Assembly (NCBI RefSeq): GCF_038404985.1
Contig: NZ_JBBKBA010000001.1
Coordinates: forward strand, 2,446,001-2,510,000
Reading direction: 5' to 3'
DNA from: Ferrovibrio sp. MS7
Lineage (GTDB): Bacteria > Pseudomonadota > Alphaproteobacteria > Ferrovibrionales > Ferrovibrionaceae
DNA length: 64,000 nt
How positions within the stretch are numbered: position 1 is the stretch's first letter; the number at the start of each line of letters is the position of its first letter. The notes under the pieces were generated by a model. It was not told the DNA's origin, did no database searches, and saw only the letters and a list, made by a program, of their open reading frames with translations. Positions 1-64,000 of this stretch are shown here, in pieces. Position numbers and translations under genes: made by a program.

Positions 1-2
1 TT

Positions 3-221
3 GGTGCCGTGATGGTGAAGCTGTTCGCCGACCGCCAGCTTATCGTCGGCCAGGATGTGATCGCCTATCTGCTGCCGCGCATCGAGCGCTCGTTCCATGC
101 AGCGCGCCATTGGGTGGCGCGGCTGGATGCGGCGGCCTTGGCCGAACAGCGTGCCATCACCATCGCGCTGGCACGCAAGCTGCTGGAAGCAGACAGCGCG
201 GCGCAACTCCCTGGACTTTAG
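3..221 (+). CDS. hda: DnaA-related regulator Hda, C-terminal end only
   Basis: The 5' end lies outside the window; the visible frame gives about 72 residues up to a TAG stop. The text KLFADRQLIVGQDVIAYLLP followed by RIERSF and a helical RLDAAALAEQRAITIALARK end matches the C-terminal lid part of the AAA+ domain in alphaproteobacterial Hda/HdaA proteins. Hda acts with the beta clamp to promote ATP hydrolysis by DnaA and so prevents re-initiation of replication. Placement fits: hda stands just before ppk–ppx–rnd–aspS in many alphaproteobacteria. The stop overlaps the stop of the convergent permease gene by 4 bases. The clamp-binding and nucleotide motifs are not visible, so the call rests on the C-terminus and context. 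Confidence 0.8.
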   Translation, partial: GAVMVKLFADRQLIVGQDVIAYLLPRIERSFHAARHWVARLDAAALAEQRAITIALARKLLEADSAAQLPGL

Positions 222-1135
222 CCGCGCCTCACCAGAAGCAGGCAGCCGCCGATGATCAGGCCGGCGCCGGCCCAGGTCGCGGGGCCGGGCAGGTGGTTGA
301 AGGCGAGCCAGCCGATCAGCGCGCCGAAGGCGACCGAACTGTAGCCGAACGGCGCCAGCCAGGCGGCATCGGCGAGGCGGTAGGCGCGCACATTGCACAT
401 TTGCCCCAGGATCGCCATCGGCCCGAGCAGGCAGAGCGCGCCGAGCGTGGTCCAGCTTGCATCGGTCCACAGAAACAGCATCGCCGGCAACAGCAGCAGC
501 ACGGCAAAGCCGTTCACATGCAGCAGCATGGAAAGCATGGTTTCATGCCGCGTCAGATACTTGATCAGAATGATCTCGCAGGCGGTGAGCAGGGCGCCGA
601 GGATGGCGGCCAGCGGCGCGATGCCGTGATCAAGCAGATTGGTGAGGTTGCCGTCAGGTGTATTGCCGCGCACGATGACGAAGGCGCCGGCAAGGCAGAT
701 AATGGCTGCCACGATCTGCGCCCGGCGCAACCGCTCGCCAAGCAGCAGCACCGCCAGCAGCATCACGAACAGGCCCTGCAGCAGCGCGAGTGCTGAAGCG
801 TCAGCCAGCGGCATATGGGTGGCGCCGTAGATCGAGCAGGCGCCGCCGAACACGCCGCAGCAGGCGCGCAGCAGATGCAGCCAGCGCCGCCCGGTGCCGA
901 GCGCGCGGGCCGGGGAGAGCCGCTGATAGGCGGCGATGCCCGACACGGTGGCGAAGCCGGAGAGATAGCGGATGAACACGATCTGCAACGCCGGCAGCAT
1001 GCCACCGGTGAGCTTGCCGGAAGCATAAAGCAGCGAGAAGGCGAGCGAGGCGGCCAGCACCCACAAAGCTGCTGAAAGATTCTGGGCTGCAGAAAGCTTG
1101 GGGGCAGTGGCGATTTTGCGGGCTTCGGGTTCCAT
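218..1135 (-). CDS. EamA/DMT-family membrane transporter
   Basis: A 305-residue integral membrane protein with about ten hydrophobic helices and two EamA-type halves, the usual build of drug/metabolite exporters. I chose the ATG at 1135 (MEPEARK), which puts the first helix about 25 residues in. A GTG at 1213 in the same frame would add 26 residues without membrane character. The second half contains the small-residue-rich helices and the closing LLLVRRG typical of the family. Some alphaproteobacterial relatives are annotated as S-adenosylmethionine uptake proteins, but nothing here fixes the substrate. It is a single gene inserted between hda and ppk, convergent with hda and divergent from the next hydrolase. 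Confidence 0.8.
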   Translation of the reverse strand: MEPEARKIATAPKLSAAQNLSAALWVLAASLAFSLLYASGKLTGGMLPALQIVFIRYLSGFATVSGIAAYQRLSPARALGTGRRWLHLLRACCGVFGGACSIYGATHMPLADASALALLQGLFVMLLAVLLLGERLRRAQIVAAIICLAGAFVIVRGNTPDGNLTNLLDHGIAPLAAILGALLTACEIILIKYLTRHETMLSMLLHVNGFAVLLLLPAMLFLWTDASWTTLGALCLLGPMAILGQMCNVRAYRLADAAWLAPFGYSSVAFGALIGWLAFNHLPGPATWAGAGLIIGGCLLLVRRG

Positions 1136-1289
1136 CGGCGCCGCGCAGTATAGGCGGCAGCCGGAATCCGGCAACACTGTGGCGGCCACTATTTGGGCGG
1201 GTGAAACTGCCACAATATGGCTTCATTCGCGCCCAGCCCGCGCCTGAATCCAGCGGCGATATCGGATCACCCGCAACCGACTAAACGGG

Positions 1290-2204
1290 ATGATCGTGAT
1301 GTTCGCGCTGCGCTTTCACGGCCGATTCCTGGTTATTTGCTGCGCCATGCTCTGCACGGTTTCAGCCCGGGCTTCGGCGCAGGAAACCATCCGTATGCCG
1401 GTGGAGATCGATGGCGAGCATGTCAGCCTCTCGACGCAGATATACCGCCCCGTCGGCAAAGGGCCGTTTCCGACCTTGATCTTCCATCATGGCTCGACCT
1501 ACCGGGGCACCAAGCCGCAGCAATTCGCCATGGTGTTCGATCCCAAGCCGATGGCGGAATGGTTCGTGGCGCACGGCTGGGCCGTGGTGCTGCCATCGCG
1601 TCGCGGCCGTGGCGGTTCGGATGGGGTTTATGATGAAGGCTTCGCCGAGGACCGCGACTTCGGCTATAGCTGCTCGCCCGCGCGATCCATCCCCGGTGCC
1701 GACCGCGCGCTGCGCGATATCGATGCCGCCACCGACCTGATCCTGAAGATGACCTTCGTCGATGCTGCGCAGGTGGTGGTGGGTGGCCATTCGCGCGGCG
1801 GCATCCTCAGCATCGCCCATGCCGGACGCAACCCCGATATGTATCGCGGCGTACTGAACTTCGTCGGCGGCTGGGTCGGCGAGGATTGCAACCACGTGAT
1901 CTACAAATCCGCGCCCTATATCGACCGCCTGCTGATGGGGCGTGGCACCACCACGGCATTACCGATGCTGTGGCTCTATGCCGAGAATGATTCCTATTGT
2001 TCGGAAGATTATTACCGCCGCAACTTCGAGGTCTTCATCAATGCCGGCGGCCATGCCGAATATCGGCAATACACCCTGCCGAAGCGGGTGGATGGTCATG
2101 CCCTGGTGTTCTTTCCCAAGGTCTGGGGTGGCGCGGTGGAGCAGTATCTGGCGGCGCGCGGCCTGCCGGTGCAGGCGGGCGAAACCAGAATGGCCGCAAA
2201 CTAG
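1290..2204 (+). CDS. Exported alpha/beta hydrolase (dienelactone hydrolase/S9-like)
   Basis: A 304-residue protein with an N-terminal signal peptide: a hydrophobic stretch around residues 11–25, then ARASAQE, which looks like a signal peptidase I site. The alpha/beta-hydrolase signs are an oxyanion HHGSTYRG near residue 65, the nucleophile elbow GHSRGG near residue 167, an acid in LYAENDS near residue 230, and a late His in DGHALVF near residue 270. This suggests a periplasmic esterase or peptidase-like enzyme with unknown substrate. ATG at 1290 is used; an in-frame ATG three codons later is equally possible. It faces DUF4169 with only 3 bases between the stops. Confidence 0.75.
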   Translation: MIVMFALRFHGRFLVICCAMLCTVSARASAQETIRMPVEIDGEHVSLSTQIYRPVGKGPFPTLIFHHGSTYRGTKPQQFAMVFDPKPMAEWFVAHGWAVVLPSRRGRGGSDGVYDEGFAEDRDFGYSCSPARSIPGADRALRDIDAATDLILKMTFVDAAQVVVGGHSRGGILSIAHAGRNPDMYRGVLNFVGGWVGEDCNHVIYKSAPYIDRLLMGRGTTTALPMLWLYAENDSYCSEDYYRRNFEVFINAGGHAEYRQYTLPKRVDGHALVFFPKVWGGAVEQYLAARGLPVQAGETRMAAN

Positions 2205-2207
2205 GCG

Positions 2208-2384
2208 CTAGTCTTCCAGCTTGCTGCCGTCGATCTCGCGGCGGATGCGCTCGGCCTCCTTGGCGGCCTTTTCGCGCTCGGCCTTGCTCATGCCATGCCG
2301 GGCGCGGTTGGCCGCCGCCTGGGTGGCCTTTGCATCGCGTGCCTTGGCCTTGCGCGCCTTGTTCAGGTTGACGATGTTGCCCAT
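2208..2384 (-). CDS. DUF4169 family small basic protein
   Basis: A 58-residue, strongly charged protein beginning MGNIVNLNKARKAKARDAK and continuing as one long basic/acidic helix ending in GSKLED. The NIVNLNKARK opening is the signature of DUF4169, a family known mainly from alphaproteobacteria and without an assigned function. I start at the ATG at 2384 because family members begin at this motif; the frame is open further upstream but runs into sixA. It lies 4 bases after the sixA stop on the same strand, so the two are probably one transcript. A nucleic-acid or ribosome-associated role could be guessed from the charge, but there is no direct sign of it. Confidence 0.75.
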   Translation of the reverse strand: MGNIVNLNKARKAKARDAKATQAAANRARHGMSKAEREKAAKEAERIRREIDGSKLED

Positions 2385-2388
2385 GGCG

Positions 2389-2913
2389 TCACTCTGCTTC
2401 ATCCAGCATGGTGGGTGTAACGAAGCTTGCCAGAAAACCCGATTTGGGCGCCACATCCGCCCAGCGCTTGATCGCGAAGCTGATCTCGGCCAGGCCGCCG
2501 GTGGGGTATTTGGTTTTCAGCCGCTCCAGGGCATCGCCGGCCCCGGCGCTGCACAGCCGCGCCGCCAGGTCTTCCAGGCCGGGATTATGGCCGATCAGCA
2601 TCAATTCGCGGCAAGTGGTCGGCGCCGCCCGCAGGGTTGCCAGCAGGTTTGTCGCCTCGGCCAGATAGAGGCTGTGGTCGAAGCGGGTTTCGATATCCGG
2701 CCCCAGCCGCTTGGTCAGGCGTTCCCAGGTCTGCCTCGTGCGCTGGGCCGGCGAGCAGAGCACCAGGTCGGGCCGCACCGCGCGTTCGGCCAGGTGGCGG
2801 GCGAGGCGGCGGCAGGCCTTCTTGCCGCGCGGCGCCAGGGGGCGGGCGAAATCATCCAGCCCGGGATCGTCCCAGGCGGATTTAGCGTGCCGCAGCAGCC
2901 ACAGGCGCAACAT
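2389..2913 (-). CDS. sixA: SixA-type phosphohistidine phosphatase
   Basis: A 174-residue histidine phosphatase superfamily protein. The catalytic RHG-type motif reads WLLRHAKSAW at residues 5–14, and the second conserved His is in LMIGHNPGLEDLA near residue 120. The length suits the short SixA group, which removes phosphate from phosphohistidine in phosphorelay or phosphotransferase proteins. The start at 2913 is set by an AAGGAG ribosome site 7 bases upstream; an upstream in-frame ATG at 3069 would run back across the ppk promoter. It is divergent from ppk and leads the DUF4169 gene. The phosphohistidine substrate is family inference. Confidence 0.8.
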   Translation of the reverse strand: MLRLWLLRHAKSAWDDPGLDDFARPLAPRGKKACRRLARHLAERAVRPDLVLCSPAQRTRQTWERLTKRLGPDIETRFDHSLYLAEATNLLATLRAAPTTCRELMLIGHNPGLEDLAARLCSAGAGDALERLKTKYPTGGLAEISFAIKRWADVAPKSGFLASFVTPTMLDEAE

Positions 2914-2980
2914 GGGAATCTCCTTGGAATTACACGAAAAATACTGAAAATTCGTCTGGTTTCGGGCAGGAGTCGCGGCT

Positions 2981-3009
2981 TTGACATATTCCGCCGTTAC
3001 ACCTATACC
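2981..3009 (+). promoter_or_regulatory. Sigma-70-type promoter of ppk
   Basis: TTGACA at 2981–2986, a 17-base spacer and TATACC at 3004–3009 match the housekeeping consensus closely. Transcription would start near 3016, leaving a leader of about 50 bases before the ppk ATG at 3068. This also argues against starting ppk translation at the in-frame TTG at 2981. Confidence 0.65.
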
Positions 3010-3067
3010 CGAACCGGGCCCTGGCATACCGCCACCGGGCCGGTCGGACAAGGCAGGATACTCCGAC

Positions 3068-5266
3068 ATGCCGTTGAGCAGCCCAAGCGCGCTTGAAAAA
3101 TTTGCCCCCGGCGGCCAGCCGCCCGCCGAGCCCTTCGTGCCGCCGCCGGCGGTGGCGGCGGTGCCGGTGCGCGAGCGCTACATCAACCGCGAACTCTCCT
3201 GGCTGGCCTTCAATCTGCGCGTCATGGAAGAGGCCAACAACAAGCGCTACCCGCTGCTGGAACGGCTGCGCTTCCTCTCCATCTCGGCCAACAACCTGGA
3301 TGAATTCTTCATGGTGCGCGTTGCCGGCCTTTACGGCCAGGTGCGGGCGGGTGTTGAGGAAATCAGCCAGGACGGCCTTACCCCGGCGCAGCAATTGGTG
3401 CTGATCAACGAAGCCGCTGCCGATCTGATGGCGAAGCAGCAGGCCTGCTGGCGCAAGCTCTGCGTTGAACTGGAGCATGCGGGCATCGCGGTGCTGGAAC
3501 CGGAGAGGCTCACCGACGACGACCGCAAATGGCTGGAGGATTATTTCCTCGCCCATATCTTTCCCGTGCTGACGCCGCTGGCAATCGATCCCGCGCACCC
3601 GTTCCCGTTCATACCCAATCTCGGTTTCGCGATGGTTATGCAAATGCGACGGATTCGTGACGGTCGCAGCCTGAATGCCTTGCTGCCGCTGCCGGGCCAA
3701 GTTGACCGTTTCATCCGTCTGCCGGGCGAGAAGATCCGCTTCCTGTCGCTGGAGAATCTTGTCGGCCTGTTCATGCATAAGCTCTTTCCGGGCTATGAGA
3801 GCATCGGTCGCGGCCTGTTCCGCATCACGCGCGACAGCGATATCGAAATCGAGGAAGAGGCCGAGGATCTGGTGCGTCTGTTCGAGACGGCGCTGAAGCG
3901 CCGCCGGCGCGGCAACGTGATCCGCCTCAAGATCAACGCCGACATGCCGGAGGATCTGCGCCGCTTCGTCTGCGAGGAACTGGAAGTCAGCCCGCAGGCG
4001 GTGGTGCCGGTGGATGGCCTGCTCGGCCTCGCCGATACCAAGCGGCTGATCGTCGACGATATTCCCGAGCTCAAGTTCCCGACCTTCAGCGCCCGTTTCC
4101 CGGAGCGTATCCGCGATTTCGGCGGCGACTGCTTCGCCGCCATCCGGCACAAGGACCTGGTGGTGCATCACCCCTACGAGAGCTTCGACGTGGTGGTGCA
4201 GTTCCTGCGCCAGGCGGCGGCGGATCCGCAGGTGGTGGCGATCAAGCAGACGCTGTATCGCACCTCGGATGACAGCCCGATCGTCAAGGCGCTGATCGAG
4301 GCGGCGGAAGCCGGCAAGTCGGTGACGGCGCTGGTGGAGTTGAAGGCGCGCTTCGACGAGGCGGCGAATATCAAATGGGCGCGCGACCTGGAGCGTGCCG
4401 GCGTGCAGGTGGTGTTCGGCTTCATCGAGTTGAAGACCCATGCCAAGATTTCGCTGGTGGTGCGCCGCGAAGGCGGCTCGCTCAACACCTATGTGCATTT
4501 CGGCACCGGCAACTACCATCCGATCACCGCGAAGGTCTACACCGACCTAAGCTTCTTCACCGACGATCCCGATCTCGGCCACGATGCCACCTATATTTTC
4601 AACTTCCTCACCGGCTATGCCGCGCCGGAGCAGTTGAAGCAGATCGCGATCTCGCCATTCTCGCTCAGGCCGCGCCTGCTTGATCTGATCCATGCCGAAA
4701 TCGAGCACGCCAAGGCGGGCAAGCCGGCGGCGATCTGGGCGAAGATGAACAGCCTGGTCGATCCGGCGGCGATTGATGCGCTCTATGCCGCCAGCCAGGC
4801 CGGGGTGCAGATCGACCTAGTGGTGCGCGGCATCTGCTGCCTGCGGCCGGGCGTGAAGGGCCTGTCCGAGAATATCCGCGTGCGCAGCCTGATCGGCCGC
4901 TTCCTCGAGCATTCGCGCATCATCTGTTTCGGCAACGGCCATGGCCTGCCGTCGCCAGATGCCAAGGTGTTCATCACCTCGGCGGACTGGATGCCGCGCA
5001 ATTTCGACCGCCGCGTCGAAGTGCTGGTGCCGGTGGGCAATCCCACCGTGCGCGAGCAGGTGCTGGACCAGATCATGGTGGCGAGCCTGAAAGACGAGGC
5101 GCAGAGCTGGGCGCTCGGTGCCGACGACAAGTATTCGCGCGTCTCGACGAAACTTGACGCCTTCAGCGCCCATACCTACTTCATGACCAACCCCAGTCTT
5201 TCGGGCCGTGGCAAAGCGCTGAAGTCGCCGGCCGCGATCCGGCGCCTCCAGCTTAAATCCGGATAG
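3068..5266 (+). CDS. ppk1: Polyphosphate kinase 1
   Basis: A 732-residue protein that polymerises the gamma phosphate of ATP into polyphosphate. The N domain opens with [19 protein letters not shown], the classic PPK1 signature. The two histidines of the phospholipase-D-like catalytic halves are visible: THAKISLV with His458, the likely phospho-histidine, and LEHSRI with His615. FGTGNYHP and [16 protein letters not shown] are also family hallmarks. The ATG at 3068 lies downstream of a strong promoter; the roughly 40-residue proline-rich lead is lineage-specific. ppx follows after a single base, so synthesis and breakdown of polyphosphate share a transcript. Length and all motifs look normal. 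Confidence 0.96.
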
Positions 5267-5267
5267 T

Positions 5268-6788
5268 ATGACCGCCATTCATTTCGCGCCGTCGCCCATT
5301 GCCGCCCGCAAGAATGCGGCAGAGTTGCTGCCGCTGGGTGTCATCGACATCGGCTCGAATTCCGTGCGTCTCGTGGTGTTCGACGAGCCCTTGCGCCTGC
5401 CTACGCCGCGCTTCAACGAGAAAGTGCTGTGCGGTCTTGGCCGTGGCCTGGGCGAAACCGGCAAGCTGCATGAGGACGGTGTCACTCTGGCGCTGGCGAC
5501 GATCCGCCGTTTCGTTGCGCTGGCGCGTCACATGCAGGTGAAGCAGTTGCAGGTGGTGGCCACCGCCGCCGCCCGCGATGCCGCCAATGGCCCGGATTTC
5601 ATCAGCCGCATCGAGCGTGAGACTGGCGTGAAGGTGCGGCTCCTGTCCGGCACCGAGGAGGCGCAGTATTCGGCGCTCGGCGTGCTTTCCGGCATTCCCG
5701 ATGCGGAAGGCGTGATGGGTGATCTCGGCGGTGGCAGCCTGGAACTAGTGGCGGTCGAGAAGCGCCGTATCGGCGACAGCGTCACCCTGCCGTTGGGGCC
5801 TTTGCGCCTCGCCAGCACCGGCAATTACAACCAGACCAAAGCCTTCATCGACGCCCGCTATGGCGAAGTGAACTGGCTAAAACGCTGGCAAGGCAAGCCG
5901 CTCTATGCCGTCGGCGGCTCCTGGCGTGCCATCGCGCGCGTGCATATGGCGCAGACCCAGAGTCCGCTGCATATCATCCACGAATACAATATGGGCCGCG
6001 ACGAAGCGCTGGAATTCACCCGCCTGCTCGGTCGCCAGGGCAAGGAATCGGTCAGCCGCATGGAAGGCGTGCCGCGTCGCCGCCAGGATTCATTGCCACT
6101 CGCCGCCTTGGTGATGCGCCGGCTGCTGAAAGTGTTGCAGCCGAGCGAGGTGGTGTTCTCAGCGCATGGCCTGCGCGAGGGCCTGGCCTATGCCATGCTG
6201 GATGATGCGACGCGCGCGCTCGATCCGCTGCTCAGCTATTGCGCCCATATGGCGGCGCGCGAAGGCCGCTATGCCGAGCATGGCGCCGAACTCGACCGCT
6301 TCATCGCGCCGCTCTTCGAGAAGGAAAGCATCGCCGAGAAGCGCCTGCGCCTGGCGGCGGCGATGCTGGCCGATATCGCCTGGCGGGTGCATCCGGATTA
6401 TCGCGGCGAGCAGGCGCTGGGCCTGATCCTGCATGCGCCATTCGGGGGCATCAGCCAGCATGAACGCGCGCTGCTTGGCCTCGCGGTATTCGCGCGCTAT
6501 GCCGGCACGGTCAGCGATCCGGTGGCCTCGCCGGCCTGGCGCATGCTAGAAACCCGGCAGGCGGATTACGCACTCGCCATCGGCCTCGGCCTGCGGCTTG
6601 GGCAGACGCTATCCGGCGGCGTGCCGGGCCTGCTGCGCGATTGCCGCCTGCGCTTCCTCAATGGCAACCTGGTGCTGGAATTGTCGCAGCAACTCGCCGT
6701 GCTGGATGGCGAACAGGTGCAGCGCCGCGTCGAGGCGCTGGGCAAGGCGCTCAACCGCGGCTGGGATATCCGCATCGCCAAGGGGTGA
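5268..6788 (+). CDS. ppx: Exopolyphosphatase / pppGpp phosphatase (Ppx/GppA family)
   Basis: A 506-residue ASKHA-fold phosphatase. The phosphate-1 loop is VIDIGSNSVRLVV near residue 25; LSGTEEAQYSALG and GDLGGGSLELV near residues 128 and 148 form the second nucleotide/phosphate region. The longer C-terminal half carries the HD-like helical domain found in Ppx. Ppx removes terminal phosphates from polyphosphate and some members hydrolyse pppGpp; sequence alone does not decide between these. One base separates it from ppk, which favours the polyphosphate role. It ends just before a double-hairpin repeat and a bidirectional terminator. Confidence 0.92.
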   Translation: MTAIHFAPSPIAARKNAAELLPLGVIDIGSNSVRLVVFDEPLRLPTPRFNEKVLCGLGRGLGETGKLHEDGVTLALATIRRFVALARHMQVKQLQVVATAAARDAANGPDFISRIERETGVKVRLLSGTEEAQYSALGVLSGIPDAEGVMGDLGGGSLELVAVEKRRIGDSVTLPLGPLRLASTGNYNQTKAFIDARYGEVNWLKRWQGKPLYAVGGSWRAIARVHMAQTQSPLHIIHEYNMGRDEALEFTRLLGRQGKESVSRMEGVPRRRQDSLPLAALVMRRLLKVLQPSEVVFSAHGLREGLAYAMLDDATRALDPLLSYCAHMAAREGRYAEHGAELDRFIAPLFEKESIAEKRLRLAAAMLADIAWRVHPDYRGEQALGLILHAPFGGISQHERALLGLAVFARYAGTVSDPVASPAWRMLETRQADYALAIGLGLRLGQTLSGGVPGLLRDCRLRFLNGNLVLELSQQLAVLDGEQVQRRVEALGKALNRGWDIRIAKG

Positions 6789-6807
6789 GGCATTGCATCC
6801 CTTTTTT

Positions 6808-6878
6808 GTCATTCTCGCGCACGCGAGAATCCCATTTTTTTTGTGATGAAATGGGACTCTGGCTTGCGCCAGGGTGAC
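6808..6878. repeat. Intergenic double-hairpin repeat, subfamily I
   Basis: A 71-bp element bounded by GTCA and TGAC. It holds two hairpins: the perfect palindrome ATTCTCGCGCACGCGAGAAT at 6811–6830 and ACTCTGGC/GCCAGGGT arms at 6856–6875, with CCCAT facing ATGGG between them. The architecture is the same as the elements near 10.05, 20.73 and 24.86 kb, but the arm sequence differs, so I treat it as a second subfamily. Confidence 0.65.
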
Positions 6879-6915
6879 AAGAATGGCGCGGGAGTAACGA
6901 CTTCAAAAACAATGG

Positions 6916-6945
6916 CGTCATGGCCCGCCTGCGCGGGCCATGACG
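6916..6945. terminator. Bidirectional terminator between ppx and rnd
   Basis: Two perfect 13-base arms, CGTCATGGCCCGC and its complement, with a 4-base loop. On the plus strand a T-rich tail ending in six Ts follows; on the minus strand, 6 bases after the rnd stop, the hairpin is followed by a short T run. It therefore probably ends both converging transcripts. The CGTCATG edge also resembles one half of the REP-like elements. Confidence 0.7.
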
Positions 6946-6951
6946 GTTTCA

Positions 6952-8118
6952 TTATTTTTTAAGTTCTACCAGCTTGATGCGGTTGCCGTTCACGGCCAGC
7001 GCCAATTCGCCGCGCTTGAGGCGCAGGGCGTCGTTGCCGAACAGCTCGCGGCGCCAGCCCTGCATGGCGGGCACCTGGGCCTCGTCATCGGCGGCGATCT
7101 TGTCGAGATCGGAAGAGGCGGCGACCAGCTTCTGCGCCACGTCATGCTCGTCGCATTTCTGCTTCAGCAGCACTTTCAGCAATTCGACAATCGGGCCGAT
7201 GCCGCGCGGCAATTCCGCCTCGCGCTCGATCTGCGGCCAAGTCTCGCGCGGTGCTTCCAGCCGTGCGGTGATCGCGGCCAGCAGGCCCTGGCCCATCTTG
7301 CCCTCGGCGAAGCCCTTGGAGAGGCCCCGGATATGGCCGAGGTCTTCCGCGCTCTTGGGCGGGTGGCCGGCGATTTCCATGGCGGCTTCGTCGCGCAGGA
7401 TGCGCTGGCGCGGAATGTCGCGCTGGCGGGCTTCCTGTTCGCGCCAGGCGGCCACCGCCTGCAGCACGGCGAGGTATTCCGGCCGGGTGACGCGGGGCTT
7501 GAGCCGGCGCCAGGCATCCATCGGCGCCAGATCGTAGGTCGCGGGATCGGTCAGGGTCGCCATCTCGGCATCGAGCCAGGCGGCGCGGCCACTCTTTTGC
7601 AGCTTGGCGGAAAGCTTCTCGTAGCATTTCCGTAAATGCGTCACGTCCGAGAGGGCGTAGAGAATCTGCTTGGGCGTCAGCGGCCGGCGGGCCCAGTCGG
7701 TGAAACGCGAGCTTTTGTCGATCTGGGCATTGGCCAGCTTGCCGGCCAGGGTCTCGTAGGACACCTGGTCGCCGAAGCCGCAGACCATCGCCGCCACCTG
7801 GGTATCGAACAGGGGCGCGGGCACTTCGCCCATCTGGCGGACGAAGATTTCCAGGTCCTGACGCGCCGCATGGAACACTTTCAGAACATTCTTGTTCCGC
7901 AGCAGGTCGAAGAGCGGCGCCATATCGAGGCCGTCGGCCAGCGGGTCGATCACCCGGGCTTCCTCCGGGCCGGCCACCTGGATCAGGCAGACCTTGGGCC
8001 AGAAGGTGGTTTCCCGCATGAATTCAGTATCGACAGTGACAAACTCGGCCGTGCTCAGCGAACCGCAGAATTCGGCCAGGGCGTCGGTGGTGGTAATCGG
8101 AGTCGGATCAGCGTTCAT
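6952..8118 (-). CDS. rnd: Ribonuclease D
   Basis: A 388-residue 3'-to-5' exoribonuclease of the DEDD family, which trims tRNA precursors and other structured RNAs. The acidic exonuclease motifs are present: [10 protein letters not shown] near residue 33 (Exo I), [11 protein letters not shown] near residue 82 (Exo II), and [16 protein letters not shown] near residue 155 (Exo III). The C-terminal half has the helical HRDC-type region. The length equals other alphaproteobacterial RNase D proteins. It is divergent from aspS with a 138-base gap that should hold both promoters. The same order, ppx–rnd–aspS, recurs in the class. Confidence 0.94.
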
Positions 8119-8256
8119 ATCCTGGCCCTCATAACACGCTTAGAGCGTCAACCCAATACAATCAGCAGGGAAAATCCGGCCTCAGATGGCTTGACTTTCC
8201 CCCCCGTTTCGCGACTGTTCCGCTTCGTTTTCACGGCTTTTATTCAGGATTCCCCC

Positions 8257-10041
8257 ATGTCCCGCTACCGCACCCATACCTGTGGCCAATTGCGCGCTGA
8301 ATCAGTCGGCGCCACGGTCAAGCTTGCCGGCTGGGTGCATCGCCGCCGCGACCACGGCAACCTGATGTTCATCGACCTGCGTGACCATTACGGCATTACC
8401 CAGGTGGTGGCGGAAAGCGGCTCTGAGGCCTTCAAGGCGCTGGAGAAGCTGCGCTCCGAATTCGTCATCTCGGTCAGCGGCAAGGTGGTGGCGCGCACGC
8501 CGGAGACGGTGAACCCGAACCTGCCGACCGGCGCGGTTGAACTGGTGGTCGAGGCCGTGGAAGTGCTGGGTGAGGCGCAGGAACTGCCGATGCCGGTTTT
8601 CGGCGAGCAGGAATACCCCGAAGATATTCGCCTCAAGTACCGCTTCCTCGACCTGCGCCGCGAACGCCTGCATAACAACATCATCCTGCGCTCGAAGGTG
8701 ATCTCCTCGATCCGCCGCCGCATGACCGATCAGGGCTTCATGGAATTCCAGACCCCGATCCTCACCGCGTCATCGCCGGAAGGCGCGCGCGACTTCCTGG
8801 TGCCGAGCCGCCTGCATCCCGGCCGCTTCTATGCGCTGCCGCAGGCGCCGCAGCAGTTCAAGCAGCTCATCATGGTCTCGGGCTTCGACCGCTATTTCCA
8901 GATCGCGCCCTGCTTCCGCGACGAGGATGCGCGCAAGGACCGTTCCCCCGGCGAATTCTACCAGCTCGATGTCGAGATGAGCTTCGTGGAGCAGGACGAC
9001 GTTTTCAACGCCGTCGGCCCGGTGATCCATGGCGTGTTCCAGGAATTCGCCAATGGCCGCGATTGCGGTCCGGCTGAATTCCCGCGCATCCCGTATCGTG
9101 AATCGATGCTGAAATACGGCTCCGACAAGCCGGACCTGCGCAACCCGATCATCCTCGCCGATGTGACCGAGGTGTTCCGCGGTTCGGGCTTTGGTGTGTT
9201 CGCCCGCAGCATCGAGAATGGTGGCGTGGTGCGCGGCATTCCGGCACCGGGCGCCGCGGGCCGTCCGCGCAGCTTCTTCGACAAGATGAATGACTGGGCG
9301 CGCCAGGAAGGCGCCGCCGGCCTCGGCTACATCATCTTCGACAATGGCGAGGCCAAGGGGCCGATTGCCAAGTTCCTGGATGCCGAGCGTATCGCCAAGC
9401 TGAAGGCCGTGGCCAATGTGAAGGATGGCGATGCCATCTTCTTCGCCTGCGACAAGGAATTGCCGGCGGCCAAGCTGGCCGGCCAGGCGCGTATCCGCAT
9501 CGGCGACGAACTCGATATCTGCGAGAAGAATGTCTTCAAGTTCTGCTGGATCGTCGACTTCCCGATGTTCGAGTATAACGAGGACGAGAAGAAGGTGGAT
9601 TTCAGCCACAACCCGTTCTCGATGCCGCAGGGCGGCCTGGAAGCGCTGAACAGCCAGGATCCGCTGACCATCAACGCCTACCAGTACGACATCGTGTGCA
9701 ACGGCGTGGAGCTTTCCTCGGGCGCCATCCGTAACCACAAGCCGGAAATCATGTACAAGGCATTCGAGATCGCCGGCTATGGCCCGGAAGTGGTGGAAGG
9801 CAAGTTCGGCGGCATGCTGAATGCGTTCAAGTATGGCGCCCCGCCGCATGGCGGCATCGCGCCGGGCATCGACCGCATCGTCATGCTGCTGGCCGATGAG
9901 CCGAATATCCGCGAGATCGTGCTGTTCCCGATGAACCAGCAGGCGCAGGACCTGATGATGCAGGCGCCGAGCGAAGTGACGCTGAAGCAGCTCCGCGAAC
10001 TGCATATCCGTATCCACGCGCCCGAACTCGACAAGAAATAG
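8257..10041 (+). CDS. aspS: Aspartyl-tRNA synthetase
   Basis: A 594-residue bacterial-type class IIb synthetase that charges tRNA-Asp and possibly tRNA-Asn. Visible parts are the N-terminal OB fold ([20 protein letters not shown]), class II motif 2 ([20 protein letters not shown]), the bacterial GAD insertion domain around residues 290–400, and motif 3 in [21 protein letters not shown]. The ATG at 8257 begins [13 protein letters not shown], the normal family N-terminus; the frame is open upstream but that part lies opposite rnd. Whether it also makes Asp-tRNA-Asn depends on gatCAB, which is not in the window. Confidence 0.97.
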
Positions 10042-10053
10042 TCCCATTAATTG

Positions 10054-10129
10054 CGTCATGCGCGGACTTGATCCGCGCATCTCTTGGTAAATCGAAAACC
10101 AGATGCCCGGGTCGAGCCCGGCCATGACG
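10054..10129. repeat. Intergenic double-hairpin repeat, subfamily II, copy 1
   Basis: A 76-bp element between aspS and marC, bounded by CGTCATG and CATGACG. The left hairpin has arms TGCGCGGA/TCCGCGCA with loop CTTGA; the right hairpin is CCGGG/CCCGG. The two halves are inverted copies of one ATGCCCGG…CCGGGCATCT-type unit. It matches the copies at 20726 and 24858 nearly base for base. Confidence 0.85.
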
Positions 10130-10187
10130 ATGGTGTGGGCTGGAACTGCGCTAGACGGTAGCACCGACAGACAGCAAGGAGGGGCGT

Positions 10188-10820
10188 ATGCGTGATAGCT
10201 TCGAATATATCCGCTACGCCATCACGCTGTTCTCGATCCTGGATCCGTTCGCGGCCATCCCGCTCTTCCTGATGCTGATGGAAGGCCGCTCGGGCGCGGA
10301 GAAGGCCAAGACAGCCCGCACCGCTGCCATCGCCGTGTTCGGCGTACTGGTGGTCTCCGCACTCTCGGGCGACATGATCCTGCGGCTGCTGGGCGCCAGC
10401 CTTGCCGCCTTCCAGGTTGGCGGCGGTATCGTGCTGTTCCTGATGGCGCTCAGCATGGTCAATGCGCAGATGAGCCCGCAGCAGCAGACGCCGGAAGAGG
10501 CGGCCGAGGCCGGCGCGCGCGATGCCGTGGGCGTGGTGCCGATTGCCATGCCGCTGCTGGTCGGCCCCGGTTCGATTTCCGCCACCATCATTACCATGCA
10601 GAGTGGTGACGGCTTCCTGCATCAGGGTGTGGTGATCCTCGCCATTCTGGTTGTGTGCGTTGCGGTATGGATCGTGCTGCGGCTGGCGGTTCCCATCGGC
10701 CAGCGCATGGGCCGCACCGGATTGAATATCCTCAACCGCATTTTCGGCTTGCTGCTGGCCGCCGTTGCAGTGCAGATTTTTGCCAACGGCCTGCGTGGGC
10801 TGTTCCCCGGATTGCACTGA
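10188..10820 (+). CDS. marC: MarC family integral membrane protein
   Basis: A 210-residue membrane protein with six predicted helices. The opening ITLFSILDPFAAIPLFLML, the GDMILRLLG/GGGIVLFLMALSM segment and PIAMPLLVGPGSISATI near residue 120 are hallmarks of the MarC family. The function is not established; an early link to multiple antibiotic resistance was not upheld. An AAGGAGG-type ribosome site lies 8 bases before the ATG. It is separated from aspS by a double-hairpin repeat and has only 41 bases to the following esterase, with which it may be co-transcribed. Confidence 0.88.
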   Translation: MRDSFEYIRYAITLFSILDPFAAIPLFLMLMEGRSGAEKAKTARTAAIAVFGVLVVSALSGDMILRLLGASLAAFQVGGGIVLFLMALSMVNAQMSPQQQTPEEAAEAGARDAVGVVPIAMPLLVGPGSISATIITMQSGDGFLHQGVVILAILVVCVAVWIVLRLAVPIGQRMGRTGLNILNRIFGLLLAAVAVQIFANGLRGLFPGLH

Positions 10821-10861
10821 ATAAAAATCGCTACTGAACGCCAAGCAAAAGGCACCAAGCC

Positions 10862-11797
10862 ATGCTCGATCCTGAAGCCAAGGCCCTGCTCGACGCGGTG
10901 GCCGCCGCCAATCGTCCCGCCTATGAGTCCATCGGCGCCGAGGCGGCGCGCAAGCTGTACAAGGAAACCCGTGGCGCGGTGTCGCCGGAACCGCCGGAAG
11001 TTTCCGAGGTCGGCAATTTCGCCTGTCCGGGGCCGAATGGTCCGATCCCGCTGCGCTATTACCGCCCGATCGACGTCGATAAGAAAGACGTATTGCCGGT
11101 GCTGGTGTTCTACCATGGCGGCGGCTGGGTGATCGGCGATCTCGATACCCATGATGTCGTCTGCCGCACCCTGGCGAATAATTCAGGCTGTGCCGTGGTC
11201 AGCGTCGATTACCGCATGGGGCCGGAATTCAAATTCCCCGCCGCCATCGAGGATGCCTATGCCGCGCTGGTCTGGGTGGTGGAGGAAGCCAAACATCTCC
11301 GCGTCGATGCCGAGCGCCTCGCCGTAGGCGGCGATTCCGCTGGCGGCAATATCGCCGCCGTGGTGGCGTTGCTGGCGCGCGACGCGGGCAAGCCGGCGAT
11401 CAAGTTCCAACTGCTGATCTATCCCGCCACCAACATGGCGATGGAGACGGAGTCGCACAAAAACTTCGCCACCGGCCATCTGCTCACCCATAGCAGCATG
11501 ACCTGGTTCCAGCTCATGTATCTGAACGGCCCGGCCGACTGCGAGGATTGGCGTGCCTCGCCGCTGAAGGCGCCGTCGCTCGCCAACCTGCCGCGCGGCT
11601 ATGTGGTAGTGGCTGGCAACGACCCCTTGCGCGATGAAGGCGTCGCCTATGCCCAGGCTTTGCAGGCAGCCGGTAACGTGGTGCAGTTCCGCGAATTCCC
11701 CGGCACCATCCACGGCTTCATCACCATGGGCAAGGTGCTGCCGCAAGCCAACGAGGCCCTCGCCGAAATGGGCGCGGTGCTGAAGGCGGGATTGTAG
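10862..11797 (+). CDS. Alpha/beta hydrolase, hormone-sensitive-lipase (family IV) esterase
   Basis: A 311-residue cytoplasmic esterase. The HSL-family oxyanion motif HGGGW is near residue 86 (VFYHGGGWVIGDL), the nucleophile elbow GDSAGG near residue 159, the acid in GNDPLRDEG near residue 257, and the catalytic His in GTIHGF near residue 287. Family IV enzymes hydrolyse short-chain acyl esters; the physiological substrate is unknown. There is no signal peptide. It stands 41 bases after marC and is convergent with the pentapeptide-repeat gene, 7 bases away. Confidence 0.88.
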   Translation: MLDPEAKALLDAVAAANRPAYESIGAEAARKLYKETRGAVSPEPPEVSEVGNFACPGPNGPIPLRYYRPIDVDKKDVLPVLVFYHGGGWVIGDLDTHDVVCRTLANNSGCAVVSVDYRMGPEFKFPAAIEDAYAALVWVVEEAKHLRVDAERLAVGGDSAGGNIAAVVALLARDAGKPAIKFQLLIYPATNMAMETESHKNFATGHLLTHSSMTWFQLMYLNGPADCEDWRASPLKAPSLANLPRGYVVVAGNDPLRDEGVAYAQALQAAGNVVQFREFPGTIHGFITMGKVLPQANEALAEMGAVLKAGL

Positions 11798-11804
11798 TTT
11801 TTGT

Positions 11805-12743
11805 TTAGACGCTGCCCGCCGGCATGAAGCCGAAGGCCTGATCCAGCATGGCGCCACGGAAATCGGCGCCTTGGATGTCGGCGGCGGAGAGATTGGCGCC
11901 GCGCAGGTCGGCGCAGATCAGCTTGGCGCCACGCAAGCTGCAGCGCGCCATGTTGGCGCCGACCAGGTTGGCGCCGGAGAGTTCGGCGCCGTCGAGATTG
12001 AGCCCGACCAGATTCCAGTTGGAGAGGTCGGCGCGCTGGCCGGCCCTGCCGTCGCTCTGCACCCAGGAGGCATGGGATTCCAGCGCCATGTAGACGGCCG
12101 CCGGCTTGGCCGCCTTGGGCACCTTGCCGCCGCCGGAAATGATCTGCTCGCCGAGTTCGCTTGGCATGTCGGCCATGGAGAAATCGGCGCCGCGCAGGTC
12201 GGCGCCTTTCAGCGACAGGCCGGTGATGCTGGCATAGGCGAAATTGGCGTCCTGCAGGTTCGCCTTGTCGAAGATGGTGTCGTTCAGCGTTGCCGCCACG
12301 AAGGAGGCGCCGCGCGCCGAGGCGCCGCCGAGCTTGGTCTCCTGCCGGCCATCGGCGACATTCTCCGGCGGCGTGTAGGGCCGGAAATCGGCGCTGTCGA
12401 AACGCGTGTTGTTGAGGATGGCGCGGCTCAAGTCGACGCCACGCATCAGCGCCTGGGCGAAATTGCCTTCGCTGAGATCGGCGGCGGTCATGTCGCTGCC
12501 GTTGAATTCGGCTTCCACGGCATCGACGCCGCGCATGTCGGTGCAGAACAGCCGGCATTGCTGCAGCACCACCCGGCGCAGGTTGCGCCGCGTCAGCTTG
12601 GTGGAGCCGAGATCGGTGCGGGCCAGCTTCAACTGCCGCCCGACCTTGACCGAGGTGCCGATGGAGAGCGTGAACCGGGCGTGGGAATCCAGCCGGTCGC
12701 CGAGATCGGTGGGGCAGGTTGCATAGCTGGGGCCGCTGGTCAT
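11805..12743 (-). CDS. Pentapeptide-repeat protein
   Basis: A 312-residue protein with many A(D/N)LXX-type pentapeptides in two blocks: about residues 65–175 (e.g. ADLSEGNF, ANLQDANF, ADLRGADF) and about 235–310 (e.g. ANLVGAN, ADLRGANLSAAD). Such tandem repeats fold as a right-handed quadrilateral beta helix. The first 60 residues (RFTLSIGTSVKVGRQLKLART) look like a separate small beta domain. Some family members protect DNA gyrase, but most have no known role and this one lacks any diagnostic partner. The two blocks are separated by a non-repeat linker around residues 180–230. There is no signal peptide. Confidence 0.85.
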   Translation of the reverse strand: MTSGPSYATCPTDLGDRLDSHARFTLSIGTSVKVGRQLKLARTDLGSTKLTRRNLRRVVLQQCRLFCTDMRGVDAVEAEFNGSDMTAADLSEGNFAQALMRGVDLSRAILNNTRFDSADFRPYTPPENVADGRQETKLGGASARGASFVAATLNDTIFDKANLQDANFAYASITGLSLKGADLRGADFSMADMPSELGEQIISGGGKVPKAAKPAAVYMALESHASWVQSDGRAGQRADLSNWNLVGLNLDGAELSGANLVGANMARCSLRGAKLICADLRGANLSAADIQGADFRGAMLDQAFGFMPAGSV

Positions 12744-12783
12744 GCCACCAGTATAGGGGGGCAGGCGTGATTCGGTAAACGCA

Positions 12784-13239
12784 TCAGCGCCGGCTGCCCA
12801 GCACCATCACCCAGAGTGTCTGGCCCTGCAATTCACCCTGGGCGATACCGGCCTCGCGCAATTCCGGCCGCAGCAGATTTTCCCGGTGGCCCGGGCTTTC
12901 CAGCCAGGCGGCCAGGGTCTCGGCGGCATTCGGCGTGCCATGCGCCAGGTTCTCGGCGGCGAAGGCGAAGGGATAGCCGGCGCGGACCAGGCGTTCGCGC
13001 AGGTCGCTGCCATCGCAGCCCTGGTGGCTGAGGCGGCCGCAGCGCGGCAGGTCGGCGGCGAGTTCGGCGGCGGCCAGGCGGAGCTGCGGATTGTCGCGCA
13101 GCACGTCCAGTCCGCTCCGGGCGCGGGTGGCGTTCACCGCCACCAGCAAGGCGCGGGTCTCATCCGCCCAGGCAGCGGGCGCCCAGGCAAGCTGGGTCGC
13201 CAGCAGCATCGCAGCCAGAATCAGGTGCCTCAGGAGCAT
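12784..13239 (-). CDS. Exported CAP/SCP domain protein
   Basis: A 151-residue protein with a signal peptide ([19 protein letters not shown], then AWADE) and one CAP domain. CAP signs are [22 protein letters not shown], the His in [23 protein letters not shown] and [15 protein letters not shown]. Bacterial CAP proteins are exported and of mostly unknown function. The start at 13239 overlaps the last 10 bases of nrdJ, so translation is probably coupled to it; an ATG at 13266 is possible but would spoil the signal peptide. The two Cys flanking the His ([11 protein letters not shown]) may form a disulfide. Confidence 0.8.
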
Positions 13240-16200
13240 CCTGTGGTGCCGCCACAGGAATCGCATTTCAGGCAGGTACCGTTGCGCACCAGGGTGAAGT
13301 TGCCGCATTCCGGGCAGGCATCGCCTTCATAGCCCTTCATCCGCGCTTCGCGGATGCGGCTGGAGCGGCTGCTGCTGCCTGCGCCTTCTTCATGGCTGCC
13401 GGCCAGCACATTCACCGCCGCCGTGATGTTGAGGCCATCGGTGCCGGTTGCCTGAAGCTGCATGGTGGCGGCGCCCGTGCCAGCCGCGGCATTGTTCAGC
13501 ACATAGAGGTTGGAGCGGACATAGCCGTTCGAGGCCATGGCGGCCACGGGTGCCATCTCCGTGGTGTGGGCTTCCTTGGCGCCCAGTGCATCGGGGCGCA
13601 GGTCTTCCGGCTGCACATGGGCGAGGTCGGTGCGGCCCAAGTAGCTCACCGCCAGTTCGCGGAACACATAGTCGAGGATCGAGGTCGCCATCTTGATGAC
13701 GTCGTTGCCTTCCACCATGCCCGAAGGCTCGAAGCGGGTGAAGGTGAAGGCATCGACGAATTCCTCCAGCGGCACGCCGTATTGCAGGCCGATGGAGATG
13801 GCGATGGCGAAATTATTCATCAGGCTGCGGAAGGCGGCGCCTTCCTTGTGCATGTCGATGAAGATTTCGCCGAGCTTGCCTTCGTCATATTCACCGGTGC
13901 GCAGATACACCTTGTGGCCGCCGACCACGGCCTTCTGGGTGTAGCCCTTGCGGCGCAGCGGCAGGCGCTGGCGGCCGGCGATGTATTTCTCGACAATGCG
14001 CTCGGCAACGATCTGGGCGCGGGCGGCAGCCGGCGCTTCGATCACGCGGTCGAGGGTGTCTTCAACCGCCTCGGCATCGTCGTCGAGCAACTGCGATTGC
14101 AGCGGCTGGCTCAGCTTGGAACCGTCGCGGTAGAGCGCGATGGCCTTGCAGCCAAGCTTCCAGGCCGAGAGATAGGCCTCCGTGCATTCCTCGACGCTGG
14201 CCGAATTCGGCATGTTGATGGTCTTGGAGATGGCGCCGGTGATGAAGGGCTGCGCCGAGGCCATCATGCGGATATGGCTGGCCGAGGACAGGAAGCGGGT
14301 GCCGTCCTTGCCGCAGGGGTTGGCGCAGTCGAACACCGGCAGATGCTCGTCCTTGAGATAGGGCGCCCCTTCCAGGGTCATGGCGCCGCAGCAATGCAGG
14401 TTGGCGGCGGCGATCTCTTCGGCCGTGAAGCCGATGGCGGTGAGCAGGTCGAAATCCGGCGCGTTGAGCCGCTGTTCCGGGATGCCGAGTTCGTTGGTGC
14501 AGAAAACCGTGCCGAGGGTAAAGCGGTTGAGCACGAACTTGATGTCGAAGGCGGTGCGCAGGCCGGCTTCCACCTTGGCGATGGCTTCTGCCGTGAAGCC
14601 CTTGGCCTTCAGCGTGGTGTGGTTGACGCCCGGCGCGCCGCGCAGCGTGCCATGGCCCACGGCGTAATCGATGATGGCGCGGATTTCGCCTTCGGTATAG
14701 CCGAGCGTGCGGAGCGCAAGCGGCACGGTGCGGTTGATGATCTTGAAATAGCCGCCGCCGGCCAGCTTCTTGAACTTCACCAGGGCGAAATCCGGTTCGA
14801 TGCCGGTGGTGTCGCAATCCATCACCAGACCGATGGTGCCGGTGGGAGCGATGACGCTGACCTGGGCGTTGCGGTAGCCATGCGCCTCGCCGAGCGACAA
14901 GGCGCGGTCCCAGGCTTCCTGGGCCGCCGTGCGCAGCGCGGCATCGGCGCAATGGCCGTGATCCAGCGGCAGCGGTGCGATATGCAGGCCCTCATAGCCG
15001 GCAAGCTGGCCTTGCGCGGCGCGGCGATGGTTGCGCACCACCCGCAGCATCTGGTCGGCATTGCGGCTGTAGCCGGGGAAGGCACCGAGTTCGGCCGCCA
15101 TCTCGGCGGAGGTGGCATAGGCGGCGCCGGTCATCAAGGCGGTGATGGCACCGCAGAGCGCGCGGCCCTCATCGGAATCATAGGACATGCCGCAGCTCAT
15201 CAGCAGCGCGCCGAGATTGGCATAGCCGAGGCCGAGCGTGCGGAATTCATAGGAGCGGCGGGCGATTTCGCGGCTCGGGAACTGCGCCATCAGCACGCTG
15301 ATTTCCAGCGTCACGGTCCACAGCCGGCAGGCATGCTCGAAGCCCTGCACGTCGAAGCGGCCATCATCGCTGCGGAAGCACATCAGATTCAGCGACGCGA
15401 GATTGCAGGCCGTGTCGTCCAGGAACATGTATTCCGAGCAAGGGTTGGAGGCGTTGATGCGGCCATCCTCAGGGCAGGTATGCCAATCGTTGATCGTGGT
15501 GTCGTATTGCAGGCCGGGGTCGGCGGAGGCCCAGGCAGCTTGGCCGATCTTGTCCCACAGCTTGCGCGCCGGCAGGGTCTTGGCAGCCTTGCCATCGGTG
15601 CGCCGCGTCAGCGTCCAGTCGGCATCGCGCTCCACGGCGAGCAGGAAGTCATCCGGCACGCGCACGGAATTGTTCGAGTTCTGGCCGGAAACGGTGAGAT
15701 AGGCTTCGCCATCCCAGTCGGTGTCATAGGCGCGGAAATCGAGCTGGTCATAGCCCTGGCGGGCCATCTGCAGCACGCGCTGCACATAGTTTTCCGGGAT
15801 CATCGCGGCGCGGGCGGCGCGGATTTCCTTGCGTAAAGCGGCATTCTGCTTCGGGTCGCAGCCACCGGCCTCATTGCAGGCGGCAAGCACGCGGCCGAGA
15901 TGCTGGCGCGACAGCTTGGAGCCGGCGACCAGAGCCGCCACCTTCTGCTCCTCGATCACCTTCCAGTCGATGAAGGCTTCGATATCAGGATGGTCGATGT
16001 CGCAGATCACCATCTTGGCGGCGCGGCGCGTGGTGCCGCCCGATTTGATGGCGCCAGCGGCGCGGTCGCCGATCTTGAGGAAACTCATCAGGCCCGACGA
16101 CTTGCCGCCGCCGGAAAGCTTTTCGTCCTCGCCGCGCAGGCGCGAGAAGTTGGAGCCGGTGCCGGAGCCGTATTTGAACAGCCGCGCCTCACGGGTCCAC

Positions 16201-16850
16201 AGATCCATGATGCCGCCCTCGTTGACGAGGTCGTCCTCCACCGACTGGATGAAGCAGGCATGCGGCTGCGGATGCTCATAGGCCGAGTCCGACTGCACCA
16301 GCTTGCCGGTGCGGTAATCGACATAATGATGCCCCTGGGCCGGGCCATCGATGCCATAGGCCCAATGCAGGCCGGTGTTGAACCATTGCGGCGAGTTCGG
16401 CGCACCGACCTGGGCGGCCAGCATGTAGCGCATCTCGTCGAAATAGGCGCGGGCATCCTCTTCCGAATCGAAATAGCCGCCCTTCCAGCCCCAATAGGCC
16501 CAGGTGCCGGCCAGGCGGTCGAAAACCTGCCGCGCGCTGGTCTCCTGGGTATAGCGCTCGGCCTCGGGCAGCTTCTCCAGCGCCGCCTCATCGGCTTCCT
16601 GGCGCCACAGCCATTGCGGCACGTCCGATTCTGGCACCGGCCGGCGGGCGGCGGGAATCCCGGCGCGGCGGAAATACTTCTGCGCCAGCACGTCGGCAGC
16701 CACCTGCGACCAGGGGGCCGGCACTTCCAGCTTATCCAGGCGGAACACCACGGAACCATCCGGATTGCGGATTTCGCTGGCCGTGAAACGGAACTCGATG
16801 CCGTCGTAAGCTTCACCCGCCGCATTGGTGTAGTGCCGTTGAATACGCAT
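13230..16850 (-). CDS. nrdJ: Vitamin B12-dependent (class II) ribonucleoside-diphosphate reductase
   Basis: A 1206-residue adenosylcobalamin-dependent reductase that makes deoxyribonucleotides. The catalytic N-x-C-x-E motif is in [23 protein letters not shown] near the middle, followed by the ten-stranded barrel segments ([26 protein letters not shown]). The C-terminus ends in a four-cysteine zinc ribbon (CPECGNF…CLKCDSCGG), typical of long alphaproteobacterial NrdJ. No NrdA/B or NrdD appears in the window, so this may be the main reductase. The ATG at 16850 starts [20 protein letters not shown]; upstream extension lacks similarity to the family. A promoter and a leader hairpin precede it. 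Confidence 0.95.
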
Positions 16851-16901
16851 TGCCGCCTGCCCCTCGTGCCCTGGAAATCGCCGCTGAATCAAAGACTTGA
16901 G

Positions 16902-16928
16902 GCCGCCAGAGCTACCAAATCTGGTGGC
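16902..16928 (-). other. Hairpin in the nrdJ leader
   Basis: In the minus-strand leader the arms GCCACCAGA and TCTGGCGGC pair at eight of nine positions around a 9-base loop. The hairpin lies about 50 bases before the nrdJ start and about 15 after the predicted transcription start. It is too small to be a cobalamin riboswitch. A folding or regulatory role is only a possibility. Confidence 0.4.
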
Positions 16929-16950
16929 TCGGCGACCTCGGATGGGCTAA

Positions 16951-16979
16951 ATCTAGGGTAAGGCCGGCGCGCGGGTCAA
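16951..16979 (-). promoter_or_regulatory. Sigma-70-type promoter of nrdJ
   Basis: Read on the minus strand: TTGACC, a 17-base spacer and CTAGAT. Transcription would begin near 16944, giving a leader of about 94 bases. No NrdR-type box pair is recognisable around it. Confidence 0.5.
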
Positions 16980-17036
16980 TTCTTCAAAGGGCGGTGTGCC
17001 TTATTAAAACCACAAGCATTGTGCTAGACTCGGGCC

Positions 17037-17585
17037 ATGCGCCGCATCCATTCCCTGCTGCTGATTCTTCTCCTGGCGGTTACCACCGCTGTTCCCCTGG
17101 GCGTTGCCGCCCAGGACCGGGTAACCCGGCAGGCGGCGGACAAGCTGATGGAGACTCTGAGCCTGGAAAAGCGGGTCGACTCCATCGTGCAGCTCTATTT
17201 GCAGTTCATGCCGCAATCGACTCCGGAGGAGCAGGCCCGCGCCCGGCTGCTGCGCGAACGCGCGCCCGGCGCCGGCCAGCGTTTCCGGGGCGCCGTCTCC
17301 AATGCTGCCGCCGCCCATTACAATCGTAATGAGCTGGCGGCGCTGGATCAGTTCTTCGCCAGCGACGAGGGCCAGCGCCTGATCGCCACCGCCGTGGGTC
17401 GGGCGCTGATGTCGATGGGCCGTGGCGGCACCCTGAAGCAGGGCGACCTGCTGAAGGCAGAGGATTTCGCCGGCCGGCCGGGGCTCGAAAAGGTTGTGTC
17501 CAAATACCCCGCTTTCGAGACCGCCGCGCGCAATGAACTGGGCCGCGAATTCGCCATGGAAATCGGCCTTCTGGTGATGAAATAG
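17037..17585 (+). CDS. Exported DUF2059-like protein
   Basis: A 182-residue protein with a clear signal peptide (MRRIHSLLLILLLAVTTAV, cleavage probably after GVAA). The mature part is helical: a first bundle (QAADKLMETLSLEKRVDSIVQLY) and a second, YNRNELAALDQFFASDEGQRLIATAVGRAL, which is the pattern of the DUF2059 family (helices that follow a 'F(Y/F)xSxxGq' turn). The function is unknown and location is periplasmic. It is divergent from nrdJ and followed after 89 bases by the NDUFA12 gene. A CACAAGCATTGTG palindrome at 17011–17023 lies just in front of the start. Confidence 0.65.
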   Translation: MRRIHSLLLILLLAVTTAVPLGVAAQDRVTRQAADKLMETLSLEKRVDSIVQLYLQFMPQSTPEEQARARLLRERAPGAGQRFRGAVSNAAAAHYNRNELAALDQFFASDEGQRLIATAVGRALMSMGRGGTLKQGDLLKAEDFAGRPGLEKVVSKYPAFETAARNELGREFAMEIGLLVMK

Positions 17586-17674
17586 GACGGCCGAATAAGG
17601 CTTTACGCAATGTTCGGGCAGTGCCATAGTCCGCCCATAATTCAGCGCACCAGCAGCGCGGAGACAGTGAGACC

Positions 17675-18013
17675 ATGAGCCTGATCGGCACGAAGCTCTA
17701 TACTTGGTGGAAAGGCGAGGCGGTCGGCAGCGACAGCTTCGGCAACAAGTATTTCCGCGAACGGAGCGGCGGGCGCCGCCGCTGGGTGATCTTCAACGGC
17801 CGCCCGGAAGCATCCAAAGTGCCGCCGGAATGGCATGCCTGGCTGCACCACACCGTTGATGACGCGCCGGTCGCCGGCGTGAAGAAGCATGTGTGGGAAA
17901 AGGAGCATCTGCCGAATCTGACCGGCACGCCCTACGCCTATCATCCGGCGGGGCAGGGCGGCGGCACGCGGCCCAAGGCCACAGGCGACTACGAAGCCTG
18001 GAAGCCGGAGTAG
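17675..18013 (+). CDS. NADH:ubiquinone oxidoreductase accessory subunit NDUFA12
   Basis: A 112-residue homologue of the mitochondrial complex I subunit NDUFA12 (B17.2). The core reads VGSDSFGNKYFRER, then RRWVIFNGRPEASKVPPEWHAWLHH and a late YHPAG segment, all family-typical. In alphaproteobacteria this protein is a supernumerary complex I subunit on the matrix/cytoplasmic arm and helps assembly or stability. It starts the NDUFA12–mlaD–DUF2155 run, with 10 and 6 bases between genes, a cluster seen throughout the class. Complex I core genes are not in the window. Confidence 0.93.
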   Translation: MSLIGTKLYTWWKGEAVGSDSFGNKYFRERSGGRRRWVIFNGRPEASKVPPEWHAWLHHTVDDAPVAGVKKHVWEKEHLPNLTGTPYAYHPAGQGGGTRPKATGDYEAWKPE

Positions 18014-18023
18014 GCGACGGCCC

Positions 18024-18503
18024 ATGCAAGGCAATCTGGTCGAGACCCTGATCGGCGCCGTGGTTCTTGCGGTGGCTGCGTTCTTCCTGGCATTCGCCTA
18101 TTCCACCGCCGGCGTTGGCGGCAACGTGTCTGGCTATGAACTGAAGGCGCGCTTCAACCGCGCCGATGGCCTGGTAACGGGCGGCGCCGTGCGGCTTTCC
18201 GGCATCAAGGTCGGCACCATCACCGGCCAGACGCTCGACCCCAAGACCTATGATGCCGTTGTCACCTTCACCGTCGATGGTCGCTACAAGCTGCCGGAAG
18301 ACTCGGCGGCGAAGATCGCCTCCGAAAGCCTGCTCGGCGGCAATTACCTGTCGATCGAGCCGGGCGGCAGCGATGTGATGCTGAAGCCGGGTGAGGCGAT
18401 CAAGTTCACCCAAGGCTCGGTCAGCCTGCTCGATCTGATCGGCCAGGCGATTTTCAGCGCCACCACCGGCTCGGGTAACGGCGACAAGGCCAAGGCGCAG
18501 TAA
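18024..18503 (+). CDS. mlaD: Lipid-asymmetry ABC system substrate-binding protein MlaD (MCE domain)
   Basis: A 159-residue protein with an N-terminal membrane anchor (LIGAVVLAVAAFFLAFAYS) and a single MCE domain (YELKARFNRADGLVTGGAVRLSGIKVG, followed by AKIASESLLGGNYLSIEPGG). MlaD forms a hexamer on the periplasmic side of the MlaFEB transporter and passes phospholipids between membranes. The rest of the Mla system (mlaE, mlaF, mlaC) is not here, so mlaD is genetically separated from its partners. It lies 10 bases after NDUFA12 and 6 before DUF2155. Confidence 0.9.
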   Translation: MQGNLVETLIGAVVLAVAAFFLAFAYSTAGVGGNVSGYELKARFNRADGLVTGGAVRLSGIKVGTITGQTLDPKTYDAVVTFTVDGRYKLPEDSAAKIASESLLGGNYLSIEPGGSDVMLKPGEAIKFTQGSVSLLDLIGQAIFSATTGSGNGDKAKAQ

Positions 18504-18509
18504 AGCAGC

Positions 18510-18941
18510 ATGTTTCGGCAAGCGTCCTGCCTGCCCCGCGCAACTTTCGTTGCAGCACTGCTGCTATGCGCCGCCACGGGGGCCATCGCGCAGCCGGCCC
18601 CGGCGAGTGACGCCTTGCCGAGCAATCCGATGCCGCTGGCGATCCTGCAGGGCCTGGATAAGATCACCGCGCGCATCTACACGCTGGAAGTCGCCATCGG
18701 CCAGACCGTTGGTTTCGGCACGCTGAAGGTGACGCCGCGCGTCTGCCGCAAGCGGCCGCCGGAATATCCACCGGAAAGCGCTGCCTATCTCGATATCGTA
18801 GAAGAACGCCCCGGCGAGGCGGCAGTGCAGCGCTTCTCCGGCTGGATGTTCGCCTCCAGCCCGGCGCTCAATCCGCTGGAACACCCGGTCTACGATGTCT
18901 GGGTGATCGACTGCCGCGCGCCGCGTCCCGCCGCCCGCTAG
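18510..18941 (+). CDS. DUF2155 family exported protein
   Basis: A 143-residue protein with signal peptide (up to about residue 27, GAIAQPA) and one DUF2155 domain: ITARIYTLEVAIGQTVGFGTLKVTPRVCRKRPPEYPPESAAYLDI, then FSGWMFASSPALNPLEHPVYDVWVIDC. Two conserved cysteines (VCRKR and VIDC) could form a disulfide. The family is periplasmic, nearly confined to alphaproteobacteria and lacks an experimental function. Its steady position after mlaD suggests an envelope role, which is inference only. The stop is 12 bases from the convergent membrane hydrolase gene. Confidence 0.87.
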   Translation: MFRQASCLPRATFVAALLLCAATGAIAQPAPASDALPSNPMPLAILQGLDKITARIYTLEVAIGQTVGFGTLKVTPRVCRKRPPEYPPESAAYLDIVEERPGEAAVQRFSGWMFASSPALNPLEHPVYDVWVIDCRAPRPAAR

Positions 18942-18953
18942 AATCTCAGTGCG

Positions 18954-20027
18954 CTAACGCCCCAACACACCATCGCGTATTTCTGCCAGGCCGGCACGGG
19001 TGAAACCGGGCCGTTCCGACAGCCGCTCCGGCTCGCCGAGCAGGCGGCCTGCGGCATCGACACGGAAGCGCAGGCCCCAGAAGCCGAGGATACTGTCGCC
19101 GGGCATGCCATAGCGGTAGTCGCGCGCCTCGACGAGAGTCGGCGTGCCGGGCTTCACCGTCCAGTGCAGATGATCGCCTGAGAACCAGCGGAACACCTTT
19201 GCTTCATAGCTGGCCTGTGCCGCATCAAGCGCTGGGCTGGAGGGCAGCCGGGCGAAACGCTGCCAGGCAATCGGCTTCTCAGTGAAGGGTGAGGCAAAGC
19301 CGATCAGGATTTCGTCGGGCAGATCGACAACGATGCGGCGCCACCAGGGCTGAAAAATCACTGGATAGGCGCTGATGCGGACGCCGGTGGTGTTCGATGA
19401 TGTTCCCTGCAATTCCTCGCGCGCCCGCTGCTCCAGATGCAGGCCTATGCCCCAGGCCATCGTGGTGTAGAGAAAGATATAGACCAGCGCCAACTGGGCC
19501 GCGCGCTGTGCCGCAGCGGCGAAGCGCTCGCTTACCAGGGCGAATAGAAACACCAGCAGCAGCGGCAGGGAATAGACTGGATCGATGATCGGCATCGCGT
19601 TGATGGCGAAGCGCACGCTGCTGAACGGGGCCAGCAACTGCGTACCATAGGCGGTGAACAGGTCGATCAGCGGATGGGTGACGGCCGCCAGTGCGCCGAG
19701 CCACATCCAGTTGCGGCGGCGCTCTGGGCTGTCATCGGGTCCGAGCGCCGGGCGGTTCGGCGCCCTGCTGCGCAGCCGCTCGGCTTTCCAAAGCATCCAG
19801 CCGACCACCGCGCCATAAACCAGCGTGGCGGGAAAGGAATGGCTGATGGCGCGGTGGTCCTGCCAGGTGTCGACCACGCTCTGATGGCCGAACAGGCCGG
19901 TTAAGACATCCAGGTCGGGCAGGGTGCCGATCAGGCCGCCTGCCGCCACCGCGCGCCGGCCCAGGCTTTTGCGGAAACCGGCAGCGCCCAGCACGCCGCC
20001 GAACAGAAGCTGCGTCACGCTATCCAT
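18954..20027 (-). CDS. Membrane-bound metal-dependent hydrolase, YdjM/DUF457-like
   Basis: A 357-residue protein starting [17 protein letters not shown]. It carries the conserved polar patches of the family inside a membrane frame: [12 protein letters not shown] near residue 40, [13 protein letters not shown] near residue 60, and [25 protein letters not shown] near residue 115, where the His/Asp residues likely bind metal. Four or five hydrophobic helices follow; the last 150 residues form a soluble beta-rich tail. The family is related to phospholipase C-like hydrolases but its substrate is unknown. The start overlaps the aat stop by 8 bases, so it is translationally coupled to aat. Confidence 0.75.
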
Positions 20028-20706
20028 GCACTATCCTCTCCGATAATGCCGCCAGCACTTCGGCGGGCGCTGCATCCAGTGGCATGCGGCCGAAATCGGC
20101 GGTCACATCCAAGGCTTCGCCCAGGCGTTCGAGATACTCGGCGCGGCGGATTTCCTCGGCGCCGAAGCGGGCGAGATGCGAGGTGATGAACTGTGTATCC
20201 AGCAGCACGAAGCCGCCCAGGCGCAGGCGGGCCACCAGATGCACCAGAGCCACCTTGGAAGCATCAGTGGCGCGGCTGAACATGCTTTCGCCGAAGAAGG
20301 CGCCGTTGAGCCGCACGCCATAGAGGCCGCCGACCAGCCGGTCCTCGCCATCGTAGCATTCGACGCTGTGGGCGAAGCCCTTGCGGTGCAGCTCGGTATA
20401 GGCGTTGCGTATCACCGTATTGATCCAGGTGTTGCGGCGCTGGCTTAAGAGATCGCGCGAGGGTTCGGCGCAGGCCGCGATCACGGCCGCGAAATCGCGG
20501 TCGACATGGACGCGGAAGCAATTGCTGCGCACCGTCTTGGCCAGCGAACGTGGCAGGTGGAAGCGGTCCAGCGGGATGACGCCGCGATATTCCGGATAGA
20601 CCCAGAAATAGCCCGGATCGTCGGCGCTGTCGGCCATCGGAAAATAGCCGCTGGCATAGGCATGCAGCAGCAGGTCGGTGGTCAGCGGCTGCGGGTTATG
20701 CGGCAT
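20020..20706 (-). CDS. aat: Leucyl/phenylalanyl-tRNA–protein transferase
   Basis: A 228-residue enzyme that adds Leu or Phe from charged tRNA to proteins with an N-terminal Arg or Lys, marking them for ClpAP (N-degron pathway). Family segments are [60 protein letters not shown] and [27 protein letters not shown]. The first Met at 20706 gives the expected length. It lies downstream of accC, from which a double-hairpin repeat separates it by 114 bases, so it may be transcribed partly on its own. Confidence 0.95.
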
Positions 20707-20725
20707 GCGCTCTTCTTCGCACCGT

Positions 20726-20799
20726 CGTCATGCGCGGGCTTGACCCGCGCATCTCTTGCCAGGCTGGATGAGATGCCCGGATCAAGTCCGGGCATGACG
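20726..20799. repeat. Intergenic double-hairpin repeat, subfamily II, copy 2
   Basis: A 74-bp element between accC and aat with CGTCATG/CATGACG ends. Left hairpin arms are TGCGCGGG/CCCGCGCA around CTTGA; right hairpin arms are GCCCGGA/TCCGGGC around TCAAG. The right half is identical to the right half of the copy at 24858. It sits inside what is otherwise one same-strand gene run. Confidence 0.88.
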
Positions 20800-20820
20800 A
20801 TCCTTCCTGAAACCCCATTC

Positions 20821-22164
20821 TCACCCCTGGCGCGCGATGAATTCCTCGAGCCAGTGGATGTCATAGGCACCGTTGACGAAATCCGGATCGCGGATCAGGG
20901 CCAGATGCAGCGGGATGGTGGTTTCCATGCCGCCGATGACATATTCCTCCAGCGCCCGGCGCAGCCGCATCAGGCATTCATTGCGGCTGGTGCCATGCAC
21001 GATCAGCTTGCCGATCAGCGAGTCATAATGCGGCGGCACCTGATAGCCGGTGTAGAGCGCGCTATCGACACGCACGCCAAGACCGCCCGGCACATGGTAG
21101 TCGCTGACGCGGCCCGGCGAGGGCGCGAAGGTGCGTGGGTTCTCGGCATTGATGCGGCATTCGATGGCGTGGCCGCTGAACTTGATGTCGTCCTGGGTGT
21201 AGCCGAGCGGCGCGCCGGCGGCGACGCGGATCTGCTCGCGCACCAGGTCGAGGCCGGTGATCATCTCGGTCACCGGATGCTCCACCTGCAGGCGGGTATT
21301 CATCTCGATGAAGTAGAACTGACCATTCTCGTAGAGGAATTCGATGGTGCCGGCGCCGCGATAGCCGAGCTTGGCGATGGCATTGGATGCGATGGCACCA
21401 ATCTGCTTGCGCTGTTCCTCGTTCAAAGCCGGCGAGCGGGCTTCTTCCAGCACCTTCTGATGCCGGCGCTGCAGCGAACAGTCGCGTTCGCCGAGATGCA
21501 CGGCATTGCCATGCATATCGCCGAAAATCTGCATCTCGATATGGCGCGGGCGGGTGAGGTACTTTTCGACATAGACGGCGTCGTTGCCGAAAGCGGCGCG
21601 CGCCTCGGCCTTGGCCTGGGCCAGCGCGGGGCCGAATTCCTCCGGGCTGCGCACCACCTTCATGCCGCGACCGCCGCCGCCGGCCGTGGCCTTGATCAGC
21701 ACCGGATAGCCCATGTCGTCGGCGAGCTTGCGGCCTTCCGCCTCATCGGCGATGGCGCCATCCGAACCCGGCACGCAGGGAATGCCCAGCGAGCGCGCGG
21801 CTTCCTTGGCGGCGATCTTATCGCCCATCAGGCGGATATGTTCCGGCGTCGGGCCGATGAAAGTGATGTCATGGGCTTCGACGATCTCGGCGAACTTGGC
21901 GTTCTCGGAAAGGAAGCCATAGCCGGGATGGATCGCATCGGCGCCGGTGATTTCGGCCGCCGAGATGATCGCCGGGATATTCAGGTAGCTCTGGTTGGAT
22001 GGCGGCGGGCCGATGCAGACGGATTCATCGGCGATGCGCACATGCATGGCATCGGCATCCGCCGTGGAATGCACCGCCACGGTATGAATGCCCATTTCCT
22101 TGCAGGCGCGGTGAATGCGCAACGCGATCTCGCCGCGATTGGCGATCAGCACCTTATCGAACAT
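20821..22164 (-). CDS. accC: Acetyl-CoA carboxylase biotin carboxylase subunit
   Basis: A 447-residue ATP-grasp enzyme that carboxylates the biotin on AccB, the first half-reaction of fatty acid synthesis. It starts [20 protein letters not shown]. It shows the glycine-rich ATP loop ([12 protein letters not shown] near residue 165), [20 protein letters not shown], and [18 protein letters not shown] near residue 290. The size fits stand-alone AccC, in contrast to the longer MCC alpha subunit at the end of the window, which carries its own biotin domain. accB precedes it by 21 bases. Confidence 0.96.
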
Positions 22165-22185
22165 CGGCGCGGTCCCGCGGGCCGG

Positions 22186-22659
22186 TTATTCGATCACCAG
22201 CAGGGGCTGGCCAAATTCGACCGGCTGCTGGTTCTCGATCAGGATGCGGGTGACGCGGCCGCCCTTCGGTGCGGTGATCGGGTTCATCGTCTTCATGGCT
22301 TCGACGATCAGCAGGGTCTGGCCGGCGGAAACATTGCTGCCGACCGAGACGAACGGCGCCGCGCCGGGTTCGGACGCGGTGTAGACGGTGCCGACCATCG
22401 GCGACTTCACGGCACCGGGATGGCTGGCGGCATCGTCGCCACCGGCGGCGGCTGGAGCGGCGGCGGCAATGGCGGCCGGGGCGGCGGCATAGACCGGGGC
22501 GCTGACGGCAGCCACGGTCTTGGCAACACGGACTTTCAGCGAGCCTTCATTCCACTCGATTTCGCTGAGGCCGGTCTCATTCAGCAATTCCGCGAGGTCG
22601 CGGATCATCTGCTGGTCGATGCGGCTCTCTTTCTTGTCCTTGGCAGGCGTCGACGCCAT
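22186..22659 (-). CDS. accB: Biotin carboxyl carrier protein of acetyl-CoA carboxylase
   Basis: A 157-residue carrier. The N-terminal helical part (IDQQMIRDLAELLNETGLSEIEW) is followed by an Ala/Pro-rich flexible linker (about residues 50–75) and the biotinyl domain. The biotinylated lysine is in VEAMKTMN near residue 118, and the protruding thumb region is present in the SEPGAAPFVSVG segment. The ATG at 22659 gives the usual MASTPAKDKKE start and has an AGGA-type ribosome site. Its place between aroQ and accC is the standard alphaproteobacterial arrangement. Confidence 0.96.
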   Translation of the reverse strand: MASTPAKDKKESRIDQQMIRDLAELLNETGLSEIEWNEGSLKVRVAKTVAAVSAPVYAAAPAAIAAAAPAAAGGDDAASHPGAVKSPMVGTVYTASEPGAAPFVSVGSNVSAGQTLLIVEAMKTMNPITAPKGGRVTRILIENQQPVEFGQPLLVIE

Positions 22660-22684
22660 CCTGGAAATCCTTTTTCTGCTGCTG

Positions 22685-23164
22685 TCAGGCGATGATATCG
22701 GCAAGGGCTTCCAGCGCCAGGGCATAGCCCTTGGGGCCGAGGCCGAAAATGCCGCCGCGCGCCGCCGGCGACACATAGGAATGGTGCCGGAAGGATTCGC
22801 GCTTGAAGATGTTGGAGATATGCACCTCTATCACCGGCTTGTCGAAGGCGTTCAGCGCATCGAGCATGGCCACCGAGGTATGGGTGAAGGCACCGGCATT
22901 AATCACGATGGCGGCGGCCTTGGTGCGGGCCTCCTGGATGCTGTCGATCAGCACGCCTTCGTGGTTGGTCTGGCGGAAGTCGATCTCCAGGCCCAGCCGA
23001 TCAGCGGTGAAGCGGCACAGGGTTTCAACATCGTCGAGCGTGTCGCGGCCATAGATTTCCGGCTGGCGGGTGCCGAGCATGTTGAGGTTCGGGCCATTCA
23101 GCACATAGACCAGCGGCTTCGCGGCCTTGCGCCCGCCGCCACCCTGCTTGCCTGCCTGCGCCAT
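22685..23164 (-). CDS. aroQ: 3-Dehydroquinate dehydratase, type II
   Basis: A 159-residue enzyme of the shikimate pathway that dehydrates 3-dehydroquinate. After a short Gly/Lys-rich lead it has [20 protein letters not shown], the type II signature with the catalytic Tyr at the lid; ETNHEG-like [33 protein letters not shown]; and PVIEVHISN with the catalytic His. It leads the aroQ–accB–accC run with 25 bases before accB. The lead of about 15 residues is longer than in most homologues, but no better start is visible. Confidence 0.95.
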
Positions 23165-23410
23165 CCCGGCCGCTCCTACAAAGGTATAACACCGGGCGGC
23201 CTGTCACTTTGGCAGCACCCTGGGGGATTGCCCTACACTATTCCGCCCCGCCGGGGCAACTGCCGGGGCCCTGGATGGGGCCAGACAGGGGCGGTTTCGG
23301 TGGTTTACGGGCTAGATGGGGGTGGGGTGGCGCCAGTACAAGATGAGGGACGAGGCCAGCCCCGCAATGACCCTGGCGCCAACTGGGCGGATTTGCGATA
23401 AACCCCTGTC

Positions 23411-24079
23411 ATGACAGAGAAACCGCCCCTCCAGATCGAAATAATCCCGGTTACCCCGTTCCAGCAGAATTGCAGCCTGGTTTGGTGTACCGCCAGCATG
23501 CGCGGCGCCCTGGTGGATGCCGGCGGCGAGCCGGATCGGCTGCTGGAAGCAGTAAAGCGCCAGGGCGTGACGCTGGAAAAGCTGCTGGTCACCCATGGCC
23601 ACCTGGACCATGCCGGGGCAGTGATGGAACTCTCGGAAAAGCTGAACCTGCCGATCGAGGGGCCGCATCGCGAGGACCAGTTCTGGATCGACGGCATGCC
23701 CAAGGCGGCACAGCAATATGGTTTTCCGCCCAGCCGCAGTTTCACGCCGGGCCGCTGGCTGGAGCAGGGCGATACCGTCACGCTTGGCGACCTCATCCTC
23801 GATGTCTACCACTGCCCCGGCCATACGCCGGGCCATGTGGTGTTTGTGCATGCAGAAAGTCGCGTGGCGTTGGTTGGCGATGTGCTGTTCCGTGGCTCGA
23901 TCGGCCGCACCGATTTCCCGCGCGGCAACCATGAACAGCTCATCAAAGCCATCCGTGAGCGCCTGTTCCCGCTCGGCGACGACATCACCTTCGTGCCCGG
24001 CCATGGCCCGCTTTCCACCTTCGGCGCCGAGCGCCGCAGCAACCCCTTCGTGTCTGATCTCGCCCTGGGATTGGCTTGA
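23411..24079 (+). CDS. Metallo-beta-lactamase-fold hydrolase (glyoxalase II-like, YcbL type)
   Basis: A 222-residue single-domain MBL-fold protein. Metal-binding motifs are THGHLDHAG near residue 61, CPGHTPGH near residue 137, the bridging Asp in LVGDVLFRGSIGRTD near residue 160, and PGHGP near residue 198. GSIGRTDFPRGN is typical of glyoxalase II-like/persulfide dioxygenase-related members such as YcbL. It lacks the C-terminal substrate domain of true GloB. It probably hydrolyses a thioester or related compound. The 246-base gap before it contains nothing I can identify apart from a presumed promoter for aroQ. Confidence 0.85.
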   Translation: MTEKPPLQIEIIPVTPFQQNCSLVWCTASMRGALVDAGGEPDRLLEAVKRQGVTLEKLLVTHGHLDHAGAVMELSEKLNLPIEGPHREDQFWIDGMPKAAQQYGFPPSRSFTPGRWLEQGDTVTLGDLILDVYHCPGHTPGHVVFVHAESRVALVGDVLFRGSIGRTDFPRGNHEQLIKAIRERLFPLGDDITFVPGHGPLSTFGAERRSNPFVSDLALGLA

Positions 24080-24170
24080 GTTCCTGGGGGCTGGCCTAAG
24101 TTCCAGTTGTTAAAGGATTATTTACCCTTTTTTACGTGCCAGGACCGGGGATTCATGGTAAATATTAACC

Positions 24171-24827
24171 ATGGTTCAGTCGGTCACGGGCAGCAATCTG
24201 CTCGCAGTCTTTCCGGCCTCAGCCGCGGCGCGCAATCTGGCCCAACAGAATTTGGTCCTGCCGTCCCCGTTGCCCTCGCCCCAAGAACAGGCGCAGCAGC
24301 GGGCGTCTTCTGTTGTGCGCTTCAACGCACCGACTTTAAGCAATGCCACGCTCGCGACCCTGCGGGATGCCGCTTTGCGCTCGCAGGTATCGCCGGAATT
24401 GAATGGCAGCAACACAGCGGCCGACAGCGACAGTGCCTCGCGCGCGGCGCAGGCTTATAGCTTGGCGGCGAATTCGCTGCGGCCGTTGATCGCGCTTGGC
24501 ACTGCACCGGGGCCGGTGCCGAATCTGCAGGCCTTGGCGCCCGGCGCCGCTGAGCAGGGCGGCGAAGCCGGGAATAGCCGCGCGGCACAGCGTCAGCAGA
24601 GCGAGCGGAGCCAGGAGAATGAGCGCGGCCAGTCGCGGATCAATGGCAGCCAGGAACGCTCGAACCCGCTGCTGGCGCCGGAGCGGCAGAATTTCTCCAA
24701 CCCGGCCCCTGTGGCGGCGCCAGTGGCAGCCGGCGGCAACAGCAACAATGCTGCCGCCAGCAATGTCGTGCCTGGCAGCGCCCGCATCGGTGCCAGCCTC
24801 GGCCTGCGGGTTGATGTCGGGGTTTAG
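24171..24827 (+). CDS. Hypothetical disordered protein
   Basis: A 218-residue protein I do not recognise. There is no signal peptide or membrane segment. It is rich in Ala, Asn, Gln and Ser. The middle (about residues 125–165, e.g. RAAQRQQSERSQENERGQSR) is highly charged and glutamine-rich, and the end is a Pro/Ala/Asn-rich linker closing in GASLGLRVDVGV. Such composition predicts disorder. Codon third positions are GC-rich as in the neighbours, so I take it as a real gene, but this is uncertain. It stands alone between the MBL hydrolase and a double-hairpin repeat. Translation begins at the ATG at 24171; a nearby ATG at 24154 is in another frame. Confidence 0.45.
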   Translation: MVQSVTGSNLLAVFPASAAARNLAQQNLVLPSPLPSPQEQAQQRASSVVRFNAPTLSNATLATLRDAALRSQVSPELNGSNTAADSDSASRAAQAYSLAANSLRPLIALGTAPGPVPNLQALAPGAAEQGGEAGNSRAAQRQQSERSQENERGQSRINGSQERSNPLLAPERQNFSNPAPVAAPVAAGGNSNNAAASNVVPGSARIGASLGLRVDVGV

Positions 24828-24857
24828 GCCAGACGTACTGACCAATATAAAATACGT

Positions 24858-24933
24858 CGTCATGCCCGGGCCCAGACCCGGGCATCTTTCTCCAATTGAC
24901 AATGAGATGCCCGGATCAAGTCCGGGCATGACG
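24858..24933. repeat. Intergenic double-hairpin repeat, subfamily II, copy 3
   Basis: A 76-bp element between two convergent genes. Left hairpin arms are TGCCCGGG/CCCGGGCA; right hairpin arms are GCCCGGA/TCCGGGC around TCAAG. The last 29 bases are the same as those of the copy ending at 20799. It may serve as terminator for both genes. Confidence 0.88.
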
Positions 24934-24940
24934 AGATGAA

Positions 24941-25930
24941 TTAGGACGCCCCGGCGTATTTCACCACGCGCTGATCGATGGCGCCGAAGATCGAGCGCCC
25001 GGCGCGGTCGAACATCTCGATCCGCACGCGGTCGCCGAATTTCAGGAAACCGGTTTTCGGCTTGCCCTCGTTGATCGTCTCGATCATGCGGATTTCGGCC
25101 AGGCAGGAGAAACCCCGGCTGGCATCGCGGTTCGAGACCGTGCCGGAGCCGACGATGCAGCCGGCGCGCAGCCGCCGTGTCCTGGCGGCATGGGCGATCA
25201 ATTGCGCCAGGCTGAACTGCATGTCGTCGCCGGCTTCAGGCGCGCCGAACTTGGTGCCGTTGACATGGCTGACCAGGGCTAAGTGAATCTTCTCATCTTT
25301 CCAGGCATCGCCGAGCTCGTCCGGCGTCACCGCCACGGGCGAGAAGGCAGTGGAGGGTTTGCCGTGGAAAAAGCCGAAGCCCTTGGCCAGTTCGTTCGGG
25401 ATCAGGTTGCGCAAGGATACATCGTTGACCAGCAGCAGCAATCGGATATGGCCGGCGGCGGCCTCGGCCGAGATACCCATCGGCACATCGCCGGTGATCG
25501 CCGCCACTTCGCCTTCCAGGTCGATGCCATAGGCTTCGTCGGCGACCAGAATATCCTCGGTGGGGCCGAGGAAATCATCCGAGCCGCCCTGGTACATCAG
25601 TGGATCATGCAGGAATTCCGGCGGCATCTGCGCGCCACGCGCCTTGCGCACCAGTTCCACGTGGTTGAGGTAGGCCGAGCCATCGCACCATTGGTAGGCG
25701 CGCGGCAACGGCGCTGCAAGCTTGGTGGCGTCGTAGGCGAGGGCGGCGCCAGCCTCGCCGGCATTCAGCGCCGCTGAGGCGGCTTCCAGCTTGGGCGCAG
25801 CCACGGCCCAGGAATCGAGCGCCAGTTGCAGCGTCGGCACCAGGCTATCGACGGGCAGCATTTTCGTCAGGTCGCGGCTGACGACGCAGAGACGGCCATC
25901 GCGGCCATGATTCAGCGAAGCGAGTTTCAT
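24941..25930 (-). CDS. Fumarylacetoacetate hydrolase family protein
   Basis: A 329-residue FAH-fold enzyme, third gene of the hppD–hmgA–FAH run. Metal-site acidic residues are visible in IDLEGEVAAITGDVP near residue 135 and LLLVNDVSLRN near residue 165, and the FAH core continues with GFGFFHGKPSTAFSP and GCIVGSGTVSNRD. The context, 16 bases after homogentisate dioxygenase, makes cleavage of fumarylacetoacetate to fumarate and acetoacetate the likely role, the last step of tyrosine breakdown. The length is between small FAH-domain proteins and the 420-residue eukaryotic-type enzyme, as in several alphaproteobacterial homogentisate operons. Confidence 0.87.
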   Translation of the reverse strand: MKLASLNHGRDGRLCVVSRDLTKMLPVDSLVPTLQLALDSWAVAAPKLEAASAALNAGEAGAALAYDATKLAAPLPRAYQWCDGSAYLNHVELVRKARGAQMPPEFLHDPLMYQGGSDDFLGPTEDILVADEAYGIDLEGEVAAITGDVPMGISAEAAAGHIRLLLLVNDVSLRNLIPNELAKGFGFFHGKPSTAFSPVAVTPDELGDAWKDEKIHLALVSHVNGTKFGAPEAGDDMQFSLAQLIAHAARTRRLRAGCIVGSGTVSNRDASRGFSCLAEIRMIETINEGKPKTGFLKFGDRVRIEMFDRAGRSIFGAIDQRVVKYAGAS

Positions 25931-25946
25931 CTTGGTCTAATCCTGA

Positions 25947-27125
25947 CTATTCGGCGGCGTGGCGGAAGCCTTGCGGATTCCAGCTCGCGACATAGCCGCC
26001 GAATTCGACGCTTTCGGCCGCGGGTGAGACATCCAGGGCATCGCGGGTATCCAGCATCACCGCCACTTCATCCAGCATACGCGGCGGCGCCGGAACATCG
26101 CTAGCCTGTTTCGCTGCCTTGGTCGCCATCTGGAAGGCCTTGGGATGTGGGCCATGCGGGAAGCCGCAGGGGTGCAGCGTGATCATGCCGGGATGAATGT
26201 TGTCGCGGCTGAAAAACTGGCCGTGGTGATAGAAGATCACCTCGTCGTAATCGTCGTTGTTATGGAAGAAGGGCAGCTTCAGCGCGTCGGGATCGCTTTC
26301 CGCCGGGCGCGGCACAAAGGTGCAGACCACGAAGCGGCTGGCCAGGAAGGTGGTGTGGGCCGAAGGCGGCAGGTGGTAGCGGTGGCTCATCAGCGGGCGG
26401 ATATCGCGCCAGTTCAGTTTCACCGGGGCGAGGTCGCCCTTCCAGCCCACGGCATCGAGCGGGTTGAACGGATAGGTGACGGTGGAAAGCTTGTCGCGCC
26501 GCTTGATCACCACGCGCCAAGTTTCGCTGCTGCTCTGCTGTGCCTTGAAGGCATCGTCCAGCGCCGGGATTTCCAGCACGGCGGGATCGAAGATGGCATG
26601 CGGGCCGACCAGGCCTTTTTCCGGCAGGCGGTAACTGTCGTTGGTCGCCTCGATCAGCAGCAGCTTGGTTTCCGCCGAAGGCTCGAGCCGCCACATGGTT
26701 CCGCGCGGCAGCATGATATAGTCGCCTTCGGTATAGCGCAGGTGGCCGAAATCGCAGTAGAGCGAGCCGTAGCCGGCATGCACGAACAGCAATTCATCGC
26801 CATCGCCATTGCGCACCAGATGATCCATCTTCTCAGCGATGGTGCCGGTGCGGTATTTCACATGGGCATTGCCGAGCAGCAGCCGCGCATCCCAGGGCGA
26901 ATTGCCATGGCTGGTGAATTTCGTGGTGTCGAAGGCGCGCGGCTTGAGCGGGCCTTCCCAGTCGATCCAGCCGGTGGGCGGATGCGCATGGTAGAAATGC
27001 GCCGCCGGACCAAAGAAACCTTCCTTGCCCATCTCGCGCTCATAGGTGCCGGCGGGCAGGGCAACATGCGCCTGCCGCGAGGCATTGCCCTCGCTATGGG
27101 TCATCGGAATCCAGGTCTTTGCCAT
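25947..27125 (-). CDS. hmgA: Homogentisate 1,2-dioxygenase
   Basis: A 392-residue cupin-fold iron dioxygenase that opens the ring of homogentisate to maleylacetoacetate. The C-terminal half has the iron-site region FFHNNDDYDEVIFYHHGQF and, later, TLHPCGFPHGPHPKA, where the His and Glu ligands are expected. The N-terminal half shows MLPRGTMWRLEP. It is somewhat shorter than the 430–445-residue mammalian and Pseudomonas enzymes and belongs to the shorter bacterial group. A GGAGGAAAC ribosome site precedes the ATG. It lies 39 bases after hppD and 16 before the FAH gene. Confidence 0.92.
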   Translation of the reverse strand: MAKTWIPMTHSEGNASRQAHVALPAGTYEREMGKEGFFGPAAHFYHAHPPTGWIDWEGPLKPRAFDTTKFTSHGNSPWDARLLLGNAHVKYRTGTIAEKMDHLVRNGDGDELLFVHAGYGSLYCDFGHLRYTEGDYIMLPRGTMWRLEPSAETKLLLIEATNDSYRLPEKGLVGPHAIFDPAVLEIPALDDAFKAQQSSSETWRVVIKRRDKLSTVTYPFNPLDAVGWKGDLAPVKLNWRDIRPLMSHRYHLPPSAHTTFLASRFVVCTFVPRPAESDPDALKLPFFHNNDDYDEVIFYHHGQFFSRDNIHPGMITLHPCGFPHGPHPKAFQMATKAAKQASDVPAPPRMLDEVAVMLDTRDALDVSPAAESVEFGGYVASWNPQGFRHAAE

Positions 27126-27164
27126 GGCGTTTCCTCCGTTTGTATTGTTAGGCGTTTCTTGTTG

Positions 27165-28250
27165 TCAGGCGTTGGCCTTCAGCACGCCGCGGCGGATCTG
27201 GTCGAGCTCGATGGATTCGAACAGCGCCTTGAAGTTGCCTTCGCCGAAGCCGTCATTGCCCTTCCGCTGGATGATCTCGAAGAAAATCGGGCCGATCACC
27301 GTGTCGGTGAAAATTTGTAAGAGCAGGCCTTGGCCGGCAGTTGGCGCGCCATCGATCAGGATACGCAATTCGCGCAGGCGGTCCAGATTCTCGCCATGGC
27401 CCGGTACGCGTTTGTCGACGCCATCGTAGTAGGTGCTGAGCGTGTCCTGGAACGGCACGTCGCGCCCGCGCATGTTGCTCACGGTGGCATAGATGTCGTC
27501 GCTGCCCAAAGCCACATGCTGGATGCCTTCGCCATGATAGGCGTGCAGGTATTCCATGATCTGCGACTTGTCGTCGGAGCTTTCGTTGATCGGGATGCGG
27601 ATCTTGCCGCAGGGGCTGGTCATGGCCTTGGACTTCAGGCCGGTCAGCTTGCCCTCGATGTCGAAATACTTGATCTCGCGGAAGCCGAACAGGCGCTCGT
27701 AGAAATCCGCCCACTCGCCCATGCGGCCGCGATGCACGTTATGGGTCAGGTGGTCGATATAGGTGAGGCCGCAGCCGGCCGGGTTGCGTTCCACCGGCTT
27801 GCCGTCCGCGCCCTCGATGGGCACGAAATCGACGTCGTAGATGGTGCCGCGCGGGCCGTAGCGGTCGACCAGGTAGATCAGGCTGTCGCCAATGCCCTTG
27901 ATCGCCGGGATGTTCAGTTCCATCGGGCCGGCCTTGTTCTCTACGCCCCAGGCGCCGAGCGAAACGGCACGCTTGTAGGCAAAGGCGGCATCCTTGACGC
28001 GGAAGGCGATGGCACAGATGCAGGGGCCGTGGATGCGGGCAAAGCTCTGGGCGAAGCTCGCCGGCTCGGCATTGAGGATGAAGTTCACATCGCCCTGGCG
28101 ATAGAGCGTCACATTCTTGGAGCGATGCCGCGCGACGGCGACGAAGCCCATGCGCTCGAACAGGGCGGCAAGCTTCTCTGGCTCTGGCGCGGCATATTCC
28201 ACGAATTCGAAGCCGTCGGTGCCCATCGGGTTGTCCCAGAGATCGGCCAT
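27165..28250 (-). CDS. hppD: 4-Hydroxyphenylpyruvate dioxygenase
   Basis: A 361-residue non-haem iron enzyme that converts 4-hydroxyphenylpyruvate, the tyrosine transamination product, to homogentisate. It has two glyoxalase/vicinal-chelate domains. The iron ligands appear in the second: His in YIDHLTHNVHRG, His in GIQHVALGSDDI and Glu in GPIFFEIIQRKGNDGFGEGNF. The last segment is the C-terminal lid signature of HPPD. It is the first gene of the hppD–hmgA–FAH operon and has a GAGGAAAC ribosome site. The promoter overlaps a 20-base palindrome, the probable operator of the divergent MarR protein. Confidence 0.96.
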   Translation of the reverse strand: MADLWDNPMGTDGFEFVEYAAPEPEKLAALFERMGFVAVARHRSKNVTLYRQGDVNFILNAEPASFAQSFARIHGPCICAIAFRVKDAAFAYKRAVSLGAWGVENKAGPMELNIPAIKGIGDSLIYLVDRYGPRGTIYDVDFVPIEGADGKPVERNPAGCGLTYIDHLTHNVHRGRMGEWADFYERLFGFREIKYFDIEGKLTGLKSKAMTSPCGKIRIPINESSDDKSQIMEYLHAYHGEGIQHVALGSDDIYATVSNMRGRDVPFQDTLSTYYDGVDKRVPGHGENLDRLRELRILIDGAPTAGQGLLLQIFTDTVIGPIFFEIIQRKGNDGFGEGNFKALFESIELDQIRRGVLKANA

Positions 28251-28285
28251 TGGTTTCCTCCATGGAGAATTTGCATCTGCCCCGC

Positions 28286-28313
28286 ATATTAGTTACATTT
28301 GTAACTAAATCAA
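28286..28313 (-). promoter_or_regulatory. Promoter of the hppD operon
   Basis: On the minus strand: TTGATT, a 16-base spacer and TAATAT, giving a start near 28279 and a leader of about 29 bases. The spacer is almost wholly filled by the palindrome at 28289–28308, so a bound repressor would block RNA polymerase. Confidence 0.6.
28289..28308. promoter_or_regulatory. MarR-type operator between hppD and its regulator
   Basis: A perfect palindrome TTAGTTACATTTGTAACTAA (9-base arms, 2-base centre). Size and symmetry match binding sites of MarR dimers. It is the only AT-rich palindrome in the 77-base gap, lies 19 bases before the regulator start and overlaps the hppD promoter. Confidence 0.7.
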
Positions 28314-28327
28314 GCGAGACCACGCCC

Positions 28328-28762
28328 ATGTCGAAAACCCCGCTCGTGCTGGAAAATTTCCTGCCCTACCGGCTGTCGGTGATGACCAACCGGATCAGCG
28401 GCGCGCTGAGCCGGCATTACGCCGAGCGTTTCGGCATCGGGATCCCCGAATGGCGGGTGATCGCCAATCTCGGCCGCCATCCCGGCATCACCGCCAACGA
28501 GGTGGTGGAACGCGCGGCGATGGACAAGGTGACGGTGAGCCGTGCCGTGGCGGCGCTGGAAAAGAAGAAGCTGGTGGAACGCCGCCGCGACGATGGCGAC
28601 AAGCGCAAGACGCAATTGACGCTCTCGAAGGCCGGCGAGAAGGTCTATGGTGAGATCGTGCCGCTGGCGCTGGGTTTCGAGCACGAATTGCTTGAGAAGC
28701 TGACAGCGGAGGAGCGCCGCGTGCTGGATCGGGTAATCGACAAGCTGCTGGCGGCGGCCTGA
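28328..28762 (+). CDS. MarR family regulator of homogentisate catabolism
   Basis: A 144-residue winged-helix regulator. The DNA-binding part reads EWRVIANLGRHPGITANEVVERAAMDKVTVSRAVAALEKKKLVERRRDDGDKRKTQLTL, a complete MarR helix-turn-helix plus wing, flanked by N- and C-terminal dimerisation helices. I start at the ATG at 28328 (MSKTPLVLENFLPYRLSV); the frame is open for 26 codons upstream but those cover the operator. The divergent layout and the palindrome in the shared gap point to repression of hppD–hmgA–FAH and of itself, with an aromatic intermediate as probable inducer. The ligand is inference. Confidence 0.9.
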   Translation: MSKTPLVLENFLPYRLSVMTNRISGALSRHYAERFGIGIPEWRVIANLGRHPGITANEVVERAAMDKVTVSRAVAALEKKKLVERRRDDGDKRKTQLTLSKAGEKVYGEIVPLALGFEHELLEKLTAEERRVLDRVIDKLLAAA

Positions 28763-28768
28763 GCGGCG

Positions 28769-29626
28769 TTAACCCCGCACCACGCTGCGGTAGGCGGCAG
28801 AGAGCGCGGCCAAAGCCGCGCGCGGCTTGGCGCCACGCACGCGGGTATGCAGCAGCACCGGCAGCCGCGGCAAGACCGGCAACCCCAGCCGGGGGCCGAT
28901 ATCCATGGCGCCGAAAGGCAGCATGCGTGGCGCCAGCGCGCTGACGCCGACACCGGCCATCACCGCCGCCGCCACCGCTGCCACGCCGCCGCCGACAAAC
29001 ACTTCCGTCCAGGCGATGCCGGCTGTATCGAGAAGCTGGCCGGCCAGCGCGCGCACGCCGCAAGGCTCCGCCATGGTGGCGAGCGGCAAAGGTTCGCCGG
29101 CACGGTGCTGCCAGTGCGGCGCCGCGAACCAGCCGAATTTCTCCTCGGCGAGCAATTCGCCATCGCTGCGCCCGGCATGCAGGCGCACGATCACGGTGTC
29201 GAATTCGCGCCGGTCAAAACGCTGCAGCAGGTCACCCGATGAACCGATATGAATCTCGATCAGCAGGTCCGGGTCCTGGGCGTTCATGCGGGCGATCAGC
29301 GCCGGCAGTTCCGGCCCGGCAACATGGTCGCTGATGCCGATGGTCAGGCGCTGACGCGCCGCGACAAAGCCGGCCAGCGCGCGGTCATGCACCGCCAGCA
29401 ATTCGCGGGCATGGTCAAGGAAGGAAGCGCCGCGCGGCGAAAGTTCCAGGTGGCGCGGGGTGCGTTCCAGCAGCCGGCAGCCGAGCCGCTTTTCCAGCCG
29501 CTGCAGCTTAAGGCTCACCGCGCCCTGGGTGGTCTGCAGGGCTTCCGCGGCGCGCGTGAAGCTGCCGAGTTCGGCGATGCGGATGAAAGCCCGCACGGCA
29601 TCCAGATCGAGGGGATGTTCAGTCAT
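28769..29626 (-). CDS. LysR family transcriptional regulator
   Basis: A 285-residue LTTR. The N-terminal helix-turn-helix is clear (LDAVRAFIRIAELGSFTRAAEALQTTQGAVSLKLQRLEKRLG), followed by the linker helix and a type 2 periplasmic-binding fold for the effector (ISDHVAGPELPALIARMNA onward). It is convergent with the marR gene (6 bases) and divergent from the tautomerase gene, its likely target. An ATAAT(10)ATTAT repeat lies just in front of its start, suitable for autoregulation. The effector is unknown. Confidence 0.92.
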   Translation of the reverse strand: MTEHPLDLDAVRAFIRIAELGSFTRAAEALQTTQGAVSLKLQRLEKRLGCRLLERTPRHLELSPRGASFLDHARELLAVHDRALAGFVAARQRLTIGISDHVAGPELPALIARMNAQDPDLLIEIHIGSSGDLLQRFDRREFDTVIVRLHAGRSDGELLAEEKFGWFAAPHWQHRAGEPLPLATMAEPCGVRALAGQLLDTAGIAWTEVFVGGGVAAVAAAVMAGVGVSALAPRMLPFGAMDIGPRLGLPVLPRLPVLLHTRVRGAKPRAALAALSAAYRSVVRG

Positions 29627-29634
29627 TTGTATTC

Positions 29635-29654
29635 ATAATAGCTGATATCATTAT
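29635..29654. promoter_or_regulatory. Candidate LysR box between lysR and tautomerase gene
   Basis: Inverted repeat ATAAT, ten bases, ATTAT, fitting the T-N11-A form of LysR-type sites. It is 9 bases upstream of the regulator's start and 68 before the tautomerase gene, in an AT-rich patch unlike the surroundings. Confidence 0.5.
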
Positions 29655-29721
29655 TAATTCGCTATAAAAATGACTGGCTGCAGCGGTAGGAGTTGTTAGG
29701 ACAACAGAAAAAGGGGCGATC

Positions 29722-30099
29722 ATGCCGCTGCTTCATATCTCTCTGCGCGAAGGCAAGCCGGAAGCCTACCGGCAGGCAATTTTCGATAGTCTCTATCTGG
29801 CGCTGCGCGACGCGCTGGCGGTGCCCGAGGATGATCAGTTCATGACCATCACCGAGCATGCTGCGGCGAATTTCCGTAAAGGGAATGCCTTCGGCGTCAC
29901 GCGCAGCGATGATCTGGTCTATATCCAGATCACCGTGTTCAGCAGCCGCACGGCGGCGCAGAAGCAGGCTTTGTTCCGCTGCATTGTGGAGCGGCTTGGC
30001 GCCAGTCCGGGTATCCGGCCTGAGGATGTGTTCGTGACGGTATTGGATGCGCCGAAGGAAAACTGGTCCGTCGGCCACGGCCTGGCGCAATTCGCCTGA
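29722..30099 (+). CDS. Tautomerase family protein
   Basis: A 125-residue member of the tautomerase superfamily. After Met removal the N-terminal proline (MPLLHISLREGK) is the expected catalytic base. The beta-alpha-beta core continues with DSLYLALRDALAVPEDDQF and a second half ending in ENWSVGHGLAQFA. It resembles the longer, fused-subunit-like tautomerases such as those near malonate semialdehyde decarboxylase and cis-CaaD rather than the 60-residue 4-OT type. The substrate is unknown. It is divergently transcribed from a LysR gene and convergent with dedA. An AAAAAGGGG ribosome site precedes the start. Confidence 0.82.
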   Translation: MPLLHISLREGKPEAYRQAIFDSLYLALRDALAVPEDDQFMTITEHAAANFRKGNAFGVTRSDDLVYIQITVFSSRTAAQKQALFRCIVERLGASPGIRPEDVFVTVLDAPKENWSVGHGLAQFA

Positions 30100-30114
30100 C
30101 GGGTTTTAACCGCG

Positions 30115-30768
30115 TCACTCCGCCTTGGTTTCAGGCTTGCTGGCGTCGGGCAGCTTGGCTTGTTCGGCGGCCTGCTGCTCGGCGATCTTGCGCTCGAAGC
30201 TGGCCTTGCTGCGGCGGTGGGTGAAGAACAGGATCACACCAACCAGGGCGAACACGCCGAGCATGACTAAGCCGAAATCCTTGGCGACATCGCCAAGCAC
30301 GGCTTCGAAAGTCTTGCCAAGCAGGTAGCCACCCCAGGCGAAGGCATTGGCCCACAGGCCGGCGGCGATGAAGTTCAGCGCAGCAAAGCGCGGCCAGCCA
30401 ATCGGGCTCATGCCCATCGCCAGCGAAGAGAAGTTGCGCACACCGTAGATGAAGCGGAAGGAGAGGATGAAGCCGATGTGATACTTGTGCAGCATCCCGA
30501 GCGCGACATTGACACCGCCCTGCATGCGCGGGAAGCGCTTGAGCAGGCGGTGGCCGTATTTGCGGCCAATCCAGAAGTAGAGCTGGTCGCCGGAGAAGCT
30601 GCCGAGCCAGGCGGCGGCGATCAGGATATACTGGTTAAGCATCCCCTGACTGGCGGCGGCGCCGGCGAAGATCACGAAAGTCTCGCCTTCTAGGAAGGTC
30701 CAGATGAAGGTGATGACGTAGAAGAGGTCGCGGTACTCTTCGATCAGCTTATAGATATCGAGGTCCAC
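30115..30768 (-). CDS. DedA family membrane protein
   Basis: A 217-residue polytopic protein of the DedA/SNARE-associated group, now seen as lipid scramblase/undecaprenyl-phosphate carriers. It has the signature ETFVIFAGAAASQGMLN, the GSFSGDQLYFWIGRKYG segment with the conserved acidic residue, and FILSFRFIYGVRNFSSLAMGMSPIGWPRFAALN with the essential arginines. The C-terminus is a charged cytosolic tail (ERKIAEQQAAEQAKLP). It begins with GTG at 30768. It is convergent with the tautomerase gene, 15 bases between stops, and upstream of it on the same strand lies thiSG. Confidence 0.9.
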   Translation of the reverse strand: MDLDIYKLIEEYRDLFYVITFIWTFLEGETFVIFAGAAASQGMLNQYILIAAAWLGSFSGDQLYFWIGRKYGHRLLKRFPRMQGGVNVALGMLHKYHIGFILSFRFIYGVRNFSSLAMGMSPIGWPRFAALNFIAAGLWANAFAWGGYLLGKTFEAVLGDVAKDFGLVMLGVFALVGVILFFTHRRSKASFERKIAEQQAAEQAKLPDASKPETKAE

Positions 30769-30812
30769 TTTGGGGCCTTTGCGCTACGAGGGCAGATTGG
30801 GGCGCTACGGGT

Positions 30813-31799
30813 TTAGATCAGGCCCGCGAGCGGGGACGAAGGATCGGCATAGCGCTTTTTCGGCATGCGGCCGGCGCGATAGGCCAGCCTGCCGGCTTCC
30901 ACCGCCATGCGCATGGCATGTGCCATGCGGATCGGGTCGCCGGCTTCGGCGATGGCGGTATTCATCAGCACGCCGTCGCAGCCCAGCTCCATGGCGATGG
31001 CGGCATCAGACGCCGTGCCAACGCCGGCATCCACCAGCACCGGCACGCGGGCGTTTTCCTTGATGATGCGGATCTGCACCGGATTCTGCACGCCGAGGCC
31101 GGAGCCGATCGGGGCGGCCAGCGGCATGATGGCGCAGGCGCCGAGGTCTTCCAGCTTCTTCGCCGCGATCGGATCGTCGGCGCAGTAGACCATGACGTCG
31201 AAGCCTTCCTTCACCAGGATCTTGGTGGCGGCGAGGGTCTGCTCCATGTCGGGGTACAGCGTCTTCTGGTCGCCCAGCACTTCCAGCTTCACCAGCTTCC
31301 AGCCGCCGGCCTCGCGCGCCAGGCGCAGGGTGCGCAGCGCGTCGTCGGCAGTGAAGCAGCCGGCGGTGTTGGGCAGGTAGGTGTATTTCTTCGGATCGAC
31401 GTAATCCATCAGCATCGGCTGCTTGGGGTCGAGCACGTTCACCCGGCGCACCGCCACGGTCACGATCTCGGCGCCGGAAGCCTCGATGGCGGCCTTGGTT
31501 TCGGCCAGGTCCTTGTACTTGCCGGTGCCGACCAGCAGGCGGGACCGGAAACGGCGGCCGGCGACCTCGAAATAGTCGTCATCCGGGTGCTGCGCGGCAT
31601 TGCCGCCGCCGATGAAATGCACGATTTCGACGGCATCGCCATCTTTCAGCGCCGTGGCGCCATAGGCCGAGCGCGGCACGATCTCGCGGTTCAGCTCAAT
31701 CGCGATCTTGCGCGCATCGAGTTCCAGCGTGGCCAGCAATTCGGCAACATTGGCCGCTTGGCCCATTTCACGGGATTCACCGTTAATCGACAGCCGCAT
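30813..31799 (-). CDS. thiSG: Fused sulfur carrier ThiS – thiazole synthase ThiG
   Basis: A 328-residue fusion. Residues 1–66 are ThiS, a ubiquitin-like sulfur carrier (MRLSINGES…[11 protein letters not shown]). Residues 75–328 are a complete ThiG barrel: [40 protein letters not shown], the imine-forming lysine at position 171 in LVKLEVLG, and [31 protein letters not shown]. Together they make the thiazole half of thiamine. Normally ThiS ends in a free Gly-Gly that becomes a thiocarboxylate; here the glycines are internal, at 64–66. Similar fusions are annotated in some alphaproteobacteria. No other thi genes and no recognisable TPP riboswitch are nearby. Confidence 0.93.
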
Positions 31800-31924
31800 T
31801 TGTCCTGCTCTTCCTCTAACCCCTCCCGGTGCCGCCTTATCACATGGGGGCTGCCGGGCGTTCCGACAATAGAGCCCCGCCCAACCAGGGGCAACCGCTC
31901 CGTGGCCCTGGCTGTACTATCTCT

Positions 31925-31952
31925 TTGTTACGGCTCAACGCTGGGTTAGGAT
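31925..31952 (+). promoter_or_regulatory. Candidate promoter of maiA
   Basis: TTGTTA, a 16-base spacer and TAGGAT, with the predicted start near 31959 and an AGGAGGA ribosome site at 31964–31970 before the GTG start. Confidence 0.4.
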
Positions 31953-31974
31953 TGCGGCAAAACAGGAGGACGGC

Positions 31975-32613
31975 GTGAAGCTGTTTGGGTATTTCCGGTC
32001 GTCTGCGGCTTACCGCGTTCGAATCGCCCTGAACCTGAAGGGGCTGGATTACGAACTGGTGCCGCTGCATTTGCAGAAGAATGAGCATCTCTCGGCGGAT
32101 TATGCCCGGCTTAACCCGCAGCAACTGCTGCCGTCCCTGGAAGTGGATGGCGCGGTGCTGACCCAGTCGCTGGCCATCATCGAATATCTCGACGAGGTGT
32201 ATCCGAAACCGGCCTTGCTGCCCAAGGAACCAGTGCTGCGTGCCCAGGTGCGGGCCATGGCGCAGGCCATCGCTTGCGATATTCACCCGATCAACAACCT
32301 TCGCGTGCTGCGCTACCTGGTGCACGACATGGGGCTGTCGGACGAGAAGAAGAACCAATGGTACCGCCATTGGGTCGAAAGCGGTCTGGCCGCTGTGGAA
32401 CAGATGCTGCGCCAGAGTTCACATAGCGGTGATTTCTGCTTTGGCGCGGCGCCCGGCCTGGCCGATGCCTGCCTGGTGCCGCAGGTGGCCAATGGCCGCC
32501 GGTTCAATTGCGACCTATCAGGCTGTCCCACGGTGGTGCGCATCGTCGATCACTGCAACACACTCGATGCCTTTCGTCGTGCCGCGCCCGACCAGCAGCC
32601 GGATGCCGAATAG
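31975..32613 (+). CDS. maiA: Maleylacetoacetate isomerase
   Basis: A 212-residue zeta-class glutathione S-transferase fold protein. The active-site motif FRSSAAYRVRIALNLKGL at residues 6–23 with the serine pair, LNPQQLLPSLEVDG, LTQSLAIIEYLDE, and CDIHPINNLRVLRYL with WYRHWVESGLAAVE are all MaiA signatures. It isomerises maleylacetoacetate to fumarylacetoacetate with glutathione, the step between HmgA and the FAH enzyme, so it completes the pathway although encoded 4 kb away. The GTG at 31975 is chosen because of a strong AGGAGGA site 4 bases upstream. Confidence 0.93.
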   Translation: MKLFGYFRSSAAYRVRIALNLKGLDYELVPLHLQKNEHLSADYARLNPQQLLPSLEVDGAVLTQSLAIIEYLDEVYPKPALLPKEPVLRAQVRAMAQAIACDIHPINNLRVLRYLVHDMGLSDEKKNQWYRHWVESGLAAVEQMLRQSSHSGDFCFGAAPGLADACLVPQVANGRRFNCDLSGCPTVVRIVDHCNTLDAFRRAAPDQQPDAE

Positions 32614-32616
32614 CCG

Positions 32617-33675
32617 ATGCGACGCCGCGACGCGCTGCTTGCTTTTGCCGCCACTGCCGCCGCCGGCCTTGTCTGGCCGGCCCGTGCCGATCACCAGGTT
32701 CGGCCAAGCGCCCAGGCAATGCCGGCTTTCTTCCGCATCGGCACCGGCGGCACCGCCGGGGTGTATTTTCCACTCGGCAGCCTGATCGCCCGCGTGGTGG
32801 CGGAAAGCCATGGCGCGCCCGATTGCGCGCCGCCATTGCCGCAGCCCTGCGGCGTGCCTGGCCTGCTGGCGGTGGCGCAAACCTCAAACGGCTCGGTGTC
32901 GAATGTCGATGGCATGCAGGCCGGCGCCATCGAGGCCGGGCTGGTGCAGTCCGATATCGCCCATGGCGCCTTCCATGCCAACGGCATCTTTGCCGGCAAG
33001 CCGGCGGCGACGCGGCTGCGCTTCGTGGCCCGGCTCTATCCGGAAGCGGTGCATGTGGTGGTGCGGCGCAATGCCGGAATCCAGACTATTGCCGATCTTG
33101 CCGGCAAGCGCGTCAGCCTGGACGAACCCGGCTCCGGCACGCTCGCCATGGCGCGCATGCTGCTGGCCGCCCATGGTCTCTCGGAAAGCCGGCTGCGCCC
33201 GGAATATGTGAAGCCCGATCTGGCCGCGCCGCGTCTGGCTGCTGGCCAGCTCGATGCCTTTTTCTTCGTCGGCGGCTGGCCGGTGCGCACGGTTGCCGAT
33301 CTCGCCAGCGCCGGCCATGTCGATATCCTGCCGGTGCGGGGCGAAGCCGCCGCAGACCTCTTGCAACGCAATCCCTTCCTCAGCCGTGGCACCATTCCCG
33401 CCGGCATGTATGCCGGAGTCAACGCGGTGGAAACCGTCACCGTCTCGGCGCAGTTGCTGGTGCGCGCCGATCTTGACGATGCCCTGGTGGAAGGGGTGTT
33501 GCGGCAGATCTGGAGTGAGCGCGGGCAGAAGCTGATCCGCGCCGGCCACCCGCGCGGTGCCGACCTGGCCCTGGCCCAGGCGCTGGAAGCGCGTGGCATT
33601 CCGCTGCATCCTGGCGCCGCGCGCTTCTACCGCGCTGCCGGCCTTGATCCCGGCCCGGCCGCAGCGGCCCGCTGA
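32617..33675 (+). CDS. TAXI family solute-binding protein
   Basis: A 352-residue exported binding protein of the TRAP-associated extracytoplasmic immunogenic (TAXI) family. The leader has a twin-arginine-like start (MRRRDALLAFAATAAAG) and ends near PARAD. The mature protein opens FFRIGTGGTAGVYFPLGSLIA, the family hallmark, with GSVSNVDGMQAGAIEAGLVQSDIAH, VSLDEPGSGTLAMARMLL and AFFFVGGWPV further on. No TRAP membrane subunit (DctQM type) is near. Its stop overlaps the start of a histidine kinase gene by one base (TGATG), and maiA ends 3 bases before it. A sensory rather than transport role is a fair inference. Confidence 0.88.
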   Translation: MRRRDALLAFAATAAAGLVWPARADHQVRPSAQAMPAFFRIGTGGTAGVYFPLGSLIARVVAESHGAPDCAPPLPQPCGVPGLLAVAQTSNGSVSNVDGMQAGAIEAGLVQSDIAHGAFHANGIFAGKPAATRLRFVARLYPEAVHVVVRRNAGIQTIADLAGKRVSLDEPGSGTLAMARMLLAAHGLSESRLRPEYVKPDLAAPRLAAGQLDAFFFVGGWPVRTVADLASAGHVDILPVRGEAAADLLQRNPFLSRGTIPAGMYAGVNAVETVTVSAQLLVRADLDDALVEGVLRQIWSERGQKLIRAGHPRGADLALAQALEARGIPLHPGAARFYRAAGLDPGPAAAAR

Positions 33676-35069
33676 TGCGGCAGCCGCTCAGGCATTGGAG
33701 TTTCGGCCGGCGCCAGATCACCGCCGCGATCATCGCCGTGGTCGCAGCGGCCTTCGTGATCGGCGCCTATGTGCAGCAGAGCCTCAGTTCCATTGCCCGC
33801 GACCTGCCGGTGACCCTGCTGGACCAGGAGCGCGACGCCGAAACCCTGATCCGCGAGATGGCCAATCTGGCCTGGGCCATCGAGTTCTGGCGTGTGCAGC
33901 CCAGCGAAGCGACCCGCGAGCGGGTGCGCGAGCGGTTGCAGGTGGCCGTGCGGCGCACGGAATTGCTGCGCACCAACTACAATCTCGACAATCTGGTGGG
34001 GGCCGCCGGCATGTATGCCGTGGCGCGGCCGGCCTTGCAGGATATCGAACGCTGGTTCGCCGAGGGTGCCATGGGGCAGCCGGCCGGCTCGCCTTCCGCG
34101 ATCTGGCTGATGCAGGCCCGCGCCCGTGATGCCGAGGCGCGGCTGATCGTGCTGCTGGGCGAGGGCCGGGACAGCGCGCGCGAATTGCTGCTGGCCCAGG
34201 AGGCGCGGCTCGACCGCTTCTCGCTCGGCGTTGCCATGCTCACCGCCTTTGCCGCCCTGCTGGTGCTGGGTCTGGTGTTGCTGCTCTACCGCCAGCGCGT
34301 GCTGCTGGAACTGCGCGAGGAAACCGAGGTTACGCTGCTGGCGGCGATGCGCTCGGCGGAGGAGGCCAACCGGGCGAAAAGCGATTTCCTCGCCAATATG
34401 AGCCATGAGCTGCGCACGCCGCTTAATGCCATCATTGGCTTCTCCACCATGATCAAGGACGAGATGCTGGGGCCGGTGGGCCAGAAACGCTATCGCGACT
34501 ATGCCGCCGACATCCATGGCAGCGGCGAGCATCTGCTGGCAATTATTAGTGACATTCTCGATCTCTCCAAGGTCGAGGCCGGCAAGATGGAACTGGTGGA
34601 TGCCGAATTCGATGCCGCCGAGGTGATGCGCGCCGCCATCCGGCTGGTACGCGAGAAAGCGGAAACCGATGGCTTGGCCTTGATTCTGCGGCCTTTGGAA
34701 AAGCCGGTGAAGCTGCATGCCGACCGCCGCGCGGTGCTGCAGATGCTGCTCAACCTGCTGAGCAATGCCGTGAAATTCACCGAGCGGGGCAGCGTGGAAT
34801 TGGCCGCCAGTCTGACCCCGTCGGGTGGTTTGCGCTTCAGCGTGCGTGATACCGGCATCGGCATGACGGCGGCGCAACTCGCCAAGGTGCTGGAGCCATT
34901 CTACCAGGTGCAGAATGCCCTGACCCGCGACCAGCCCGGCACAGGCCTGGGCCTGCCGCTGGTCGATCGCCTGATCCGCCTGCAGGGCGGCCGGCTGGAG
35001 ATCGAGAGTCAGCCCGGCATCGGCACCACGGCCAGCATCGAACTGCCGCCGAACCGTGTGCTGACTTAG
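33675..35069 (+). CDS. Membrane sensor histidine kinase
   Basis: A 464-residue kinase. TM1 is at about residues 15–33, a mostly helical periplasmic domain of roughly 150 residues follows, and TM2 is at 183–205. The HisKA dimerisation domain has the phospho-acceptor His244 in MSHELRTPLNAIIG. The ATPase domain carries the N box (NLLSNAVKF), G1 (DTGIGM), and G2 (GTGLGLPLV). There is no receiver domain, and no response regulator gene adjoins. The gene starts within the stop codon of the TAXI gene, so the two are made together; the periplasmic domain may read the loaded TAXI protein. Its stop overlaps that of gph by 4 bases. Confidence 0.9.
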   Translation: MRQPLRHWSFGRRQITAAIIAVVAAAFVIGAYVQQSLSSIARDLPVTLLDQERDAETLIREMANLAWAIEFWRVQPSEATRERVRERLQVAVRRTELLRTNYNLDNLVGAAGMYAVARPALQDIERWFAEGAMGQPAGSPSAIWLMQARARDAEARLIVLLGEGRDSARELLLAQEARLDRFSLGVAMLTAFAALLVLGLVLLLYRQRVLLELREETEVTLLAAMRSAEEANRAKSDFLANMSHELRTPLNAIIGFSTMIKDEMLGPVGQKRYRDYAADIHGSGEHLLAIISDILDLSKVEAGKMELVDAEFDAAEVMRAAIRLVREKAETDGLALILRPLEKPVKLHADRRAVLQMLLNLLSNAVKFTERGSVELAASLTPSGGLRFSVRDTGIGMTAAQLAKVLEPFYQVQNALTRDQPGTGLGLPLVDRLIRLQGGRLEIESQPGIGTTASIELPPNRVLT

Positions 35070-35737
35070 GCGGTTTGCAGCGAATCCAGCACGGCGCGCA
35101 GATCGTCGAAATGATGGATCAGCCGGTCGGCGCCAAGTTCGGCGGCGGGGATGCGGGTATAGCCGAAACTCACCGCCACGTTTGGTAGCTTCGCGGCTTT
35201 GGCGGCATCGATGTCGTTCGAGGAATCGCCAACCATTGCCGCCCAGCTGATTTCGCCGCCGATGCGCGCCAGGGTGCCAGTGATATGGCCGGGATCGGGC
35301 TTCTTCACCGGGAAGGTATCGCCGCCGACGATGGCGTCGAAGAACGGCGTCAGTTGCAGTTGATCGAGCAGCGGGAAGGTGAAGGCCTCCGCCTTGTTGG
35401 TGCAGACCGCGAGCTTGTAGCCATCGCGGCGCAAAGCCTCCAGGCAGGCGACCACGCCGGGGAAGGGCTGGCTGGTGGCGACCAGATTGGCGGCGTAATA
35501 GACGAAGAAGGCGTCCACGGCAGCCTTGAACTGCTGCTCGGAAACGATGCCGCCGGTGGCGATCAGCCCACGCTGCACCAGCGCCACCGCGCCATCGCCC
35601 ACCATGCTGCGCACCGCGTCCAGGCCGACAGTGGGCCGGCCCTGGCTGGTCAGGGCATGGTCGAGCGCGGCAGCCAGGTCCGGCGCGGTGTCGACGAGGG
35701 TTCCGTCAAGGTCGAACAGGATCGCTTTCATGGCCAT
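35066..35737 (-). CDS. gph: Phosphoglycolate phosphatase
   Basis: A 223-residue HAD-superfamily phosphatase that removes phosphoglycolate. HAD motif I is ILFDLDGTLVDTAPDL at the N-terminus, motif II is in LAVCTNKAEA near residue 110, the motif III lysine in VGGDTFPVKKPDPGHI, and motif IV in AAMVGDSSNDIDAAKAA. Either of two ATGs can start it, at 35737 (MAMKAIL) or 35731 (MKAIL). Directly before the first lies a perfect 20-bp tandem duplication that must form the 5' leader. It is divergent from glmU and convergent with the histidine kinase gene. Confidence 0.92.
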   Translation of the reverse strand: MAMKAILFDLDGTLVDTAPDLAAALDHALTSQGRPTVGLDAVRSMVGDGAVALVQRGLIATGGIVSEQQFKAAVDAFFVYYAANLVATSQPFPGVVACLEALRRDGYKLAVCTNKAEAFTFPLLDQLQLTPFFDAIVGGDTFPVKKPDPGHITGTLARIGGEISWAAMVGDSSNDIDAAKAAKLPNVAVSFGYTRIPAAELGADRLIHHFDDLRAVLDSLQTA

Positions 35738-35777
35738 TGAAACACTCGGAAAAACCTTGAAACACTCGGAAAAACCT
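35738..35777. repeat. Perfect 20-bp tandem duplication at the gph start
   Basis: Two adjacent identical copies of TGAAACACTCGGAAAAACCT, at 35738–35757 and 35758–35777, in the gap between gph and glmU. On the gph strand each unit contains AAGG and GAGTG, so the duplication doubles possible ribosome-binding elements right at the start codon. Confidence 0.9.
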
Positions 35778-35871
35778 TTTGATTTCCGATGTTGCCCAAG
35801 GATATGAGACAAACACCGCCAGCCCCCGAGGCTGGCGATTCACCTTGTTTGGTTGTAGACGGCATTCGGTC

Positions 35872-37233
35872 ATGGCGAAACACTCACTAGCAGTAATTGT
35901 GCTGGCGGCAGGGCAGGGCACGCGGATGCGGTCCGGCCTGCCCAAAGTGCTGCATCCGGTGGCCGGCCTGCCGATGCTGCGGCATGTGCTGAACGCGGCT
36001 GCCGCGCTGAAACCCGAACGCAATGTGCTGGTGCTCGGCCGTGGCATGGAGGCCGTGGCCAAGGCGTTTGCGCCGATTGCCGTGGCGGTGCAGGACCCGC
36101 CGCTCGGCACCGGCCATGCGGTGCAGGCGGCGATGCCGGCGCTCAAGGGCTTCAAGGGCGACGTGCTGGTGCTCTATGGCGACACGCCGTTGCTCACCGC
36201 CGACACGCTAAAAAAACTGGTCGCCGCGCGCCGCTCCAAGACGGACCCAGCCGTGGTGGTCTCCGGTTTCCGCCCGGCCGATCCTGCTGCCTATGGCCGC
36301 CTGATCCAGGATGCCAAGGGCAATCTCGACGCCATTGTCGAATTCAAGGACTGCACGCCCGAGCAGCGCGCCATCGGCTTCTGCAATGGCGGCATGATGC
36401 TGCTGGATGGCGCCCGCCTGCCGGCTTTGCTCAAGAAGCTGGATAACAACAACGCCAAGGGCGAATACTACCTCACCGATCTGGTGCATCTGGCGCGCGC
36501 CAAGGGCTGGGCCTGCCGTGCCGTCGAGGTTTCCGAGATCGATGTGATGGGCGTGAACAACCGCGCCGAACTCAGCATCGCCGAAGGCCATATGCAGGCC
36601 CGCCTGCGGCTGGCGGCACTGGAAAGCGGCGTCACCATGACGGCGCCGGAAACGGTGTATCTGCGTGCTGATACGAAGCTCGGCCGCGATGTCACCATCG
36701 AGCCACATGTGGTGTTCGGTCCCGGCGTCGAGATCGCCGACAACGTGATCATCCGTGCCTTCAGCCATATCGAAGGCGCGCGCGTCGCTTCCGGCGCCAC
36801 TATCGGACCTTACGCGCGGCTGCGGCCAGGCGCCGAGATCGGCGCGGAAGCGCATATCGGCAATTTTGTCGAGGTGAAGCAGGCGCGCATCGAGCAGGGC
36901 GCCAAGGTGAACCACCTGACCTACATTGGTGATGCCCGGGTCGGCGCCAAGGCCAATATCGGCGCTGGCACCATCACCTGCAATTACGATGGCTACAACA
37001 AGCACCATACCGATATTGGCGCCAATGCCTTCATCGGCTCGAATTCGGCGCTGGTGGCGCCGGTGAAAATTGGCGATGGCGCGCTGATCGCCGCTGGCAG
37101 CACCATCACCCAGGATGTGCCGGCAGATGCGCTGGCGCTGGGCCGCGGCCGGCAGGAAACCAAGCCGGGCCTTGCTGCCCGTCTGCGTGCCCAGCTTGCC
37201 GCCCAGAAGCTGAAAGCCAAATCGAAGAAGTAG
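35872..37233 (+). CDS. glmU: Bifunctional UDP-N-acetylglucosamine pyrophosphorylase / glucosamine-1-phosphate acetyltransferase
   Basis: A 453-residue enzyme that acetylates glucosamine-1-phosphate and joins it to UTP, giving UDP-GlcNAc for peptidoglycan and lipopolysaccharide. The nucleotidyltransferase half starts VIVLAAGQGTRMRSGLPKVLHPVAG and includes LYGDTPLLTADTL. The C-terminal left-handed beta helix has hexapeptide repeats and the acetyl-CoA site region HIGNFVEVKQARIEQGAKVNHLTYIGDA with the catalytic His. The ATG at 35872 is used; the frame is open further up but that part overlaps the gph leader. glmS follows after 29 bases. Confidence 0.97.
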   Translation: MAKHSLAVIVLAAGQGTRMRSGLPKVLHPVAGLPMLRHVLNAAAALKPERNVLVLGRGMEAVAKAFAPIAVAVQDPPLGTGHAVQAAMPALKGFKGDVLVLYGDTPLLTADTLKKLVAARRSKTDPAVVVSGFRPADPAAYGRLIQDAKGNLDAIVEFKDCTPEQRAIGFCNGGMMLLDGARLPALLKKLDNNNAKGEYYLTDLVHLARAKGWACRAVEVSEIDVMGVNNRAELSIAEGHMQARLRLAALESGVTMTAPETVYLRADTKLGRDVTIEPHVVFGPGVEIADNVIIRAFSHIEGARVASGATIGPYARLRPGAEIGAEAHIGNFVEVKQARIEQGAKVNHLTYIGDARVGAKANIGAGTITCNYDGYNKHHTDIGANAFIGSNSALVAPVKIGDGALIAAGSTITQDVPADALALGRGRQETKPGLAARLRAQLAAQKLKAKSKK

Positions 37234-37262
37234 CCTCCCGTCCAGTTTCCAGGAGTTAGCCT

Positions 37263-39089
37263 ATGTGTGGAATTGTCGGCGTAATCGGTACCCGCGATGT
37301 GGTGCCGCTGCTGGTCGATGGCCTGAAGCGGCTGGAATATCGCGGCTATGATTCCGCCGGCGTTGCCACACTGATGAGCGATGGCACCATCGAGCGCCGC
37401 CGCGCCGAGGGCAAGCTGGTGAACCTGGAGGCACGGCTGGAGGAACAGCCGCTGCAAGGCCTGATCGGCATTGCCCATACCCGCTGGGCCACCCATGGTG
37501 TGCCGAACGAGGTCAACGCGCATCCCCATGCCACCGAGCGCGTCGCCATGGTGCATAACGGCATCATCGAGAATTACCGCGAACTGGCGGATGAACTGAT
37601 CGCCAAGGGGCATCGCTTCCAGAGCCAGACCGATACCGAAGTGGCGTTGCGCCTGATCGACCAGTATCTGCTGGAAGGCCAGAAGCCGGAGGAGGCGGTG
37701 AAGACCGCGCTTGGCCGTCTGCGCGGCGCCTTCGCGTTGGCGATCATGTTCCACGGCGAGGATGACCTGCTGATCGGCGCACGGCGCAATGTGCCGCTGG
37801 CGGTCGGCTTCGGCAATGGCGAGATGTATCTCGGTTCCGATGCGCTGTCGCTGGCGGCGCTCACCGACAAGATCGCCTATCTGGAAGAAGGCGACTGGGT
37901 GGTGCTGACGCGCGGCACGGCGCGCTTCTTCGATGCCGCCAACCAGTTGGTCGAGCGCGAAATCCGGCCCACCGCGATCAGCGGCGCGATGATCGGCAAG
38001 GGCAATTACCGCCACTACATGCTGAAGGAAATCTACGAGCAGCCGGCGGTGATGGGCGATACCATCAACACCGTGCTGAGCCCGACCGACCGCTGGGTGC
38101 ATCTGCCCGATCTTGGCATTGATCTGGCCAAGTTCAGCCGCATCACCATCGTCGCCTGCGGCACGTCGTATTACTCGGGCCTGGTGGCGAAATACTGGCT
38201 GGAGCGCTATGCGCGGATCAATGTGGAGGTGGATGTAGCCTCTGAATTCCGCTATCGCGAGGCGCCGGTCGATCCCAACAGTCTTTCGATCTTCATCTCG
38301 CAATCGGGCGAGACCGCCGACACCCTGGCGGCGATGCGTTATGTGAAGCAGGAAGGTGGCCGCACACTGGCCATCGTCAACGTGCCGGAAAGCAGCATGG
38401 CGCGCGAGGCCGATGGCATGCTGCCGACCAAAGCCGGGCCGGAAATCGGCGTTGCCTCGACCAAGGCTTTCACCTGCCAGCTTGTCACGCTCGCCGCTTT
38501 CAGCCTGGCTGTGGCGCGGGCGCGCAAGGCGCTGAGCGAGGAAGAAAGCGCCCGCCTGATGGCGGCGCTGATCGAGGTGCCGGCCCAGGCGGCGGAAGTG
38601 CTGAACCATGACGACGAGCTCAAGGCGCTGGCCGAGAAGATCATGGATGCCCGCGACGTGCTCTATATCGGCCGCGGTCCCTGCTTCCCGCTTGCCCTGG
38701 AAGGCGCGCTGAAGCTGAAGGAAATCTCCTACATTCATGCCGAGGGCTATGCCGCCGGCGAACTGAAGCACGGCCCCATCGCGCTGATCGATGAACAGGT
38801 GCCGGTGATCGTGATTGCGCCGACCGATGCGTTGTTCGAGAAGACCATCTCGAACATGCAGGAAGTGATGGCGCGCGGCGGCAAGGTGATCTTCATGTCC
38901 GACAAGCCGGGCCTGGCGCATGTCGATGACCGCACCTTCGCCACCGTGGTGCTGCCGCAGGTCGAGCCCTTCGTGGCGCCGATCCTCTATGCCATCCCGG
39001 TGCAGCTTCTAGCCTACCATGTCGCGGTGCTGAAGGGCACCGATGTCGACCAGCCGCGCAACCTCGCAAAGTCGGTGACGGTTGAATGA
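37263..39089 (+). CDS. glmS: Glutamine–fructose-6-phosphate aminotransferase (isomerizing)
   Basis: A 608-residue enzyme making glucosamine-6-phosphate from fructose-6-phosphate and glutamine. The N-terminal glutaminase uses Cys2 (MCGIVGVIG) and shows HTRWATHG and NGIIENY. The two SIS domains include ACGTSYYSGLVAKYW, ISQSGETADTLAAMR and, in the second, YIGRGPCFPLALEGALKLKEISYIHAEG. The end LAKSVTVE is the normal active C-terminus. With glmU it forms the amino-sugar nucleotide operon. Nothing like a glmS ribozyme is visible before it, as expected for this phylum. Confidence 0.97.
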   Translation: MCGIVGVIGTRDVVPLLVDGLKRLEYRGYDSAGVATLMSDGTIERRRAEGKLVNLEARLEEQPLQGLIGIAHTRWATHGVPNEVNAHPHATERVAMVHNGIIENYRELADELIAKGHRFQSQTDTEVALRLIDQYLLEGQKPEEAVKTALGRLRGAFALAIMFHGEDDLLIGARRNVPLAVGFGNGEMYLGSDALSLAALTDKIAYLEEGDWVVLTRGTARFFDAANQLVEREIRPTAISGAMIGKGNYRHYMLKEIYEQPAVMGDTINTVLSPTDRWVHLPDLGIDLAKFSRITIVACGTSYYSGLVAKYWLERYARINVEVDVASEFRYREAPVDPNSLSIFISQSGETADTLAAMRYVKQEGGRTLAIVNVPESSMAREADGMLPTKAGPEIGVASTKAFTCQLVTLAAFSLAVARARKALSEEESARLMAALIEVPAQAAEVLNHDDELKALAEKIMDARDVLYIGRGPCFPLALEGALKLKEISYIHAEGYAAGELKHGPIALIDEQVPVIVIAPTDALFEKTISNMQEVMARGGKVIFMSDKPGLAHVDDRTFATVVLPQVEPFVAPILYAIPVQLLAYHVAVLKGTDVDQPRNLAKSVTVE

Positions 39090-39102
39090 TGAGGAATGGG
39101 GA

Positions 39103-39678
39103 ATGAGCGCCGTAGCCCTGGGCCTGCTGCCCTTTGAAGTGAGCGTCTGCGGTGTCAGCGAGCTGCCCGGCTTCGCCGGCCGCGAGGTCTCGCACCTGAT
39201 CGGCATTCTCGATCCGGGCACGCGGCGGCCCGAGGCCTATCAGGATGTTTCGCCCCGCCACATGGCCGAATTCCGCTTCCACGATATCGTGCTGCCGGAC
39301 TCGCTGCGCCTGGCCCCGAGTGCTGCCGACATGGCGGCGATCATTGCGGCCTGCGAGCGGGTGCTGGATGACCAGCCGCAGCATGTGCTGGTGCATTGCT
39401 GGGCCGGCATCTCGCGCTCCACCGCCACCGCCACCATCCTGATGGCGCTGCGCAACAAGGGCCGCGAGGCCGAGGTATTCCAGGCGCTGGCGAAAATCCG
39501 CCCGCGCTCCTGGCCGAACAGCTTGATGATCCGCCAGGCCGACCGCATGCTGGGCCATGGCGGCGCCCTTGTCGCGGCCATGGAAGCGCACCATCTTGCC
39601 GTGGCGCGGCAACATGCCGATATGTGCGATCTGATGCATTCGGTCGGACGCGGACACGAAGTGCCCGCCGGCCCCTGA
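39103..39678 (+). CDS. Dual-specificity/tyrosine phosphatase-like protein
   Basis: A 191-residue protein with the cysteine phosphatase signature HCWAGISRST near residue 105 (C-x5-R), preceded by a probable general-acid region around FHDIVLPDSLRL. This places it in the small DSP-like/PTP superfamily seen in alphaproteobacteria; the substrate is unknown. The ATG at 39103 follows a GAGG ribosome site; an in-frame TTG at 39082, inside the glmS end, is less likely. It sits 13 bases after glmS and 17 before gor, so it is probably co-transcribed with both. Confidence 0.8.
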   Translation: MSAVALGLLPFEVSVCGVSELPGFAGREVSHLIGILDPGTRRPEAYQDVSPRHMAEFRFHDIVLPDSLRLAPSAADMAAIIAACERVLDDQPQHVLVHCWAGISRSTATATILMALRNKGREAEVFQALAKIRPRSWPNSLMIRQADRMLGHGGALVAAMEAHHLAVARQHADMCDLMHSVGRGHEVPAGP

Positions 39679-39695
39679 AGGACGGGCGAGGCGTT

Positions 39696-41054
39696 ATGAC
39701 CCAGTATGATTTCGACCTCTTCGTGATCGGCGGTGGCTCGGGCGGCGTGCGCGCCGGTCGTATTGCCGCCGGCCACGGCGCCCGCGTCGCGGTGGCGGAG
39801 GAATACCGCTATGGCGGCACCTGCGTGATCCGGGGCTGCGTGCCGAAGAAGCTGCTGGTCTATGCGTCGGAATATGCCCATGGCTTCGAGGATGCCGCCG
39901 GCTTCGGCTGGAGCGTCGGCGAGCCCCGCTTCGACTGGCCGACCCTGATCGCCAACAAGGACAAGGAAATCGGCCGGCTAGAGCGCATCTATCGTGGCCT
40001 GTTCGAGAATGCCGGGGCTAAGACCTTCGATGGCCGCGCCACCCTGGTCGATGCCCATACCATCGAGGTGGCCGGCCAGCGCGTCACTGCCGGCACGATC
40101 CTGATCGCCACGGGTGCCGCCGCCGTGAAGCCGGGCGTGCCCGGCGCCGAGCATATGATCACCTCGAACGAGGCTTTTCATCTGCCCAGCCAGCCGAAGC
40201 GCGTCGTGGTGCTGGGCGGCGGCTATATCGCGCTGGAATTCGCCGGCATCTTCAATGGCCTCGGTTCCAGAACCACGGTGCTCTATCGCGGCGAGCAGAT
40301 CCTGCGCGGCTTCGATGATGATGTGCGCAACCACCTGGCCAATGAACTGGTGAAAAGCGGCATCGAACTGCGGGTCAAGACCGATGTCACTCGCCTCGAC
40401 AAGCAGGCCGATGGCACGCTGCGCCTGACGCTCACCGATGGCAGCCAGATCGAGGCCGACGCGGTGATGGCGGCGACCGGCCGCAAGCCGAACACTCAAG
40501 GGCTTGGCCTCGAGGTGCTGGGCGTGGCGCTGGACGGGCAGGGGGCGGTGAAGGTGGATGGCTTCTCGCGCTCCAGCGTGGCGCATATCTATGCCGTCGG
40601 CGATGTCACCAATCGGATCAACCTGACACCGGTGGCGATCCGCGAGGGCCATGCCTTCGCCGACACGGTGTTCGGCAACAAGCCGCGCCAGGCGGATCAT
40701 GCCGACGTGCCGTCTGCGGTGTTCAGCCAGCCACCGGTTGGCAGTGTCGGCCTGACCGAAGCGCAGGCGCGCGAGAAATACGGCCAGGTGGATATCTATC
40801 GCACCAGCTTCAAGCCGATGCGCCACACGCTTTCGGGCCGCGACGAGCGCGTGCTGATGAAGCTGATCGTCGATGCTGCCACCGACCGCGTGGTCGGCGC
40901 CCATATGGTCGGCCCGGAAGCTGGCGAGATCATCCAGGGTATCGCGATCGCCGTGAAGGCCAAGGCGACCAAGGCGGATTTCGACGCCACCGTGGGCATC
41001 CACCCAACGGCGGCGGAGGAATTTGTCACCCTGCGGGAGAAGGTGAAGGCCTAG
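39696..41054 (+). CDS. gor: Glutathione-disulfide reductase
   Basis: A 452-residue class I flavin disulfide reductase that regenerates glutathione with NADPH. FAD site: FVIGGGSGGVRAGRIAA. Redox disulfide: Cys43 and Cys48 in GGTCVIRGCVPKK. NAD(P) site: VVLGGGYIALEFAGIFNGLGS. Second FAD contact: YAVGDVTNRINLTPVAIREG. The dimer-interface His–Glu pair is in VGIHPTAAEEFV. The sequence is of the glutathione rather than dihydrolipoamide type. The isomerase MaiA also needs glutathione. A hairpin over the last codons may end transcription. Confidence 0.94.
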   Translation: MTQYDFDLFVIGGGSGGVRAGRIAAGHGARVAVAEEYRYGGTCVIRGCVPKKLLVYASEYAHGFEDAAGFGWSVGEPRFDWPTLIANKDKEIGRLERIYRGLFENAGAKTFDGRATLVDAHTIEVAGQRVTAGTILIATGAAAVKPGVPGAEHMITSNEAFHLPSQPKRVVVLGGGYIALEFAGIFNGLGSRTTVLYRGEQILRGFDDDVRNHLANELVKSGIELRVKTDVTRLDKQADGTLRLTLTDGSQIEADAVMAATGRKPNTQGLGLEVLGVALDGQGAVKVDGFSRSSVAHIYAVGDVTNRINLTPVAIREGHAFADTVFGNKPRQADHADVPSAVFSQPPVGSVGLTEAQAREKYGQVDIYRTSFKPMRHTLSGRDERVLMKLIVDAATDRVVGAHMVGPEAGEIIQGIAIAVKAKATKADFDATVGIHPTAAEEFVTLREKVKA

Positions 41055-41076
41055 GGCCTTCGCGCAAGCCTTCACC
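41042..41076 (+). terminator. Candidate terminator at the end of gor
   Basis: Perfect 9-base arms GGTGAAGGC and GCCTTCACC, a 17-base loop and AATTT after it. The left arm lies inside the last codons of gor, so the stop codon is in the loop. The T tract is short. Confidence 0.4.
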
Positions 41077-41079
41077 AAT

Positions 41080-41088
41080 TTATCCACA
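41080..41088 (+). other. Perfect DnaA-box 9-mer
   Basis: TTATCCACA, identical to the high-affinity E. coli R1 box, in the 103-base gap between gor and the glycosyltransferase. It stands alone; I see no cluster of further boxes or AT-rich unwinding region, so it is not an origin. Confidence 0.45.
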
Positions 41089-41117
41089 GACTGTCACGCC
41101 ACCGTCACCGAACTGCG

Positions 41118-41139
41118 ATGCAATCATCGCGTGTTGCAT
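41118..41139. promoter_or_regulatory. Inverted repeat upstream of the glycosyltransferase gene
   Basis: ATGCAA and TTGCAT separated by ten bases, 18 bases before the glycosyltransferase ATG and just before its GAGGG ribosome site. It could be an operator or a leader hairpin. Confidence 0.35.
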
Positions 41140-41157
41140 TGAGGGTGAACGGTCGTC

Positions 41158-42180
41158 ATGCGGATCTTGATTATATCGGATGCTTGGCATCCCCAGGTGA
41201 ACGGCGTGGTGCGCACGCTGACCAAAACGGTGGAGGTGCTGAAACAGCGCGGCCTTACCGTGGAAGTGGTCGGCCCGAGCGAATTCCGCCGCGTGCCGTG
41301 CCCGACCTATCCCGAGATCGAACTGGCGATCCTGCCTTATCGTGCGCTGGTGCGGCGGATCGAGGCCTTCCAGCCAGATGCCATCCATATTGCCACGGAA
41401 GGGCCGCTGGGTCTGGCGGCGCGGCGCTATTGCCAGCGCCATGGACTGGCCTTCACCACTGCCTACCACACCAAATTTCCCGAATATGTCGAGGAGCGCG
41501 CCAAGCTGCCGCTATCCTGGTCCTATGCCTTCATGCGCTGGTTCCATGGCGGCTCGTCGGCGGTGATGGTGGCGACCAAGAGTCTGGCCGAGAGCCTGGA
41601 GGCGCGCGGCTTCCGCAACATGCGCACCTGGTCGCGTGGCGTCGATACCGAGCGCTTCCGGCCGCGCGACAAGAGCCTGCTCGATCTGCCGCGTCCGATC
41701 CATCTCTATGCCGGCCGCGTCGTGGTCGACAAGAATATCGAAGCCTTTCTCAAGCTCGACCTGCCGGGCACCAAGCTGGTGGTCGGTATCGGGCCGCAGC
41801 TTGAGGAATACCGCGCCAAGTATCCTGAAGCGGTATTCGCCGGCTATCTGGAGAATGGCGCGCTGGCGAGTTACTTCGCGGCTTCCGATGTTTTCGTGTT
41901 CCCGAGTCTTACCGATACATTCGGCCTGGTGCTGCTGGAGGCGCTGGCGTCGGGCATTCCGGTTGCCGCCTATCCGGTCACCGGGCCGCTTGACGTGATC
42001 GGGCCCAATCCGGAAGTCGGCTGCCTGCATGAGGATCTCGGCGAAGCGATCAAGGGCGCGCTCGGCAAGTCGCCGGAAGCCTGCCGCGCTCTTGCGCTGC
42101 AATATTCCTGGGATGCCTGCACCGATCAGTTCCTGGCCAATCTCAACCCGTTCCGGGAGCCGGCTGCCCGTGCTGCTTGA
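41158..42180 (+). CDS. Glycosyltransferase family 4 (mannosyltransferase/sulfolipid synthase-like)
   Basis: A 340-residue GT-B enzyme. The N-terminal domain begins MRILIISDAWHPQVNGVVRTL, the acceptor-side glycine motif shared by the MgtA/PimB/SqdX-type enzymes. The C-terminal domain has the donor signature LYAGRVVVDKNIEAF, ASYFAASDVFVFPSLTDTFGLVLLEALASGIPVAA with the E-x7-E motif, and VTGPLDVI. It probably adds a sugar to a membrane lipid such as diacylglycerol; which sugar is not decided. There are no membrane helices. The stop codon is inside a run of 16-bp tandem repeats. Confidence 0.88.
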   Translation: MRILIISDAWHPQVNGVVRTLTKTVEVLKQRGLTVEVVGPSEFRRVPCPTYPEIELAILPYRALVRRIEAFQPDAIHIATEGPLGLAARRYCQRHGLAFTTAYHTKFPEYVEERAKLPLSWSYAFMRWFHGGSSAVMVATKSLAESLEARGFRNMRTWSRGVDTERFRPRDKSLLDLPRPIHLYAGRVVVDKNIEAFLKLDLPGTKLVVGIGPQLEEYRAKYPEAVFAGYLENGALASYFAASDVFVFPSLTDTFGLVLLEALASGIPVAAYPVTGPLDVIGPNPEVGCLHEDLGEAIKGALGKSPEACRALALQYSWDACTDQFLANLNPFREPAARAA

Positions 42181-42229
42181 AGCCCGTGCTGCCTGAAGCC
42201 CATGCTGCTTGAAGCCTAAGCGGCTTGAA
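42166..42229. repeat. Four 16-bp tandem repeats over the glycosyltransferase stop
   Basis: Units GCCCGTGCTGCTTGAA (42166), GCCCGTGCTGCCTGAA (42182), GCCCATGCTGCTTGAA (42198) and the degenerate GCCTAAGCGGCTTGAA (42214). The first contains the gene's TGA. Because 16 is not a multiple of three, slippage here would move the C-terminal reading frame. Confidence 0.85.
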
Positions 42230-42288
42230 CCGGCAGCGAACCACCACTAGGCTTTCTCTGGTTGCGTATCAGATGCCAGAGGGTGGAA

Positions 42289-43224
42289 ATGCCGATTGAG
42301 ATTTTGCAGGCCGGGCCGTTGCTGCCGAGCGTCGAACAGGCGCTTAACGCTGCCTATACCGTGCATCGTTTGTGGCAGGCCGAGGACCGCAAGGCGCTGC
42401 TGGCGGAAATCGCGCCGCGTGTACGCGCCATCGCCACGTCCGGCAATGTCGGCGCCAAGGCGGAATTGATCGACGCGCTGCCCAAGCTTGAAATCATTTC
42501 CTGTTTCGGCGTCGGCGTCGATGCCATCGATACCGGCTATTGCGAGAAGAAGGGCGTGATCGTCACCAACACGCCCGATGTGCTCACCGATGAGGTTGCC
42601 GACCTCGCCATCGGCCTGACGCTGGCGACGCTGCGGCGAATTCCCCAGGGCGATGCCTTCGTGCGCGCCGGGCAATGGCCTGGGGGCAAATTCCCGCTCA
42701 CCGACAAGCTCGGCGGCAAGACCATGGGCATTCTCGGCTTCGGCCGCATTGGTCAGGCTATCGGCCAGCGCGCCGAGGCATTCGGCGTCACCGTGGTGCA
42801 TAGCGGCCCGCGCGACAAAGGCACCGGGCATCGCTACTACGCCGACCTGGCTGAGATGGCGGCGGCAGTCGATATCCTGATGATCGCCTGCCCCGGCGGG
42901 CCGGAAACCGAGAAGCTGGTGGATGCCAGGGTGATCGCCGCGCTGGGGCCGAAGGGCTATGTCATCAACATCGCGCGCGGCAGCGTGGTGGATGAACCGG
43001 CCCTGGTCGAAGCCCTGGTGCAGGGCAAGCTGAAGGGCGCCGGCCTGGATGTCTTTGTCAACGAGCCACAGGTGCCGGAAGCCCTGTTCACGCTCGAGAA
43101 TGTGGTGCTGCAGCCCCATGTCGGCAGCGCCACGCACCAGACCCGTGCTGCCATGGGCGACCTGGTGGTGCGGAATCTGGCGGCGCATTTCAGCAACCAG
43201 CCGCTGCCCAGCCGCTATTGCTGA
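42289..43224 (+). CDS. D-2-hydroxyacid dehydrogenase (glyoxylate/hydroxypyruvate reductase type)
   Basis: A 311-residue NAD(P)-dependent dehydrogenase. The Rossmann motif is GILGFGRIGQAIGQRAEAFG near residue 150. Catalytic residues are Arg in NIARGSVVDEPAL, Glu in VNEPQVPEAL and His in LQPHVGSATHQTR. The N-terminal part is typical of the plant-like HPR/GhrB group that reduces hydroxypyruvate and glyoxylate. The ATG at 42289 follows a GAGGGTGGA ribosome site. It is convergent with a GNAT gene, 4 bases between stops. The exact substrate is not clear from sequence. Confidence 0.88.
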   Translation: MPIEILQAGPLLPSVEQALNAAYTVHRLWQAEDRKALLAEIAPRVRAIATSGNVGAKAELIDALPKLEIISCFGVGVDAIDTGYCEKKGVIVTNTPDVLTDEVADLAIGLTLATLRRIPQGDAFVRAGQWPGGKFPLTDKLGGKTMGILGFGRIGQAIGQRAEAFGVTVVHSGPRDKGTGHRYYADLAEMAAAVDILMIACPGGPETEKLVDARVIAALGPKGYVINIARGSVVDEPALVEALVQGKLKGAGLDVFVNEPQVPEALFTLENVVLQPHVGSATHQTRAAMGDLVVRNLAAHFSNQPLPSRYC

Positions 43225-43228
43225 AGGT

Positions 43229-43816
43229 CTAACGCCGCGCCACTGCCTTCAGCGCCAGCTTGGCGATCTGATCAGGGTAGAGGAACTGGTAGGCGATCTC
43301 GGTCAGCGGTGCGCCGCCGATGGTGATGCGCCGCCGAGATGCCGGCATGCCGCCGAGGATTTCGTAGAAATCGCGGGCGCGAGTATTGTCGGCCAGCACC
43401 CAGAGGAAGAAGGGCGTCAGGCGCCGGCCGCTCAGCCAGTTGGCGGCATGCACCAGCAGGCGGCGGCCATGGCCACGGCCCTGCAGGCTCGGCAGGATAT
43501 TCATGGCATGCACTTCGCCGCGATAGACCGCGGCGCCGCCGGGCGGCAGGTCCACCGGCCTGCCGGCGGAGAGGAAACCGCCGAGCGTGCCGTTCTCGGC
43601 TTCCAGCAGCAGGACCAGCCGGTCCGGGTCGGGCTCGGCCAGCAGGTGAGTCCAGAATTGCGTGCGCTGTTCCAGGGACAGGGCATCAAGGTAGGAATCC
43701 GGCATGATGCCGCGATAGGCGCTCTGCCATACCGCCACATGCAGCGCCGCCAGGGCAGGGGCGTCCTGCGCCGTGGCCGGGCGGATGCTCAGATGGGTCA
43801 ATCGGGCATTGCTCAT
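43229..43816 (-). CDS. GNAT family N-acetyltransferase
   Basis: A 195-residue acetyltransferase. It opens THLSIRPATAQDAPALAALHVAVWQSAYRGIMPDSYL, the common start of a GNAT group with one domain. The acetyl-CoA binding motif A reads AMNILPSLQGRGHGRRLLVHAANWL near residue 105, followed by LWVLADNTRARDFYEILGG. The substrate cannot be deduced. It is a single gene, convergent with the hydroxyacid dehydrogenase. Its 101-base upstream gap to the LysR gene shows no clear motif. Confidence 0.87.
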   Translation of the reverse strand: MSNARLTHLSIRPATAQDAPALAALHVAVWQSAYRGIMPDSYLDALSLEQRTQFWTHLLAEPDPDRLVLLLEAENGTLGGFLSAGRPVDLPPGGAAVYRGEVHAMNILPSLQGRGHGRRLLVHAANWLSGRRLTPFFLWVLADNTRARDFYEILGGMPASRRRITIGGAPLTEIAYQFLYPDQIAKLALKAVARR

Positions 43817-43917
43817 GGCCTGCCGCTTCCTCCGTGGAGCGAGTGTAGTGGCCCGGCCTTACTCATTCGTTAGCGGGACCATCGCGCTCCTTTACGGCGA
43901 ATAGTCTGCCCGCCAAT

Positions 43918-44802
43918 TCAGGCAGCATTGCGGCCCAATTGTGCCGTTTCCTGGTCCAGGGCCGCCCGCATCGCCTCCAGCAGCGCCTCCACCGCCGCGC
44001 CGCGCGCAGTGCGGGCGCGATGCAGCACCAGCTCGGCCTCTGGCAGCGGCGGCAGGCCGCTTTCCGGCCCCAGCACACAATGGTCGGGCCGGAGCGCGGT
44101 AGTGCCCAGCGGGCCGATGCCGATGCCGCTGGCAATCGCCGCCTGCAGCCCGGCCAGACTGGGGCTGGTATAGGCCAGCCGCCAGGCCCGGCCGGCTTTC
44201 TCCAGGGCATGAATGGCGCGGTTGCGGTAGATGCAGCCTTGCGGGTAGACCGCGAGCGGCAGGGGGGCCTGGTCCAGTGGTGCCGCCTCGCGGGCTGCCA
44301 CCCAATGCACCGGATCGCGCCAGGTGGCGATGCCGCCGCGCTCGCCCGGCTCCTGCTTCACCAGGATCACATCCAGTTCGCCGCGCTCGATCTCGCCGCG
44401 CAGCACCACGCTGAGGTCGCAGCGCACATCCAGGCGGGCGCCGCCGCGCTCGCGGGCGAAGCGGGCCAGTACCTCGGTGAGATGCCGGCTGGCGAAATCC
44501 TCGGTGATGCCGAGCCGCAGCAGCGGCTGGCCGGGCGTGGCGCCGACAAGGGCGCGGGCTTCGTCGTGCAGCGACAGGATACGGCGGGCATAGGCGAGCA
44601 GCCGTTCGCCCTCGTCGGTCGGGCTGACCTTGCGACCTTCGCGCAGCAGCAGCGGTTTGCCCACCGCCGCTTCCAGGCGCTGGATCTGCTGGCTGACGGT
44701 GGATTGGGTGCGGTGGACCCGCTCGCCGGCGCGGGTGAAGCCACCAGCATCCACCACCGCCACCAGGCAGCGCAGCAGGTCGATATCGAGGTCTGGGATC
44801 AT
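43918..44802 (-). CDS. LysR family transcriptional regulator
   Basis: A 294-residue LTTR with helix-turn-helix LRCLVAVVDAGGFTRAGERVHRTQSTVSQQIQRLEAAVG and a C-terminal effector domain. It resembles the regulators that sit beside amino-acid or metabolite exporters. I use the ATG at 44802 (MIPDLDIDLL). TTG and GTG codons further up are in frame but would run into the operator. It is divergent from an EamA permease, and a perfect AAATGA(6)TCATTT repeat lies between them. Confidence 0.9.
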   Translation of the reverse strand: MIPDLDIDLLRCLVAVVDAGGFTRAGERVHRTQSTVSQQIQRLEAAVGKPLLLREGRKVSPTDEGERLLAYARRILSLHDEARALVGATPGQPLLRLGITEDFASRHLTEVLARFARERGGARLDVRCDLSVVLRGEIERGELDVILVKQEPGERGGIATWRDPVHWVAAREAAPLDQAPLPLAVYPQGCIYRNRAIHALEKAGRAWRLAYTSPSLAGLQAAIASGIGIGPLGTTALRPDHCVLGPESGLPPLPEAELVLHRARTARGAAVEALLEAMRAALDQETAQLGRNAA

Positions 44803-44821
44803 ATCATTCACAAATCCAATC

Positions 44822-44839
44822 AAATGAATTCTATCATTT
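44822..44839. promoter_or_regulatory. Candidate LysR operator between lysR and the EamA gene
   Basis: A perfect inverted repeat AAATGA, six bases, TCATTT, inside an AT-rich patch of about 45 bases. It is 20 bases before the LysR start and 57 before the permease start. Confidence 0.55.
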
Positions 44840-44895
44840 AATTTCCAAATGTCAGGCGGTTTCCATAAGGTCGCGGCCGGTTTAAGGAGAAAGCC

Positions 44896-45801
44896 ATGTC
44901 CACCGCCGTTCCTATCCCTGAAGCCGCTCAGCCGGGTCGCAGCGGGCTTCTGGCCCTGGCGTTGCTGTTCTGCCTGATCTGGGCCTCGGCCTTCACGGTG
45001 GCGAAGATCGGCCTGGCCGATGCGCCGCCGAAGCTGTTCCTGGGGGTGCGCTTCCTGCTGGCCGGGCTGCTGCTGCTCGGCCTGGCGGCCTGGCGTGAGG
45101 GACGGGCGCTACTCACCTGGCGGGCGCTTGGCATCGCCGTGCTGCTCGGGCTGCTTAACAACGCCATCTATCTCGGCTTCAGCCACCATGCCATGGCGCG
45201 GATTTCCTCCGGCCTGGCCAGCGTGATCATCTCCACCAACCCGATCCTGACCGGTTTCCTGGCCGCCCTGCTGCTGCGCGAGCGGCTGGGACTGGCGCGG
45301 CTGGCCGGCCTTGCCCTGGGGCTGTTCGGGGTCTGGTGGATCCTGCGTCACCGGGTGGTGATGGGGGATGATCCGCTGGGCCTGGCCTATGCCGTGGCCG
45401 CCGTCCTCTCCATGGTGCTCGGGACGGTGCTGTTCAAGCGCCTGGGGGGCGGGCTTGGCCTGGTCTGGAGCACCGGCCTGCAATGCCTCAGCGCCGGCCT
45501 GGCCTTGTTGCCGCTCGGGCTCTGGCTGGAAGGCTGGGAGAGTCTGCATTGGACGCCGCGCTTTATCGGCAGCCTGGCCTACCAGGTGCTGGCGGTATCC
45601 ATCGGCGGCTACCTGCTCTGGCTGCACCTGCTGCGGCAATACAGCGCCACCGCCGCCAGCAGCTACCACTTCCTGATTCCGCCGCTCGGCCTCGGCCTCG
45701 GCTGGCTGGTACTGGGCGAGGCGGTCGACCCGGCCGACCTGATCGGCTGCCTGCCGATCGTGCTCGGCATCTACCTTGTGAACCGTCCAGCCCGACCGTA
45801 A
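44896..45801 (+). CDS. EamA/DMT-family exporter
   Basis: A 301-residue membrane protein with ten helices in two EamA repeats (LFCLIWASAFTVAKIGL… and GLAYAVAAVLSMVLGTVLFKRLG…). An AAGGAG ribosome site is 6 bases before the ATG. It is divergent from a LysR regulator and so is likely induced by the exported or a related compound. Nine bases separate it from acyP. The substrate is unknown; relatives export amino acids or their analogues. Confidence 0.86.
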   Translation: MSTAVPIPEAAQPGRSGLLALALLFCLIWASAFTVAKIGLADAPPKLFLGVRFLLAGLLLLGLAAWREGRALLTWRALGIAVLLGLLNNAIYLGFSHHAMARISSGLASVIISTNPILTGFLAALLLRERLGLARLAGLALGLFGVWWILRHRVVMGDDPLGLAYAVAAVLSMVLGTVLFKRLGGGLGLVWSTGLQCLSAGLALLPLGLWLEGWESLHWTPRFIGSLAYQVLAVSIGGYLLWLHLLRQYSATAASSYHFLIPPLGLGLGWLVLGEAVDPADLIGCLPIVLGIYLVNRPARP

Positions 45802-45810
45802 GGTCCGGGA

Positions 45811-46098
45811 ATGGAAATGCGCCGCTACCTGATCGCCGGCAAAGTGCAAGGCGTCGGCTTCCGCTTCTGGACCGTCGGGCGGGCCCGGCTGCTCGGCCTG
45901 GCCGGCTGGGTGAAGAACCGTGCCGATGGCGGGGTCGAGGTCGTCGCGCGCGGTCAGCCCTACAACCTGGACATGCTGGCCGGCCAGCTCTGGGATGGCC
46001 CGGCCATGGCCCGCGTCGAGCGCGTCGAACTGGCGCCGCTGGCCGAGGAGGGCAAGGCCGCCCTGCTTGCCACCCACAGCTTCGACCAGACGCAGTAA
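45811..46098 (+). CDS. acyP: Acylphosphatase
   Basis: A 95-residue ferredoxin-like enzyme that hydrolyses acyl phosphates. The phosphate loop GKVQGVGFRFWTVGRARLLGL contains the catalytic Arg, and VKNRADGGVEVVARG contains the catalytic Asn. Length and motif spacing are normal. It follows the permease by 9 bases and precedes a small membrane protein by 25, but the three are not an obvious functional unit. Confidence 0.92.
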   Translation: MEMRRYLIAGKVQGVGFRFWTVGRARLLGLAGWVKNRADGGVEVVARGQPYNLDMLAGQLWDGPAMARVERVELAPLAEEGKAALLATHSFDQTQ

Positions 46099-46123
46099 TC
46101 TCTCGTGAAATCGGCTTAAGAAT

Positions 46124-46384
46124 ATGGAAAAGAAGAAAAATCCAGTTAAACTGACATGGCAGCAATGGATCACCTGCTATGTGGCTTCAATGGCCGGTGG
46201 CGGCCTGACCTGGTATCTGAGCGGCAATGTCTGGCTTGGCGGCGGCGTTCTTGCTGTTATTACAGCAATTTACGTCTTCTATCTGTCAGGCAGGGCGATC
46301 CGGGCGCAAAAGCTGCAGGAAGTCGATCCGGCAACCATGACACGGCAGCAGCGCCGCGCCATGGAAAGAAAGAAAAATAAGTAA
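46124..46384 (+). CDS. Small two-helix membrane protein, unknown
   Basis: An 86-residue protein with a basic N-terminus (MEKKKNPVKLTW), two probable membrane helices (about residues 17–35 and 37–56) and a basic tail (TRQQRRAMERKKNK). I do not recognise a family. Its 5' end, 3' end and flanks are much richer in A and T than the surroundings and use AAA, ATT and TTA codons that neighbours avoid. It is followed by an AT-only stretch and a small palindrome shared with lipB. The open frame with a positive-inside charge pattern supports it being real. Confidence 0.55.
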   Translation: MEKKKNPVKLTWQQWITCYVASMAGGGLTWYLSGNVWLGGGVLAVITAIYVFYLSGRAIRAQKLQEVDPATMTRQQRRAMERKKNK

Positions 46385-46410
46385 ATATAGTTATTTATAA
46401 TATTATTATG

Positions 46411-46426
46411 ATCTAATTTTTTAGAT
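46411..46426. terminator. AT-rich palindrome between convergent genes
   Basis: ATCTAA, TTTT, TTAGAT: a 6-base perfect stem with T-rich flanks, touching the lipB stop. It is weak as a hairpin, but it lies in the only terminator-like place between the small membrane protein gene and lipB. Confidence 0.35.
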
Positions 46427-47148
46427 TAACCGCAGCGTGATGCGGTCAGCCGGGCGAACAGGCTGCCATCGATGCTGGCGCGGAGCTGGCTGTCGACATC
46501 CGCCAGGCTGACCGGCAAGCCCAGATCGACCAGGGAGGTAACGCCGAAGGGTGTCGCTTCCTGGTTGTGAATGCCGCACGGCACGATGCCGCCGTAATGG
46601 CTCAGCTCGGGCTCCACATTCAGGCTCAGGCCATGGAAGCTGACCCAGTGGCGGACGCGGACGCCGATGGCTGCGATCTTGTCCTCGCGGCCTTCCGGGG
46701 CCTGATCCGGGCGCGGCACCCAGACCCCGACCCGGCCTTCCCGGCGCTCGGCGCGGATATTATATCGCCCGAGTGTGTGAATAACCCAGTCTTCCAGTCC
46801 GCAGACGTAATTCCGCAGGTCGCGGCCGCGCCGGCCGAGATCGAGCATCACATAGACAATGCGCTGGCCGGGGCCATGGTAAGTGTATTGCCCGCCGCGC
46901 CCGGTGGCGAAGACCGGGAAGCGCGAATCCAGCAGGTCGCCGGGCTTGGCCGAGGTGCCGGCCGTGTAGAGCGGCGGGTGCTCCAGCAGCCAGATCATCT
47001 CATTGGCCTGGCCGGCATGGATCGCGGCGACCCGGGCCTCCATGGCCGCCACGGCTTCCAGGTAAGGCACCGGGGCGTCGCTGACGGCCCAGTCAATGGC
47101 GCCGGCCTCGGTTTCCAGGCGGTCGGAAGCAGGGGGTATCACTTGCAT
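46426..47148 (-). CDS. lipB: Octanoyltransferase
   Basis: A 240-residue enzyme that moves octanoyl groups from acyl carrier protein to lipoyl domains, the first step in lipoate assembly. Motifs are [34 protein letters not shown] (family signature), the catalytic lysine in [18 protein letters not shown], and the catalytic cysteine in GIVPCGIHN. The C-terminus extends about 20 residues beyond E. coli LipB, common in the class. It is divergent from the FliN-like gene with a 92-base gap containing two GGCTATGTAGC direct repeats. Confidence 0.95.
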
Positions 47149-47240
47149 GGATTTACCATATACTAACCAGACAGCGGCTATGTAGCAGGGGCTATGTAGC
47201 GGCGCCGGCTGCCGAAGGAAAGGCCGGGGAAAGGTTTGCC

Positions 47241-47480
47241 ATGCCCGCCAATAATGCCGTCAACGATGTGACGGTCGAGATTTCGGTCGTGCTCGGCAAG
47301 GCCACCATGCCGATCCACCAAGTGCTGAAAGTGGGCCGTGGCGCCGTCATCGAACTGGATGCCAGCGTCGACGACCATGCCTGGATTTTCGCCAACAACA
47401 AGCTGATTGCCCGGGGCGAAATCGTGATTTCCGGCGAGAAGGTGGCGGTCTCGATCACCGACACCATGTCGGATGACTGA
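47241..47480 (+). CDS. fliN: FliN-like flagellar motor switch (SpoA domain) protein
   Basis: A 79-residue protein that is almost only a SpoA/FliN C-terminal domain: [55 protein letters not shown]. FliN forms part of the C-ring that sets rotation direction. The usual N-terminal extension is lacking, and no flagellar genes are near, as happens in some alphaproteobacteria where this short fliN is detached from the main cluster. It might instead be a spare SpoA protein. It is followed at 96 bases by tRNA-Leu. Confidence 0.82.
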
Positions 47481-47575
47481 CGCGAATGGGTCGGATGACT
47501 AATTTGCCCAAATCGGTCCGCCAGGGTCCTTGAAGGCGGGGTGAGGATTTGCTACACCCCCGCGTCGCCCGGTTT

Positions 47576-47662
47576 GCGGTCGTGGCGGAATTGGTAGACG
47601 CGCAGCGTTGAGGTCGCTGTGGCCGAAAGGCCGTGAAAGTTCGAGTCTTTTCGACCGCACCA
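47576..47662 (+). tRNA. tRNA-Leu (anticodon GAG)
   Basis: An 87-base class II tRNA. Acceptor arms GCGGTCG and CGACCGC, D-loop AATTGGTAGAC, anticodon stem CAGCG/CGCTG with loop TTGAGGT (anticodon GAG), the long variable arm GGCC-GAAA-GGCC, T loop TTCGAGT, and an encoded CCA end. It reads CUU and CUC. No integrase or repeat of its 3' end is visible downstream. Confidence 0.96.
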
Positions 47663-47717
47663 TTATTTGCCCCCGCAGCGGGTAGACCGCCGGGGCCTTC
47701 CCGGAAGCACCAGACAC

Positions 47718-50033
47718 ATGACAGACGAGCTTGATCGCGCAGCCCTCGAATATCACCGGCTGCCGCGGCCGGGTAAACTTGAGATCGCGGCCACCAAGCC
47801 GCTGGCTACCCAGCGCGATCTTGCACTCGCCTACAGCCCCGGTGTCGCCGCCGCCTGCCGCGCCATTGCCGACGATCCGGCCCAGGCCGCCGAGCTGACC
47901 GCGCGCGGCAATCTGGTTGCCGTGATCTCCAATGGCACCGCCGTCCTCGGCCTTGGCAATATTGGCCCGCTTGCCTCCAAGCCCGTGATGGAAGGCAAGG
48001 CGGTGCTGTTCAAGAAATTCGCCGGCATAGATGTGTTCGACATCGAGGTGAACCAGACCGACCCGGAAAAGCTGGTCGAGATCGTCGCTGCCCTGGAACC
48101 GACCTTCGGCGGCATCAACCTGGAAGACATCAAGGCGCCGGAATGCTTCGTGGTGGAGCGCGCCTTGCGCGCCCGCATGAACATCCCGGTATTCCATGAC
48201 GATCAGCACGGCACCGCGATCACGGTCGCCGCCGCGATCCTCAACGGCCTGCGCGTGGTCGGCAAGACCATGGAAGACGTGCGCCTGGTCGCCTCCGGTG
48301 CCGGTGCCGCGGCGCTGGCCTGCCTCGACCTGCTGGTCGAACTCGGCATGAAGCGCGAGAACATCGTCGTCACCGATATCGTCGGCGTGGTCTATGAAGG
48401 CCGCACCGAGCAGATGGACGAATTCAAGGCGCGCTATGCCCGCCCGACCAACCACCGCACGCTCGGCGACGCCATTGCCGGCGCCGATGTGTTCTTAGGC
48501 CTTTCCGCCGGCGGCGTGCTGAAGCCGGAGATGGTGGCCAAGATGGGGCCGAAGCCGCTGATCCTGGCACTGGCCAACCCGACGCCGGAAATCCTGCCCG
48601 AAATCGCCAAGGCGGCGCGGCCGGACGTGATCATGGCCACCGGGCGTTCGGACTATCCGAACCAGGTCAACAACGTGCTGTGTTTCCCGTTCCTGTTCCG
48701 TGGTGCGCTCGATGTCGGCGCCACCACCATCAACACCCAGATGGAAATGGCCGCCGTGCGTGCCATCGCCGATCTGGCGATGGCCGAGATTTCCGATGTG
48801 GTGGCCCGCGCCTATGGCCCGGACCAGGATATCAGCTTCGGCCCGGACTACTTCATCCCGAAACCGTTCGACCCGCGCCTGATCCTGGAGATCGCGCCGG
48901 CGGTGGCCAAGGCGGCAATGGAAAGCGGCGTGGCGACGCGCCCGATCGCCGATCTTGAAGCCTACCGCCAGAGCCTGGAGCGCTTCGTCTACCGCACCGG
49001 CTTCATCATGCGCCCGATCTTCGAGCGCGCGAAAAGCCGTGCCATGCGTCTGATCTATGCCGAGGGCGAGGACGAGCGCGTGCTGCGCGCGGCCCAGATC
49101 GTGGCCGACGACAAGCTGGCGCTGCCGATCCTGATCGGCCGCCGCAGCGTGGTGGAGCGCCGCATCGAGAAGCTCGGCCTGCGCCTCAAGCTCGGCGAGA
49201 ATGTCGAACTGGTCGATCCCGAGCGCGACGACCGCTACAACGAATACTGGACCGGTTACTTCAACCTGATGGCCCGCCGTGGCGTGGCGCCCGACGATGC
49301 CCGCACCATTATCCGCACCAATACCACAGTGATCGCCGCCATGGCGGTGCATCGCGGCGATGCCGATGCGATGATCTGCGGCGCCGTTGGCCAGTATGAC
49401 CACCATCTGCCGCATCTGCTCGATGTGCTGGGCCTGCGTACCGGCGTGTCGCGTCCGGCCGCGATGCAGCTGCTGGTGCTGCCGCAGGGTGTGATCTTCA
49501 TCGCCGACAGCAATGTCGCGGCCGATCCGACGGTGCCGGAAGTGGTGCAGATCACCCGTCTGGCGGCGGAAGAGGCTTTGCGCTTTGGCGTTACGCCGAA
49601 GATCGCGCTGCTGTCCAATTCAAATTTCGGCTCATCCAATTCCGTCGCCGCGCGCAAGATGCGCGATGCGGTGCGCCTGCTGCAGGCGGAATTCCCCGAT
49701 CTGGAGATTGAGGGCGAGATGAAGGCGGATGCCGCGCTGTCCGCCGCGATCCGCGAAAAGACGATGCCGAACAACAAGCTCAGCGGCGCCGCCAATATCC
49801 TGATCATGCCGAACTTGGAAGCGGCCAATATCGCCGCCAACCTGGTGCGCCAGCTTGAGCAGGGCTTCTATGTCGGCCCGATCCTGATGGGCATGGCGCG
49901 CTCGGCGCATATCGTGTCGCGCAATGTCACTGTGCGTGGCCTGGTCAACATGAGCGCCGTCGCTGTGGTCGATGCGCAGGACCATGCCGATGGCCTGATG
50001 GGCAAGAGCCTGCGGTCGCTGCACCAGGGCTAG
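47718..50033 (+). CDS. maeB: NADP-dependent malic enzyme (MaeB type)
   Basis: A 771-residue two-domain protein. Residues 1 to about 430 form the malic enzyme: [61 protein letters not shown] and the dinucleotide loop [15 protein letters not shown]. The rest is a phosphotransacetylase-like domain ([16 protein letters not shown] and [18 protein letters not shown]) that in such enzymes binds acetyl-CoA for regulation rather than catalysing. It decarboxylates malate to pyruvate, providing NADPH. The ATG at 47718 is 55 bases after the tRNA. It is convergent with a LysR gene, 7 bases between stops. Confidence 0.94.
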
Positions 50034-50040
50034 CGGCGGC

Positions 50041-50922
50041 TCAATGCCCGATCGGCGTCTCGGCCATGCTCCAGGTATGGCCGGCGGCATAGGCGGTGAG
50101 CAGGCTGAGTGCCGGGCCGGGTTCGCCCTGCCACAGCAGCCCGATGCGGTGATACAGCTTCAGTTCCGGTAAGCTCAGGCTGGCCACCGCTTCGGAATGG
50201 CTGAGCCAATGCGGCACAATGGCGATGCCTAAGCCGGCTTCCACCAGCGCCAGCAGGGCGGCATCGCTTTCCGCCTTGCCGACAATGCGCGGGCGGGCAT
50301 TATGCTGGGCGAAAAGCTGTTCGCTCATCGGCATCACCGCCGCATCGGGGTGAATCACGAAAGCCTGGTCATGCAGTTCAGCGATGCGCACGCTGGCACG
50401 GTGCGCCAGCGGATGCCTTGCCGGCACCACCAGGCGATAACGCTGGCGGAACATCGGTAAGGCCGTGTCGCCGGCATTCTCGGTGAGCAGCAGCAGGGCG
50501 GCATCCAGGCGGCCAAGCTCCAGCCGCCGCTTGAGCGTGGCCGGCGGCGCCTCCAGGGTTTCCAGGGCTACGTCCGGCTGCGCTGCGGCGAAACCGCCGA
50601 GCAGGCTGGAGAGGCCACGCAGCGGCAGACCGGGCATATGGCCAAGCCGCAGCCGTTGCCGCGCCGGCCTGGTCTGGCGCAATTCACGCCGCGCGGCGGT
50701 CCATTCCTGCAGCATCACCCGGGCGCGCGGCAGGAAGCGGGCGCCGGCCGGTGTCAGCGCCGCGCCCCGGCCGCGCTCGAACAGGGCGGCGCCGAGGTCT
50801 TCCTCCAGGCGCTTGATGCCGGCGGAAAGTGTCGGCTGGGTGATGTTGGCACGCTCGGCCGCCTTGGTGAAATTGCCGGTTTCCACCACGGCCATGAAAT
50901 AGCGGATCTGGCTGATGTTCAT
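50041..50922 (-). CDS. LysR family transcriptional regulator
   Basis: A 293-residue LTTR: MNISQIRYFMAVVETGNFTKAAERANITQPTLSAGIKRLEEDLGAALFERG is a textbook helix-turn-helix, followed by an effector domain (LRLGHMPGLPLRGLSSLLGGF onward). The ATG at 50922 is chosen because homologues start at this MNI motif; the frame is open for 35 codons further, over the thioesterase promoter. It is divergent from the two hotdog thioesterase genes and likely controls them. An ATAG(7)CTAT repeat is 5 bases in front of its start. Confidence 0.92.
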   Translation of the reverse strand: MNISQIRYFMAVVETGNFTKAAERANITQPTLSAGIKRLEEDLGAALFERGRGAALTPAGARFLPRARVMLQEWTAARRELRQTRPARQRLRLGHMPGLPLRGLSSLLGGFAAAQPDVALETLEAPPATLKRRLELGRLDAALLLLTENAGDTALPMFRQRYRLVVPARHPLAHRASVRIAELHDQAFVIHPDAAVMPMSEQLFAQHNARPRIVGKAESDAALLALVEAGLGIAIVPHWLSHSEAVASLSLPELKLYHRIGLLWQGEPGPALSLLTAYAAGHTWSMAETPIGH

Positions 50923-50927
50923 GCGGC

Positions 50928-50942
50928 ATAGAGAAAGCCTAT
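50928..50942. promoter_or_regulatory. Candidate LysR box upstream of the thioesterase pair
   Basis: ATAG, seven bases, CTAT: a short inverted repeat of the T-N11-A kind in the 103-base divergent gap. The arms are only four bases, so support is modest. Confidence 0.35.
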
Positions 50943-51025
50943 TCCCCAGATAAAAACAATCGATTTCCTCTATTCCTGCTGCCTGGCTAGCATTGCGGGC
51001 GAGGAAACCGATCCCGGAGGCCGCC

Positions 51026-51487
51026 ATGACGGACCGTTACGTCGAAACCCTGCGCCTGATGGCCCAGGCCTGGCATTGCGATCATCTCGGGCATGTCAAT
51101 GTCAGTCACTATATGGGCTGGCTTGGCGATGCCGCTTTTGCCTTCCTGGCCATGCATGGCCTCGACCGTGCCCGGTCGGCCGAGGAGAATCTGGGCGTTG
51201 CCGCGGTGCGGGCGGAGATCGACTACCAGGCCGAATTGCGCGGCGGCGATCTGGTGCGGATGGAAACCGGGGTGGAAACCATCGCCGAGCGCAAGATCGT
51301 GTTCCGCCACCGGCTGGTGCGCGTGGGCGATGACAGGATAGCGATGGCGGCGCGGCTGACTGGTGTCTGCCTCGACCTGAACAGCCGCCGCGCCCGGGCG
51401 TTTCCGGCTGCATTTGCCGCCGGCGTGGCCTCGGCCTTTGGCCTGCCAACGCCAGGACAGAATCTGGCCCAGGGAGCCGCCGCATGA
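51026..51487 (+). CDS. Hotdog-fold acyl-CoA thioesterase (4HBT-like)
   Basis: A 153-residue hotdog protein. The active-site helix start is visible in AWHCDHLGHVNVSHYMGWLGDAAFAFL, with the Asp/His/Asn pattern of the 4-hydroxybenzoyl-CoA thioesterase group; ENLGVAAVRAEIDYQAELRGGDLVRMETGVETIAERKIVFRHRL forms the sheet. The ATG at 51026 has a GGAGG site 5 bases before it. Its stop overlaps the next thioesterase gene by four bases (ATGA). It is divergent from a LysR regulator. Confidence 0.85.
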   Translation: MTDRYVETLRLMAQAWHCDHLGHVNVSHYMGWLGDAAFAFLAMHGLDRARSAEENLGVAAVRAEIDYQAELRGGDLVRMETGVETIAERKIVFRHRLVRVGDDRIAMAARLTGVCLDLNSRRARAFPAAFAAGVASAFGLPTPGQNLAQGAAA

Positions 51488-51945
51488 CGGCGTTTATTCC
51501 CAAAGACCCGGATTTTGCCGCCCGCTGCCGCGACAGCTTCAACCGCCAGCCGGCGATGCATCTGATCGGCGCCACCATGAGCCGGATCGAGCCCGGCTTC
51601 TGCGAGGTGGAACTGCTGCGGCGCCATGAGGTGACGCAGCAGCATGGCTTCGTGCATGGCGGCATGGTCGGCATGATTGCCGACAGCGCCGCAGGTTATG
51701 CCGCCTATAGCCTGTTTCCCACTGACGCCACGGTGCTGACCGTGGAATACAAGCTGAACCTGCTGGCGCCGGCCGATGCCGACCGCCTGCTGGCGCGCAG
51801 CCAGGTGAGCAAACATGGCCGCACCCTGACCATCTGCACCATGGACGTGGTGGGCATCCAAGGGGGCCGTGAGGTCGCCTGCGCCACCGGCCTGGCCACC
51901 ATGATGTGCCTGCTTGGGCGCCCAGATGCCCCGCCTAAAAAGTGA
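51484..51945 (+). CDS. PaaI-family hotdog thioesterase
   Basis: A 153-residue hotdog protein of the PaaI/YdiI type: VTQQHGFVHGGMVGMIADSAAGYAAYSL contains the HGG turn and the catalytic acidic residue, followed by VEYKLNLLAPADADRLLARSQVSKHGRTLTICTMDV. PaaI enzymes clear CoA thioesters, notably of phenylacetate breakdown. It overlaps the preceding thioesterase gene by four bases, so the two are made together. The ivd gene follows after 78 bases and has its own operator-like palindrome. Confidence 0.88.
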   Translation: MTAFIPKDPDFAARCRDSFNRQPAMHLIGATMSRIEPGFCEVELLRRHEVTQQHGFVHGGMVGMIADSAAGYAAYSLFPTDATVLTVEYKLNLLAPADADRLLARSQVSKHGRTLTICTMDVVGIQGGREVACATGLATMMCLLGRPDAPPKK

Positions 51946-51950
51946 TACCC

Positions 51951-51977
51951 GCCAGGAAATGACAGTCACTTGGTGGC
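51951..51977. promoter_or_regulatory. Operator-like palindrome upstream of ivd
   Basis: A 27-base interrupted palindrome: GCCAGGAAATGAC, a central A, GTCACTTGGTGGC; 10 of 13 arm positions are symmetric and the TGAC/GTCA core is perfect. It lies about 47 bases before the ivd start, a usual site for a repressor of leucine catabolism. No regulator gene is adjacent. Confidence 0.45.
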
Positions 51978-52023
51978 AGGCTAAAGTCCCGCCCGCTTTG
52001 AAGAGTCTTGAGGAAACCCCGCC

Positions 52024-53196
52024 ATGATCTCCAACAGCTATCCCACCCTGGATTTCGACCTCGGTGAAACCGCCGACATGCTGCGCCAGTCGACCCGCGC
52101 CTTTGTCGATGCGGAACTCGCGCCGCGCGCCGACGAAATCGACCGTACCGACGAGTTCCCGCGCGACCTGTGGCCGAAGATGGGTGAACTCGGCCTGCAC
52201 GGCATCACGGCGGAGGAGGAATATGGCGGCTCCGGCCTCGGCTATCTCGAACACGTCATCGCCATGGAGGAGGTGAGCCGTGGCTCGGCCTCCGTCGGCC
52301 TGTCCTATGGCGCTCATTCCAATCTCTGCGTCAACCAGATCAGCCGCAACGGCTCGCCCGAGCAGAAGCGGCGTTACTTGCCGAAACTGATCTCTGGCGC
52401 GCATCTCGGCGCCCTGGCGATGAGCGAGCCGAATGCCGGCTCCGACGTGGTGTCGATGAAGCTGCGCGCCGACAAGAAGGGCGACCGCTACATCCTCAAC
52501 GGCTCGAAGATGTGGATCACCAACGGCCCCAGCGCCGATGTGCTGGTGGTCTATGCCAAGACCGATCCGGCCGCCGGCCCGCGCGGCATCACCGCCTTCC
52601 TGATCGAGAAGGGCTTCAAGGGCTTCTCCATCGCGCAGAAGCTGGACAAGCTCGGCATGCGCGGCTCGGAAACCGGCGAGCTGGTGTTCCAGGATTGCGA
52701 AGTGCCGGAGGAGAATGTGCTCGGCACGGTCGGTCGTGGCGTCAACGTGCTGATGAGCGGCCTGGATTACGAGCGCGCCGTGCTCGCCGCCGGTCCCATC
52801 GGCATCATGCAGGCGGCGTTCGATATCGTGGTGCCCTATGTGCATGACCGCAAACAGTTCGGCGAGCCGATCGGCACCTTCCAGCTTATCCAGGCCAAGC
52901 TGGCCGACATGTATACCGAGATGAACGCGACCCGCGCTTACGTGTATGCCGTGGCGAAAGCCTGCGACAAGGGCAAGACCACGCGCAAGGATGCTGCCGG
53001 CGCCATTCTCTTTGCCGCCGAGAAGGCGACCAAGGCGGCGCTGGATGCGATCCAGATTCTCGGCGGCAACGGCTATATCAACGACAATGCCACCGGCCGC
53101 CTGCTGCGCGATGCCAAGCTCTACGAGATCGGCGCCGGCACGTCTGAAATCCGCCGCATGTTGATCGGCCGTGAAATCTTCCAGGAGACCGCGTGA
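52024..53196 (+). CDS. ivd: Isovaleryl-CoA dehydrogenase
   Basis: A 390-residue flavoprotein that oxidises isovaleryl-CoA to 3-methylcrotonyl-CoA in leucine breakdown. Typical text includes [38 protein letters not shown] and [39 protein letters not shown]. The catalytic Glu is in the helix G position ([13 protein letters not shown]), as in isovaleryl-CoA dehydrogenase, and the usual C-terminal Glu is replaced by Gly in YEIGAGTSE. That pair of features separates it from short- and medium-chain enzymes. A GAGGAAAC ribosome site precedes the ATG. Its stop overlaps the next gene by four bases. Confidence 0.95.
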
Positions 53197-53810
53197 CCCG
53201 CGCCTGGCTTGTTCTCGGCTGCCTGATCGCCACGCTGCTGGCAACTGCTCTGCACGCAGATGAGCGCTGGCAGGTGCTGCGCGGTGCCGAGGCGCGGCTG
53301 CATTGGCGCGCGCCCGGCCTGCAGGCGCATCCTGAAAAGGCGGAGGCGATGGCCAGCTCGATTGGCTACCGCGTCGAGCGCTATTTCTGGAAGGCACAGG
53401 AAACCGGTGGCGCCTTCGCCCTGGCCGGCCTGCGCGATTTCACCGACAGCGAGCATTACATCGGTGGCCGCGTCGATCTGCAAAAGAGCGCGGCCACGCT
53501 GCTGAAGGGCCTGGAAACGCCGCCGCTGAAACCGCTCGATCAGGCCGACCGGGTGTTGTTCACCGGCTTGGGGCTGGCGACGGCCCGGCGCTTTTCGCTT
53601 GGCGTACGCGAATGCCTGAGCCTCGGGCTCTACGCCCCGAGTGCCGAGCCAGCCGAGCCACCGAACGGCAAGGCCAAGGCTGAACCGATGACCGAGGGCA
53701 ACCTGCGCCTCGATGCGCTCTATTGCGCCAAGGCCGGCAAGCCGCTGGCGGTGGAAGACCTGCCCGATCTGGCGAAAAGCCTGGGCGTGAAGCAAACGGG
53801 AGAGAACTAA
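53193..53810 (+). CDS. Unknown exported protein in the leucine-degradation operon
   Basis: A 205-residue protein I do not recognise. It has a signal peptide ([19 protein letters not shown], then DERW). The mature part has a segment [39 protein letters not shown], an amphipathic stretch around [15 protein letters not shown], a proline-rich patch near residue 155 and two cysteines (RECLSLG and LYCAKAG) that could form a disulfide. The GTG start overlaps the ivd stop (GTGA), and the next dehydrogenase begins 2 bases after its stop, so it is firmly inside the operon. A periplasmic product is odd company for cytoplasmic acyl-CoA enzymes. Base composition is like the neighbours. Confidence 0.7.
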
Positions 53811-53812
53811 CC

Positions 53813-54949
53813 ATGCTGAGCCAGGACCAGAGCATGATCCGCGACATGGCGCGCGATTTCGCCCGCGACCGCCTGGCGCCGGGGGCGCAGGAACGTGACC
53901 GCAGCGCCAAGCCGCCGCTGGAACTGCTGCGCGAGATGGGCGGGCTTGGCCTGCTCGGCATGGGCGTGCCGGAGGAATGGGGCGGGGCGGGAGCCGATTT
54001 CGTCAGCTATGTGCTGGCGCTGGAGGAAATCGCCGCCGCCGATGGCGCCGTCAGCACGATCATGTCTGTCAATAATAGCCCTGTATGTGCAGCGATCCTG
54101 CGCTATGGCAACGAACAGCAGAAGCGCGACTTCCTGCAGCCGCTGGCGCGCGGCGAATGGATCGGCGCCTTCTGCCTCACCGAGCCGCAGGCCGGCTCGG
54201 ATGCCGCCAACCTCAAGACCAAGGCGCGGCGCCAGGGCAGCGACTGGGTGATCAGCGGCACCAAGCAGTTCATCACCTCTGGCAGTATCGCCAAGGCGGC
54301 GCTGATCTTCGCCGTTACCGATGCGGCAGCCGGCAAGCGCGGCATTTCCTGCTTCCTGGTGCGCACCGACCTGCCGGGCTTCAAGGTCGCCAGCATCGAG
54401 AGCAAGCTCGGGCAGAAATGCTCCGATACCTGCCAGTTGGTGTTCGAGGATATGGTGGTGCCGGGCGATGCACTGCTCGGCGCCGAGGGCGAGGGCTACC
54501 GCATTGCGCTGGCCAATCTGGAATCCGGCCGCATCGGCATCGCGGCGCAGTCGGTGGGCATGGCGCGGGCGGCGTTCGAGGCGGCGCTGGCCTATGCCGG
54601 CCAGCGCCAGGCCTTCGGCACCGCGATCATCAACCACCAGGCGGTCGGCTTCCGGCTGGCTGACATGGCGACCCGCATCGAGGCGGCGCGGCTGATGGTG
54701 CACAATGCCGCCCGGCTCAAGGATGCCGGCCAGCCCTGCCTGAAAGAAGCCAGCATGGCCAAATTGTTTGCGTCTGAAATGGCCGAACAGGTATGCTCCG
54801 AATCGATCCAGATCCATGGCGGTTATGGCTATCTTGCCGATTTCCCGGTGGAGCGAATCTACCGCGACGTGCGGGTGTGCCAGATCTATGAGGGCACCAG
54901 CGACGTGCAGCGGCTCGTGATCAGCCGTTCGCTTGCCGGCAGCGGATAA
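53813..54949 (+). CDS. Acyl-CoA dehydrogenase (short/branched-chain type)
   Basis: A 378-residue flavoprotein. It has FCLTEPQAGSDAANLKTKA, GTKQFITSGSIAKAALIF and the C-terminal QIHGGYGYLADFPVERIYRDVRVCQIYEGTSDVQRLVISR. The Glu in YEGTSD is the normal catalytic base, so its chemistry is of the short/medium-chain kind and differs from that of Ivd upstream. A likely substrate is another branched or short acyl-CoA, for example isobutyryl- or 2-methylbutyryl-CoA, but this is inference. The ATG at 53813 directly follows the stop of the unknown exported protein. Confidence 0.9.
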   Translation: MLSQDQSMIRDMARDFARDRLAPGAQERDRSAKPPLELLREMGGLGLLGMGVPEEWGGAGADFVSYVLALEEIAAADGAVSTIMSVNNSPVCAAILRYGNEQQKRDFLQPLARGEWIGAFCLTEPQAGSDAANLKTKARRQGSDWVISGTKQFITSGSIAKAALIFAVTDAAAGKRGISCFLVRTDLPGFKVASIESKLGQKCSDTCQLVFEDMVVPGDALLGAEGEGYRIALANLESGRIGIAAQSVGMARAAFEAALAYAGQRQAFGTAIINHQAVGFRLADMATRIEAARLMVHNAARLKDAGQPCLKEASMAKLFASEMAEQVCSESIQIHGGYGYLADFPVERIYRDVRVCQIYEGTSDVQRLVISRSLAGSG

Positions 54950-54973
54950 AACAACAGAAGGAGACGGGGTGGG

Positions 54974-56746
<1,773 letters not shown>

Positions 56747-56779
56747 ACTTTACAAAAAACAGCCCTACCTGGAGGAAGC

Positions 56780-57385
56780 ATGGCCGCCCCGCTGGATTTC
56801 TATTTCGATTTTTCCTCGCCCTACGCCTATATCGGTGCCATGCGCATCGAGGCGCTGGCGGCGAAGCATGGCCGTAGCGTCAACTGGCATCCGATGCTGC
56901 TCGGCGTTGCCTTCAAGATCGCCGGCACCCAGCCGCTGACCCAGTATCCGCTGAAAGGCGATTACTCGCGGCGCGATTTCGACCGCTCGGCGCGTGAACT
57001 CGGCATCCCGTTCAACATGCCGGCGATTTTCCCGCTGGCCACCCAGGCGGCGGCGCGCGCTGTATACTGGCTGCAGCAGCATCTGCCGGACAAGACCGCC
57101 GCTTTCATCAAGGCGGTCTACACTGCGTATTTCGTCGATGGCCGCGACATCTCTTCGCCCGATACCGTGGTGGCGATTGCCGAAGGGCTGGGCATCGATG
57201 GTGCCGCGTTGCGCGCCGGCTTTGAGAGCGCCGAGACCAAGGCGGCGTTCAAGCAGGCGGTGGAGCAGGCGGTGACGGAACGCGGCGTGTTCGGTGCGCC
57301 ATTCGTGTTTGCCGATGGCGAACCCTTCTGGGGTGCCGACCGCTTCGACATGCTGGACCGCTGGCTGAGCCGTGGCGGCTGGTAG
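56780..57385 (+). CDS. 2-Hydroxychromene-2-carboxylate isomerase-like (DsbA fold)
   Basis: A 201-residue thioredoxin/DsbA-fold protein of the kappa-GST-like HCCA isomerase family. LDFYFDFSSPYAYIGAMRIEALA has the active-site serine in place of cysteines, and RGVFGAPFVFADGEPFWGADRFDMLDRWL is the family's C-terminal cis-proline region. True NahD isomerises a naphthalene breakdown intermediate; most chromosomal members have unknown glutathione-dependent roles. A GGAGG site precedes the ATG. It is 33 bases after the antiporter and 28 before an EamA permease; no aromatic ring-opening genes accompany it. Confidence 0.86.
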   Translation: MAAPLDFYFDFSSPYAYIGAMRIEALAAKHGRSVNWHPMLLGVAFKIAGTQPLTQYPLKGDYSRRDFDRSARELGIPFNMPAIFPLATQAAARAVYWLQQHLPDKTAAFIKAVYTAYFVDGRDISSPDTVVAIAEGLGIDGAALRAGFESAETKAAFKQAVEQAVTERGVFGAPFVFADGEPFWGADRFDMLDRWLSRGGW

Positions 57386-57413
57386 AGGCGCGACTGGTGA
57401 AGAAGGATAGCCT

Positions 57414-58349
57414 GTGAACCCAGCGCCAAAAGCGGGCAGCGGCCTGGCCATTGCCGGCCTGGTGCTCACGTCGCTCCTGTGGGGCGGCATGATCCCGATG
57501 ACCCATGCGCTGGCAACGGAAGTCTTCGATCCGTTCTTCCTGGCGCTGATCCGCTATCTGCTGCCGGCCGGGCCGATGTTCCTGCTGTGCCTCATCGTTG
57601 ACCGCCATTCGCCCTTTGCCGGCCCGCTGCCGCGCCAGCCTTTGGTGCGGCTCGGCGCCATGATGGCCTGCTTCTCGCTGATGTTCACTTTCGGCATCAT
57701 GCTGTCGGACCCGATCAGTTCCGCCATCGTGATCTCTTGCGGCCCGCTGATCGCCACCGTCTTGAGCAAGCTGCTCTACCGTGTGCCGCTGGCGCGCGGC
57801 TTCGGCATGGCCCTGCTGGCGGCGGTGGTCGGCGGCGCCCTGGTGGCGGTGGATGCGGTGCGGCCGCGTGCGGAAGCCAGCGGCGGCACGCCGTATCTTG
57901 GTGAATTGCTGCTGATCGGCGCCCAGCTAAGCTGGACGCTCTATTCGCTGAAAGCCCAGGAATGGCTGGCGCCCTCGGGCTGGAGCCAGCTCCGCATCAG
58001 CTTCCTCACCTCGCTGGCCGGCGCCGGCTTCATCATCGTCGCTTTCGTCATCATCAACCTGCTGTCGCCGGGCCGGCTGCCGACCGAGTGGCCGAGCGCC
58101 GGCACCTGGTTCATGCTGGCCTGGATGGCGCTGGGCGGGGCAGGGGCGGCCATCGTGCTGTGGAATTACGGCGTCAGCTATGTCGGCGTGCCGGTGGCAT
58201 CGCTCTATGGCAATCTGGCACCGGTCTTCTCGGTGCTAGTGGCGGCCTTGTTCTTCGGCGCTGCCGTGTCGCCGCAGCAGATCATCGGCGGCGGGGTGAT
58301 CCTGGCCGGCATCCTGCGCATGCAATGGCTGCGGCTCAGGCCGGGTTGA
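57414..58349 (+). CDS. EamA/DMT-family membrane transporter
   Basis: A 311-residue membrane protein with ten helices in two EamA repeats (LVLTSLLWGGMIPMTHALA… and LLIGAQLSWTLYSLKAQEWL…). The second half ends GVILAGILRMQWLRLRPG. The start is GTG at 57414. It is probably co-transcribed with the isomerase gene and perhaps with the antiporter. Its stop directly abuts that of the convergent ynfA gene with no base between (TGATCA). The substrate is unknown. Confidence 0.86.
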   Translation: MNPAPKAGSGLAIAGLVLTSLLWGGMIPMTHALATEVFDPFFLALIRYLLPAGPMFLLCLIVDRHSPFAGPLPRQPLVRLGAMMACFSLMFTFGIMLSDPISSAIVISCGPLIATVLSKLLYRVPLARGFGMALLAAVVGGALVAVDAVRPRAEASGGTPYLGELLLIGAQLSWTLYSLKAQEWLAPSGWSQLRISFLTSLAGAGFIIVAFVIINLLSPGRLPTEWPSAGTWFMLAWMALGGAGAAIVLWNYGVSYVGVPVASLYGNLAPVFSVLVAALFFGAAVSPQQIIGGGVILAGILRMQWLRLRPG

Positions 58350-58676
58350 TCAGGCGCTGCGCGGCCCGAACAGGATGATGCTGGCGCCGGCGAGGCAGAG
58401 CAGGCTGCCGGCGATATCCCAGCGATCCGGCCGCATGCCCTCCACGGCCCACAGCCAGAGCAGCGAGGCGGCGATATAGACGCCGCCATAGGCGGCATAG
58501 GCGCGGCCGGCTGCATCGCTGTCCACCTTGGTCAGCAGCCAGGCGAACAGCACCAGCGCCGCTACGCCGGGCAGTAGCCAGAGCGCGGATTTGTGCATCC
58601 GCGCCCAGGCCCAGAAGGCGAAGCAGCCGGCGATCTCGGCAAAAGCCGCTCCGATATAGGCGGCGATGGTCGGCAT
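58350..58676 (-). CDS. ynfA: YnfA/UPF0060 small membrane protein
   Basis: A 108-residue membrane protein with four helices: [71 protein letters not shown] and [19 protein letters not shown]. This is the full UPF0060 pattern, a family related to small multidrug resistance-like transporters but without a firm function. Its ATG overlaps the last base of the SDR stop (TGATG), so it is translated as a coupled second cistron. Confidence 0.93.
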
Positions 58677-59452
58677 CAGAAGATGGTGTAGGCGCCGTCG
58701 ATGACGAAACTGTCGCCGGTATGGTAGCGGCTGCCGTCGCTCATCAGATACACCGCGATGCCGGAGAAATCGTTGCCCTGGCCCCAGCGCCGCGCCGGGA
58801 TGCGCGGCAGCACGGCGCCGGCAAAGCGCGGATCGGCAACACCGGCGGCGGTCATCTCGGTTTCGATCCAGCCCGGCAGGATGGAATTGGCGGTGACATT
58901 GTAGCGCGCCATTTCCACGGCCAGGGCGCGGATCACCGACAGCATGGCGCCCTTGGTGGCGGCATAGGAGGTGGCCCCCGCGGCACCATGGATGCCGGCG
59001 GTGGAGGCCATGCCGACCAGGCGGCCGAAGGCATCGCCGGTCTTGGCGCGCTCCACCATATGGCGGGCGGCGGCGCGCAAAGTGTAGAAGGCGCCGTCCA
59101 GGTTGACGCCCAGCACGCGCTTCCATTCCTCGGTGCTCAACTGGTGCATCGGCGCACGCTTCTGGCTGACGCCGGCATTGGCAAAACAGCCGTCGATGCG
59201 GCCCATGGTCTGCACGGCTTCCGCGAAGCAGGCTTCCACCTCGGCCTCGTTGACCACGTTGCAACGCTGCACCAGCACGCGGCGGCCATAGGCCTTCAGC
59301 TTGGCCTCGGCGGCGGCATTCTTCTCCGGGTTGCCGCCCCAGATCACCAGGTCGCAGCCGGCCTGCGCCAGGCCCTCGGCCATCCCTAAACCAATGCCGC
59401 CATTGCCGCCCGTCACCAGCGCCACCTTGCCGGAAAGATCGAAATCGTTCAT
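58676..59452 (-). CDS. Short-chain dehydrogenase/reductase
   Basis: A 258-residue classical SDR. The cofactor motif is [17 protein letters not shown] near residue 15; NAGVSQKR and [11 protein letters not shown] follow. The catalytic triad is Ser in MASTAGIHG, and Tyr and Lys in [10 protein letters not shown]. The end ([19 protein letters not shown]) is typical. The Trp-Gly-Gly after the second strand ([10 protein letters not shown]) leaves cofactor preference open. The substrate is unknown; relatives serve as 3-oxoacyl reductases. The ATG at 59452 gives [13 protein letters not shown]. It is divergent from the mcc genes and coupled to ynfA. Confidence 0.9.
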
Positions 59453-59497
59453 CGCTGTGTTCCCTCCATAGCTGGCGTCGATTATCGCGATAGAAAA

Positions 59498-59525
59498 GGG
59501 AAATTGCCAGGGGTGGGCAATTCCC
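59498..59525. promoter_or_regulatory. Imperfect inverted repeat between SDR and mccB
   Basis: GGGAAATTGCC, a short spacer and GGCAATTCCC: arms match apart from one extra A. It lies in the 165-base divergent gap, 46 bases from the SDR start and about 93 from mccB. It may be an operator for either side. Nothing else stands out in this gap. Confidence 0.35.
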
Positions 59526-59617
59526 CGGCTCCCCCTTGCGGCTCCCGGAGCAGGCTGGCATGGTTTGGCCACGCCCGAGAGCGAACCTATTCCAAGAGCA
59601 AGGCAAAAAGGCCGTCC

Positions 59618-61225
59618 ATGAGCGCGCTCAGCACCCAGCTAGACCCGCGATCCGCCGCGTTTCAGGAGAATGCCGCCCATATGGCAGCGCTGGTCGCCGA
59701 CCTGAAGGCTAAGGTCGGCATGATCAAGCAAGGCGGTGGCGAGAAGGCCCGCGAGAAGCATCTCTCGCGCGGTAAACTGCTGCCGCGCGACCGCGTGCGC
59801 ACGTTGCTCGATCCCGGCTCGCCGTTCCTGGAACTCAGCCAGTTCGCCGCCTACGACATGTATGGCGGCGATATCCATGCCGCCGGCATCATCACTGGCA
59901 TCGGCAGCGTGATGGGCCGCGAATGCGTGGTGATCTGCAACGATGCCACGGTGAAGGGCGGCACCTACTTCCCGATGACGGTGAAGAAGCATCTGCGTGC
60001 CCAGGAAATCGCGCGCGAGAACCGGCTGCCCTGCATCTACCTGGTCGATTCCGGCGGCGCCAACCTGCCGACCTGGGACGAGGTGTTCCCCGACAAAGAA
60101 CATTTCGGCCGAATCTTCTACAATCAGGCCAATCTTTCCGCCGACGGCATTCCGCAGATCGCTGTGGTGATGGGCTCCTGCACGGCTGGCGGCGCCTATA
60201 TGCCGGCGATGTCGGATGAAACCGTGATCGTGCGCAACCAGGGCACCATCTTTCTCGCCGGCCCGCCGCTGGTGAAGGCAGCCACCGGCGAGGTGGTGTC
60301 GGCGGAAGACCTGGGCGGCGCCGATGTGCATTCGCGCACCTCGGGCGTGACCGACCACTACGCCATGAACGATGCCCATGCACTCGGCATCGCGCGCCGC
60401 ATCGTCGGCAACCTGAATTCCACCAAGCAGGTCTCGGGCGATGTGCGGGCGCCGAAGCCGCCGCGCTTCGATCCAGCTGAACTCTACGGCATCATCCCGA
60501 AGGAAAGCCGCGTGCCCTTCGATGTGCGCGAGATCATCGCTCGCCTGGTGGATGATTCCGAATTCGACGAATTCAAGAAGCTCTATGGCGCCACACTGGT
60601 CTGCGGCTTCGCCCGTATCCATGGCTACCCGGTCGGCATCATCGCCAATAACGGCATTCTGTTCTCGGAAAGCTCGCTGAAGGGCGCGCATTTCATCGAG
60701 CTGTGCTGCCAGCGCGGCATCCCTTTGCTGTTCCTGCAAAACATCACCGGCTTCATGGTCGGCAAGAAATACGAGGCCGGCGGCATCGCCAAGGATGGCG
60801 CCAAGCTGGTCACGGCCGTGTCCTGCGCCAATGTGCCAAAATTCACCGTGATCATCGGCGGTTCCTATGGTGCCGGCAATTACGGCATGTGCGGCCGTGC
60901 CTACAGCCCGCGCATGCTGTTCATGTGGCCGAATTCGCGCATCTCGGTGATGGGTGGCGAGCAGGCGGCCAGCGTGCTGGCAACCGTGAAGCGCGATGGT
61001 ATCGAGGCATCCGGCGGCCAGTGGAGTCGCGAGGACGAGGAAGCCTTCAAGAACCCGATCCGCGCCCAGTATGACCGCCAGGGGCATCCCTACTACGCCT
61101 CGGCGCGGCTGTGGGACGATGGCATCATCGATCCGCTGGATACCCGCATGATGCTGGCGCTGGGCCTGAGCGCCGCGCATAACGCCCCCTTCGCGCCGAC
61201 CAAGTTCGGCGTCTTCCGGATGTGA
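59618..61225 (+). CDS. mccB: Methylcrotonyl-CoA carboxylase, carboxyltransferase (beta) subunit
   Basis: A 535-residue carboxyltransferase that moves CO2 from biotin to 3-methylcrotonyl-CoA in leucine breakdown. Family text includes [76 protein letters not shown] (an MCC-beta hallmark), [18 protein letters not shown] and [25 protein letters not shown]. The second crotonase domain has [17 protein letters not shown]. The ATG at 59618 begins [18 protein letters not shown]. An enoyl-CoA hydratase gene overlaps its stop, and the biotin subunit follows. Confidence 0.96.
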
Positions 61226-62025
61226 TGATCATGAGCGACGAACTGGTTCTCTTCGATACTGATGCGCGCGGTGTGGCGCAGGTGACGCTCAACCGCCCGG
61301 CGGTGCATAACTGTTTCAACGATCAGGTGATCGAGCGCCTGCTGGCGATCTTCACCGAGATCAAGGGCCGCAGCGATATCCGCGTGGTGGTGATCCGTGG
61401 CGAGGGCAAGAGCTTCTCGGCCGGCGGTGATCTCGACTGGATGCGCCGCTCCGGCCAGCAGGATTACGCCACCAACCTGGCGCAGACCCTGGTGCTGGCG
61501 CAGTTGTTCAAGACGCTGAACGACCTGCCGCAGGCAACTGTGGCGCTGGTGCAGGGCAATTGCATGGCTGGCGGCACCGGCCTGGTCTCCTGCAGCGATA
61601 TCGCCATCGCCGTGCGCGACACCAAGTTCGCGCTGACCGAAGTGCGGCTGGGCTTGAGCCCGGCCACCATCTCGCCCTATGTGGTGGCGGCCATCGGCCC
61701 GCGCCAGGCGCGGCGCTATTTCCTCACCGCCGAGCGGTTCGACGGTGCCGAGGCGCAGCGCATCGGCCTGGTGCATGAACTGGCCGAAGATGTGGACGAT
61801 CTCAGGGTGCGCGGTGAGCGCGTGGTGGCCGATCTGCTGCTCGGCGCGCCGGGCGCGATTGCGGACAGCAAGCTGCTGATCCGCGAAGTGGCCTATGAGG
61901 CCGATGTCACCGAGGACGTGATGCAGTTCACCGCCAGGAATATCGCCGACCGCCGCGCCAGCGCCGAAGGCCAGGAGGGGCTTGCCTCCTTCTTCGCCAA
62001 GCGCAAGCCGGCCTGGACGATTTGA
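61225..62025 (+). CDS. Enoyl-CoA hydratase/isomerase, probable methylglutaconyl-CoA hydratase
   Basis: A 266-residue crotonase-fold protein. CoA/oxyanion signatures are GEGKSFSAGGDLDWMRRSGQ near residue 65 and GNCMAGGTGLVSCSDIAIAVRDTKFALTEVRLGLSPATISPYVV near residue 112. GDLDWMRR and the setting between mccB and mccA fit LiuC, which hydrates 3-methylglutaconyl-CoA to HMG-CoA. The first ATG at 61225 shares a base with the mccB stop (TGATG); the ATG at 61231 (MSDELVLF) is an equally good start. HMG-CoA lyase, the next enzyme, is not in the window and may lie beyond the right edge. Confidence 0.9.
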   Translation: MIMSDELVLFDTDARGVAQVTLNRPAVHNCFNDQVIERLLAIFTEIKGRSDIRVVVIRGEGKSFSAGGDLDWMRRSGQQDYATNLAQTLVLAQLFKTLNDLPQATVALVQGNCMAGGTGLVSCSDIAIAVRDTKFALTEVRLGLSPATISPYVVAAIGPRQARRYFLTAERFDGAEAQRIGLVHELAEDVDDLRVRGERVVADLLLGAPGAIADSKLLIREVAYEADVTEDVMQFTARNIADRRASAEGQEGLASFFAKRKPAWTI

Positions 62026-62045
62026 GGCGAACGGGAGAGACGCGC

Positions 62046-64000
62046 ATGTTCCGCAAGATCCTGATCGCCAATCGCGGCGAAATCGCCTGCCGGGTGATCC
62101 GCACCGCAAAGCGCCTCGGCATCGCCACCGTGGCGGTCTATTCCGACGCCGATGCCAATGCCCGCCATGTGGCGCTGGCCGATGAGGCCGTGCGTATCGG
62201 CCCGGCGCCGGTGCGCGAGAGCTACCTGCGCGCCGATGTCATTATCGCCGCTGCCAAGGCCAGCGGCGCCGAGGCCATCCATCCGGGCTATGGCTTCCTG
62301 TCCGAGAATGCTGAATTCGCCGATGCGCTGGCCGAGGCCGGGCTGGTTTTCATCGGCCCGCCGGCTTCTGCCATCCGCGCCATGGGCCTGAAAGGCGCCG
62401 CCAAGGCGCTGATGCAGGAAGCCCGCGTGCCAGTGGTGCCGGGCTATCACGGCGACAACCAGGATGCCGATTTCCTGCTTGGTGAGGCCGAGCGCATCGG
62501 CTGGCCGGTGCTGATCAAGGCGGTGGCAGGCGGCGGTGGCAAGGGCATGCGCCGGGTCGACAAGGCTGCCGAGTTCAAGGCGGCGCTGGCCGGGGCGCAG
62601 CGCGAAGGCGCCAATGCCTTCGGCAATGATCGCGTGCTGCTGGAAAAATATCTGGTCAAGCCGCGCCATATCGAGATTCAGGTGTTCGCCGACAAGCAGG
62701 GCAATGCCGTGCATCTGTTCGAGCGCGATTGCAGTGTGCAGCGCCGGCATCAGAAGGTGCTGGAAGAAGCGCCGGCACCGGGCATGCCCGCGGCGATGCG
62801 CCAGGCCATGGGCCAGGCGGCGGTGAATGCCGCCAAGGCGATTGGCTATGTCGGCGCCGGCACGGTCGAGTTCATCGCCGATGTCAGCGACGGGTTGAAG
62901 CCGGACCGTTTCTATTTCATGGAGATGAACACCCGCCTGCAGGTGGAGCATCCCGTCACCGAGATGATCACCGGCCAGGACCTGGTGGAATGGCAGCTCC
63001 GCGTTGCCGCCGGCAATCCGCTGCCGCTCAAGCAGGAAGAACTGCGCATCGACGGCCATGCGGTCGAGGCGCGCATCTATGCCGAGGACCCTATTAAGAA
63101 TTTCCTGCCCTCGGTGGGCAAGCTGCACCGCCTGCGGCCACCGGCGGAGGATGCGCATGTGCGGGTCGATACCGGGGTGCGCGAAAATGACAGCGTGACG
63201 CCGTTCTACGATCCGATGATCGCCAAGCTGATCGTGTGGGACCATGACCGTGGCGCTGCCCTGCGCCGCATGGGCCAGGCGCTGGCGCAGTATCAGGTCG
63301 CCGGTGTCACCACCAATATTCCGTTCCTCATCGCGCTCGCCGGCCATCCGGCGTTTGGCGAGGGCGATCTCGATACCGGCTTCATCGAACGTTTCCGTGC
63401 CGACCTGATTCCGCCCGTGCAGGGCGCCGATGCCAGTGCCCTGGCGCTGGCGGCATTGGCCGTGGTGCTGGAGCGCCGCGCCCAGCGCAGCGGCGGCAAG
63501 GGCGATCCGTGGTCGCCCTGGGCGGCGGTGAATGGCTGGCGGCTCAATGACCAGGGCTATGATGAATTGATCTTTCGCGAAGGCGAGAGCGAAACCCGGC
63601 TGCGGATTGAGTATGCCGCCGATGACGCGATCCGCGTGAAACTGCCGGGTGGTGCCGTGTTGACGGCCGCGGGCAAGCTGCAGGATGGCAGCCTGGATGC
63701 GGTGCTGGATGAGCGCCGCTTCAGCATCGGCCTGGTCCGTCAGGGGCTGGACCTGACCCTGTTGCTGCCGGGCCGGGTGCAGAAGCTGAGCCTGGTGGAT
63801 CCGCTTGCCGCCGGTGAGATGGATGAAGCTGCTGGCGGCGCGCTCACCGCGCCGATGCCGGGCAAGGTGGTGCAGGTGCTGGTGGCGGAAGGTGTGGCGG
63901 TAGAGAAGGGCCAGGCGCTGATGGTGCTGGAGGCGATGAAGATGGAACACACCATCGCGGCGCCAGCGCGCGGCAAGGTAGCCAAGCTGAACTTCAAGGC
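62046..64000 (+). CDS. mccA: Methylcrotonyl-CoA carboxylase, biotin (alpha) subunit, 3' end missing
   Basis: About 651 codons to the right edge; a full protein would be near 660–670. The biotin carboxylase half starts [25 protein letters not shown] and shows the ATP loop [32 protein letters not shown] and [19 protein letters not shown] central domain (about residues 460–580) links to the biotinyl domain, whose lysine is in LEAMKMEHTIAAP near residue 633. With MccB it carboxylates 3-methylcrotonyl-CoA. It differs from accC by carrying its own biotin domain. It starts 20 bases after the hydratase, with a GGGAGA ribosome site. Confidence 0.96.
   Translation, partial: MFRKILIANRGEIACRVIRTAKRLGIATVAVYSDADANARHVALADEAVRIGPAPVRESYLRADVIIAAAKASGAEAIHPGYGFLSENAEFADALAEAGLVFIGPPASAIRAMGLKGAAKALMQEARVPVVPGYHGDNQDADFLLGEAERIGWPVLIKAVAGGGGKGMRRVDKAAEFKAALAGAQREGANAFGNDRVLLEKYLVKPRHIEIQVFADKQGNAVHLFERDCSVQRRHQKVLEEAPAPGMPAAMRQAMGQAAVNAAKAIGYVGAGTVEFIADVSDGLKPDRFYFMEMNTRLQVEHPVTEMITGQDLVEWQLRVAAGNPLPLKQEELRIDGHAVEARIYAEDPIKNFLPSVGKLHRLRPPAEDAHVRVDTGVRENDSVTPFYDPMIAKLIVWDHDRGAALRRMGQALAQYQVAGVTTNIPFLIALAGHPAFGEGDLDTGFIERFRADLIPPVQGADASALALAALAVVLERRAQRSGGKGDPWSPWAAVNGWRLNDQGYDELIFREGESETRLRIEYAADDAIRVKLPGGAVLTAAGKLQDGSLDAVLDERRFSIGLVRQGLDLTLLLPGRVQKLSLVDPLAAGEMDEAAGGALTAPMPGKVVQVLVAEGVAVEKGQALMVLEAMKMEHTIAAPARGKVAKLNFK

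Follow-up and report, generated by a model that had tools for sequence, protein, structure and literature searches.

CGTC-tagged REP dimers in a Ferrovibrio genome and a hairpin insert nested in their loops

Class of the repeats and closest described systems

CGTC-tagged REPs were surveyed by Di Nocera, De Gregorio and Rocco in 2013 (PMC3733652). In the parts of that survey on which we rely, one family, CGTC-3, is characterized by the CGTC tag, an 8–9-bp stem with AT in its first two positions and a 4–5-nt loop. Published CGTC units occur predominantly as head-to-head dimers, lie between same-direction or convergent genes and mostly end in a CCA tail of 3 nt, and those parts of the survey report that no association with a transposase was found (PMC3733652). 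The same source names dRS3 of Neisseria and RPE-6/RPE-4 of Rickettsia as members; these belong to other families (CGTC-1 and CGTC-4) and are placed with our elements in one superfamily by tag and hairpin plan, following that source, and not by sequence comparison.

We analysed a 64,000-nt stretch of the Ferrovibrio sp. MS7 genome (the window), which contains three elements of 74–76 bp. An earlier note, made from the sequence, had described each as an inverted pair of a hairpin unit, and this description was borne out: each is a head-to-head pair of one 28-nt unit, built from a 9-bp stem, a 5-nt loop and an unpaired CGTC end. The two 28-nt arms, in inverse order, form terminal inverted repeats with constant outer ends (CGTC..GACG). 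Since they match the published CGTC superfamily, they are of a known kind: ordinary CGTC-tagged REPs, closest to CGTC-3. They share with that family, as far as the survey describes it, the unpaired CGTC, a 9-bp stem with an A-T base, a 5-nt loop, head-to-head dimers, an alphaproteobacterial host, sites after genes and the lack of an associated transposase. They differ from it in their tail, which is mostly CTC rather than CCA. Some units of this genome also have a 50–54-nt two-hairpin insert in the loop, a feature not described in those parts of the survey, which do record loops deviating in length and composition in a few species (PMC3733652). GTAG REPs and REPINs are likewise short, paired, high-copy intergenic hairpins, but they carry GTAG rather than CGTC at the hairpin foot and are accompanied by a RAYT gene, for which we found no match here.

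Element 1 (10054–10129, 76 bp) lies 12 bp past the stop of an aspartyl-tRNA synthetase gene, with a MarC gene on the same strand at its other side. Its left arm (10054–10081, minus strand), with a GCGCGG-type stem, scores 47.8 bits against our covariance model R1, and its right arm (10102–10129, plus strand) scores 44.6 bits, with one broken pair that is intact in G061, a relative at 97.5% identity. Element 2 (20726–20799, 74 bp) lies 21 bp past the stop of a minus-strand biotin carboxylase gene, with a leucyl/phenylalanyl-tRNA transferase gene on the same strand at its other side; its left arm (20726–20753, minus strand) also has a GCGCGG-type stem (49.2 bits), and its right arm (20772–20799, plus strand, 49.9 bits) is identical to that of element 3. 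Element 3 (24858–24933, 76 bp) is situated between convergent genes, one an open frame to which Pfam gave no match and the other an FAA hydrolase, 7 bp from the stop of the latter; its left arm (24858–24886, minus strand, 38.1 bits) has a loop region longer by one base, and its right arm spans 24906–24933 (plus strand, 49.9 bits). The identity between the right halves of elements 2 and 3 extends over 33 bases (20768–20800 and 24902–24934), slightly more than the 29 claimed, and 51 of 77 columns are invariant when the three elements are aligned. All six arms were thus recovered by R1 at 38.1–49.9 bits; the next-best match in the window (6807–6831, 19.9 bits) belongs to a different family, and two others fall below 14 bits. 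The 3-nt tails of the arms are CTC, CTT or CTG, and the CGTC-3 paper has CCA in most, not all, units (PMC3733652). Rfam gave only a tRNA above its gathering score in the window and no match to the units.

Copy number, stem conservation and placement

A genome-wide search with a degenerate 28-mer (up to three mismatches) returned 140 matches, and the reversed control returned none. The covariance model yielded at least 149 units, which is a minimum, since scoring covered only 150 of the 8,045 candidates; at least ten units among the 28-mer matches are absent from the model's 149. The three elements are therefore not a handful of local copies but part of a dispersed, high-copy REP/BIME-like family, as the earlier note had proposed.

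The stem pairs are kept through compensatory changes on both sides. Across 28 distinct units, 43 cells were altered on both sides, compared with 11.8 in shuffles, and the score was 0.490 as against 0.144, a value reached by none of 500 shuffles. Slid control structures paired in 21–47% of cells and the proposed stem in 98.4%. Two of five measures were weaker: the number of pairs altered on both sides was reached by 6 of 500 shuffles, and the number of further pair types by 239 of 500. The 28 units had been selected with a pairing filter; without it, 89 of 92 pattern matches had eight or nine of nine pairs, the other three, with three or four pairs, were unrelated, and the reversed pattern gave no match. 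Terminal GACG (CGTC on the other strand) was invariant in 28 of 28 units, although the selection pattern fixed TGAC and left only the last base free to vary. Stem pair 1, likewise fixed by the pattern (A with T), was A-U throughout, and pair 2 was U-A in 21 units and C-G in seven. The 5-nt loop reads TCNRG both in the selected units, where the pattern fixed it, and in the arms of the window.

We examined gene context in 340,818 bases, taken as blocks picked for holding units or for matching G061, with genes called by a codon-usage script. Among 31 clusters of units in these blocks, 30 were intergenic, one reached into a gene by no more than 20 bases and none lay inside a gene, at a coding fraction of 0.903; the units are thus far from equally common within genes. 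Clusters occupied 18 convergent, 12 same-direction and one divergent junction, compared with 58, 204 and 58 among all 320 junctions of the sample, unit-bearing ones included (Fisher p = 4e-6 for convergent enrichment). The nearest stop was no more than 31 bp away for 24 of 30 clusters, and a head-to-head pair was present in 24 of 31. All three elements of the window folded better than 200 of 200 dinucleotide shuffles on both strands (z from −5.35 to −8.65). Intrinsic termination was not supported, as terminator-like sites (a hairpin plus a T run) numbered 12 in positions 9000–26000 compared with 11.9 in shuffles, and the sole one overlapping an element lies at 10105–10117 on the minus strand, within element 1.

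We favour, at a probability of about 0.6, a reading in which these CGTC-3-like dimers serve as two-way 3'-end barriers and spread as dimers with exchange of arms and loops. The dimer would form part of the 3' end of the transcript from one or both of the adjacent genes. As an inverted repeat it yields a strong hairpin in either direction and so can be a barrier both ways, which may guard messages from 3' decay or limit read-through. Units would move as whole dimers, with arms and loops exchanged among copies by template switching or gene conversion, possibly with an enzyme acting in trans; in the Ferrovibrio lineage of the window, a second element, of two hairpins and 50–54 nt, also occupies the loops of some units. 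Tight placement after stops, the convergent enrichment in the sampled blocks and the symmetric folding of both strands would also suit purely functional 3'-end structures, terminators or mRNA stabilizers, that are held by selection and multiplied by ordinary recombination without being mobile. We consider this improbable, if the strongest of the alternatives: identical 28-mers sit at scattered loci of the genome and copy number ranges from 23 to 140 among the nine same-genus genomes, this one included (some assemblies being only 83–87% complete), and both observations point to copying and not to convergence.

Spread of the units and candidate movers

The elements bear on a question that the 2013 survey, in the parts on which we rely, leaves open, namely what moves CGTC units (PMC3733652). 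Paired hairpins, intergenic sites and high copy number resemble GTAG REPs, and the earlier note accordingly invoked a RAYT; a Y1 tyrosine transposase encoded in this genome would then copy hairpin pairs in the manner of REPs and REPINs. This proposal failed almost entirely. Y1_Tnp (PF01797, E 0.001) had no match in this genome, which is 99.89% complete, whereas the same search was positive in five of 14 control genomes, E. coli and Caulobacter among them, and the tag is CGTC, not GTAG. Nor are unit-rich genomes rich in Y1_Tnp: a match occurred in two of the 12 genomes (out of 61) with at least 20 units and in 12 of the 49 others. No match was found in nine of 11 unit-rich relatives, and G001, G002 and G012 each hold about 100 units or more without one. 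We therefore regard a RAYT as a very remote prospect. IS110 transposases target REPs elsewhere, according to the part of PMC1525189 considered here, but IS110 was rejected as the mover, as it had no match in this genome; it matched in five of 21 genomes, one of them in the same genus. A REPtron-type transposon flanked by units was not seen by eye at the places inspected (102 of the 140 pattern places, and the 149 model units).

Comparison between strains bears on a further alternative, that the 74-bp dimer is a MITE-like, non-autonomous element, its ends being cut by a DDE-type transposase with its gene at another place. The 28-nt inverted repeat with its constant CGTC..GACG ends would suit such an element, as would the differences in presence between strains at several junctions. 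However, none of ten aligned junctions combined a clean empty site with a duplication of the target, and where presence differs the flanking bases usually differ as well, a pattern as compatible with a replaced intergenic stretch as with transposition. The published survey, in the parts consulted, likewise records CGTC units without transposase association (PMC3733652). We judge a MITE-like origin unlikely, a little more so than selection on 3'-end structures. One dimer that appears inverted between strains (L103:11808–11881 here, L123:10630–10703 in G061) was not counted as an inversion, because spacer and flanks differ too.

Recent spread, which the earlier note inferred, is supported in part, at two of the three sites. 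Elements 1 and 2 are common to G061, and the search of both sites in the eight other same-genus genomes found no unit. The site of element 3 tells otherwise: in G001 and G005 it carries dimers whose stems differ, so that the junction has been occupied more than once, and G061 has 5.1 kb of other sequence. That stretch holds no unit within five mismatches, and its open reading frames presumably form an HlyD-like and ABC-transporter set.

A short hairpin insert in the loops of the units

Comparison with G061 also revealed the insert, a covarying double hairpin of 50–54 nt with a CTGT/ACAG foot, a variable stem and then GCCC-GAA-GGGC. This genome has 43 copies, 37 of which lie in REP loops as judged by eye, and the insert gave no match in six of the eight same-genus genomes searched. 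The first count of its covariation used 28 inserts chosen for variety among 52 distinct ones, a choice that inflates the number of changes; the count was repeated on 51. A flank test covered 42 of the 43 own copies (one has no readable left end) and 18 from G061, with random controls of 1,069 and 631 in 20,000 at the looser and stricter cut; it is coarse, as some of the reported stems, those of L156, L190 and the truncated L198, are found at a distance from the insert. Its p value overstates independence because the copies are related.

Five differences between the two strains were seen from the G061 side, of which only two are switches of the loop. At these two (L115 and L125) the dimer and spacer are the same, the loop being plain here and loaded in G061, and with dimers that differ between close relatives in what their loops contain, conversion between copies can be put to the test. 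At L114 this genome has a dimer of another family instead, L178 is a rearranged stretch and L186 has another hairpin after the same gene. Two own inserts lack a counterpart in G061, one at L106, in a stretch that is not the same there, and a degenerate one at L154.

Rfam gave no match to the insert in eight loci (E up to 1); sub-threshold matches to BjrC68 adjoin one insert copy and do not lie on it, and this identity was rejected. We found no description of the insert in the open-access literature searched, where the string GGCCCGAAGGGC appeared in two papers that are, by title, on other subjects; the portions of PMC5082802 and PMC6006769 considered describe no such insert.

We tentatively propose, at somewhat less than even confidence, that the insert is a second non-coding mobile hairpin. 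It would have settled in the loops of existing REP units, which belong to two families or more, and so have multiplied from a single copy or a handful to about 43, one selfish hairpin providing the landing site for another. Sites outside REPs would be open to it too, an RHS-core gene in two relatives being the example. If mobile and loop-seeking, it would offer a natural case of one repeat parasitizing another. A second match to the insert model on contig 114 of G003 (58.6 bits) is surrounded by sequence of other make-up and may be due to chance. REP-targeting insertion sequences, as far as PMC1525189 describes them, are comparable in setting DNA into REP units, but they carry a transposase, whereas the insert, at 50–54 nt, is too short for a gene.

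CGTC-tagged hairpin units

Reading the sequence directly, we found the three paired-hairpin elements that the earlier note had described (elements 1 to 3, at 10054-10129, 20726-20799 and 24858-24933). In each, the left arm lies on the minus strand and the right arm on the plus strand; every arm is 28 nt long except the left one of element 3, which has 29 nt. From 28 distinct units the consensus reads GATnCCCGGGTCAAGCCCGGGnATGACG, in which positions 2-10 pair with 16-24 and GACG (CGTC on the other strand) stays unpaired. A covariance model built from these units scored the six window arms at 38.1-49.9 bits and found no further match above 20 bits in the whole window. Of the cells in the nine stem pairs, 98.4% form standard pairs, and 43 were changed on both sides, compared with 11.8 in shuffles. 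Because the 28 units had been preselected by a pairing filter, we repeated the scan without it. This gave 92 matches, 89 of which had 8 or 9 of the 9 pairs, the other three being unrelated sequences with 3-4 pairs; the reversed pattern had no match in the stretches scanned. Among the 31 distinct units obtained without the filter, 48 of 279 cells were changed on both sides.

CGTC-tagged REPs are described by Di Nocera and colleagues, mainly from alphaproteobacteria, as 8-9-bp stems with 4-5-nt loops that form head-to-head dimers at unidirectional and convergent sites, with no associated transposase; their survey leaves open what moves the units (PMC3733652). The window units agree with CGTC-3 of that survey in stem and loop length, but their tail departs from the usual CCA. 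The window elements are repeats of a known kind; the genome also contains one unusual nested form. Elsewhere in the window, at 11852-12552, a 56-nt stretch occurs seven times, mostly at spacings that are multiples of 15 bases, perhaps as part of a pentapeptide-repeat gene.

Copy number, position and turnover

The units are numerous genome-wide: in the window's own assembly (G000; 4,576,383 bases, 5 contigs, 99.89% complete), the pattern had 140 matches, with none for the reversed control, and the model at least 149. The nearest named relative found, Ferrovibrio sp. isolate Gw_Bodden_bin_214 (G061, locus L009; 97.5% identity across 10.8 kb), had 86 matches in 2.4 Mb, and the other eight same-genus genomes had 23 to 136 each. 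Units were matched in 24 of 61 genomes (reversed control, 0 of 61), and a 30-base match to element 2 occurred in 2 of 72,556 plasmid records, both from Skermanella. The searches did not support mobilization by a RAYT-type transposase, which the earlier note had proposed: PF01797 was not matched in G000, the same search being positive in 5 of 14 control genomes. This family was matched in 14 of the 61 genomes, namely 2 of the 12 with at least 20 units (G003 and G053) versus 12 of the 49 others. IS110 (PF01548) likewise had no match in G000.

Placement between genes was examined in the window plus 19 G000 blocks chosen for holding units or matching G061 (340,818 bases; 340 genes called by a codon-usage script; coding fraction, 0.903). 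None of the 31 unit clusters in this sample lay inside a gene, as expected from the earlier description, and one overlapped with a gene over no more than 20 bases. By junction, 18 clusters were convergent, 12 same-direction and 1 divergent, whereas all 320 junctions of the sample comprised 58, 204 and 58, respectively. The convergent excess was significant against all junctions (Fisher p = 4e-6) and against gaps of at least 80 bases (p = 2e-5), and divergent sites were depleted (p = 6e-5). The nearest stop codon was within 31 bp in 24 of 30 measured distances. A head-to-head pair was present in 24 of 31 clusters; element 3 was tallied as single on account of the additional base in its left arm. 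Symmetric hairpins right after stop codons suggest a putative two-way 3'-end barrier.

Elements 1 and 2 are both present in G061, and no unit was found at these sites in the other eight same-genus genomes; a loose scan of site 2 (7 mismatches) matched once in G003 and once in G007, both times within the adjoining coding sequence. At the element 3 site (24828-24940), where G000 has only element 3, the G061 stretch consists of 5.1 kb of different sequence without a unit, and its ORFs resemble an ABC-transporter set. G007 likewise has about 5.3 kb between the same flanks. Of the four genomes compared at this junction besides G061, two (G001 and G005) carry dimers whose stems are different, and the other two (G006 and G007) have no dimer. 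In paired G000 and G061 blocks (ten alignments), several junctions that carry a dimer in one strain are occupied in the other by a terminator-like hairpin, a dimer from a different family, a single palindrome, a different same-family dimer or a tandem duplication. Since the flanking bases often differ as well, these do not represent clean insertions. At 6916-6945 we observed a single palindrome, CGTCATGGCCCG..CGGGCCATGACG, where G061 has a different CGTC unit.

An insert nested in unit loops

Some unit loops are loaded with a two-hairpin insert, CTNTAAGC...GCANAG followed by GCCCGAAGGGC. In G000 a left end was located for 41 copies, of which 40 were 50-54 nt long and the remaining one is 54 nt by eye; all 18 G061 copies were likewise 50-54 nt. 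Its 24-base core pattern had 43 matches in G000 (reversed control, 0) and 18 in G061; in a set of 21 genomes, G003 and G007 had one match each with zero mismatches, G019 had one at 3 mismatches and 17 others had none. A class-wide search of 385 genomes, a sample outside which G003 and G007 fall, found 16 matches in 15 genomes besides G000, with 2-3 mismatches among the matches listed; as the reversed control also gave 8, these 16 look like chance. An insert model scored 42 copies in G000, 2 in G003 and 1 in G007, with no match in the other 38 of 41 genomes. The core had no exact match in viral contigs, and the whole insert was not found in plasmids or phages.

Among 28 chosen insert sequences, 52 cells were changed on both sides; shuffles gave 10.9, and none of the 500 reached the observed count. 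Every one of the 8 variable-stem pairs showed such changes. Across all 51 distinct G000 and G061 inserts with a left end, 97.2% of cells in the 14 pairs do pair, and 64 of 714 were changed on both sides.

The insert's flanks pair over at least 5 bases, followed by a TGAC-type tag, in 35 of the 42 G000 copies with a readable left end, and over at least 6 bases with the tag in 28; random places gave 1,069 and 631 of 20,000. By eye, CGTC units hold 27 of the 43 copies, and a second palindrome family, beginning with AAATGGGA and ending in TGACA, holds 10; 4 lie outside REPs (L140, the second copy of L142, L150 and L200), and the other 2 are unclear (truncated or degenerate). A window dimer of the second family, absent from the earlier note, lies at 6807-6879 (units 6807-6837 and 6849-6879).

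Where an orthologous stretch was available, which excludes 32 G000 and 3 G061 copies, the insert was also in G061 at 9 of 11 G000 copies and in G000 at 10 of 15 G061 copies. Two sites share dimer and spacer and have a plain loop in G000 and a loop a net 48 nt longer in G061 (L096 and L115; L105 and L125, respectively). We took the loaded form as derived because neither core nor model searches found an outgroup with the insert in a unit loop. At L125, loop and right arm changed together, and both genomes contain a loaded unit whose arms are near-identical to those at L115; copying from another loaded unit thus accounts for the two switches just as well as a fresh insertion. On the insertion reading the insert would be a mobile element, on the copying reading a loop variant that conversion has spread.

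Outside REPs, the insert lies at gene ends at L140, L150 and, in G061, L186. In G003 (contig 133, L133) and G007 (contig 22, L134), one copy with an exact 24-base core interrupts an RHS-core gene, identified by a family search on the G007 copy; there, the open frames differ on either side of the insert. At L150:1200-1800, one insert copy is contained in a tandemly repeated multi-hairpin element that follows a gene. The hairpins at the end of this element give sub-threshold BjrC68 matches, and the same gene is followed at L186 by a shorter version of it.
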